A DNA stretch of 37,190 nt from a virus. Each line of letters opens with the position of its first letter. The first letter of the stretch is position 1. The notes below the pieces were generated by a model. The model was not told the origin of the DNA, ran no database searches, and was given only the letters and a program-made list of their open reading frames with translations. Both the position numbers and the translations under genes were made by a program. Shown piece by piece: positions 1-37,190 of this stretch. The stretch covers positions 1 to 37,190 of the IMG/VR virus record IMGVR_UViG_3300025669_000107. The stretch is one strand, 5' to 3'.

Positions 1-1
1 T

Positions 2-1186
2 GGAGATGAACGACAGTCCAAAATATTAACTGTTATAGTAGATGGTATAGAAGTTTCGCAGTATAGAAAGAACGGGGACAGAACAGAAGTAGGGATTGAC
101 TTAAAAACACATTGTAGCACCTGTGATTTCACAATTAATGCTATGGCAATGGATATTAACGGTAAAATTATCGATTATTATAACGGAAAAGAAGATTTAT
201 ATAAAGGGTTTATTAAATGTGTTGGAAGTCCAAAAAATAGATTTGCAGAAGACAAACTTAGAATTATGAGAGCTGTTAGATTCGCTTGTAAATACGAATT
301 TCAATTGTGGGACTTGGGCGACTATATTAATGAAGCAGACATTAGTGATTTACCCGTTGAACGAGTTAGAGAAGAATTCATAAAGATTTTACAGTACGAT
401 ACAGCTATTAATGTAATGGATAATAATGGATTGCTTGAAAAAATCATTCCAGAGTATTATCACGAAAACCATTTTTTAGATGGAGGCGACCACCATGATG
501 AAAGCCCTATTTCTCACATGCACAATGCCTTCAGTGAAAGCTGTAAAATAACAGACAATGTTTTATTACGATTAGCTTGTTTTCTTCATGATATAGGAAA
601 AGGTACTACTAGAACAGAAGATGAACCATCTTCTTTTATTGAAGGTGGAACTACAATGGTTGAAGTAAAAAAAGACAATATTCATTTTTACGAGCACGAA
701 AAAGTAGGGGCTGATATGACAGAAGCTATTATGGAAAGACTCAAATTTAGCAAAGAAGACGTTAGATACGTTAGAAGACTTGTTAAGAGTCATATGTACT
801 CTTATAAAGACAAACCAAGCAAGAAAAGTTATACTAAGTTCTTTCAGAAATTGGAAGATGATGGTATAACTATTGAAGATTACGTTATGCTTATTTATTG
901 CGACCACCAAGGTAACATGAAAAAACCTCGTATTAAGTTCGGGGATTTTCTTAAGAACAACTGGCTTCATAAAATGTATTATGAGATTAAGTTCAGCGAA
1001 GAACCTATGAGAATCATTGATTTGAAAGTTGGCGGTCAAGATGTCATGGGTGTTATAGGGTTAGAACCAAGTCCTAAAATTGGAGAGATATTAAAAGAAA
1101 TGTTTAATCAAGTTATGGATGGTAAAGTAAAAAATAACAGAGCTGAACTATTAAATTTATTAAACAATTATGAGAATACAGAATGA
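2..1186 (+). CDS. cca: CCA-adding enzyme / poly(A) polymerase family nucleotidyltransferase with HD domain (5' truncated)
   Basis: The reading frame is open from base 2, so the true start is left of the window. Bases 131-151 encode TINAMAMD, the conserved motif of class II tRNA nucleotidyltransferases. Bases 262-288 encode RIMRAVRFA, the next signature of that family. A metal-dependent HD domain follows (LHDIGKG near 584-603 and a later EHEK). The family adds CCA, or A, to RNA 3' ends; the HD domain of bacterial homologues has phosphohydrolase activity. The catalytic GS and DxD motifs of the head domain would lie upstream and cannot be checked. Archaea normally use the unrelated class I enzyme, so this is a bacterial-type gene carried by an archaeal virus, perhaps for tRNA repair during infection. 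CCA addition versus A addition cannot be told apart here. Confidence 0.8.
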   Translation, partial: GDERQSKILTVIVDGIEVSQYRKNGDRTEVGIDLKTHCSTCDFTINAMAMDINGKIIDYYNGKEDLYKGFIKCVGSPKNRFAEDKLRIMRAVRFACKYEFQLWDLGDYINEADISDLPVERVREEFIKILQYDTAINVMDNNGLLEKIIPEYYHENHFLDGGDHHDESPISHMHNAFSESCKITDNVLLRLACFLHDIGKGTTRTEDEPSSFIEGGTTMVEVKKDNIHFYEHEKVGADMTEAIMERLKFSKEDVRYVRRLVKSHMYSYKDKPSKKSYTKFFQKLEDDGITIEDYVMLIYCDHQGNMKKPRIKFGDFLKNNWLHKMYYEIKFSEEPMRIIDLKVGGQDVMGVIGLEPSPKIGEILKEMFNQVMDGKVKNNRAELLNLLNNYENTE

Positions 1187-1305
1187 TAATAGATAAATTT
1201 TGTAACAAATGCAAGAAAAAAATCAGCTCAAGAGAAGCTGATATACCTATTGAAAAATTGAAAGACTTAATTGAATCGAAAGATTATTGTGAGAATTGTA
1301 AATGA
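1183..1305 (+). CDS. 40-residue zinc-ribbon-like microprotein
   Basis: The ATG overlaps the preceding stop (ATGA), and the gene's own TGA overlaps the next ATG, so all three genes are translationally linked. The 40-residue product has CNKC near the N-terminus and CENC at the C-terminus, a pattern that fits one structural zinc site. Between them is a short charged helix-like segment. No family is recognised. It could be a nucleic-acid-binding or protein-interaction module. Confidence 0.7.
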   Translation: MIIDKFCNKCKKKISSREADIPIEKLKDLIESKDYCENCK

Positions 1306-1955
1306 ATTCAATAAAATTGTTAACAGAACATTGTAAGTTCGAGAATGAAAACCACGTTTACGTCTTATTAGCTGTTGCTAGAAAGAAAGATAATGAACAC
1401 ATCACTCACAACACTGAAATAGTGTTCAGAGAAGTAATTAAACGAGAAAGTGACATTGTTAGAAAGTATAACAAACTAATGAGCGCGGTCACAAATTACA
1501 GAGATGAAGAAGGACACTCATATAATTTTTATGTGTACATCACCATTAATCCCAGAGATGTTATGAAAGCTTATTTCAAATTGCAGTCTGATGTTAATAA
1601 TTGGTTGGGACAAAGACTTGCGGGTTACAAAAACGAAAACTTTAAAAAGCTTGATGGTTTTTGGATTAGTGCGTTGATGAAAAACGAGAGTCGGGGAAAC
1701 AGAGGTAAATTTTTAATTGATTGTGATACTAAGAACTCTGTTATAATTGAAAATCTTAAGTTGTTTTTAGAAGTGAATAGTATTGTTATTTATAACATGA
1801 GAGAAACCAGAAACGGATTTCATTTAATTACGTCTCCTTTTGACAGAAGCAAATTTCCAATGTATACGGGAATTGAAGTCAAAATTGACTCGTTATTATT
1901 CGTAGAGTATGTAGAAAAAGATTATGATGATATTTTAATAGATGTGGGCGAATGA
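1302..1955 (+). CDS. Unknown protein with archaeo-eukaryotic-primase-like motifs
   Basis: 217 residues, not recognised with certainty. Three spaced motifs resemble the active site of the archaeo-eukaryotic primase (AEP) fold. D140-C-D142 in a hydrophobic strand (FLIDCDTK) would be motif I. N171-G-F-H174 (TRNGFHLIT) would be the xxH motif II. V-K-I-D196 would be motif III. Order and spacing fit a very small AEP core, and similar proteins of unknown function occur in phages. The arm also encodes PolB, PCNA, a clamp loader and a PriL-like protein but has no other obvious primase catalytic subunit, which supports the idea. The primase role is inference. The start overlaps the previous gene by four bases. 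Confidence 0.85.
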   Translation: MNSIKLLTEHCKFENENHVYVLLAVARKKDNEHITHNTEIVFREVIKRESDIVRKYNKLMSAVTNYRDEEGHSYNFYVYITINPRDVMKAYFKLQSDVNNWLGQRLAGYKNENFKKLDGFWISALMKNESRGNRGKFLIDCDTKNSVIIENLKLFLEVNSIVIYNMRETRNGFHLITSPFDRSKFPMYTGIEVKIDSLLFVEYVEKDYDDILIDVGE

Positions 1956-2152
1956 TAATGAAAACTACAAAACAAAAAATTGATGAATGGATAAAAAAAG
2001 CCCCTGTAGAATTAGAAACGTTAAGCGTTTCTGTCGACCCAATACATAATTCGATTCTTATTATGGGCGAACAAGTTCCTAGCATAATGAACGCAGGGTA
2101 CACATTAACAATAAACGGTTATTGTAAAAAATGGGAGGAAGAAAATGAGTGA
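1952..2152 (+). CDS. Small hypothetical protein
   Basis: 66 residues with no recognised domain. The first ATG overlaps the preceding stop (ATGA). A second ATG six bases on, at 1958, is an equally possible start. The N-terminus is basic and the C-terminus acidic. The end overlaps the DHH gene by eight bases, and a GGGAGGA ribosome-binding site for that gene lies inside this one. Confidence 0.7.
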   Translation: MIMKTTKQKIDEWIKKAPVELETLSVSVDPIHNSILIMGEQVPSIMNAGYTLTINGYCKKWEEENE

Positions 2153-3008
2153 AAAAAAGAAAATTGTATGTTTATACCATAATGATATGGACGGAATAAC
2201 TAGTGCTTTAGTGGTTAAAAAATATTTTAAAGATGATACTGTAGAGTTTGTTAAATGTGATTATGGTAACGAAGAAGATATTATGAGTAAAAGTATAGAT
2301 TATGATAAACTTATAATGGTTGATTTTAGTATGTCTCCTGATAATATGGAAAATCTTTCACATTTATATGGTAATAACTTTTTTTGGATTGACCATCATA
2401 TAACTGCTATAGAAAAAATATCTAAAAAATTGATTATTGAAGGTGTTAGAAGTATTGAAAATGCAGGTTGTATGTTAACATGGAAATACTTTTTTAAAGA
2501 TAAAACACCTCCTTGGGCAGTATTTTTAGCAGAAGATTATGACATGTGGTGGTTTAAAGATGGTTATACTAAACAATATGGCGAATGGTTTAACGCGACT
2601 ATTAAAACCCCCTATGATTTATCAGTTGTAAATGTTTTTGAAATGGATGAAAAAAAAATTGTTGATGAAATTTGTTCTGTTGGAAACATATTATTACAAG
2701 CTAAACAAGTTAGAATTGAAAAATCATTTGAAGATGGTTGTGATACTTTATTTGAAGGTCATAAAACTAGAGTGATTAATACCAACCATGATGCTAGTAA
2801 TGTAGGAGAATATTGTTATAAAGATAAAGGTTACGCTATTGCTCTTATGTGGAGTTTACGTGGCAATAAAATAATTATAGGACTTCGCAGTAACAGTGTT
2901 GATGTAGGAGCTATAGCTAAAAAGTATGGTGGTGGCGGACATAAGTTTGCTTCTGGATTTACTTGGGATGACATTATTGAATTTAGTGAATTAATATACG
3001 AGGCTTGA
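2145..3008 (+). CDS. DHH/DHHA1-family phosphoesterase
   Basis: 287 residues with the full DHH layout: HNDMDG at 12-17 (motif I), VDFSM near 59-63 (motif II), DHH at 83-85 (motif III), and the glycine-rich DHHA1 motif GGGGHKFASGF at 262-272 that binds substrate. The family includes NrnA-like nanoRNases, cyclic dinucleotide phosphodiesterases and RecJ-like exonucleases. The small size favours a NrnA-like or archaeal short DHH enzyme that degrades oligonucleotides or cyclic dinucleotides, not a full RecJ. It sits directly before RadA in a replication/recombination block. Cleavage of a host cyclic-nucleotide signal is a possible alternative role, without direct evidence. Confidence 0.9.
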   Translation: MSEKKKIVCLYHNDMDGITSALVVKKYFKDDTVEFVKCDYGNEEDIMSKSIDYDKLIMVDFSMSPDNMENLSHLYGNNFFWIDHHITAIEKISKKLIIEGVRSIENAGCMLTWKYFFKDKTPPWAVFLAEDYDMWWFKDGYTKQYGEWFNATIKTPYDLSVVNVFEMDEKKIVDEICSVGNILLQAKQVRIEKSFEDGCDTLFEGHKTRVINTNHDASNVGEYCYKDKGYAIALMWSLRGNKIIIGLRSNSVDVGAIAKKYGGGGHKFASGFTWDDIIEFSELIYEA

Positions 3009-3010
3009 AA

Positions 3011-3937
3011 ATGAGTGAATTAGCAGAATTAAGCGGATGCGGACCTGCCACAGTTACTAAATTAGAAGAAGCAGGCATATTAACATTAAAAAACTTAGCA
3101 GTTACTAGTCCAATAGAAATAGCTACTGTAAGTGGTGTCAGCGAAAAAACGGCTCGAAAACTAATACAGCAAGCAAGAGAAAGCTTAAACTTAGGGTTTC
3201 AAAAAGCCTCAGAATACGCGCATAAACGGGATAACGTGAAACAAATAAGCGTTGGTTGCGAAGCTTTTGACACTATGTTAGATGGTGGATTTGAAAGCGG
3301 AAGTATAACTGAAGTGTACGGCGAGACAGCTTCAGGAAAAACACAAATAAGTCATTTAATGGTTGTAAGAGCCCTTCTGGAGAATAAAGAAAACAAAGCA
3401 ATGTTCATTGATTCAGAGAACACGTTTAGAGCTTCTCGTATAAAAGACTTCTGCGAAGGACAAGGACTTGATTACGATGACGCTATGGAAAGATTATACG
3501 TGACGCAATCCCACAACACAGACGAACAACTCCTACTAGTAGATGAAGTAGAAAAGATACTCCAGACTGACAACAGTTACAGAATATTAGTCATTGATAG
3601 TTTAACAAGCCATTTCAGAGCAGAATACAGTGGCAGAGGAGAACTAGCACCAAGACAACAAAAACTTAATAAACACTTACACCAACTTCTTAAAATAGCA
3701 AGTGTGTACAATTTAGTGGTTTTAGTAACAAATCAGGTATCAGCTAATCCCGCACAGATGTTCGGAGACCCTACTAAACCCATAGGAGGGAATATTGTTA
3801 GCCACTCTGTAACCTCAATAATTTATCTTAGAAAAGGTAAGGCAGGAGCAATACACGCTCAATTAGTAGACAGTCCTCATCTACCTAAGAATGAATGTGA
3901 TTACTTTGTTAAAACTGAAGGATTTGTAGACGTATAA
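3011..3937 (+). CDS. radA: RadA recombinase
   Basis: 308 residues from ATG 3011, chosen because GAGG at 3000-3003 lies seven bases upstream. An in-frame TTG at 3005 would add two residues. The N-terminal 60 residues form the helix-hairpin-helix DNA-binding domain typical of archaeal RadA. The ATPase core has Walker A GETASGKT at 104-111, Walker B LVIDS at 193-197, and the RadA/Rad51 segment ELAPRQQKLN at 211-220 followed by a DNA-binding-loop region. The protein forms filaments on single-stranded DNA for strand exchange, probably for recombination-dependent replication or repair of the viral genome. Its length is close to that of cellular RadA, so it looks complete. Confidence 0.96.
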   Translation: MSELAELSGCGPATVTKLEEAGILTLKNLAVTSPIEIATVSGVSEKTARKLIQQARESLNLGFQKASEYAHKRDNVKQISVGCEAFDTMLDGGFESGSITEVYGETASGKTQISHLMVVRALLENKENKAMFIDSENTFRASRIKDFCEGQGLDYDDAMERLYVTQSHNTDEQLLLVDEVEKILQTDNSYRILVIDSLTSHFRAEYSGRGELAPRQQKLNKHLHQLLKIASVYNLVVLVTNQVSANPAQMFGDPTKPIGGNIVSHSVTSIIYLRKGKAGAIHAQLVDSPHLPKNECDYFVKTEGFVDV

Positions 3938-3951
3938 AAGGTGATTAAAGA

Positions 3952-4518
3952 ATGAAAGAAATTGTTGTGTGGTCAGGAGGAGCAGATTCTACTTGCATTC
4001 TTAACAGATTAGCAAAAAAATCCAGCAAACAAAATCCTGTATCAGTTTATGTTATTACAACTAATGGCGATGTTATTAAACAAAAAAAAGAACTAGAAGC
4101 CAGAACACAATTATTAAAAGAATTTAAAAAACGGGGGTATCATATACAAAAACGAAATATTGATTTAAACGGCTATAGTATTGCTAAAAATCAACCTATT
4201 ACTTGGTTATGTGGTTTAATGCCCTATTTGCAAACATATGAGGATTGTAACATACATTTTGGTTATATATATGAGGATAGTTTCTGGCATATGAGAGAAC
4301 ATTTCGTTAACGCGTTTTACTCACTTTTTAAAATGTCTTTAACACAGGTTAAATATGAATTATTTTTTGATTTGGAATGGACACACAAAAATGAAGTGTT
4401 AGCTGAACTAAAAAACGCTAAGTTATTACATTTAATTTGGACTTGTGAACACCCCACTAAAACAGAAAGGGCTTGTGGTAAATGTGATAAGTGTAAAGAA
4501 TTACGAGAAAACAAATAA
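3952..4518 (+). CDS. QueC-like PP-loop enzyme (7-cyano-7-deazaguanine synthase-like)
   Basis: 188 residues. The N-terminal PP-loop SGGADST at 8-14 binds and activates ATP. The C-terminus has C165, C175, C178 and C181 (CGKCDKC), the zinc site of QueC. QueC converts carboxy-deazaguanine to preQ0, used for archaeosine/queuosine in tRNA or for 7-deazaguanine bases in viral DNA. The protein is shorter than the usual 220-240 residues and its middle is divergent, so another PP-loop reaction is possible. No QueD, QueE, FolE or DpdA partner is visible here. A GGTGAT ribosome-binding site lies six bases before the ATG. Confidence 0.8.
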   Translation: MKEIVVWSGGADSTCILNRLAKKSSKQNPVSVYVITTNGDVIKQKKELEARTQLLKEFKKRGYHIQKRNIDLNGYSIAKNQPITWLCGLMPYLQTYEDCNIHFGYIYEDSFWHMREHFVNAFYSLFKMSLTQVKYELFFDLEWTHKNEVLAELKNAKLLHLIWTCEHPTKTERACGKCDKCKELRENK

Positions 4519-4530
4519 TAAGGAGAAAAA

Positions 4531-4725
4531 ATGGACGACAACAAAAAATTTAAGTGGAAATGCTTAAAATGTGGTTCAATACAAATAAGTGACCCGTTAC
4601 AACGACACCAAATGGATTATTGTAAGTGCAAAGAAAGTGCGTGTGATGCCGAAGTAGGTTATTGTAGAATGGTGGGGTATTACAAATATATAGGGATAGT
4701 AGAATCATCTGATATGGAGGAATAA
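4531..4725 (+). CDS. Small Cys-rich (zinc-ribbon-like) protein
   Basis: 64 residues with CLKCG near the N-terminus, then H, CKC and further cysteines (seven in all), enough for one or two zinc sites. An AAGGAG ribosome-binding site precedes the ATG. No family is recognised. It belongs to a run of tiny Cys-rich proteins between the QueC-like gene and PCNA. Confidence 0.75.
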   Translation: MDDNKKFKWKCLKCGSIQISDPLQRHQMDYCKCKESACDAEVGYCRMVGYYKYIGIVESSDMEE

Positions 4726-4727
4726 AA

Positions 4728-4973
4728 ATGAAATACGATGTGCAATGTATGTATTGTGAACTAACTAAACATGATGGCGTGTTTTACAGAAAAGAAGATT
4801 ATGAACAATTAAAAGAAGGTAATAGCGTTAGTCATGGCATTTGCAAAAGTGATGTTTGTTTATTAGAACACGCAATGAAGAGTTCAGGCGTTCTGGATGC
4901 AGAAAAAGAACTCCCAACAGAAAATAAATATTTCCTTGAAGATATAATAAGAATAACGGAAAGCTTACTATAA
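4728..4973 (+). CDS. Small Cys-rich protein with SHGIC motif
   Basis: 81 residues, starting two bases after the preceding stop with a TGGAGG ribosome-binding site. CMYC in the first ten residues and SHGICKSDVC near 35-44 make a CxxC...C(x4)C pattern. CxxC...SHGICxxC modules of this kind appear, from memory, in some signalling proteins as a presumed metal-binding unit. The C-terminal half is helical and acidic. Function unknown. Confidence 0.75.
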   Translation: MKYDVQCMYCELTKHDGVFYRKEDYEQLKEGNSVSHGICKSDVCLLEHAMKSSGVLDAEKELPTENKYFLEDIIRITESLL

Positions 4974-4990
4974 TAAAAAAGGTGATGATA

Positions 4991-5344
4991 ATGGATAAAA
5001 GAATATGGTATTTAGTAGGAATAATGTTCATTCTAATAGGCATTATTTGTGTGTGTTTTTGTATTGGAGCTAAAGACGTTAGAGCCGAAAGCCAGTACAT
5101 AACAGGAAACATAATAATTACTTCCAACAACAATATTGAAGAAACAACACAATCTTTAATGAAATGCTCTCTTATAGACTACCCAAACATGTTTTGTAAT
5201 GATGGTTACGTTTACAATCGTAACGATTATAAGATAGTTCACATTTCACAAATAAACGAGTGGATGCAAAGCAATAATGATGGAGTGTCTATTAATGGTT
5301 TAGGTTGGTATAACCAAATTAAAAACGTTAGTTTTGAGTGGTGA
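4991..5344 (+). CDS. Membrane-anchored small protein
   Basis: 117 residues from ATG 4991, chosen because GGTGAT at 4981-4986 lies four bases upstream. In-frame GTG 4982 and ATG 4985 overlap that ribosome-binding site and are less likely. One N-terminal hydrophobic segment (about residues 6-25) is followed by a polar domain with several cysteines, so the bulk probably faces outside the cell, held by an uncleaved anchor or signal peptide. No family is recognised. Confidence 0.75.
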   Translation: MDKRIWYLVGIMFILIGIICVCFCIGAKDVRAESQYITGNIIITSNNNIEETTQSLMKCSLIDYPNMFCNDGYVYNRNDYKIVHISQINEWMQSNNDGVSINGLGWYNQIKNVSFEW

Positions 5345-5349
5345 ATAGA

Positions 5350-5505
5350 ATGAAATGTATGTGTGGAGGAGAATTATCTCCGTTAACAGTGTGGTTTTTA
5401 CTAAAATGTAATGATTGTCATACAATATATGATATTCTTACTTATACAAGAACTAGAAACTCTAAAGATATTAAGGTGATGAATAATGGACAAAGAAAAG
5501 GATGA
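5350..5505 (+). CDS. 51-residue zinc-ribbon microprotein
   Basis: Starts at ATG 5350 with GGTGAA four bases upstream. The product begins MKCMCGGEL and has LKCNDCH twenty residues on, a CxC plus CxxC zinc-ribbon pattern. Its last 20 bases overlap the next gene, whose ribosome-binding site GGTGAT lies inside this frame. Function unknown. Confidence 0.65.
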   Translation: MKCMCGGELSPLTVWFLLKCNDCHTIYDILTYTRTRNSKDIKVMNNGQRKG

Positions 5506-5776
5506 TGATAGAATAATTATTGAAAAAAGCGGAGATATTAAGTTCTCTGGAATATTAGGACTTGACAATTCTTTAGCTGTACTAAACAGCATTAACTCTT
5601 TATCTAAACAAATTATGAACCATGTTGGCGACCACATACATGAAATAACGACAATGGCAATCGTGGAAACTTTCAAGTACGCTAAAGAAACAAAGAAAAC
5701 AGAATTAGAACCAGAAGACATTGAAAAAATACTGATGCCCGTTCTTAAATTTATACAAACAGGTGATGTTAAATGA
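5486..5776 (+). CDS. Small helical protein, possible histone-fold-like half
   Basis: 96 residues, ATG preceded by AAGGTGAT. Not recognised with confidence. The C-terminal half (about 58-90) resembles the alpha2-loop2-alpha3 part of archaeal histones: an AxxxxFKYAK helix, then KKTELEPEDIEKIL, close to the RKTIKAEDIELAV segment of HMfB. The N-terminal half does not clearly match histone alpha1. The gene overlaps PCNA by four bases, so a chromatin-like or replication-accessory role is conceivable. An unrelated all-helical protein is the alternative. Confidence 0.8.
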   Translation: MDKEKDDDRIIIEKSGDIKFSGILGLDNSLAVLNSINSLSKQIMNHVGDHIHEITTMAIVETFKYAKETKKTELEPEDIEKILMPVLKFIQTGDVK

Positions 5777-6495
5777 AGATTAATGCAAACACTCTAATGT
5801 TATATTATAATACTTGTGGTTTGGGAGGCACTATAAACAGTGTGAAAACTAATTTCGGGGCTGATTCAGTGTTTACCAGTACTAAAAACGCTCCGAACAC
5901 AGTATTTATAAATGTTAAGATGAATACTGGCGTGTTTGAAAACTATTCTCCAATAGGTGATATTATTATTCGTAGTGTTGATAAATTCGCCAAGTACTTA
6001 AAATCTTATAAAAAAACAGATATTGAACTAACTAAAACAGAAGAGTTCGTTATTAATGTAAAGAATGATTTATTAGAGCATGATGTTATTTTAGGTGGTG
6101 AAAGTGTTGTCGAAGAGCGTCTTCATGATGGCAGTCTTTTGAATATTAAAGATTGTTCTGTTGTTGAAGTGCCTTATAATAGTCTTATGGACGCAATAAC
6201 CCAAATGGCAGATATTGGCAGTGAACGTATCATTTTCGATAAGAAAGAGAACGAACTAAGCATGGTCATTGATAATGGAAACAGTAGTGATAAGAGCAGA
6301 GTTAAAGTTCCTTGTGATGATGTTAGTATTAACAGAACTGTTTTGGGCAAAGTATTGTTAGAGGCTGTCCAAGTGTTTGATAAAGACTTTCCTGTAATTG
6401 TTGAAATAGGCACTGATGTTCCGATTACTTTTAAACAAACCACCGATATTTTAAGTATTGGTATGGTTATTGCCCCAAGAATAGAAAATGAATAA
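5773..6495 (+). CDS. pcn: DNA polymerase sliding clamp (PCNA-like)
   Basis: 240 residues, the size of one archaeal PCNA subunit. The sequence is divergent, but the C-terminal strand and tail LSIGMVIAPRIENE match the conserved PCNA ending (LAPRIE). Before it lie alternating strands and an acidic interdomain region as expected for two clamp domains. PCNA forms a ring on DNA and tethers PolB. The RFC small subunit and PolB genes in the same arm supply its partners. GGTGAT lies five bases before the ATG. The C-terminus overlaps the next start. Confidence 0.88.
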   Translation: MKINANTLMLYYNTCGLGGTINSVKTNFGADSVFTSTKNAPNTVFINVKMNTGVFENYSPIGDIIIRSVDKFAKYLKSYKKTDIELTKTEEFVINVKNDLLEHDVILGGESVVEERLHDGSLLNIKDCSVVEVPYNSLMDAITQMADIGSERIIFDKKENELSMVIDNGNSSDKSRVKVPCDDVSINRTVLGKVLLEAVQVFDKDFPVIVEIGTDVPITFKQTTDILSIGMVIAPRIENE

Positions 6496-6700
6496 GAAAG
6501 ATACTCGTTCAAGAAGCATAACAAAAGCTGTTACTTGGAGAATTATTTCAACTCTTATGACTATGATAATAGTGTATTTGGTTTCAGGACAATTATGTCT
6601 CGCTATTAACGTAGGACTTATAGACATTTTCATAAAATTAACGTTTTATTACATACACGAACGATTGTGGAATACGATTGTTTGGGGGAGAAAAAAATGA
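6488..6700 (+). CDS. DUF2061-like small membrane protein
   Basis: 70 residues with two hydrophobic segments (about 22-35 and 38-55). SITKAVTWRIISTLMT near the N-terminus and YYIHERLWN near the C-terminus are the signatures of the DUF2061 family, whose function is unknown. It overlaps PCNA by eight bases and the next gene by four. Why a virus keeps it is unclear; an effect on the host membrane is one possibility. Confidence 0.85.
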   Translation: MNKKDTRSRSITKAVTWRIISTLMTMIIVYLVSGQLCLAINVGLIDIFIKLTFYYIHERLWNTIVWGRKK

Positions 6701-6912
6701 CTGGAGATACTTTCGAGACATACATACAGAAAAGTAAAGAAGATTGGTGGTTGTGTACTTGTGGTAGTTACCATAAAAACTTTCCATACAGATGTCCTTT
6801 GAGTACGTATAAATTTAAAGTTAAGATGGTTATTGATATGGTAGAGAAAAAATGTTCGCACAATTCAAAATTAATGTTTGTTGATGAATTAGAGAAGGAG
6901 TTGGAATTATGA
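6697..6912 (+). CDS. Small Cys/His-containing protein
   Basis: 71 residues from ATG 6697, chosen because GGGGGAG ends seven bases upstream and the ATG overlaps the preceding stop. An earlier ATG at 6667 lies deep inside the DUF2061 gene. CTC, H and C occur close together at about residues 20-34 (WLCTCGSYH...RCP), suggesting a zinc site, followed by a charged helix. Function unknown. Confidence 0.7.
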   Translation: MTGDTFETYIQKSKEDWWLCTCGSYHKNFPYRCPLSTYKFKVKMVIDMVEKKCSHNSKLMFVDELEKELEL

Positions 6913-7322
6913 CATTAGAATTAGTAATTATAGAAAGTCCTTTTAAAGGAGAAGATTGGACAAAAACAAAAAGAAACATTCTTTATGCTAGATTGTGTGT
7001 TGCTGATTCATTAAATCGTGGAGAAGCCCCTTTTGCATCACATTTGTTTTATACCCAAACAGGTATTTTAGATGATAGTGTACAAAAAGAAAGAAATAGA
7101 GGCATAAATTCAGGTATTATTTGGGGAAACCATGCAGAAATAAGAGCAGTTTATAAAGATTATGGTATTAGTAAAGGAATGCAATATGGTATCGACAAAG
7201 GTATTGAGATTGGGCAACGCATTGACTATAGAAGTTTGGGCGATATTGGAGAGTTAGAGAAAAAAATAACAAACCTTGAAAAATCTCAACAGTTTATTGA
7301 AATAGCAAATTTAAGATTTTAA
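6909..7322 (+). CDS. DUF7768-type protein (nucleoside 2-deoxyribosyltransferase-like)
   Basis: 137 residues. The N-terminal part follows a pattern common in phage genomes: IIESPFKGEDW, NILYARLCVADSL, GEAPFASHL, TQTGILDD, ERNRGI. I recall this as DUF7768, with a fold related to nucleoside 2-deoxyribosyltransferases. A VYKDYGISKGMQYGI segment follows, then a short coiled-coil-like C-terminus. A role in nucleotide metabolism or sensing is inferred from the fold only. Confidence 0.8.
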   Translation: MTLELVIIESPFKGEDWTKTKRNILYARLCVADSLNRGEAPFASHLFYTQTGILDDSVQKERNRGINSGIIWGNHAEIRAVYKDYGISKGMQYGIDKGIEIGQRIDYRSLGDIGELEKKITNLEKSQQFIEIANLRF

Positions 7323-7334
7323 GGAGATGATAAT

Positions 7335-8222
7335 ATGTTACCACTAGTTAAGAAATACGAACCTAAAACGTTTGATGACCTTGTAGGAATAAGCTTCTTA
7401 GACAAACTAGTAGAAGCCATTAAAACCCCCGATAGTCTACCTAACATGTTATTTTATGGTGAGCCCGGAACAGGGAAAACAAGCTTAGTAAACGTCATGC
7501 TAAACGAACTTAAGCCTGTTGACGTTCTTAAAATTAATGGAAGTGACGAAAGAGGAATTGACACCGTTAGAGAAAAAATAACTGATTTCGTAAGTGCTGG
7601 AAGCATGATTTCTGATAAGCCCAAAATAGTCTTCATTGATGAAATAGATGGCTTCACCAAAGACGCTTTTCAAAGCATGAGAAGACTTATAGAACAAAGC
7701 GTGAAAAACGCAAGATTCATAGCAACCTGTAACAATTACGTGGCATTGCCAGAAGCTATACTAAGCAGATTCGGATGCCAATTCAAATTTGAGCAATTAC
7801 AAGACGAACATATAATGAACAGATTAACGACAATTTGCCAAAAAGAAAACATTAATATAGTAGAAGATACATTAATAACTATTACCAAAAGCTCAAGGGG
7901 AGACTTAAGACAAGCCATCAACAAACTACAATTAAGTAGCGATGATGAGCTGACCGATATTACCACAGAAATATCTTATGTATACAATTTACTTCTACAA
8001 AACGAATGGACTAAACTAAGATATAAAATTCCACTTAAAAATCTTAATTATATTGAATTATTTGTCGGACTTGAACAGAAATTTTTTGAAAGTGATATAG
8101 AAGTCAGTAAAAAAGCAGAGATTACTGAGATAATAAGTAACGGTTTATGTGAGTACAAAGATAGTTTTAACAAAAACATCTGGTTCGGAGCCGTTTGCAG
8201 TAGAATAATAAAAAAACTATAG
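7335..8222 (+). CDS. rfcS: Clamp loader, RFC small subunit-like AAA+ ATPase
   Basis: 295 residues, start supported by AAGGAG. AAA+ motifs are all present: Walker A GEPGTGKT at 42-49, Walker B IDEID at 101-105, sensor 1 in ATCNN near 130, an SRC-like motif SRFGC with arginine-finger R145, and sensor 2 GDLRQA at 189-194. The C-terminal collar domain is short. RFC opens PCNA and loads it onto primed DNA. No RFC large subunit is seen, so this may form the ATPase part of a simplified loader comparable to T4 gp44 with a separate small partner. Confidence 0.95.
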   Translation: MLPLVKKYEPKTFDDLVGISFLDKLVEAIKTPDSLPNMLFYGEPGTGKTSLVNVMLNELKPVDVLKINGSDERGIDTVREKITDFVSAGSMISDKPKIVFIDEIDGFTKDAFQSMRRLIEQSVKNARFIATCNNYVALPEAILSRFGCQFKFEQLQDEHIMNRLTTICQKENINIVEDTLITITKSSRGDLRQAINKLQLSSDDELTDITTEISYVYNLLLQNEWTKLRYKIPLKNLNYIELFVGLEQKFFESDIEVSKKAEITEIISNGLCEYKDSFNKNIWFGAVCSRIIKKL

Positions 8223-8238
8223 AAAGAGGATTATAAAA

Positions 8239-10017
8239 ATGGATGACAACTATATTATTATAAACGAGTACTTAGATAAGAAAAATTGGAGAATTAAAGA
8301 AAACAGTAATTTTGGTTATAGCATTTCAGGCTTACAATCTCATGTTGCCAACAAAGTTATTTCTGATTACACGTTAGACATTGTTTATAATCCTCAGATA
8401 AAACGAGCGTACAAACAAAACTGGATTCACATTCATGATTTAAGCCAAGGCGTAGCTCCTTATTGCAGTGGTTGGAGCGTTGAAGACATTCTTCTTAAAG
8501 GTTTTGGCGGCGTTGAAGGCAAGATAGATGCGGCCCCAGCTAAACATTATGATAGTTTATTAGGTCAATTAGTTAATTTTATTGGCACTTTACAGAATGA
8601 ATTTAGCGGTGCGCAGGCTCTTAACAGTTTTGATACTTGGCTCGCCCCATTTGTTAAAGAAGACAAACTCACTTATAAAGAAGTTAAACAAGGCATGCAA
8701 GAATTTATTTATGGCATTAACCAGAGCAGTAGATGGTCATTACAAACGCCTTTTACAAATTTAAGTTTTGATTTAATTCCTCTTGTTGATTTGAAAGACA
8801 GACCTTGTATTGTAGGAGGGCAATTACTTAAGTATTGTTATAAAGATTGCCAGACAGAAATGGACATGATTAATAAAGCATTCATGGAAATAATGTTAGG
8901 TGGCGATGCAAAAGGAAGAATTTTCACATTTCCAATACCTACATATAATATTACTAAAGAGTTCGATTGGGATGGCGAAAACTCTAAGTTATTATTTCAA
9001 ATGACTAGCAAGTACGGTATTCCTTACTTTCAGAATTTTATTAACAGTGATTTAAGCCCTGATATGGTCAGAAGTATGTGTTGCAGACTCAGACTTAGTT
9101 TAAAAGAGCTTGAGAAAAAAACTGGCGGTTTATTTGGAAGTGGTAGTAAAACAGGCAGTATTGGAGTTGTGACTCTTAACCTTGCTAAAATGGGCATGGT
9201 AGCTACAGACGAAAAAGAACTATTCAAATTAATAGATAAGTACGTTGGAATAAGCAAAGACAGTTTGGAAATAAAAAGAAACATGTGCAATGAATTCATG
9301 GATGACGGACTATTTCCTTACTCTAAAGAATACTTAAAATCGTTTAAAACCTACTATTCCACCATTGGAGTTGTTGGCGGTCATGAATGCTGTCTTAACT
9401 TCTTAGGCGAGAGCATTGAGAGTGACGACGGTAAAACACTTATGATTAAAATATTAGAACATATCAAAAATCTTCTCAGCGATATACAAGTAGAAACCAA
9501 AAATTTGTACAATTTAGAAGCAACTCCTGCTGAAGGCGTTAGTTATAGAATGGCTAAGAACTTAAGAAAAGAGTTTGGAGAAGATATAATGCTCAGTGGC
9601 ACTAAAGAAACCCCTTTCTTAACTAACAGCACTAACTTACCAGTTGACGCTGATATAGACGTGTTTGACGCATTACTTCATCAGAACGAATTACTTCCAC
9701 TATACACTGGAGGAAGCGTATTCCATTGTTTTCTGGGCGAACGCGTTGATGATTGGAGAACAACAAGAAATTTAGTCAAAAGAGTTTGTGAATCAACTAA
9801 CATACCGTTCTTTAGTATAACACCAACGTTCAGTGTGTGCTCTGCTTGCGGTTATCTTTCAGGAGAACATAAACAGTGTCCAACTTGCAATAAGTATTGT
9901 GAAGTGTATTCCAGAGTTGTTGGTTATTTAAGACCAGTTAAGCAATGGAATCCCGGCAAACAGGTAGAAATGGAAAAAAGAAAAACGTTTACTCTTAAAG
10001 GAGGTGTAATGAAATGA
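8239..10017 (+). CDS. nrdD: Anaerobic ribonucleoside-triphosphate reductase (class III)
   Basis: 592 residues. Expected features: WIHIHDL and PYCSGW near the N-terminus, NQSSRWSLQTPFTN, MCCRL carrying the presumed thiyl cysteine, the GGLFGSGSKTGSIG loop, a C-terminal zinc site C534/C537/C547/C550, and the glycyl radical site RVVGYLRP with Gly562. The enzyme makes dNTPs without oxygen. There is no N-terminal ATP-cone, so allosteric activity control may be lost. The radical-SAM activase NrdG is not in this window and may come from the host. The RVVGYLRPVKQWN form is that of archaeal-type NrdD. Confidence 0.96.
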   Translation: MDDNYIIINEYLDKKNWRIKENSNFGYSISGLQSHVANKVISDYTLDIVYNPQIKRAYKQNWIHIHDLSQGVAPYCSGWSVEDILLKGFGGVEGKIDAAPAKHYDSLLGQLVNFIGTLQNEFSGAQALNSFDTWLAPFVKEDKLTYKEVKQGMQEFIYGINQSSRWSLQTPFTNLSFDLIPLVDLKDRPCIVGGQLLKYCYKDCQTEMDMINKAFMEIMLGGDAKGRIFTFPIPTYNITKEFDWDGENSKLLFQMTSKYGIPYFQNFINSDLSPDMVRSMCCRLRLSLKELEKKTGGLFGSGSKTGSIGVVTLNLAKMGMVATDEKELFKLIDKYVGISKDSLEIKRNMCNEFMDDGLFPYSKEYLKSFKTYYSTIGVVGGHECCLNFLGESIESDDGKTLMIKILEHIKNLLSDIQVETKNLYNLEATPAEGVSYRMAKNLRKEFGEDIMLSGTKETPFLTNSTNLPVDADIDVFDALLHQNELLPLYTGGSVFHCFLGERVDDWRTTRNLVKRVCESTNIPFFSITPTFSVCSACGYLSGEHKQCPTCNKYCEVYSRVVGYLRPVKQWNPGKQVEMEKRKTFTLKGGVMK

Positions 10018-10253
10018 ATTTTGATAAAAACTTTCCAAGTTTAGCTTCGCATAGATTAGCTTACAAACCAGATAACGAGTGCACTATTAGACAAAGCAAG
10101 ATTGAAGAATGTTGCACTGATAATCAGAAGGTTAAGGAATTGTGGGCACTCGTTCAAAAACAAGTATTAACCTTTGCTCCTAAGGATTTTAATTGGGATG
10201 AGGATGAACTTAACCTTCAAATTAGAAAGAAACTAGAGGAGATGCACTTATGA
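10014..10253 (+). CDS. Small hypothetical protein
   Basis: 79 residues; ATG overlaps the nrdD stop, with AAAGGAGGTG seven bases upstream, one of the best ribosome-binding sites in the arm. No known domain; two cysteines at about 31-32 and an acidic helical C-terminus. The coupling suggests it is made together with NrdD. Confidence 0.8.
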   Translation: MNFDKNFPSLASHRLAYKPDNECTIRQSKIEECCTDNQKVKELWALVQKQVLTFAPKDFNWDEDELNLQIRKKLEEMHL

Positions 10254-10480
10254 CGATAGATGAAAAAGTAGAATGTGTGGCAGAACTATATTTTAAAGAC
10301 GACGCTAAAAAAAACTCTATTTTATTTTTATTAGGAGATGATAATAACATTTACGTTCCAGAAAACGTTGATAGATACTTGAAACCTTTTAATAAAGCCC
10401 CATTGAAAAATATGTATACAGATGACTTAATGCTAATAGAATATATTAAACAATATTCTATCATTGAGGAAAAACCATGA
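10250..10480 (+). CDS. Small hypothetical protein
   Basis: 76 residues, overlapping both neighbours by four bases (ATGA). Acidic and soluble, with no recognised motif. It lies between nrdD and the ABC-acetyltransferase fusion gene. Confidence 0.75.
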   Translation: MTIDEKVECVAELYFKDDAKKNSILFLLGDDNNIYVPENVDRYLKPFNKAPLKNMYTDDLMLIEYIKQYSIIEEKP

Positions 10481-11976
10481 ACTTAGATGCGTTCACTAAC
10501 CATAAAGAATTCAATTACAATATTAACGTTGAATTCGATACGGTCATAGAACAAACTGAACGCATAATCGAAGTTAGTAATGCATTTGGGTTAGGAATTA
10601 ATGAAGCTAAAAAGTTCAGCGTTTATAAAGACTTCAATATAGGATTTAATAGAGATGATGTTGTTTACATTACTGGTGATAGTGGTGGTGGCAAAACCAT
10701 CTTACTACAAGAGATAATCAATAGATTAGAACCAAGTAATGAAAAGATATTGTTTTTAGATGATGTAACCCCATGTAATGATGAGGTCGTTATCGAAAGC
10801 ATTGGAGACACTATGGACGAGTCTATTTATTACTTGTCTATGATGGGCTTAAATGACGCGTACATTTTCTTAAGAAAGTATGGTGAATTAAGCGATGGCC
10901 AAAAATATCGTTATAGATTAGCTAAAGCTATTGGTCTTAAACCAGACTTTTTATTCATTGACGAATTTTGCTGTAATCTCGATAGGACAACAGCTAAAGT
11001 AATATCGTACAATTTACAACGAGTAGCTAGAAAAAACAATATGGGAGTGTTCGTGGCAACCACTCATACTGACATTTTAGAAGACTTGAATCCATCTGTT
11101 TTAGTTACCAAATCATTCATGAATAACGTTAGAATACAATACTTAAGTTACACCCCCAAAAAAATAAGTTTTTACAATGACGTAGAGTTTAAAACAGGCT
11201 GTATTAGTGATTATAAAAGACTAAGCAAGTATCATTATAAAAACACAGGGACTAACTTCCCTTACTGTAATATAGTAAGTGCTTGGTATAAGAACGATAT
11301 TGTTGGCGTTGCAGTGTTTTCGCCTCCGTTTTTGCAAACAAAAGGTAGAACAATAAAATTCGATAAGAAATACTCTATGATGACCAAAGATGTTGTCAGA
11401 GATATTAACAAATTATTTATTAGAGGCTCTCGTTATGTCATATCTCCTAAGTATAGAGCTTGTGGTTTAGGTCAGAGACTTGTAAACGAAAGCATGACAT
11501 TTATTAAGAATAAGAAATATTTAGAAGTTGTTACAGTCATGGGTAAATACAATCCAGTATTTGAAAAGTGTGGCATGGAAAAAATAGAGATTACTGAAGA
11601 AACTGATAGTGCGGCTATAAATTTAGATAAGTGGCTTAAAGAAACTGGTTGTGATGTTGTTAGAATTAACAATGGTAAATACTTGAAACAATTTGTCGAT
11701 GGTTTGTCTCCGGAGAATAAGAACGTTCTTAAATTACTTACTGGTAAAGTATTACACCATCCTAAAATAGGCTTAAGTAGTAAAGATGGTAAGAGAGCTG
11801 AAGTTGTCAAACAAGAGAAACGATATAAAGAAACTATATTTAATGATGTTTATAATGAAATTTTAACTTACATTCCAAAGTTGTATTCTGGCATGAGTAT
11901 TTATTACATTTGTGAATTGCCAGAAAATGATGATTCTAAAGAGGTGAATTTAGAAAATTGGGAAGTGAAAAAATGA
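10477..11976 (+). CDS. Soluble ABC-type ATPase fused to acetyltransferase-like domain (COG2401-like)
   Basis: 499 residues, no membrane segments. An ABC nucleotide-binding domain fills the first 215 residues: Walker A GDSGGGKT at 67-74, signature LSDGQ at 138-142, Walker B FLFIDE at 158-163, D-loop NLDR, and switch His197. A GNAT-like domain follows at about 245-400, with RLSKYHYKN, YKNDIVGVAVFSPP and the acyl-CoA-loop-like RACGLG. The architecture matches the little-studied COG2401 group (ABC ATPase fused to predicted acetyltransferase). The acyltransferase part also recalls phage Mu Mom, which modifies adenine in DNA. DNA modification is therefore a reasonable hypothesis but not shown. The C-terminal 100 residues are unassigned. 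Confidence 0.87.
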   Translation: MNLDAFTNHKEFNYNINVEFDTVIEQTERIIEVSNAFGLGINEAKKFSVYKDFNIGFNRDDVVYITGDSGGGKTILLQEIINRLEPSNEKILFLDDVTPCNDEVVIESIGDTMDESIYYLSMMGLNDAYIFLRKYGELSDGQKYRYRLAKAIGLKPDFLFIDEFCCNLDRTTAKVISYNLQRVARKNNMGVFVATTHTDILEDLNPSVLVTKSFMNNVRIQYLSYTPKKISFYNDVEFKTGCISDYKRLSKYHYKNTGTNFPYCNIVSAWYKNDIVGVAVFSPPFLQTKGRTIKFDKKYSMMTKDVVRDINKLFIRGSRYVISPKYRACGLGQRLVNESMTFIKNKKYLEVVTVMGKYNPVFEKCGMEKIEITEETDSAAINLDKWLKETGCDVVRINNGKYLKQFVDGLSPENKNVLKLLTGKVLHHPKIGLSSKDGKRAEVVKQEKRYKETIFNDVYNEILTYIPKLYSGMSIYYICELPENDDSKEVNLENWEVKK

Positions 11977-12143
11977 AGCATAAAGAATACATATTTACTA
12001 AAGGCACTTATGATATTGAAGCGGTCATGAGAATCGTTGAAGAGGTCATTCATGACTTTGAAAGCGGAAAAGTTGAAAGTGGCTGTGTTAAAGCAGAATA
12101 TCTACAGAAAGACCCTATACAAGATGGCAAACGAATTTACTGA
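11973..12143 (+). CDS. Small hypothetical protein
   Basis: 56 residues from ATG 11973, which overlaps the previous stop and follows GGAAGTGA. No known domain; acidic helix in the middle. Its last 20 bases overlap the next gene in another frame. Confidence 0.65.
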   Translation: MKHKEYIFTKGTYDIEAVMRIVEEVIHDFESGKVESGCVKAEYLQKDPIQDGKRIY

Positions 12144-12519
12144 TTCATTTAAAAAACTGATAAGAGGAGAGAAGTTTAACGAAAAGCTTCTTGTTCCAAT
12201 GCTTATTTGGGCTTCAGGTCATGAGCCTAACATTGAAGGATGCCAACGCATCAATCGAAAGATTTTTGGCGGATATAGAAAGCTTTATATATCTGAACTT
12301 GTATTAATTAATATGTTAAACAAATTTATTGCGTACCCCAGAGAATTCAAAGATGACACCAAAACTAAATTCTTTTATAAAGACGTTGCAAAATACTTTA
12401 GGTGGACTCTTAATGAACTCGAAAAAAACACATCTGTTATAAATTACACTTTTTTAAAGCCAATTATAGCTAGAGAGTTTGGGTATGATAAGACAGAACG
12501 AGAACTTATAGGATTATGA
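12124..12519 (+). CDS. Hypothetical protein, possibly a second clamp-loader subunit (gp62-like)
   Basis: 131 residues from ATG 12124. The frame is open to 12037, but upstream codons lie inside the previous gene. Not firmly recognised. The pattern LLVPMLIWASGHEP...INRKI, then FIAYPREF, then VAKYFRWTLNELEK resembles the small phage clamp-loader subunit family around T4 gp62, from memory. Since the RFC-like ATPase here lacks a large subunit, such a partner would make sense. This is inference; a plain unknown protein is the alternative. Confidence 0.8.
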   Translation: MANEFTDSFKKLIRGEKFNEKLLVPMLIWASGHEPNIEGCQRINRKIFGGYRKLYISELVLINMLNKFIAYPREFKDDTKTKFFYKDVAKYFRWTLNELEKNTSVINYTFLKPIIAREFGYDKTERELIGL

Positions 12520-12534
12520 AGGGGGCTAACCAAA

Positions 12535-13353
12535 ATGGGAAATAAACAAGAGAATGTTTCTAACAAACAAGCATGGCAAGAAGTTCTTGTTAAAGAAAAC
12601 TTAGAACGTAAAGTTCACCAACACAAATTTGACACTGATAAACAAATCATTGTTCTTATGGGAGATGAGCACATTGGAAGCAAATATTACGATTCGGATT
12701 TACATAATGAAAATGTTGAATGGTGTTTTGAAAACAATATCCCTATTATTCTAATGGGAGATGAATTAGAAACTGCTACTAAAGATAGTATAGGCGGTGG
12801 AGTTTTTGAACAAGATGATATGGTACAAGAGCAATTAGAAAGAGCCGTTGCCACTTATAAACCACTCGCTGATGAAGGCTTAATTTTAGGTAATCACATT
12901 GGAAATCATGAACGACGAGTGTTCAATCATTCAGGCGCTAATTTAGCTAAAGTATTCAGTCAATTACTAGGCATTACATATTTAGGCGTTGGAGCGGCAC
13001 ATTACATTAGAGTAGGCGATGAAAACTATACGATGTACACTACACACGGTTCTTCAGGCGCTAGATTGCCACATACTAAAATAGCTAATACTATTAAACT
13101 AGCTAATATGATTGATGTCGAAATATATGCTCAAGGGCATTTACACCAACTAAGTCATCACGTACAAAATTATTATAATATTAACAAACGTAATAAAATG
13201 ATTGAAGAAAGCCAAAAACATTATCTTATTACTGGTAGTTATTTATCACATTGGGGAAGTTATGCCCATGTCCAAAACATGGAACCTTCAAGAAAAGGAA
13301 GTCCTAAACTTAAATTATCGGGGCTTGAGCACAGAATACGTGTAAGCTTATAA
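12535..13353 (+). CDS. Calcineurin-like metallophosphoesterase, paralogue 1
   Basis: 272 residues with the five metallophosphoesterase motifs: GDEH (D44, H46), GDELE (D76), GNHE (N124, H125, E126), H171 in TTHGSSG, and GHLH (H202, H204). All metal ligands are present. The fold covers Mre11-type nucleases and many phosphatases. No Rad50-like partner occurs here, so a stand-alone nuclease or phosphatase is more likely than Mre11. The gene at 18192-18944 is a clear paralogue. Start supported by AAGGGGGC. Confidence 0.9.
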   Translation: MGNKQENVSNKQAWQEVLVKENLERKVHQHKFDTDKQIIVLMGDEHIGSKYYDSDLHNENVEWCFENNIPIILMGDELETATKDSIGGGVFEQDDMVQEQLERAVATYKPLADEGLILGNHIGNHERRVFNHSGANLAKVFSQLLGITYLGVGAAHYIRVGDENYTMYTTHGSSGARLPHTKIANTIKLANMIDVEIYAQGHLHQLSHHVQNYYNINKRNKMIEESQKHYLITGSYLSHWGSYAHVQNMEPSRKGSPKLKLSGLEHRIRVSL

Positions 13354-13379
13354 ATTATTCGTGTTTGGAGAATTGAAAC

Positions 13380-16300
13380 TTGACATTCTTAGTTGAAAGC
13401 AGACAAAAAAATAATGTTTCCGAAATTGTGGTGTTCAGAAGAGATTCTGATAACAACAAGATTGTTGATGTTGTGTCTGACTTTCGACCTTATTTTTATG
13501 TTAACGAATCAGAAACCGTGCCTGATGACTATAAAATCACAGGCATTGAGCATGGTTTCAAGTCTTTAATGGGGCAAGACGTTAAAAAAATATTTGTTAA
13601 ACAATCTATTGATGTATACGACCTCAAAACACTTTTCACTGAAACATACGAAGCAGACATTCCATTTAATCAAAGATATTTAATAGATGTGATTGGAGAA
13701 GTACCCCCTTATGAATTACGAGTGTTTGGTTTTGATATAGAAACCACTGATGAAGGAGGATTTCCAGATACGGAAACTGCTGATAAATGCATTACGGCCA
13801 TTTCTTTTAAAGATAGTTTTACTAAAGATAAAATTAAGATGCTTTATAAACATCCTGATTGCACAATAGATATTAAAGAGGACAAAAATACGTTCGTATT
13901 TGATACTGAAGAAGCTATGCTCACACGCTTTGTAAAATTTGTTAATGAGTACGACCCTGATATTATAACTGGATGGAACGTTAAAGATTTCGACTTAACA
14001 TACTTAATCAGACGTATGGATGGATTTAGATTAGACTATTCTGTAATGTCTCCAATGGGGCATGTGAGAATAGATAGTAATTACAAAGACACGATAATAA
14101 AAGGTCGTCTTGTTATGGATATGATGGAATGTTATAAACATTTCAGAAAAATCAGTAATCAAGGTCAAGCTGAAGCATACAGTTTAGAATTCACAGCCCA
14201 ACAAGTATTGGGAACTGGAAAGCTCTCACACAAAGAAAGCTTCCACGAAATGTGGCTCAACAAACCAAACGAACTATTAGAATACAACATGCGCGACGTT
14301 GAATTAGTCATGCAGATTAACGACGAACTAAAAATAATAGATTTTTTCAGCACTATATGTTGTAAAGCCTGTACCAACATGGACAGAATCTTTCACACTT
14401 CAGTTTTAGTGGACGGATTACTACTTAGAAAAACCTCAGGTAAACAAGTATTACCATCAAAAAAGAACAATGATGGAGACAAGTTTAGCGGTGCACATGT
14501 TTTAGAACCAGTACCCGGACTATATGATAACGTGTTAGCACTGGACATTAAAGGAATGTATCCCAATCTTATCAAAAGCTTTAATATAAGTTACGAAACA
14601 TTCAATCCCAATGGTAATATTAAGTTAACTGATGAGTTAGGATTTGATAGTGGTTGTGGACTTATACCGCAAACTATTATGGATTTGGAAATAGAACGTA
14701 ATGGTTATAAAAAGCTTATGTTTAAAGCTATACGTAATAAGAAAGAAAAAGACAGACTCATGTATCATTTCAGACAATACGCTGTTAAAGTACTTGCTAA
14801 TTGTTTTTCTCATGATACTAATGTACTTACTCCAACAGGCGAACGAAATATAAAAGATTTAAAAAAAGGAGATGAAGTGTTTTCTATAGAACCTAACACT
14901 AAACAATTACAAACTAAAAAAGTAACAAGAACATATGAATATGATTATACTGGTGAGATGTGCCATTTTAAGACGCAGAATATGGATTTGATGGTCACGC
15001 CTAATCATAACATGTTAGCAACTACCCCTTCAGACAAAAGAGGATTTTTTGTTAATGCAGAATATTGGAAAACTAGTTATACCATTCCAAAACATAATAG
15101 TCGCACACAAATTTTATCTAAATACATAAGTTTATTTGCAAATGTAAACGTAAACGACTATGTTTTTTTCATTAAAAAAAATGTGGATTTGAGAACTTTA
15201 AAACAAAAAATAAAGAAGGCAGTGCCAAATACTGATTATAAATTCAAAAAAATTAACAAAACACTATGTAAAGTTATTTGCACAGAAGACGAATTAAAAA
15301 AATTATTTTTACATGGTTTTAACGTGTTTGTTAAATATAGACATTATAATAATAGTTATTTAGTTAAGCCTTATATAGAAAACAGTCTTTTCTCTAAACT
15401 TTTGGGATGGTTCATATCAGAAGGAAGTTCATATGTAAGCAAACCAAAACAGTATGATAATGGCAATTATCGTGGAATCTCCAAAAAAATTACCATATCA
15501 CAAGATGAAGCACATAATCCACTATATTATAAAGAAATTGAAGATTTATTAAAAAAGTTAGAATTAAGATATTATAAAAATAAAAACGGATTTGCAATTT
15601 CATCTCCAATTTGGTTTGATAATTTAATAAAATGCGGCAAAAATTCTTACGAAAAGCACGTTCATACATCATTTACAGATGTGATTGATTACGAGTTGTT
15701 TTTCGAGTGTTTATATAAAGGAGACGGTCATAAAAATCTAAATAAGTACACTACTGTTTCCGAAAAATTAAAAAACCAATTATTAATCATACTTACAAAT
15801 TTAGGATGTAGAGTTAGATGGAAAAAAGACCAACATTTTTTCAGAATAATTTTTGATAAGTGTAATTGGAAACCACATAAAAAAAACATTACTCGAACAA
15901 AAAATAATTCTGGCAAAGTGTATTGTGTAGAAGTTGAAGATAATCATACTTTGTTAGCTGGAAGAAATAATAAATATTGCTGGTGCGGGCAAAGTATTTA
16001 TGGTTATTTAGGCTTCCCTAAATCAAGACTTTATAAACCAGAAGTTGCTGAATCAGTAACTATCATGGGAAGAAAACTACTTAAACATACTAAACAAGTA
16101 TTGGAAGATAAAACGTATCAAGTTATTTATGGCGATACTGACTCGGTATACGTTCAATCTAAAGAAACATCTTTATTTAAGCTATTAAGTGAAGGCAAAA
16201 CTCTTGTTAATCTTATTAACGAATCTTATATTAAATTTGTGAATGAGCACGGTAGCGATAATTGCACTCTAGAGATGGAGTTTGAAAAAGTGTTTAAACG

Positions 16301-16949
16301 AATTTTGTTCGTTGAGAAACGAAACAGCGGAGAAGGAGCTAAGAAAAAGTACGCTTATTTATTATTATGGGCTGATGGTAAGCCTGTCAGTGATAAAGTT
16401 GAGTTCACAGGATTTGACACTGTTCGCAGTGATGTGCCAAGAATATCTAGAATGGTTCAAGAAACAGTTTTGAATATGGTCTTAAATGGCAGTGATAAAC
16501 ACGAAGTCACTGATTTTTTAATGGACATAGAGAAGAAAATTCGTAATAAAAAAATTTCTGATGAAGAAATTGGTTTTCCAAAAGGAATCTCCAAAGAATT
16601 AAAAGAGTATGGAATCACAGTTAAAGGTGAGGATGGCAAGACTAGAAAAACTGGCTCTCCTCCTATAGTTACAGGAGCAAGATATTGTAACAAGTTTTTA
16701 GGCGCAAGATTTGGTAAAGGAAGCAAGCCTAAATGGATATATGTTAAAAGCGTTCCTAAAGGTTATCCATTAACTAAAATAATTGCGTTTGACGAGTTTA
16801 TACCAGAAGGATTTAAGATTGATTATAAATTAATGTATGACAGAATATTTAAAGCCAAACTTGAAGAAATATTTAAGGCTTGCGGTTTCGGGCAATTCCC
16901 TGAAATGGACGCAAGTGTTAAAACTCTCAGTGTTTGGTTCGGAGGTTAA
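13380..16949 (+). CDS. polB: Family B DNA polymerase containing an intein
   Basis: 1189-codon precursor; about 792 residues after splicing. Starts at TTG 13380 with GGAG nine bases upstream; no suitable ATG. Proofreading exonuclease: DIE (D119, E121), N200...D205 in GWNVKDFD, Y302/D306 in YNMRD. Polymerase: motif A LDIKGMYPN with D389, motif B KVLAN...SIYG split by the intein after N474, motif C YGDTDS (D919, D921). This is the virus replicase, expected to work with the PCNA and clamp loader of the same arm. The motif A glycine (DIKGMYP in place of DxxSLYP) is unusual but present in other viral PolBs. Polymerase activity requires intein removal, because the intein sits in the nucleotide-binding motif. 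Confidence 0.97.
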   Translation: MTFLVESRQKNNVSEIVVFRRDSDNNKIVDVVSDFRPYFYVNESETVPDDYKITGIEHGFKSLMGQDVKKIFVKQSIDVYDLKTLFTETYEADIPFNQRYLIDVIGEVPPYELRVFGFDIETTDEGGFPDTETADKCITAISFKDSFTKDKIKMLYKHPDCTIDIKEDKNTFVFDTEEAMLTRFVKFVNEYDPDIITGWNVKDFDLTYLIRRMDGFRLDYSVMSPMGHVRIDSNYKDTIIKGRLVMDMMECYKHFRKISNQGQAEAYSLEFTAQQVLGTGKLSHKESFHEMWLNKPNELLEYNMRDVELVMQINDELKIIDFFSTICCKACTNMDRIFHTSVLVDGLLLRKTSGKQVLPSKKNNDGDKFSGAHVLEPVPGLYDNVLALDIKGMYPNLIKSFNISYETFNPNGNIKLTDELGFDSGCGLIPQTIMDLEIERNGYKKLMFKAIRNKKEKDRLMYHFRQYAVKVLANCFSHDTNVLTPTGERNIKDLKKGDEVFSIEPNTKQLQTKKVTRTYEYDYTGEMCHFKTQNMDLMVTPNHNMLATTPSDKRGFFVNAEYWKTSYTIPKHNSRTQILSKYISLFANVNVNDYVFFIKKNVDLRTLKQKIKKAVPNTDYKFKKINKTLCKVICTEDELKKLFLHGFNVFVKYRHYNNSYLVKPYIENSLFSKLLGWFISEGSSYVSKPKQYDNGNYRGISKKITISQDEAHNPLYYKEIEDLLKKLELRYYKNKNGFAISSPIWFDNLIKCGKNSYEKHVHTSFTDVIDYELFFECLYKGDGHKNLNKYTTVSEKLKNQLLIILTNLGCRVRWKKDQHFFRIIFDKCNWKPHKKNITRTKNNSGKVYCVEVEDNHTLLAGRNNKYCWCGQSIYGYLGFPKSRLYKPEVAESVTIMGRKLLKHTKQVLEDKTYQVIYGDTDSVYVQSKETSLFKLLSEGKTLVNLINESYIKFVNEHGSDNCTLEMEFEKVFKRILFVEKRNSGEGAKKKYAYLLLWADGKPVSDKVEFTGFDTVRSDVPRISRMVQETVLNMVLNGSDKHEVTDFLMDIEKKIRNKKISDEEIGFPKGISKELKEYGITVKGEDGKTRKTGSPPIVTGARYCNKFLGARFGKGSKPKWIYVKSVPKGYPLTKIIAFDEFIPEGFKIDYKLMYDRIFKAKLEEIFKACGFGQFPEMDASVKTLSVWFGG
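14802..15992 (+). other. Intein with LAGLIDADG homing endonuclease in PolB motif B
   Basis: 397 residues (475-871 of the precursor). It begins at Cys475 (CFSHDTNVLTPTGE) and has block B VTPNHN. It carries two LAGLIDADG motifs: LLGWFISEGSS (about bases 15398-15430) and FFECLYKGDGH (about 15696-15731). It ends ...CWCGQ, followed by Ser872 of the extein. Removing it rebuilds the motif B run KVLAN-SIYG. The terminal residue is Gln where Asn is usual, and the penultimate residue is Gly where His is usual. Both acidic endonuclease residues (E and D) are kept, so the homing enzyme may be active. The site is known for PolB inteins in Thermococcales. Confidence 0.93.
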
Positions 16950-16952
16950 ATA

Positions 16953-18026
16953 ATGAACAATCAATTAGACCACATAAATGCGTTTAAAGCCGATAGTATA
17001 TTCCACATGGTCAAATACGCAAATAAGAAACATGAGGAGTATGGAAAAATTCTCACTGAAAGTGAAGACATTAAAGAACTTGACCTTTCAAAACATGAAA
17101 TACATAGAAGCGTAGAATACGTAAATGGAAATATGTTGTTTGTTCATGATTTAAAACCAACACATATTGATATTTTTGTTGATAGCTCAATTCAATTACT
17201 TATTAAGAACTTAAAAGAGGCTAATATTATAGAATTGGTTTACCCTAATATTTTTACATGGATATTTGACGGGTTAAGTCTTAAAGCGTATGCTATTGTC
17301 CCTTCTGGAAGTTCTAAATCTAATAGCACTATTACTAGATATGGAGGAACCGCTAACTTTATTAAAATTTTAAATCAACACTTAAATAACATTCGCAAAA
17401 TGCATAAAGGTAAAACTCCTGATTATAATTTTTTAGGGAAAAACAACACGCTCTTAACTGAAACTGAATTATGTGTGGGAAGTATTAATATGTTTTCTAA
17501 ATTATACTCTATTCCAGTAGGTTTGGATGAGGATTACAAGAGTATTTTGGTTAATAGTAAAACTTGCAATGTAAGCCCTTTTACTCTAAACACGTTAGAT
17601 ATGAAGTATTGGGCTAGAGAAATCAATCCAGATTTCATAAGCGAAGCGAAACATGTCAAACTTGAGCATAGTGTTGAAATTGTAGAGGGGCTGACTCTCT
17701 ATCCGCCTTGTATGAAGAATTTAATGGGACAAAGCCATAAAGGAAATTTGAATAGATTTAGAATGGCTAGATTTTTGTTGAGCGTTCACAAGCCTCATGA
17801 CGCAAAATTCATATTTGATAGTGCGTTATCTACAAGTGAAAGAGACCATATCAAACATGGAAATTGTAATGGACAATGGAATTTCATTCGTAATAACTTT
17901 AAAAACTATAATTGTCCATCTTGCCAAGAAATGTGTATGTTTTGCGACCCCAAATGTGCGTATGGACATCCTTTAGAGCCAATACAGGCTGAAATCGAGA
18001 AAAATGGTAAAGAAAAAGATTGTTGA
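16953..18026 (+). CDS. Primase large subunit (PriL)-like iron-sulfur protein
   Basis: 357 residues. The C-terminal third follows the PriL iron-sulfur domain: YPPCM near 252, then RFRMARFLLSVHKP, then CPSCQEMCMFC...C followed by HPLEP, matching the PriL order (PPCM, R-FL helix, Cys, Cys, Cys, HPL). That domain binds a 4Fe-4S cluster and template/RNA ends during primer synthesis. The N-terminal two thirds are not recognised. A stretch near 185-205 (MFSKLYSIPVGL) loosely recalls the end of AEP catalytic domains, so a degenerate fused primase is possible. It starts four bases after polB ends. The possible AEP protein at 1302-1955 could be its catalytic partner. Confidence 0.82.
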   Translation: MNNQLDHINAFKADSIFHMVKYANKKHEEYGKILTESEDIKELDLSKHEIHRSVEYVNGNMLFVHDLKPTHIDIFVDSSIQLLIKNLKEANIIELVYPNIFTWIFDGLSLKAYAIVPSGSSKSNSTITRYGGTANFIKILNQHLNNIRKMHKGKTPDYNFLGKNNTLLTETELCVGSINMFSKLYSIPVGLDEDYKSILVNSKTCNVSPFTLNTLDMKYWAREINPDFISEAKHVKLEHSVEIVEGLTLYPPCMKNLMGQSHKGNLNRFRMARFLLSVHKPHDAKFIFDSALSTSERDHIKHGNCNGQWNFIRNNFKNYNCPSCQEMCMFCDPKCAYGHPLEPIQAEIEKNGKEKDC

Positions 18027-18183
18027 GCCGGAAACAAAAATAGAAAGGCTTATAAGGGAGAACATCCTACTTAATAGTTTAGTGAAAGAAATGAAAGCTT
18101 TAGCAGAAAAGAATGGTTCGGAAGTTGCTTTTTGGAAGCATTCCGCGTTAAGATTAGAAGAACAACTTAAAAAACTAAGTTAG
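18004..18183 (+). CDS. Small coiled-coil-like protein
   Basis: 59 residues, starting 23 bases inside the PriL-like gene in another frame. It is basic at the N-terminus and otherwise almost wholly helical with leucine spacing that suggests a short coiled coil (IERLIRENILLNSLVKEM and RLEEQLKKL). It ends eight bases before the next start, and its TAG runs into the GGTGAT ribosome-binding site of that gene. Function unknown. Confidence 0.65.
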   Translation: MVKKKIVEPETKIERLIRENILLNSLVKEMKALAEKNGSEVAFWKHSALRLEEQLKKLS

Positions 18184-18191
18184 GTGATAAA

Positions 18192-18944
18192 ATGAAGGTA
18201 AATCGAATAAATTGCGATGACGTTAAAGGAAGTACAGTAGATGTCCTATTTTTTGGAGACCAGCATCTTGGGTCAAAAGATTGTGATATGGAAGAAGTTA
18301 TTAAGATGACAAGCTGGATTAAGAAACAGAAAAATCTTAAAGTTATTATGATGGGCGACACTATAAATTGTGCTTTAAAACACAGTATAGGAGCAGGGTC
18401 TTTTGATGATAATATGACCCCAGAAGAGCAAATTAATTGCGCTATTGACTTGTTCGGGCCAATTGCTGACAAAATAGTTGGAATACACAATGGTAATCAT
18501 GGTAATAGAATGTACAATGAGACTACTATCAGTCCTGAGAAAGTGATTGCTAAGGCTATAGGAGTTCCATACTTGGGAGATTCATGTTTCCATCATTTGA
18601 GAATTGGAACCCAAACATATATCTTACATACGGCTCATGGAAGCACTGGAAGCACTACTGTTGCAGGCGCTCTTAATTCATGTATGAAATATGGTGTGTT
18701 TGCTCAAGCGGACGTTTATGCTATGGGGCACACACATAATTTAGCTACATATAACCAAGTTTATCATGAAGTTAATAAAAAAGATAAGACTTTAGAAAAA
18801 CGTAAGAAGGTTTATGTGCTTACTGGCGGTTATTTGAAGTGGAAAGGCAGTTATGCTGAAAGCAAAGGATATTCCCCTCTTAAGATTGGTTGTGCTAAGG
18901 CTACTTTCAGTGGTAAAGAGTATGATGTACATATTAGAGTTTAA
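18192..18944 (+). CDS. Calcineurin-like metallophosphoesterase, paralogue 2
   Basis: 250 residues, with GGTGAT three bases before the ATG. Motifs GDQH (D23, H25), GDTIN (D56), GNHG (N102, H103), H149 in TAHGSTG and GHTH (H180, H182). It aligns along its whole length with the product of 12535-13353, sharing SIGxG, YLG and the G-S-Y near the end. The Glu of the usual GNHE motif is Gly here. The metal ligands remain, so it is probably an enzyme with a different substrate. Duplication inside the viral lineage is the simplest origin. Confidence 0.88.
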   Translation: MKVNRINCDDVKGSTVDVLFFGDQHLGSKDCDMEEVIKMTSWIKKQKNLKVIMMGDTINCALKHSIGAGSFDDNMTPEEQINCAIDLFGPIADKIVGIHNGNHGNRMYNETTISPEKVIAKAIGVPYLGDSCFHHLRIGTQTYILHTAHGSTGSTTVAGALNSCMKYGVFAQADVYAMGHTHNLATYNQVYHEVNKKDKTLEKRKKVYVLTGGYLKWKGSYAESKGYSPLKIGCAKATFSGKEYDVHIRV

Positions 18945-18959
18945 ATAGGTGATTGATAA

Positions 18960-19268
18960 ATGGTTTTAATAGAAAGTATGGTAATAGTGTTGACTTGTTT
19001 AAATGCTTGTATGATAGGTGTCATAGCGTTTCTGTTTTTCAAAATAAAAATATTGGAAAAAATGCTGTCAGAAACTTTAAAAGCTATAGGTAAATTGAGT
19101 GGTTTATTTTCAAAATTTCCAACGCCAGAGCAATTGGCTAAAGAGGTTTTAAAAGTTAAACTCCCTTTATCTGAAGCTCCTCCTGAAGTGTTAGCACAAA
19201 TGAAGACTGAAATTGATAATATGAACACTAAACCCCCAAAAAGCGTTAAAGAAAATTATTTTGGATAA
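18960..19268 (+). CDS. Membrane-anchored small protein
   Basis: 102 residues, AGGTGAT upstream. The N-terminal 30 residues form a transmembrane segment (about 5-28), then a helical amphipathic part and a proline-rich tail. No known family. The soluble part likely lies in the cytoplasm, given the basic residues right after the membrane segment (KIKILEK). Confidence 0.75.
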   Translation: MVLIESMVIVLTCLNACMIGVIAFLFFKIKILEKMLSETLKAIGKLSGLFSKFPTPEQLAKEVLKVKLPLSEAPPEVLAQMKTEIDNMNTKPPKSVKENYFG

Positions 19269-19292
19269 TGAAATAATTAGAGGTACACTCAA

Positions 19293-19535
19293 ATGCCAAA
19301 AGAAAAATTCAAGAAAAAAATCATAACAGTAAGACACATGCACGAACTACTTGATTTTGTTCAGGACATGAATAACTTTAAAGAGACGTTAGTTCTTTCT
19401 GGATGGCTAGTTGATTTTCAAGAAGATAGAATGTTTATTGACACGCTTATTTTTGAAACGAAACCGGTCAATGTTATCTGTGAAGATGATAATGCACTAC
19501 TTAAGAAGAGTAAGAAAAATGACAAAAAATCTTGA
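19293..19535 (+). CDS. Small hypothetical protein
   Basis: 80 residues, ATG preceded by AGAGGT. Very basic first ten residues and a lysine-rich tail flank a short mixed helix/strand core (HELLDFVQDM, VLSGWLVDFQ, MFIDTLIFE). No recognised domain. Ends 17 bases inside the next gene. Confidence 0.7.
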   Translation: MPKEKFKKKIITVRHMHELLDFVQDMNNFKETLVLSGWLVDFQEDRMFIDTLIFETKPVNVICEDDNALLKKSKKNDKKS

Positions 19536-19920
19536 ATGGATTGGAATCCCTGTTAATCTTGATGATTATGTAGGATTTGTGTATCGTATAGTTGAGATAG
19601 ATACTGGTATGGAATATATAGGGATTAAGAGAGTCTGGAGAACTATCAAATATCCTCCTTTGAAAGGCAAAAAGAACAAAAGACATATCAAAAAAGAGAC
19701 TAAATGGCGTACTTATAACAGTAGTAATCCAATTCTGATGGAAAAAATACCTTTAAACCCTGAAAACTATGAAAAGCACGTTATTAAACTCTGTACTAGC
19801 GTTACAGATATGAAAGCATACGAAACCTACACACAATTACAGTACTATTTCTCTGGAAATTGGGATAAATTGTATAATGAAGTCGTTAATTTGAGAGTCC
19901 GAATAAGAAAGGGCTTATAA
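19519..19920 (+). CDS. GIY-YIG-like nuclease domain protein
   Basis: 133 residues from ATG 19519; upstream in-frame ATGs lie inside the previous gene. FVYRIVEIDTG...EYIGIKRVW resembles the GIY/YIG strand pair of phage GIY-YIG-like nucleases, followed by a basic stretch (KGKKNKRHIKK), KWRTYNSSNPIL in the place of the ESDWKKYxGSS segment, and the terminal NEVVNLRVR helix with the Asn-Glu metal-site pattern. Such proteins act as free-standing homing or recombination nucleases. GIY is replaced by FVY, so activity is uncertain. Last gene of the left arm before the promoter region. Confidence 0.75.
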   Translation: MTKNLEWIGIPVNLDDYVGFVYRIVEIDTGMEYIGIKRVWRTIKYPPLKGKKNKRHIKKETKWRTYNSSNPILMEKIPLNPENYEKHVIKLCTSVTDMKAYETYTQLQYYFSGNWDKLYNEVVNLRVRIRKGL

Positions 19921-19935
19921 ACACGCCTGTCTAAA

Positions 19936-19951
19936 TAGAAACATTTATATA
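19936..19951 (+). promoter_or_regulatory. Archaeal promoter: BRE + TATA box
   Basis: TAGAAACA (BRE-like, 19936-19943) is directly followed by TTTATATA (19944-19951), close to the consensus archaeal promoter. Transcription would start about 25 bases on, near 19972-19978. It would serve the lipoprotein gene at 20096 with a leader of about 120 bases. A second TATA-like run at 20051-20058 (CTATATAT) could give a short leader. The stretch 19921-20095 is otherwise non-coding apart from a ten-codon ATG frame at 19975-20007. Confidence 0.75.
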
Positions 19952-20018
19952 CTAGAACTATTATATTAGTATATATGTCGTCTGAAAAGATGAAAAATAA
20001 AAGATAAATAACACTCAT

Positions 20019-20063
20019 TCTCCATAGTTTAATTTATAAATTAAATTAATCTATATATGGGGA
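20019..20063 (+). promoter_or_regulatory. Palindrome / long hairpin in the lipoprotein leader
   Basis: 20028-20045 is a perfect 18-base palindrome (TTTAATTTA/TAAATTAAA). It is flanked by TCTCC-ATAG (20019-20027) and CTAT-ATAT-GGGGA (20051-20063), which pair with each other around a four-base bulge. It may be a DNA operator for a dimeric repressor or an RNA hairpin in the leader. It overlaps the possible proximal TATA element. Confidence 0.5.
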
Positions 20064-20095
20064 AAATTAAAAAAACTATCGTAAGGTGGTAAACA

Positions 20096-21922
20096 ATGAA
20101 GAAAGGAAAACTAATGGCTGGATTTATAACGCTCTTAGTGGTTATTGGTATGTTGGGATTAGCAGGTTGCACTCCTACGTACACACAAGATGAACTTAAT
20201 ACGCAAGTTCAAACCGCTCAGAACAATGTAAAAACTAGTTATGAAGCAAAACTTTCCACACTACAAGCAGAATGTATTTCTACTGTGGAAAAGTTAAATA
20301 TGGAAACAAGTAATCTGAACACAGATATTGCAGATTTCCAGAAAGCAAAAGCTGAACTTGAAGCGTCTAACGATGTTAAAGGTGAAGAAGTAGCTGAACT
20401 GGCAAGTAAAATAGCTGTATTAGAAGCACAACTTGTTGAAGTGGAATTAGCTTGTGCTACGGCAGAAGACATTTGTGAACTTATTAAAGATGTAAGTCTT
20501 AATACTGATTTTGCAGATACTCTAACCGACAACGACATGATAAGATTGCTCGACACTCAAATTGAGTTCGACGGCGGAAAAATTGATGTTCATGAAGAAC
20601 TCGTTCTAACTACAGATGTTGAAGTAACAACCTCTGAACTTGGCGATGATGAGTTTGGCGATGAACCTTATATGACCATTAATGCCGATGAAGCAGTCGT
20701 ATACAAATACGTATTTGATGATGATGTTTTTACATCAGATATTAGTGCTAATGAAAGTCTGAAGATTGTTTTCTTAGGAGAAGAACTTGAGATTATATTT
20801 GCTGATACTAATATGATAACTATTGTCAAAGGCGACAAGTATATGCTTGAAGAAGGCGAAACAAAAACTCTACTTGTTAATGGTAAAGAAGTTGTTGTTA
20901 CAGCTAAAATAATCAGTGATTATACTAATCCTGATGTTAAGCTTGTAATTAATGGTGAAATGTCACGCGCTATGCATGTTGGCGAATCTGATGATGTTGG
21001 AGACTACTACATCTATATAAGCGAAGTTCTAGCAAACGAAGCAGAAGAAACATCAGGCGGAGATATCTTAGAATTCAGAATTTGGGATGATGAAATTCAG
21101 TACGATATTGTTACTGGAGAATCATTTGACGAAGACCTTGACCTCTGGGAATATGAAATTAATGTTACAGCAGACAAACTTGTTTCAATCAGTCTTTTTA
21201 ATTCTGAAAAGTATTACAGAGTTGATGATGAAACCCCTGCTTTTGCTATTAACGAATACATGAGTCTTCCTAATAATTATATCAATTTTGGTATTATGAG
21301 TTTAGAAGAAGCAGAATACGTTAGTGTTAACATTGGTTTTGATGGCTGTTTCGGACCTGATGGTGTACCAGTTCTTCTTTTAGAAGCTGATGGTGATTAC
21401 TTCTCAGTTGGTACTGATGAAGTGAGCAAAGTTGGATTTGACGGATTTTTATATATCTATAAAGACTCAGATAATGAATGGCAGAATACTTCAACACTAA
21501 CTGTTGAGTATGAAGACACTACATTTGAACCGACAATTGAAACAATAAATATGACAGGATTCGAATGTAGTTGTGAAAATGTATCAAACCCAACGATAAC
21601 TGAAGTTTGTACAAATGAAACAACCTCACCCGAGTGGAACTGTACAAATACATCTACATCAACCCCAACAAGCAACGGTATCTACACATTTGGAGAAATA
21701 TCAATAAATGCTAATATTGATGCCTCTAGACTCGGTACTAATGCTAAACAGGTAGATATAGATGATGTTGTTATTAATGGCAAAAACTTTAGTACTACAG
21801 ATACAGATGTTCTTACAACCGCGGGTTTTGTGGTTAAAAATATCGAGGACAATGTTGAAGAAGATGAAGTTGTTGTTGAAATGCCTTCTGGTGTTGTTAT
21901 AGCAAACATTTGTTTCAAGTAA
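20096..21922 (+). CDS. S-layer-like surface lipoprotein
   Basis: 608 residues. Signal peptide with lipobox GLAGC, lipid-modifiable Cys25. Residues about 30-125 are a coiled coil. Residues about 150-470 are strand-rich and acidic. The pattern there (KIVFLGEELEI, TKTLLVNGKEVVV, VKLVINGE..., IYISEVL, and EYMSLPNNYINFGI) recalls S-layer proteins of DPANN archaea. The C-terminal part has a Cys- and Thr/Asn-rich linker with several N-x-S/T sites and ends in a small strand-rich domain. It should sit outside the host cell, held by lipid. It has its own promoter and terminator. Possible roles are blocking of superinfection, altering the host coat, or decoy; a virion role is less likely as it lies outside the tail operon. 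AGGTGGT precedes the ATG. Confidence 0.88.
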   Translation: MKKGKLMAGFITLLVVIGMLGLAGCTPTYTQDELNTQVQTAQNNVKTSYEAKLSTLQAECISTVEKLNMETSNLNTDIADFQKAKAELEASNDVKGEEVAELASKIAVLEAQLVEVELACATAEDICELIKDVSLNTDFADTLTDNDMIRLLDTQIEFDGGKIDVHEELVLTTDVEVTTSELGDDEFGDEPYMTINADEAVVYKYVFDDDVFTSDISANESLKIVFLGEELEIIFADTNMITIVKGDKYMLEEGETKTLLVNGKEVVVTAKIISDYTNPDVKLVINGEMSRAMHVGESDDVGDYYIYISEVLANEAEETSGGDILEFRIWDDEIQYDIVTGESFDEDLDLWEYEINVTADKLVSISLFNSEKYYRVDDETPAFAINEYMSLPNNYINFGIMSLEEAEYVSVNIGFDGCFGPDGVPVLLLEADGDYFSVGTDEVSKVGFDGFLYIYKDSDNEWQNTSTLTVEYEDTTFEPTIETINMTGFECSCENVSNPTITEVCTNETTSPEWNCTNTSTSTPTSNGIYTFGEISINANIDASRLGTNAKQVDIDDVVINGKNFSTTDTDVLTTAGFVVKNIEDNVEEDEVVVEMPSGVVIANICFK

Positions 21923-21970
21923 GAATGAATGAAAATTCAATTCTTATATAATTTTTTTATTTTTTTTATT
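21921..21970 (+). terminator. Hairpin plus T-tract terminator after the lipoprotein gene
   Basis: AAGAATGAA (21921-21929) pairs with TTCAATTCTT (21936-21945) with one bulge, followed within ten bases by two T-runs (21952-21958 and 21960-21967). T-tracts alone terminate archaeal transcription. TTATATAA at 21944-21951 may also be a TATA box for the downstream genes. Confidence 0.65.
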
Positions 21971-21988
21971 AAATTTGAGGTGGTTAAT

Positions 21989-22129
21989 ATGCCAACAAAA
22001 AACGGAACGGGTCCAAATAAGGGCTCTATAGGTCCTCGCGATGGGCGAGGCAAAGGTCGAGGTCGAAGAACAACTTCTACGACTAAAGGCACAGGTCGCA
22101 AAAAAGGCGGTCAGAAAGGAAACTGTTAA
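21989..22129 (+). CDS. Basic Gly/Arg/Lys-rich microprotein (DUF5320-like start)
   Basis: 46 residues from ATG 21989, chosen because GAGGTGG lies just upstream; an upstream in-frame ATG at 21929 falls in the terminator. The start MPTKNGTGPN...GPRDGRGKGRG matches the MPxxDGTGPxGxGPxTGRG pattern of DUF5320-type small proteins. The rest is TTSTTKGTGRKKGGQKG ending in a single Cys. High positive charge and glycine content suggest disorder and nucleic-acid binding. The stop codon lies in the loop of a strong hairpin. Confidence 0.75.
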   Translation: MPTKNGTGPNKGSIGPRDGRGKGRGRRTTSTTKGTGRKKGGQKGNC

Positions 22130-22141
22130 TACAGTTTCTTT
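22116..22141 (+). terminator. Strong hairpin with the stop codon in its loop
   Basis: GAAACTGT (22119-22126) and ACAGTTTC (22131-22138) pair perfectly around a TAAT loop, and flanking bases add a G-U and A-U pairs. The loop contains the TAA of the basic microprotein gene. No T-run follows directly, so it may protect the RNA 3' end or act on translation rather than terminate. Confidence 0.5.
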
Positions 22142-22170
22142 CAATATTACAATAATAAAAGGTGATTAAT

Positions 22171-22350
22171 ATGGTTAACCCAACAAAAAGATTTTATGAA
22201 TCTAAAACATTCTGGATTAATGCTTTAGCAATAGTTGGTGGCGTTATAACAGCTCTTTCAGTAGACTTACAAACTGGCGGTGCAATAACACTAAGTGGTA
22301 TTATAAATATGGTGTTAAGAAGTATAACAACACATAACATAACAATGTAA
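22171..22350 (+). CDS. Small holin-like membrane protein
   Basis: 59 residues from ATG 22171, four bases after GGTGAT (an upstream GTG at 22162 is part of that site). KRFYESKTFWINALAIVGGVITAL followed by INMVLRSITT is the layout of a common family of phage small membrane proteins (SKTFW-N ... N-LR-T), often called holin-like. One clear and one weaker membrane segment. The role in an archaeal host without peptidoglycan is unknown. Confidence 0.78.
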   Translation: MVNPTKRFYESKTFWINALAIVGGVITALSVDLQTGGAITLSGIINMVLRSITTHNITM

Positions 22351-22389
22351 TTATTTTTTATTAACAAATAATGAGAGAATATAAACAAA

Positions 22390-22593
22390 ATGAAAGGAAA
22401 CATAAAATTTTTCAACGAAACAAAAGGATTTGGATTTATTACAGGAGAAGATGGTAGCGAAGTATTCGTTCACATAACTGACCTTATTGAAACAAGCCCA
22501 CAAGATTTACAAGAAAATACAGCGGTAACATTTGACGTTACTGAAGGCGACAGAGGCCCTAAAGCGGCTAATGTTAAACTAGACCAAGAATAA
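22390..22593 (+). CDS. cspA: Cold-shock domain protein
   Basis: 67 residues, one complete cold-shock domain: MKGNIKFFNETKGFGFI with the RNP1 motif and VFVHITDL as RNP2, ending with GPKAANVKL. It binds single-stranded nucleic acid and acts as an RNA chaperone. Full length for the family. The ATG has only a weak ribosome-binding site, unlike its neighbours. A T-rich run (22351-22361) separates it from the previous gene, and a T-tract follows it. Confidence 0.95.
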   Translation: MKGNIKFFNETKGFGFITGEDGSEVFVHITDLIETSPQDLQENTAVTFDVTEGDRGPKAANVKLDQE

Positions 22594-22601
22594 GCTTTTG
22601 G

Positions 22602-22617
22602 TTTTAATTTTTTTTAA
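22602..22617 (+). terminator. T-tract terminator after cspA
   Basis: TTTTAATTTTTTTT within 20 bases of the cspA stop, typical of archaeal intrinsic termination. It ends the + strand transcription of the left and middle regions before the converging tail operon. Confidence 0.55.
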
Positions 22618-22678
22618 TTCTATTTCATCGTTAATTATTGATTATATCTATAATAAACTATAAGCTCTACTTCTATAG

Positions 22679-22781
22679 TATAGAATGCTCTGAGGTTGCT
22701 ATACTTTGCACCTACCGAACTTTAATTGCTTAAACGTGTAGGAACACTCCAGAATTATCGTTGCTTAGAGAGCATCCTATG
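22679..22781. ncRNA. Candidate structured RNA at the convergent junction
   Basis: The 202-base gap 22594-22795 holds no gene. 22680-22691 pairs with 22769-22780 over 12 base pairs: one U-G wobble if read as - strand RNA, one A-C mismatch if read as + strand RNA. Inside, CCTAC (22711-22715) pairs with GTAGG (22738-22742), enclosing TTTAA-TTGC-TTAAA (22721-22734). Such nesting over 100 bases is unlikely by chance in AT-rich spacer. It could be a non-coding RNA, a 3' untranslated element of the tail operon or of cspA, or a bidirectional end signal. No known RNA family is recognised. Confidence 0.45.
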
Positions 22782-22795
22782 GCTTCTTAGAAATC

Positions 22796-24406
22796 TTAAG
22801 CCTTAACTAACATACAGAAAGCGTCGTATGAAGGGCTTGTAGAAGTACTAGAATATCGTTCCATGTTAATCTTCCAAGCAATATTATTACCAGCCGTAGC
22901 GAAATTATGAGCTAGCCCAGTAGTAAAATCAAATTCTTCCCATGTACTACCGCCATCATTGGTGACAAAATACTCGTCATCGTCTGTTTCAGAATTACTA
23001 AACCTTCTAAGTTCGCACTTTCTAACATTGTAATCTAAAGTTTTAGTGGCAGAAACAGCATTACCAGTTATTTTTCCACTAGAAAGCTTCAATTTACCAT
23101 CAACAACCTCAGTATCGCTATAAGCGACTCCTTCTTCAATGTCATCAAAAAATGCTGTATAACTATCAGTCATACTGTTCAAATTAGTGGTTCCTTGGTC
23201 AAAATCATCAGGGTTAGCCTTCTGCTTAAACACTTGAGCCACAGTCTGCAAATTCTTACTAACCTCAACAGTAGTAGTAAATGTTTTACCAATATTATGA
23301 GAAACTTGTGTGACAGTATGTAATCCACTGCAATTACAGTAAGGCATGCCAACGGCAATTTGTTCACCCGGATTAACCTCTGGCGTGCCAATAATATTAA
23401 ATCGGCCTGTGTTAGTTTGAGTACTATTTTTATCTATTTCAAACTCAGCCTTCTCCTCAACTTCAGTCACAGTAGATAGTTCAGGAGCACTAACAATTAA
23501 ATCTTTAATCCACAAATCACTCTGACTACTAGTATCTTCTTCCATCTTTAACAAAATAATATTGTCGCTCTCCATTTTACCATAAACAAATGTACGATTA
23601 AAAACACTAGTGTTCTCAAATCCATACTCTCCGGCACTAATCAAATTAATACCGTAAGCGACATTCGCATCTAAATTCTCAATGGTGTCTGTCAAAAACG
23701 TTCGTAGCGTCCACTTACTACCATCCCACCAAACATAACCACCAAGACCACCACGGTCTAACATCTCACTAATAATACTTAAACCTTTCTTATGTTGGTA
23801 TTGCATATTCACTCTAACAGTTGGAAAAGTTGTCACCGTGTCACTCCAAGTAATAGTCTCGCTTTCGCTATCATAAGTAGCTTCAGCCCAAACACTGCCA
23901 TTCCAAAAAACTAATGTCATATCAGTATAATCTTGATTAAAAATGTCTCCAATAGCCTCACTCACAAGAGCGGCCGCATGTAAATTCGTCATAGTCTTAT
24001 CAACAAACTCCGGATAATCTCTACCGTCAAGTTCTACATAAAACCCTGTATTAGCATCAACCCCATACTTAGCATTATCAATCTTGCCCGTAAACATACG
24101 AGTTGTGCCATCAACATAATCAGCATAAATAGCTACTGTTTCTCCACCATCAAAACTCTCAAGCCACTTGCCCTCAGTATTAGCAAGACGAATAGAGAAA
24201 TTCCCTAACTTAGAAGTGACAGGTCGAGTAATCTTACAACTTATACACCAATTATTAGCACTGCTTCCAGTAACAGTATCACATACTGTATGAGTAACGC
24301 CATCATTATCATCAACATTAATAATAACTTTAGGCGCTCTATTGTCTATAACAGGTAAATGAATAGTGCCAGATTTACTTACAGTAGTGGGTCGATTAAT
24401 AACCAA
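22796..24406 (-). CDS. Baseplate hub / tail-tip protein (gp27/XkdQ-like)
   Basis: 536 residues, last gene of the tail operon. TTG start at 24406 with GGTGAT five bases upstream, so the non-ATG start is well supported. The N-terminal half contains the hub-like pattern of strands FSIRLANTEGKW, ETVAIYADY, MFTGKIDN. Near 355-400 the segment NPGEQIAVGMPYC...GLHTVTQVSHNIG...TTTVEVSKN matches the second hub barrel of siphovirus and myovirus hub proteins. The C-terminal 130 residues look like a separate strand-rich domain, possibly for fibre attachment. Hub identity is from fold pattern and operon place. Confidence 0.8.
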   Translation of the reverse strand: MVINRPTTVSKSGTIHLPVIDNRAPKVIINVDDNDGVTHTVCDTVTGSSANNWCISCKITRPVTSKLGNFSIRLANTEGKWLESFDGGETVAIYADYVDGTTRMFTGKIDNAKYGVDANTGFYVELDGRDYPEFVDKTMTNLHAAALVSEAIGDIFNQDYTDMTLVFWNGSVWAEATYDSESETITWSDTVTTFPTVRVNMQYQHKKGLSIISEMLDRGGLGGYVWWDGSKWTLRTFLTDTIENLDANVAYGINLISAGEYGFENTSVFNRTFVYGKMESDNIILLKMEEDTSSQSDLWIKDLIVSAPELSTVTEVEEKAEFEIDKNSTQTNTGRFNIIGTPEVNPGEQIAVGMPYCNCSGLHTVTQVSHNIGKTFTTTVEVSKNLQTVAQVFKQKANPDDFDQGTTNLNSMTDSYTAFFDDIEEGVAYSDTEVVDGKLKLSSGKITGNAVSATKTLDYNVRKCELRRFSNSETDDDEYFVTNDGGSTWEEFDFTTGLAHNFATAGNNIAWKINMERYSSTSTSPSYDAFCMLVKA

Positions 24407-24408
24407 TT

Positions 24409-27400
24409 CTAATCACCTTCCAAAGAATCGACAGTAATTACACAATCATGACACATACTGTTCCATTGGAAATTAGGTATTCCAACACTAGTACAAGCAG
24501 TTAAATTAGCCCACATCCAAATATTACAACTGCCATCCACAGCTATCCCGTCACAAATTTTATTATCAACATCAGTCTCCAACACAACAGCATTTGTGGT
24601 ATAACTACTAGTGTTGGTAGTCCAAACAGTGAACCAACTATCAATAGTGTTATTTAAACTCATATATAAATCAGTAGCCTCTTCGCCACCAGTAAAATTA
24701 GCAATGTAAATAGAGGAAACACTTGTTTGGCCAAATGGTTGCACATTCTTAGCATTAACACTACTGGGGTACATATCCCAACTATTAATCTGAGGCAACA
24801 CAAAATTCACAGTAAATGGTGAATGCCTAACTTGTAATGTATAATCAGAAGTGAGATTTTCAGTAGAACTTTCACACTGCAAACTAATATTTCCACTTCC
24901 ATAATACAAAACGTTTAAATCACTGAATTTAATAATTCCATCATTACTTCTATTTACTGTAATATTAACAGAACAAGTACCACTACACCCATCTAAATAA
25001 GTATTAATATCTGTTCCTTCAACAAACACATCATCTAAAGTCTGGTTGAAACTCATATTATGAACGGTAAGTATGCCTCCAGTGCCAGAATCAGTGACTA
25101 ACAACAATGGAACTGTACAAGTTACTCCTGTACAATACTCCTCAACGTAATCATTAAGAATACTCGCAGAAAAACTTATGCTCATTGGAGTATTCGTTTC
25201 ATTCAACACACCTGTAAAATTATAACTAGGAGTTTCTGAACTAGTGCCAAAATATATAACAGTATTGTTCGGCGAACTAGACGCTACCTCTATCTTAACT
25301 CCATAAACACCACAATTATCGCCAGTAGTGTCCGCAGTATCATTAACTTCTATCTTATAACTTATAATAGAGCCCGGGGTGTCAAATGTGTGAAAAGTCT
25401 CACTGGCAACATCGTCCCAATTAGCACCATCATCAGCACTAACAAAAAAAGTCGCAGTACAACTCGCATCAGCTTCACTAGTGTAATATGTTGGCGAAAT
25501 ACTTACTGTATCGGTCGGGCCTGAATTTATAAGAATATCGCTTGTTGCGGTATAATTGCCGTTAGTGAAATTAGTACCACTCCAATTCTTTCCAAAACCG
25601 CCATAACTTATTTCAGCTAAAGCCGCGGTAGCACTGCTTGATGCTCTACTGCCCCCACAAATTGCCTTTCTACAAGTTGCGTAAGTAAGAGTTTTAACTG
25701 TCAAATAAGTTTTAACATCTTCAGCTATAGTCACAGTTCTTAAAAGAGATGCCCCCCAATACACAGCCCACTGAGTATCACTAGTTTTTCGCAAACTTAA
25801 AGTTTCTGTGCCGCCACATCCATCATTATAACAATTATCATAGGCTTTTCTAAAAGTAGCAAGGGCAACATCATACGTTCCGCCACTCGTACCATAACTA
25901 ATATAAACATAAGCTCTACTATTATAATAAGCACTGTCAGTCGTACAACTACTAGAATCTTGGTCATATCCAGACAAACTAATTACCAAATCAACATCAA
26001 CTCTCGTATTACCAATAAGGTCTATAACCGCATCTTTAGTGTTTGCCCATGAATTATCAGTTTCCTCAATAGAAGTAGAAGAAGGGCACCAACCAGTATA
26101 TGAATAACTATAAGACTCTACTCTTTCATCGATTGCGTCATAACTGGCAGTACCCCCGCCAGTAATATCGAAATTCCATCGTCCACTACGCTCAGAGGTC
26201 AAAGAATCTAACACAAATACGGGCAACGCCCCATTATAACTGCCAGTATCATTAAAGTATTCATCAGACAACCATGTTTCCTCATAATCAAGTTCAACAG
26301 GATTACTCTCTGAAGCATTAATAGTTAAAGTAATATTCTCAGTAAAATTACCAGCAGTGCTCAATAATAAATTATGACTAACACTTGTACTTGTCAATAA
26401 GAAAAATTCCTTACTAACATTATCATCTGCAAATCTATTCTCATTAAGCCAGTCCTCGCTGAAATTACCTCTTAAATTAATTTCAACGCTATTATCATTT
26501 AACACATCTAACGTAGCATCTTCAGTATAATTATAATTCCACAAATCAAATGTTAAATTAAGAACATTATAATAATCTTCTAAATCAAATGTAATAGTGC
26601 CATTATCAGTAGCATTAATACTCGTGACCGAAGTGTTCCACTTAGTCAAACTAACATAAGGAATCTCCCAAGTTACATTAACAGTTCCGTTATCACAAAC
26701 ATAATTTGTTCCGTAACCTTCAAGGTCAATAGATATGCATGCCTCAACTGTCGAAACTTCTGCTCCATCAATTGTGTCATAAATCGTGCAACTAATATTT
26801 GGACTAGTGCTTTGTTCAAACTTCTTAGTAATATTATATCCTTCAACTGTGAAATTTAAAGCACCTGTGTAATTAATACTTACTGTGTTAGATGAATTTA
26901 ATGTTACACCGTAAGTTGTTCCATCATAAGGAGTTACTTTACAAAAAACATCATCGTTTTGTGCAAAAGAAGAACTATCTAAAGAAGGAGACACTGTTGT
27001 ATATGTTAATCCCGCTTCATAAAATTTCCTATCAAATGCAGTCAACATAGTAATTTTAGTATTTACTTCATTATCAACAACACAATCATCAACAACAGAA
27101 TACGTGCTTATATTATCAACGTCGATTAAATCATTTTGTCCCAAATAAATCCAATCACTTTCCGACCAATTCCAACAATAATTTTTTTGAGCGCTCCCTT
27201 TACTAACAAGACTAACATTAGAAGTATTTCTTTCTAACGTATAATTAGCTCTATAATCCATACACACACTATTATCAGTAAGAGCATAAGTAGCAAAATT
27301 TCCATCATTCCCGTTTGCCGCTGGATAAGCTACATAAAAACAACCACTCCCCCCAAGTTCATTCTTATCTGTCGTTATATTTTTTGTTGCATCAACATCT

Positions 27401-28554
27401 GTCCATTCACTTGAAGTAATCGCGCCATTAACATACCAATTAACCACACTTTCATCCGCCCCTATTGTAGTAAAAAATTGGTAATTGCAAGTTAACACAC
27501 TATTAATAAAAGGGTTTAGCGGGGTAACATTAACACTTTCAACCCAAATAGCTTCTCCAAAAGTAAAATTAAGACTGTCAATACTAACATTAGTAGTACC
27601 ATTATTATCCAAAAAACACTGATAAAAAAAGTATTGAGTAGTTGTAGAAAAAAGTTTGGAATCGCCAACATTGCTTAAATCAAACCACGTACTATTATCT
27701 TGACTGACATTGCATTTAACACTGCCGTTATTACCAACACCATCATCCCAAGTTTTAGTAGTTAAATTAACTCTACTCCAATTAGTACCAACACTAATAT
27801 TAGTAGAATAAACATAACCAGTATCATTAGAATATAAACTAGCTAATCCACCACTTATTGTAACATTTGTTTTAGATTGAATATCTGTTTCGTTATCAAA
27901 AGGCTCCCAGAAACTTTGCTGGTACTGGCCTTCACTAGCTATCTGAATTACTGGGTCAATAAATAAATTGCCCTTAATATTCCCATAATGATGTTCGCCG
28001 TCAACCATACCAACATACAACATATCATCAGGGCTAAAATCGTATTCATAATCATCAGTTCTATCTTTTATAATTTTAAGTCTTATTCTATGTTTAGCTG
28101 TGTTCTCATGAGTGAAATTATAATTCCACTTAATTTTATCACTAGTAAAAATGTAATCAATAACTAATAAACCATCAGTGCCACTATAACCTTTATAATA
28201 AGGGACTTCTTTTCTAACAACGAAATAACCGGGGGTTTCATCCACAACATAAACATCAATTAAACTTGCTTTTCTATTATCTTGCACCCACCAAGCATCC
28301 TCACCTGTGTCTTCATTAACACCATAAGTACGCCAATAATCAACATACTCTTTACTCTCAAAAACAACATGCCAACCACATTTTACTTTCATATAATCAT
28401 CATGAACAATTAAAGTAAGACCATCATCACACCCTTCACTAACTGGAAGCTCAACAACAACTCTATCATCTAAAATACTTACTGTGAACACAGCCCCACC
28501 TAACAACACCATTGTTAACAATATTACTAGTCCTTTGTATTTATACTCTGTCAT
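24409..28554 (-). CDS. Giant fibre-like surface protein with N-terminal membrane segment
   Basis: 1381 residues, the largest mature product of the window. Residues about 7-28 form one hydrophobic segment (signal or anchor). After that it is strand-rich with very many Asn-x-Ser/Thr sites, fitting N-glycosylation as on archaeal surface proteins, and a moderate number of cysteines. Several beta-sandwich-like repeats are suggested, for example near 1030-1110 (TSDILINSGPTDTVSIS, then FFVSADDGANW). Its place between the tail-tip gene and the hub gene points to a tail fibre or receptor-binding protein. A secreted N-terminus is odd for a virion part that assembles in the cytoplasm. A host-surface adhesin is the alternative. 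Confidence 0.85.
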   Translation of the reverse strand: MTEYKYKGLVILLTMVLLGGAVFTVSILDDRVVVELPVSEGCDDGLTLIVHDDYMKVKCGWHVVFESKEYVDYWRTYGVNEDTGEDAWWVQDNRKASLIDVYVVDETPGYFVVRKEVPYYKGYSGTDGLLVIDYIFTSDKIKWNYNFTHENTAKHRIRLKIIKDRTDDYEYDFSPDDMLYVGMVDGEHHYGNIKGNLFIDPVIQIASEGQYQQSFWEPFDNETDIQSKTNVTISGGLASLYSNDTGYVYSTNISVGTNWSRVNLTTKTWDDGVGNNGSVKCNVSQDNSTWFDLSNVGDSKLFSTTTQYFFYQCFLDNNGTTNVSIDSLNFTFGEAIWVESVNVTPLNPFINSVLTCNYQFFTTIGADESVVNWYVNGAITSSEWTDVDATKNITTDKNELGGSGCFYVAYPAANGNDGNFATYALTDNSVCMDYRANYTLERNTSNVSLVSKGSAQKNYCWNWSESDWIYLGQNDLIDVDNISTYSVVDDCVVDNEVNTKITMLTAFDRKFYEAGLTYTTVSPSLDSSSFAQNDDVFCKVTPYDGTTYGVTLNSSNTVSINYTGALNFTVEGYNITKKFEQSTSPNISCTIYDTIDGAEVSTVEACISIDLEGYGTNYVCDNGTVNVTWEIPYVSLTKWNTSVTSINATDNGTITFDLEDYYNVLNLTFDLWNYNYTEDATLDVLNDNSVEINLRGNFSEDWLNENRFADDNVSKEFFLLTSTSVSHNLLLSTAGNFTENITLTINASESNPVELDYEETWLSDEYFNDTGSYNGALPVFVLDSLTSERSGRWNFDITGGGTASYDAIDERVESYSYSYTGWCPSSTSIEETDNSWANTKDAVIDLIGNTRVDVDLVISLSGYDQDSSSCTTDSAYYNSRAYVYISYGTSGGTYDVALATFRKAYDNCYNDGCGGTETLSLRKTSDTQWAVYWGASLLRTVTIAEDVKTYLTVKTLTYATCRKAICGGSRASSSATAALAEISYGGFGKNWSGTNFTNGNYTATSDILINSGPTDTVSISPTYYTSEADASCTATFFVSADDGANWDDVASETFHTFDTPGSIISYKIEVNDTADTTGDNCGVYGVKIEVASSSPNNTVIYFGTSSETPSYNFTGVLNETNTPMSISFSASILNDYVEEYCTGVTCTVPLLLVTDSGTGGILTVHNMSFNQTLDDVFVEGTDINTYLDGCSGTCSVNITVNRSNDGIIKFSDLNVLYYGSGNISLQCESSTENLTSDYTLQVRHSPFTVNFVLPQINSWDMYPSSVNAKNVQPFGQTSVSSIYIANFTGGEEATDLYMSLNNTIDSWFTVWTTNTSSYTTNAVVLETDVDNKICDGIAVDGSCNIWMWANLTACTSVGIPNFQWNSMCHDCVITVDSLEGD

Positions 28555-28560
28555 GTAGAA

Positions 28561-28929
28561 TCATTCCTCAACCAACTGCATACTAAAACTATACTTCATT
28601 CCAGCGTCTTCATTGGCATTATCTTGAAATTTTAAACTGCTCGGCACAATATAATAAGTGCCATCATGTAAACCATCAACTAAAACAAACGCACTCGCAA
28701 CATCCAACGCTTGTATACTTGCTCTATTAGTATCTAAATTAGTTTGTGTTGTTCCATAAATGTCTCCTGTAATACTTAATTCAGTCTGTTGGTCGTCCAA
28801 CCCAATAATATCTACTTGCGCTAAACTCTTACCCATAACTTGTTTATACTTTTTTTGTCTAGTAAACGGAACGCAATTCTTAACGTGTAAAACAACCCCT
28901 CCAAAAATAATATAGTTTGAATATCCCAT
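28561..28929 (-). CDS. Small tail protein (tail-tip region)
   Basis: 122 residues from ATG 28929, with GAGGACG upstream and the tape-measure stop two bases before it; the frame is open further upstream but inside that gene. Strand-rich (GYSNYIIFGGVVL, AQVDIIGLDDQQTELSITGDIYG), with a C-terminal SFSMQLVEE strand. Its position directly after the tape measure is that of distal tail or tail-tip proteins. No firm family. Confidence 0.8.
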   Translation of the reverse strand: MGYSNYIIFGGVVLHVKNCVPFTRQKKYKQVMGKSLAQVDIIGLDDQQTELSITGDIYGTTQTNLDTNRASIQALDVASAFVLVDGLHDGTYYIVPSSLKFQDNANEDAGMKYSFSMQLVEE

Positions 28930-28930
28930 T

Positions 28931-31900
28931 TTATAACGTCCTCGTTTCTCTCTGTATTTCTCTAACAAATGCGTCCGCAAAATCACTAGCACTGCCAGTA
29001 ACGCCCTGAATAATGACATTAGCAATACTGACGCCCGGTTGGGCATTATTATCAGAAACGGGTCTATCAACTTTAGGAGTTCCATTCACCTTCCAAGAAT
29101 CCACATCATATCCCTTACTCATATTAGTCTCCCCTTGCAGTTTAAAAACATCTGCCATATACGCGCTTCTCGAATCTTCATACTCTTGAGTATTTTTTGG
29201 GTCATACGATGAACTAAGTAAAGCTGAACCGCTAGAAGACGATTCTTCCCCTAAAGCGGCTTCTCGTTTAGCGTCTTTCATCTCAAGAGCTGCCTGCATA
29301 GCCTGTAATGCCGCTTTAGCTTTACTAATCAATTCATCAAACTTACTTTTCAACTCATCAATCTTAGTCTTAATGCCGTCATAAGCAGACCGTTGATTTT
29401 CCAATGATAATGTCAATGCGTCAACTCTACCCTGATGAATTTTGACCATAGCGGCGGCCTGACTCTGAGCAACCCACTCATTTTTCAACGCACTAACCAC
29501 TTGCTCACTACTTTCATAAACGCCCTTAGCTTCATCTTCATGAGCCTGAACAGAATATGCTACGTCATCTTGCATTTCTCCATAATAAACTGCATACGAA
29601 TCTTTTAAATTTCTAATAACTTGTTCAACTTCATTAATTCTATCACTCTCAGCACCAGAATCTTCCTGATATTCTGTAGTGCCCATAAGCATAGTCTGAT
29701 ATTGAGTAACAGAACCGCTAACATTAGAACCTAACTTATTACCACTGGCAACAGTTTCTTCAATAAACGCGCTAACCGTTTCACGCCACGCCTTATAAGT
29801 AAGCATACCATCATTGGCGGCATTATTAACAGCAGTAATACTATCAAATAATTTATAATAACCATGTTCACTCTTACCTAACATTTCTTGAATGTAACCA
29901 TGAGCATCAGTAATACCTCTTTCAGCAAGTTCTTCTTTCTTAAGCCATCTCTCACCGGCAGACATTAAAGCTTCAGTAGCCGTTTGGTCTTTAAACCTAG
30001 CACTTGTTAAATCGCTAATAGTATCATTAATATCATCTAATTGGTTTTGCCAAGATTTCAGTTCTCGTTTCTCAGCCTTTAAACTAACAGTTGTTTGTTT
30101 AATCAATGCGTCCATAGCGCGCAAATCATCATTTAAATCATCAACTTCAGCTTGAACATCTCGCATATTTTCTCTATAATCTGAAAGCACATTAATCATT
30201 TCCTGATAAGACCGAGAAGCTTCACTTATAGCTCCCTCGCCAGCACCACCTTCACGCATAGCATCAGTTTCCATATCACGACCGACATCAATATCATCAA
30301 TCCAACTAGAAATTTTTCTAATCTGACTATTCTCACCAGATTGTCTTATGCTCTTCCAAAAATCAGCCCAATAATCGCCAACTTTTTCAATGGCTTTAGC
30401 TAACTTATTAGCCTCAGCAGTGCTAATCTCAAAATACTTGCCAACATCTTCCATTCCAAGAAGCATATCCACAGCTTCAGCAACGGTAATATTGTACAAT
30501 TTCTGCAACTGCATAATTTCTTCAATTCTAGAACCTACTCTACCATAATTATCATATTCTTCTTTGGCGTTTTCTTTCGCAACGCCTGTAGACTTAGCCT
30601 GCTCTTCAAACGCCTCCATAGTTAACGTATGTAATTCTTCTCTAACTTTCAGCAAGTCAGCCTGCGATTCCAAAGCTTTAGCATCTTCTTTTCTACCTTC
30701 TTCTTTCGCTTTAGCAATATCTGCGTATAATTTTCCGAGAGCAGACAAAGTTTGATACGAAGCTTCATCCTCTCGCTCAGTATTAATCTCTTTACCAGCT
30801 CCAGCTAAATTTTTAGCTCCGTAAGCAATCGCGCCCAGAGTTCCATACTTAAAATATTTTATCTGTTCTTTAATACCCTCCATACTTTTTTGTTTTTCAA
30901 CAATCATATCAATAGCTCGAACAACTAAATCAGCTCCTCTAATAGCGTGAGTTCCAAGATTGGAAAAAAACTCTGCTGTCTTGCTTGTCGCAAAAACGTT
31001 TCTTAAACTATTCCACGCTTGAGCCATACGATTAGCATTACTTTCCATTTGTGTAGCAACATTATCACTAACACCACCAGCCATTTGTAATTGCATGGCC
31101 ATATCTGAAATACTTTCACCGGCCGCATTAGCCTGATTGAACAACATATTAACAGCTCTAGCGCCTCTAGCACCAAAAATATTTGCGAGAACCTCGGCAC
31201 TATTTGACAAACCATTAGTAGCAGTTCTTAAATCATCAAGAACAGCAACAGTATTTCTAGCCTTACCACTACTATCCTGCCAAGCAACGCCAAGTCTTTC
31301 CATAATATCAGAAGCTTGAGCCCCCGGCTTAATAAGTGATTGTAAAGCTTGGTTTAAAGAAGTACCAGCTTTACTAGAAGTCAGACCAGCATTTTGCAAA
31401 ACCCCAAGCATACCAATAACTTCAGGCAAAGTAATACCTAACTGACTAGCATTACCAACAACATAAGAAAGCGCTGTGCCTAAAGTTTCAACATCAGAAG
31501 CAGTAGCATTAGCAACCTTAGCAATAACCTCAGTAACATAACCAGCTTCAGCACCACTCATATTATAAGCGTGAAGTGTAGTAATTAACAAATTAGCGGC
31601 ATCATCTAAATCACTAAAACCAGCAAGAGCCAAACTTTGAGCGTTTTTAACAACAGTCATAGCGTCAGCGGCTTCAAAACCAGCTTTATTAATTTCCAAA
31701 AAAGAAGCAGAAATATCATCAAGAGCGAACACACTACCACTAGCGGCATCCATTAATTTACCTTTAATGGACTCAGCGGCCTCTCCAGTTGCGGCACTAA
31801 TTTTGTAAACGCCTTTCTCGAACTCCGTAAAGTTCTTAGCCATAATCACAAACGGAGCGGCAATGCCAGCTAACGCGGCCCCAACAAACATAACATTGAC

Positions 31901-32164
31901 CATAGCCCAACGAAGATTAGCAAGACTTTTGTTCATAGCAAGAACTCTTGCATTAACAGCAGAAGCCTGAGCTTTCAAACCAGCTAAAGCTCCACCAAGT
32001 TTTCCAGCAGAAGCAGTAGCAACCGCAGTACTGGTAGCTTGTTTACCAACAGCACTAGTTAATTTAGAAGACTCAGCAGTAACCTGTTTATAATTAGAAA
32101 CTACACCAGTAGCACCACTACTAGTGAACGCAAACTTCTCTGTAATAACGTTATCCAACCCCAT
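28931..32164 (-). CDS. Tail tape measure protein (TP901 core family)
   Basis: 1077 residues. Residues about 115-350 match the TP901-type core: EFEKGVYKISAATGE, LTSSKAGTSLNQALQSLIKP, and IFGARGARAVNMLFN. A hydrophobic segment at about 90-113 (MVNVMFVGAALAGIAAP) is typical. Long helical and coiled-coil regions follow at 540-970. It sets tail length and is ejected with DNA; at about 1.5 angstrom per residue the tail would be near 160 nm. It starts seven bases after the stop of the frameshifted chaperone, as in most siphoviruses. Confidence 0.95.
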   Translation of the reverse strand: MGLDNVITEKFAFTSSGATGVVSNYKQVTAESSKLTSAVGKQATSTAVATASAGKLGGALAGLKAQASAVNARVLAMNKSLANLRWAMVNVMFVGAALAGIAAPFVIMAKNFTEFEKGVYKISAATGEAAESIKGKLMDAASGSVFALDDISASFLEINKAGFEAADAMTVVKNAQSLALAGFSDLDDAANLLITTLHAYNMSGAEAGYVTEVIAKVANATASDVETLGTALSYVVGNASQLGITLPEVIGMLGVLQNAGLTSSKAGTSLNQALQSLIKPGAQASDIMERLGVAWQDSSGKARNTVAVLDDLRTATNGLSNSAEVLANIFGARGARAVNMLFNQANAAGESISDMAMQLQMAGGVSDNVATQMESNANRMAQAWNSLRNVFATSKTAEFFSNLGTHAIRGADLVVRAIDMIVEKQKSMEGIKEQIKYFKYGTLGAIAYGAKNLAGAGKEINTEREDEASYQTLSALGKLYADIAKAKEEGRKEDAKALESQADLLKVREELHTLTMEAFEEQAKSTGVAKENAKEEYDNYGRVGSRIEEIMQLQKLYNITVAEAVDMLLGMEDVGKYFEISTAEANKLAKAIEKVGDYWADFWKSIRQSGENSQIRKISSWIDDIDVGRDMETDAMREGGAGEGAISEASRSYQEMINVLSDYRENMRDVQAEVDDLNDDLRAMDALIKQTTVSLKAEKRELKSWQNQLDDINDTISDLTSARFKDQTATEALMSAGERWLKKEELAERGITDAHGYIQEMLGKSEHGYYKLFDSITAVNNAANDGMLTYKAWRETVSAFIEETVASGNKLGSNVSGSVTQYQTMLMGTTEYQEDSGAESDRINEVEQVIRNLKDSYAVYYGEMQDDVAYSVQAHEDEAKGVYESSEQVVSALKNEWVAQSQAAAMVKIHQGRVDALTLSLENQRSAYDGIKTKIDELKSKFDELISKAKAALQAMQAALEMKDAKREAALGEESSSSGSALLSSSYDPKNTQEYEDSRSAYMADVFKLQGETNMSKGYDVDSWKVNGTPKVDRPVSDNNAQPGVSIANVIIQGVTGSASDFADAFVREIQRETRTL

Positions 32165-32170
32165 TAAACA

Positions 32171-32757
32171 CTACCTTTTCTTGCTCTTTTTACTATTCTT
32201 TTTGTACTGTCTCTCTTTTTCTCTCTGTTCCCTATTCCAAGAGTCTACTAAAACATCAATCTCTGTCCAAGTAAGACCGCCAATATTGAAGAAGTTATAA
32301 CCTCTACGGTGTAAAAACAAAATTAAGTCCCCTTCTTCACGTTTAGACTTAATCGCTCTCAGTTTTTTCCGAAATCGTCCTCTTTTTTCTCAATAGCTTT
32401 CTTCAAATTCTTATTCTTAGAAACATCAACACCACTCTCAAATAAAATCGTGTTAACAATAGCTGTTCCGATTCCTTTCAAATCCTGCAAATCCTTCTCT
32501 TCATACTTAGGGTTGATACAATACTTTAAAATTATCTTGCCATCCACGTCAATATCGTTACCATCAGCGTCCTTCGTTCCTGCTTCATTAAAAGCTTTCT
32601 TTAACTCAGCCTTAATCATAGGAATAATAATAACAGTTTCTCCCTTAAAAGGAAGTTGCTCTTTATCATTCTCATCAACAATTAACTTAACTTCTTGAGG
32701 AATTAACACGCCTTTCTCATCTCTTGAAAACAATGTTGATTCTTTTTTCAATACCAT
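32171..32757 (-). CDS. Tail assembly chaperone GT fusion made by -1 frameshift
   Basis: Reads the 132-codon upstream frame (32757-32359) and slips back one base on A AAA AAC (32368-32362). It then continues for 63 codons beginning LRAIKSKREEGDLI and ending at TAG 32171. This matches the lambda gpG/gpGT scheme: same place (between tail tube and tape measure), long plus short product, heptamer right at the stop of the short frame. The added part has a helical, Trp-containing core (GGLTWTEIDVLVDSWNRE) and a very basic tail (KKNSKKSKKR). It should recruit the tape measure and tube during tail assembly. Confidence 0.85.
32359..32757 (-). CDS. Tail assembly chaperone (gpG-like, unshifted product)
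   Basis: 132 residues ending KKEDDFGKN just after the slippery heptamer. AGGTGATG precedes the ATG. Mixed strand/helix, charged, including a segment DADGNDIDVDGKIILKY. The identity rests on position (after the tail tube gene, before the tape measure) and on the overlapping frame with a shift site. The unshifted form should be the major product. Confidence 0.88.
   Translation of the reverse strand: MVLKKESTLFSRDEKGVLIPQEVKLIVDENDKEQLPFKGETVIIIPMIKAELKKAFNEAGTKDADGNDIDVDGKIILKYCINPKYEEKDLQDLKGIGTAIVNTILFESGVDVSKNKNLKKAIEKKEDDFGKN
32362..32368 (-). promoter_or_regulatory. Slippery heptamer for programmed -1 frameshift
   Basis: On the - strand the sequence is GG-A-AAA-AAC-TGA in the zero frame, an exact X-XXY-YYZ heptamer (X = A, Y = A, Z = C), with the zero-frame stop directly after it. 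The -1 frame is open for 63 more codons. No strong downstream pseudoknot was identified by eye. Confidence 0.85.
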
Positions 32758-32795
32758 TTTTTTTCATCACCTTTCATCTATTTATATTTAAAATT

Positions 32796-32811
32796 AAAAA
32801 AAGAAAAAAAA
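32796..32811 (-). terminator. T-tract after the tail tube gene
   Basis: On the - strand T8-C-T7 lies about 13 bases after the tail tube stop and about 40 before the chaperone ATG. In archaea such a run would cause at least partial termination. That would give more tube protein mRNA than downstream tail mRNA. No convincing new promoter follows, so read-through must supply the rest. Confidence 0.5.
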
Positions 32812-32824
32812 TTAACGATTATGT

Positions 32825-33910
32825 TTAATCGCTATATGAGTCATCATTGTCAACGACATAAAGCTTTGAAGCCTCAACAAATACGCCAATATTCTGAGAC
32901 ACAATGTCCTCAGGAGCACCAGCAATATTAATATCGTTAAACTTACAACTTCTCAAAATTATTCTAAACCAATCATCAGTCGCAACTTTAGGCGTAGCGC
33001 CAATAGTTCCTGTTCTAACAAAATCAAGAGCAACCTGATACTCGCTTAAAGTAGTCTGTGAAGTTGTAGCTGTATCTGAACCCAAAAATCTTTGATACAT
33101 CGTCTTATCAGCAAAGTGCAACCCTAAATTAGCTTCATAATCTCTTCCTTTAGGAACAAGCTTCTTAAGTTCTCTCTTAGTATGATAAGCATTTGTAGTT
33201 CCGCTAATATACCAAACAGCTTCTAAGTTGTTATTAACACTAACATCAAAACTGTTAACCTCAGCAATCCTAGAAGTACTTTCAACTGTATCATACGCAG
33301 TAATAGCTCCAGATGTAGAATAAACTACTCCCTGATAAAATACGAATGGGTCTTCGGTTCCTTCTGTGACACTTGTAGCCCCAGATGTAGACATTGTAAC
33401 TCCCTGAGCCATCCAATCAACAGCTATTTTAACTGGTTCATCAACACTAGCACTGACAGTCATGTTATTAACTCTACAACCTCTATAAGTTCTATGTAAG
33501 TTGTATGTTCCAGCAGTACTCTCATCATCTGAAAATTCCATAGTGAAACTTGGAAAATCGTCAACCAAAGGAGAAGCCGCACTTCCTAAAACGTGTAAGT
33601 AACTTGCACCAGTATGAATCTTAGGACCTGAATCCACAGTAGCCGTACTGGCAGTATCTTCACTCCAACCTTGTCTTAAAAAAGCACAGTCTTGTAAAAA
33701 ATATTCAAAACTTCCGCTAACTTCAAACTTGCCCGGAACTATGTTACTATAATCTCTGTTGCCACCAAGAGTTCTAACTTTTATCAATGAATTTGTTTCT
33801 GTAGGATTAACGCTTTGCACCAATCCAAATGCTCTATTAACTGTAGCGGTAGAACCATAATTTGTTTCGTTCGCCCAATATAAACTTTGCTTGTAGCCGG
33901 TATTAGTCAT
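32825..33910 (-). CDS. Major tail tube protein
   Basis: 361 residues from ATG 33910, four bases after GGTGGC; a GTG at 33919 overlaps that site. The layout of a tail tube protein is seen: NTGYKQSLYWANETNYGS start, GGNRDYSNIVPGKFEVSGSFEY, many beta strands, and a paired second half (VNSFDVSVNNNLEAVWYISG, PKGRDYEANLGLHFAD). The repeat of such elements suggests two related tube domains. It lies directly before the chaperone/tape measure genes and is the likely most abundant tail protein. Confidence 0.85.
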   Translation of the reverse strand: MTNTGYKQSLYWANETNYGSTATVNRAFGLVQSVNPTETNSLIKVRTLGGNRDYSNIVPGKFEVSGSFEYFLQDCAFLRQGWSEDTASTATVDSGPKIHTGASYLHVLGSAASPLVDDFPSFTMEFSDDESTAGTYNLHRTYRGCRVNNMTVSASVDEPVKIAVDWMAQGVTMSTSGATSVTEGTEDPFVFYQGVVYSTSGAITAYDTVESTSRIAEVNSFDVSVNNNLEAVWYISGTTNAYHTKRELKKLVPKGRDYEANLGLHFADKTMYQRFLGSDTATTSQTTLSEYQVALDFVRTGTIGATPKVATDDWFRIILRSCKFNDINIAGAPEDIVSQNIGVFVEASKLYVVDNDDSYSD

Positions 33911-33930
33911 AATAGCCACCTATAATTTTT

Positions 33931-34008
33931 TTATTTATCATTTTTACCCTCTGTAATTAATTCATATTTATGTATGAATAATTGTTCTTTTGTTTTTTCT
34001 CCTCTCAT
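33931..34008 (-). CDS. Possible 25-residue microprotein
   Basis: ATG at 34008 overlaps the upstream stop (ATGA), and the frame runs 25 codons to TAA in the gap before the tail tube gene. Charged, helical (KTKEQLFIHKYELITEGK). The ATGA coupling is like that of real genes in this arm, but the length is too small for certainty. The rest of the gap 33911-34004 is AT-rich spacer. Confidence 0.35.
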   Translation of the reverse strand: MRGEKTKEQLFIHKYELITEGKNDK

Positions 34009-34277
34009 TTATTTTTACTAGCAGATAATACTTTACCCGCAATACTTTTATCTCTACTATCGAAAACGCCATCATTGTTCAAATCATAATCAACAACGCT
34101 TTCTTCAACCTTCTTTTCAGAAGACGTAACTAAACTGAAATATTTATTTTTTAATAATCTCTTTGCTGTACTATCACCAATATCTAAAATGTCGCCATTC
34201 TTTAAATCATCAAATGAAGCGTCACCAGCTTTAATACGACAGGGAGAAACTTTTCCATTATATATAATTCGTGTCAT
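34005..34277 (-). CDS. Small neck/tail protein with dockerin-like calcium motif
   Basis: 90 residues, ATG overlapping the preceding stop. The N-terminal 50 residues (KVSPCRIKAGDASFDDLKNGDILDIGDSTAKRLLKNKY) resemble small phage head-tail proteins with an 'is at position X, lies below threshold' barrel. The C-terminal 25 contain DYDLNNDGVFDSRDKSIAGKVL, close to one dockerin/EF-hand-like Ca2+ loop with Asp/Asn at positions 1, 3, 5 and a later Asp. Calcium binding is inferred from this pattern. Confidence 0.78.
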   Translation of the reverse strand: MTRIIYNGKVSPCRIKAGDASFDDLKNGDILDIGDSTAKRLLKNKYFSLVTSSEKKVEESVVDYDLNNDGVFDSRDKSIAGKVLSASKNK

Positions 34278-34687
34278 TTCAATACCCCTCTATTATTCAT
34301 TTCTTTAATCTTTTTAAGAGTAATTATGGGAAGTACTTCTTCCATTTTTTTAGCTCCTGCTTTCATAAACGCATACCCTTTCCAATCATTACCATTTCTT
34401 AACTTATGCCCTCTATCAACATATACGGCATACGGAGCAAGATTTCCTCCAGACTGAATATATCCAACAACATTATCACCAGTAAGCCCGGCGAACGCAA
34501 CAAAACTATCAACTAATGGACTGCTATCCGAAGGACTTTTTCGTTTCTCAGCTAAAACCTTCTGAGCTTCAGCTTCGCCAATACTGACAACTTCCTTAAC
34601 AATGTCATATCTTAAATTCTTATGTAACTTAATAACTTCTAAAGGTGTAGGTCCGCTTCTAGTAGTTGTGTGTGTAACCCTAACCAT
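34274..34687 (-). CDS. HK97 gp10-like neck / tail completion protein
   Basis: 137 residues from ATG 34687, four bases after GGTGAA; a GTG at 34696 overlaps that site. The pattern VGYIQSGGNLAPYAVYVDRGHKLR followed by WKGYAFMKAGAKKMEEVL is that of HK97 gp10-like proteins (P-YA-YVE-GT ... F-rp...). These act at the head-tail joint. Expected order relative to the next gene downstream and the tail terminator-like gene upstream. Confidence 0.8.
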   Translation of the reverse strand: MVRVTHTTTRSGPTPLEVIKLHKNLRYDIVKEVVSIGEAEAQKVLAEKRKSPSDSSPLVDSFVAFAGLTGDNVVGYIQSGGNLAPYAVYVDRGHKLRNGNDWKGYAFMKAGAKKMEEVLPIITLKKIKEMNNRGVLK

Positions 34688-34692
34688 TTCAT

Positions 34693-35169
34693 TCACCGAT
34701 TGAAATATGCAAGCCTCACTACAACATTTCCATAATACATCTGCGTGTCTTTATCATATCCATACTTGCTTGTATTAATATGTTTATACATCTTAGCGTC
34801 AGCATCATGTAATGTGGACGCCTGCGCTTTTAAAGTAGTTTTAATCAACCCTTGATAATACTCCACCAACTGCCCATTAGTATATTCGATACCACCAATT
34901 GTTACTTTAAAACCGTTCTTAGTATAAAACCAAACATTAATATAAAGTTCTTCAAACTCCATGTAATTATAACCAATATCTATAACTTCTGTAGGATTGT
35001 CTAGTTTCCCCAATTCAATCTGAGGATACTTAACAGCAGAATGAGGTTCATTAGCACAAAAAATCCACGTAGAACTATCTCTAGAATTACCACCAGCAGT
35101 GGCATAAGGGTCTGTTAAATTTGTTCGTAAGCTATCACGAACTATCTTCATACAACTTATACTGTCCAT
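34693..35169 (-). CDS. Tail terminator / completion-like protein
   Basis: 158 residues from ATG 35169 (GGGGAT four bases upstream; the adjacent ATG at 35172 is also possible). It has an N-terminal helix, then strands (YPQIELGKL, EELYINVWFYTK), then a helix (QLVEYYQGLIKTTLK) and a final strand pair (YYGNVVVRLAYFNR), the order seen in gpU-like tail terminators. Placed between connector and gp10-like genes. Function assigned by pattern and place. Confidence 0.75.
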   Translation of the reverse strand: MDSISCMKIVRDSLRTNLTDPYATAGGNSRDSSTWIFCANEPHSAVKYPQIELGKLDNPTEVIDIGYNYMEFEELYINVWFYTKNGFKVTIGGIEYTNGQLVEYYQGLIKTTLKAQASTLHDADAKMYKHINTSKYGYDKDTQMYYGNVVVRLAYFNR

Positions 35170-35270
35170 CATAATCCCCTGAAATCAATTATTGCCCCAC
35201 CGGAGCAGAATATTGGAAATCTTCGATAACCAATAACAACTCTATTTATATATTAAGTAATGAATCTTCT

Positions 35271-35280
35271 ACTATATAAA
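35271..35280 (-). promoter_or_regulatory. Candidate TATA box for the tail operon
   Basis: On the - strand TTTATATAGT, preceded by AGATAGA, lies in the 116-base gap between 35169 and 35286. Transcription would start near 35245-35250, giving a leader of about 75 bases to the gene at 35169. A second run, TATATAAATA (35252-35243 on the - strand), may contribute. BRE match is weak. No other feature is seen in the gap. Confidence 0.5.
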
Positions 35281-35285
35281 TCTAT

Positions 35286-35483
35286 CTATTTGGTCATTTT
35301 TGGTTCATCATTTAAACCCTGACGCTTGTTTACGTCAATCGTATACTTTACAGCAACAGCTCTTTTAGCTTCATCAGTATCAAGACCAAACGCCTTATCA
35401 ACTCGTTTAGATTTTGTTTCCGCCATATTCAACTTCTGATTACGCTTTTTATGTAACTTTTTTTTAGTATCTATCTTCACCAT
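35286..35483 (-). CDS. Small basic hypothetical protein
   Basis: 65 residues from ATG 35483 (GGGAT five bases upstream); an ATG at 35495 without a good site is the alternative. The first 25 residues are strongly basic (KIDTKKKLHKKRNQK) and the rest mixed. No domain known; DNA or RNA contact is possible. Ends just before the candidate promoter region. Confidence 0.65.
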   Translation of the reverse strand: MVKIDTKKKLHKKRNQKLNMAETKSKRVDKAFGLDTDEAKRAVAVKYTIDVNKRQGLNDEPKMTK

Positions 35484-35485
35484 AT

Positions 35486-36382
35486 TCAATCCCATCCATG
35501 AAGACCAAGATAAGTATTCCTATCGTGGTCTTGAACAATAAGTTTTTTATTAACGCCATACTTACTATTATAATTCTGATAATCAGTAGTAATGGCCATA
35601 CAATACTTGTTATTTAACAACTGTGAGGTCGCATTAAGTTTAGAATCAATAACCCCCAACTCTTTACTAATCTCACCGCCACTAGTAGAATCAACTTGCT
35701 CAAGCAATCTCTTAGCAGTCAAATACTTAGCATACCTGTTAATAATCTTAGGCACATATTCTATCTCAACATCACACTCACCCGCCAGAGTAACGGCAGA
35801 TGTACCAGTTGTAGCCAACCTAATCATGCCCTCTTTCACATTAGTACTAAAACCGTCATCTAAAAACACTTCACTCTTACTAGTTGTGCCATAAAAAACA
35901 CGGTCAACTCTATAAATATTTCGTTCGCCAACATAATAATCAGCCTGATATGTACTATCAATTTTACCAATGCCTGAAACAACAGCAGAAATTGGCTTGC
36001 CCATCTCCTCATAAATTTCCTCAGTAACCTCATTAATAATGTCCTGAACTTCGCCATCACTCCAACGACCAACAGTATCAACAACATCCTTAATTTCACT
36101 AACACTGCACAAACCAGTTTCTTCTATGCCCGTAATAGGCTCTGAATAATCAGAATAATAAGTTCCATCATAAAACCTAATCTTATACCAATAAGTTTTA
36201 TTACCACTGGCATCATTATAATTAGTAACCCAAGTATTAGCAGATGTTTTAGCACTGCCATCACTAGTAGCGCTCATAGTAGTAGAAACCGCATAAGTTC
36301 CATATTTAGTATCACAATAATTAACTTCAACATTAGTTACACTAGTACTCGCAGGTTCAATCCATACAATTTTCTGGCTCAT
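35486..36382 (-). CDS. Head-tail connector protein with N-terminal fibronectin-III-like domain
   Basis: 298 residues from ATG 36382, with GGAGTGAT upstream. Residues about 5-90 look like an FN3-type beta sandwich (VEVNYCDTKYGTY, KTYWYKIRFYDGTYYSDYSEPITG). From about 93 on, LCSVSEIKDVVD...WSDGEVQDIINEVTEEIYEEMG is the helical start of head-tail connector/adaptor proteins, followed by strands and KYLTAKRLLEQ, also usual for them. The protein would bridge portal and tail, with the FN3 part exposed at the neck. Capsid and portal genes should lie further right. Confidence 0.8.
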   Translation of the reverse strand: MSQKIVWIEPASTSVTNVEVNYCDTKYGTYAVSTTMSATSDGSAKTSANTWVTNYNDASGNKTYWYKIRFYDGTYYSDYSEPITGIEETGLCSVSEIKDVVDTVGRWSDGEVQDIINEVTEEIYEEMGKPISAVVSGIGKIDSTYQADYYVGERNIYRVDRVFYGTTSKSEVFLDDGFSTNVKEGMIRLATTGTSAVTLAGECDVEIEYVPKIINRYAKYLTAKRLLEQVDSTSGGEISKELGVIDSKLNATSQLLNNKYCMAITTDYQNYNSKYGVNKKLIVQDHDRNTYLGLHGWD

Positions 36383-36384
36383 TT

Positions 36385-36498
36385 TCAATCACTCCTCAAC
36401 ACAGGTTTATCAATAACATCATTAACACTAACAACAACAGGCTTATCAACAACCCATTTCACATTTCGAATCACAGGAACACTAATTACATCACTCAT
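36385..36498 (-). CDS. 37-residue microprotein
   Basis: ATG at 36498 with GGTGTGAT four bases upstream, directly after the stop of the upstream gene; ends three bases before the connector ATG and contains its ribosome-binding site. Rich in Val and Asp (VPVIRNVKWVVDKPVVVSVNDVIDKPV), with a near-repeat DKPV at two places. Strong translation signal supports it; function unknown. Confidence 0.6.
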   Translation of the reverse strand: MSDVISVPVIRNVKWVVDKPVVVSVNDVIDKPVLRSD

Positions 36499-36693
36499 TT
36501 AAATCACACCAATACCTGTTAAATTAATCCCTGTAAGAATACCTATCGCAACCACAGCTAATATAAGAGCTATTCTTGACAGTAGTTTATTAATCTTAAC
36601 TTGACCATTAGTAACTATAACATGTGTTTCAACATCGCAAAGTTTTGTGTAAATATCCCTGTTTGTTATTTTTATGAATGTTTTATCAACCAT
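36499..36693 (-). CDS. Small protein with C-terminal membrane segment (XhlA/holin-like)
   Basis: 64 residues from ATG 36693 with GAGGA upstream; the longer frame from 36726 begins inside the upstream gene. A soluble helical half (TNRDIYTKLCDVETHVIVTNGQVKINKLL) precedes one C-terminal membrane helix, the layout of XhlA-like phage lysis accessory proteins. Family assignment is tentative. Confidence 0.72.
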   Translation of the reverse strand: MVDKTFIKITNRDIYTKLCDVETHVIVTNGQVKINKLLSRIALILAVVAIGILTGINLTGIGVI

Positions 36694-36706
36694 CTTATTT
36701 TCCTCT

Positions 36707-36952
36707 TTAAGTACATGCGCTCCCATCAGTCATTACTTTCCAACCACTTGATTTACAAACGCACATATCATCCTCGCTAATATCGAAATAAATAGCTCCA
36801 AGAATTGTTGCATCACAAGTTTCGGGAGCAGTATCTGCTGGTTGAACTCTCATCATGTCCTTCTGTAAAATAAAGTAATCAGTAGTCCCAAACACCGCAA
36901 CTGCTAATAAAACAATAATACACAAAAGTAAAATAAACATTTTATTATTCAT
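36707..36952 (-). CDS. Secreted or membrane-anchored Cys-rich protein
   Basis: 81 residues from ATG 36952, overlapping the preceding stop (TAATG). N-terminal membrane segment (about 4-22), then a short ectodomain with CDATILGAIYFDISEDDMCVCKSSGWK...C. The GAIYFDxSxxxMCVC-W pattern is common at the ends of archaeal and phage surface proteins, where it appears to make a small disulfide-linked domain. Probably displayed outside the host cell or on the particle. Confidence 0.75.
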   Translation of the reverse strand: MNNKMFILLLCIIVLLAVAVFGTTDYFILQKDMMRVQPADTAPETCDATILGAIYFDISEDDMCVCKSSGWKVMTDGSACT

Positions 36953-37190
36953 TATATTTCTACACAACCACCATTATTTGGTAAACATTCATAGTCACCT
37001 TTACTTGAACCATAATATTCTGCTTCTTCTTTAGGAACATCATCAGGCACAAAATCATTCGTTACTAAAAGCCATCCTTCACGACATATTTTATTTCCGT
37101 CAGGATTTAAACATTTTCCATTTTCAGCAACATATTTAGAAAATCCATCACATTCCATTAAACCTACTTCTGGTCTAGCTTCACAATAAT
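36952..37190 (-). CDS. Cys-rich protein, truncated at the window edge
   Basis: The frame is open to the right edge; the upstream residues YCEARPEVGL continue the same Cys-rich style, so the internal ATG at 37158 is probably not the start. Visible part about 79 residues with eight cysteines, likely in disulfides. It shares with its neighbour the look of a secreted protein. Identity unknown. Confidence 0.7.
   Translation of the reverse strand, partial: YCEARPEVGLMECDGFSKYVAENGKCLNPDGNKICREGWLLVTNDFVPDDVPKEEAEYYGSSKGDYECLPNNGGCVEI

Follow-up and report, generated by a model that had tools for sequence, protein, structure and literature searches.

A lambda G/GT-type programmed −1 ribosomal frameshift predicted in the tail assembly chaperone gene of an AT-rich virus with archaeal-type replication genes

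The two overlapping reading frames, G and T, located between the tail tube and tape measure genes of the virus contig IMGVR_UViG_3300025669_000107 (IMG/VR; the whole stretch of 37,190 nucleotides was analysed and is hereafter called the window) are very probably expressed by programmed −1 ribosomal frameshifting of the bacteriophage lambda G/GT type, in what appears from its genes to be a siphovirus-like archaeal virus. A preliminary description of the window, made from its letters only, had proposed such a −1 shift in the tail chaperone gene of an archaeal virus, and this proposal was supported by the gene order, the slippery heptamers, the selection acting on the T frame, the lack of start codons in that frame, and the archaeal replication genes.

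All genes of the locus lie on the minus strand, and their layout, order, and phase can be read directly from the sequence. The tail tube protein gene (32825..33919, 364 aa; PF18906 Phage_tube_2, 6e-26), the product of which showed distant matches to haloviral tail tubes, is followed by G, the zero-frame tail assembly chaperone ORF (32359..32757, 132 aa), the 3' end of which reads GAC GAT TTC GGA AAA AAC TGA. The slippery heptamer A AAA AAC (32362..32368) lies here in the X XXY YYZ phase, GGA AAA AAC TGA, and the zero-frame stop TGA (32359..32361) is situated directly 3' of it; the position and phase given in the preliminary description were thus correct. T (32171..32362) overlaps G in the −1 frame relative to it without a start of its own, and would be reached by the frameshift as an extension giving a G-T fusion of ~195 aa; it begins with CTG AGA GCG, consists of 63 codons (32362-32174) followed by TAG (32173-32171), and reads LRAIKSKREEGDLILFLHRRGYNFFNIGGLTWTEIDVLVDSWNREQREKERQYKKNSKKSKKR from 32362 up to this stop. 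Only six bases separate the T stop from the tape measure protein gene (28931..32164, 1077 aa; PHROG tape measure, 1.7e-47; PF10145, 7.5e-36), the ATG of which begins on the seventh base (32164), in agreement with the spacing of seven bases reported previously for the 63-codon frame. Gene calling based on start codons misses the coding region 32171-32358.

The protein family was assigned from several lines of evidence. The window G showed no significant family match in Pfam and PHROGs, and the PHROG 'tail assembly chaperone' (phrog_4976) was matched by two of 21 G family members (best 2.6e-4), with a PHROG chaperone match also found in one of 23 T members (0.0039). When a structural model of G (pLDDT 79) was compared with the PDB, the top three matches were YqbN (3klu) and the HK97 tail assembly chaperone (2ob9, two chains), all of them weak (E 0.17-0.67), and the named matches in BFVD included chaperones from Gordonia phages, Halobacterium phage ChaoS9, and Haloarcula hispanica tailed virus 2. 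A sequence-profile search for solved structures returned nothing meaningful; neither the window G nor the T of the related lineage L019 gave a tblastn match in cultured phages even at E = 10, and no provirus copies were confirmed in bacterial or archaeal genomes. Taken together, the fold matches of the model, the PHROG matches of some family members, and the gene order thus made tail assembly chaperone the best assignment for G and T.

According to the proposed mechanism, the majority of the archaeal host ribosomes would halt at TGA and release G (132 aa), and a minority would move back by one base at A AAA AAC and read on in the −1 frame as far as TAG, yielding G-T (~195 aa). As in lambda, G may coat the tape measure protein, and the T part of the fusion may recruit tail tube subunits; a low G-T:G ratio would then set the correct assembly, and neither protein would be expected in the virion.

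Since the GC content of the window is 34%, slippery heptamers are common in it: nine in-phase copies of A AAA AAC and 34 in-phase heptamers of the homopolymer type were counted in the 11,701 codons of the window genes. One heptamer would fall within the G/T overlap of ~10 codons by chance with P ~0.02, and thus the single heptamer of the window is unremarkable and would not convince by itself, so that relatives were needed. Viral contigs were therefore searched with the alignment of the T domain (−1 frame) only, the heptamer never being part of the query, and the resulting 34 loci were reduced to 25 distinct lineages upon removal of near-duplicates. A canonical in-phase heptamer, defined as A AAA AAC/G/A or U UUU UUA/G, was present within the overlap in 23 of the 25 lineages, compared with 0.54 expected from each locus's own rate; the corresponding nominal value of 1e-40 is not a true P, because the lineages are related and nominal probabilities overstate the significance. 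The conservation of the heptamer in relatives, suggested earlier as a check, was thereby borne out. The contrary pattern named in the preliminary description, retention of both frames in the absence of a slippery site, was seen in one of the 25 lineages only (L034), to which the fused lineage L025 is added.

The 23 heptamers comprised A AAA AAA (11 lineages), A AAA AAC (6), A AAA AAG (3), U UUU UUA (2), and U UUU UUG (1). The same A AAA AAC was found in phase in L019, L020, L023, L027, and L040, and 17 further lineages carried another canonical heptamer. In L004/L019, the tail tube of which is 72% identical, GCA AAA AAC TCC occupies the equivalent position, and conservation of the −1 frame sets in at the heptamer. 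The zero-frame TGA was not kept in L019 and L023, in which the zero frame continues for ~12 codons. The order tube-G-T-tape measure was observed in the sampled relatives, with a Phage_tube_2 protein before the pair and a tape measure after it. On the tree, the heptamer type switches on several branches while slipperiness stays, and in the lineages with U UUU UUA/G the encoded residues change as well. As both the heptamer type and the encoded residues vary, it is slipperiness, not a peptide, that is retained.

T itself behaves as a coding region. Between the window and L019, its frame (59 codons) differed at 13, 9, and 38 sites in codon positions 1, 2, and 3, so that third positions held 38 of the 60 differences, and the amino acid identity was 76%; the other two frames of the T stretch in the window contain four and nine stops. 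This pattern indicates purifying selection on the T frame, and the coding region that had been pointed out as missed proved to be real. In the same pair, T was better conserved than G (76% vs 42%), and the motif H-x-x-G-Y-x-F-F...L-T-x-x-E was nearly invariant in 23 T sequences.

It is very unlikely that T is produced as a separate small protein from its own start, for instance at the in-frame TTG (32320-32318) that follows AGAAGGGGAC, by termination-reinitiation. This TTG does exist in the T frame of the window with a purine-rich stretch 5' of it, but it is the sole start codon of the window before the T motif and is replaced by CTG in L019, and in 17 of the 25 lineages the stretch from the slip site to the motif contains no ATG, GTG, or TTG; independent initiation of T is therefore improbable. 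Moreover, the conservation of T between the window and L019 begins at the heptamer, 5' of any start codon, and a separate start would leave unexplained both the presence of heptamers in 23 of the 25 lineages and the L025 fusion.

Programmed frameshifting would also fit the RNA structure found downstream. A putative stimulatory stem-loop (32321..32354, minus strand) with a 10-bp stem (32354-32345 with 32330-32321) and a 14-nt loop begins 7 nt 3' of the window heptamer (z = −2.18). When averaged over 23 loci, the structure z peaked directly after the heptamer at −1.40, against a flanking background of −0.23 (sd 0.30), and codon-preserving randomisation gave a mean z of −1.49 vs −0.09 in 420 control stretches (P = 1.4e-4). 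A hairpin just 3' of the heptamer is thus significantly enriched across the family. That of the window is moderately unusual, 17% of the control sites being equally stable; the hairpin was strong in L020, L027, L044, and L048, and none was present in L023, L031, L045, and L047. Two stem pairs showed compensatory changes among the four closest relatives, a thin covariation not beyond that of shuffles. Positioned ~7 nt 3' of the heptamer, the hairpin probably increases the slippage rate. On the 5' side, a Shine-Dalgarno (SD)-like GAGG lies 10 nt from the heptamer in the window, L019, and L023; with 12% of background sites equally strong, its anti-SD pairing was not unusual in the window, and the coding of Glu-Asp could be an alternative source of it. 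Scanning the window against Rfam and for tRNAs gave no matches.

Slippage of RNA polymerase on the A run, with an indel in some of the mRNAs joining the frames, would likewise connect G to T. Runs of 9-10 A, a length at which bacterial RNA polymerase can slip, occur in several relatives (e.g., L026, L031, L036, L037, L045, and L049), and transcriptional slippage is possible in those lineages. As the explanation of the locus, however, it is highly improbable: the run in the window is six A followed by C, the U UUU UUA/G and A AAA AAC heptamers of the relatives follow the pattern of tandem tRNA slippage, and the enrichment of a 3' hairpin fits ribosomal stimulation and counts against slippage at transcription. 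That an assembly error or decay of the gene split one gene into two frames by an artificial or mutational indel can hardly be credited, since, despite the existence of an in-frame fused version in L025, a separate contig (L001/L003) 99.97% identical to the window has the same sequence at the site, and the split is common to 23 diverged lineages with purifying selection on both frames.

The two exceptional lineages deserve separate description. In L025, a 94 kb contig carrying RadA and PolB, G is read into T without a shift (5659-6183; GGA AAA CAT TTA AGG), as would be anticipated were the fusion protein functional, and the next frame has a stop immediately after the G/T junction; recoding may have been lost here, or its direction reversed. 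In L034, both frames are retained with no canonical heptamer (3293-3320; GAT TTT CAG CAA AGG TAA), and T has no start codon ahead of the motif; another shift site or an assembly indel are the candidates. An assembly indel may be the origin of either exception. A broader and rather doubtful extension of the frameshift model, which we hold only tentatively, is that a large uncultured family including the RadA-encoding archaeal clade keeps a complete −1 recoding cassette of heptamer and hairpin (~5-8 nt apart), that archaeal ribosomes respond to it like bacterial and eukaryotic ones, and that L025 inverts the logic. If so, the fusion would be read directly in L025, whereas making G by itself would require shifting to the frame that stops immediately (GAA AAC ATT TAA).

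As for the host, the window encodes a RadA assigned at the equivalog level (NF003301, 376.8 bits vs the cut-off of 259), an RFC small-subunit-like clamp loader, a PCNA-like clamp, and a PolB to which haloviral polymerases are the closest. These replication and recombination genes of archaeal type, found alongside the tail module, point to an archaeal tailed virus (Caudoviricetes), the host being deduced from the replication genes. RadA was found only in the close clade consisting of the window, L019, L020, L023, and L025, and some of the wider relatives outside this clade may be bacterial phages.

Several other genes of the window were also noticed. The family B DNA polymerase (13380-16949) contains an intein, as indicated by Hint and intein N-terminal splicing matches, and the 1181-aa PolB of the related contig L019, the match of which is split in two, suggests an insertion there also. 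A 499-aa protein (10477-11976) apparently has an ABC-type ATPase domain fused with a GNAT-like acetyltransferase domain, and 22390-22593 encodes a cold-shock domain protein (PF00313, 8.4e-22), here in an archaeal virus. A QueC-like gene (3952-4518; PF06508, 2.3e-11) is possibly involved in 7-deazaguanine DNA modification, and an HD-domain / tRNA nucleotidyltransferase-like protein (2-1186) is truncated at the left edge of the window. The products of 12535-13353 and 18192-18944, neither having a Pfam match, share GD-x-H-x-GSK and GNH motifs and look like paralogous metallophosphoesterases. A protein of 1381 aa (24409-28554) matched nothing in Pfam or NCBIfam and is possibly a tail fibre or spike; its gene separates the tail module from the strand switch near 22.7 kb.

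With respect to annotation, the analysis restores a missed coding region of 63 codons, and it carries well-supported −1 frameshifting of tail chaperones beyond a few haloviruses, into a clade of AT-rich archaeal viruses that encode RadA and into about 20 additional lineages of uncultured viruses. The natural heptamers, the variants with and without a hairpin, the fused lineage, and the lineage lacking a heptamer also constitute a comparison set for slippage by archaeal ribosomes.

The remark in the preliminary description that documented −1 recoding is scarce in archaeal viruses held in part: several haloviral cases have been predicted or annotated, and our partial literature search found neither a junction peptide nor any other direct experimental demonstration for an archaeal virus. 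The −1 sites have been predicted in HCTV-1 (G GGA AAC), HCTV-2 (A AAA AAC), HCTV-5 (G GGA AAG), and HVTV-1 (PMC5009743; PMC8211752), as well as in Hardycor1 (G GGA AAT; PMC7911831), while an apparent +1 shift is seen instead in the HF1 group (PMC7230728) and a +1 shift, not −1, has been proposed for HSTV-2 (PMC5009743). In GenBank, haloviral chaperone frameshifts, including that of HCTV-2, are annotated as joined CDSs.

The type case is bacteriophage lambda G/GT, with which the window shares the architecture, the position, the −1 shift, predicted here, near the end of G, and T as a C-terminal extension (PMC5009743); no sequence similarity was detected, and the product ratio and protein contacts are carried over by analogy. 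Outside viruses, fucA of Sulfolobus solfataricus offers an archaeal −1 site of the A-AAA-AAN type, A-AAA-AAT, which has experimental support and a putative 3' stem-loop, although it belongs to a cellular enzyme gene for an unrelated protein and is flanked by rare codons (PMC8037382). Among the haloviruses, HVTV-1/HVTV-2, HCTV-1, HCTV-5, and Hardycor1 resemble the window in having a predicted −1 shift between the chaperone frames, 5' of the tape measure, whereas HCTV-1, HCTV-5, Hardycor1, and HVTV-2 employ G GGA AAN heptamers in place of A AAA AAC. The gp40/gp41 pair of Haloarcula californiae tailed virus 2 (HCTV-2) shows the order tube-G-GT-tape measure, and its sequence has an in-phase A AAA AAC followed by TGA at the end of gp40, as in the window; unlike the window, it comes from a high-GC halophile virus and has a longer T part (about 490 nt). 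Tail-chaperone −1 frameshifting is thus a known kind of recoding, already annotated with this very heptamer in a halovirus, and what the present locus adds is the breadth of its conservation outside haloviruses.
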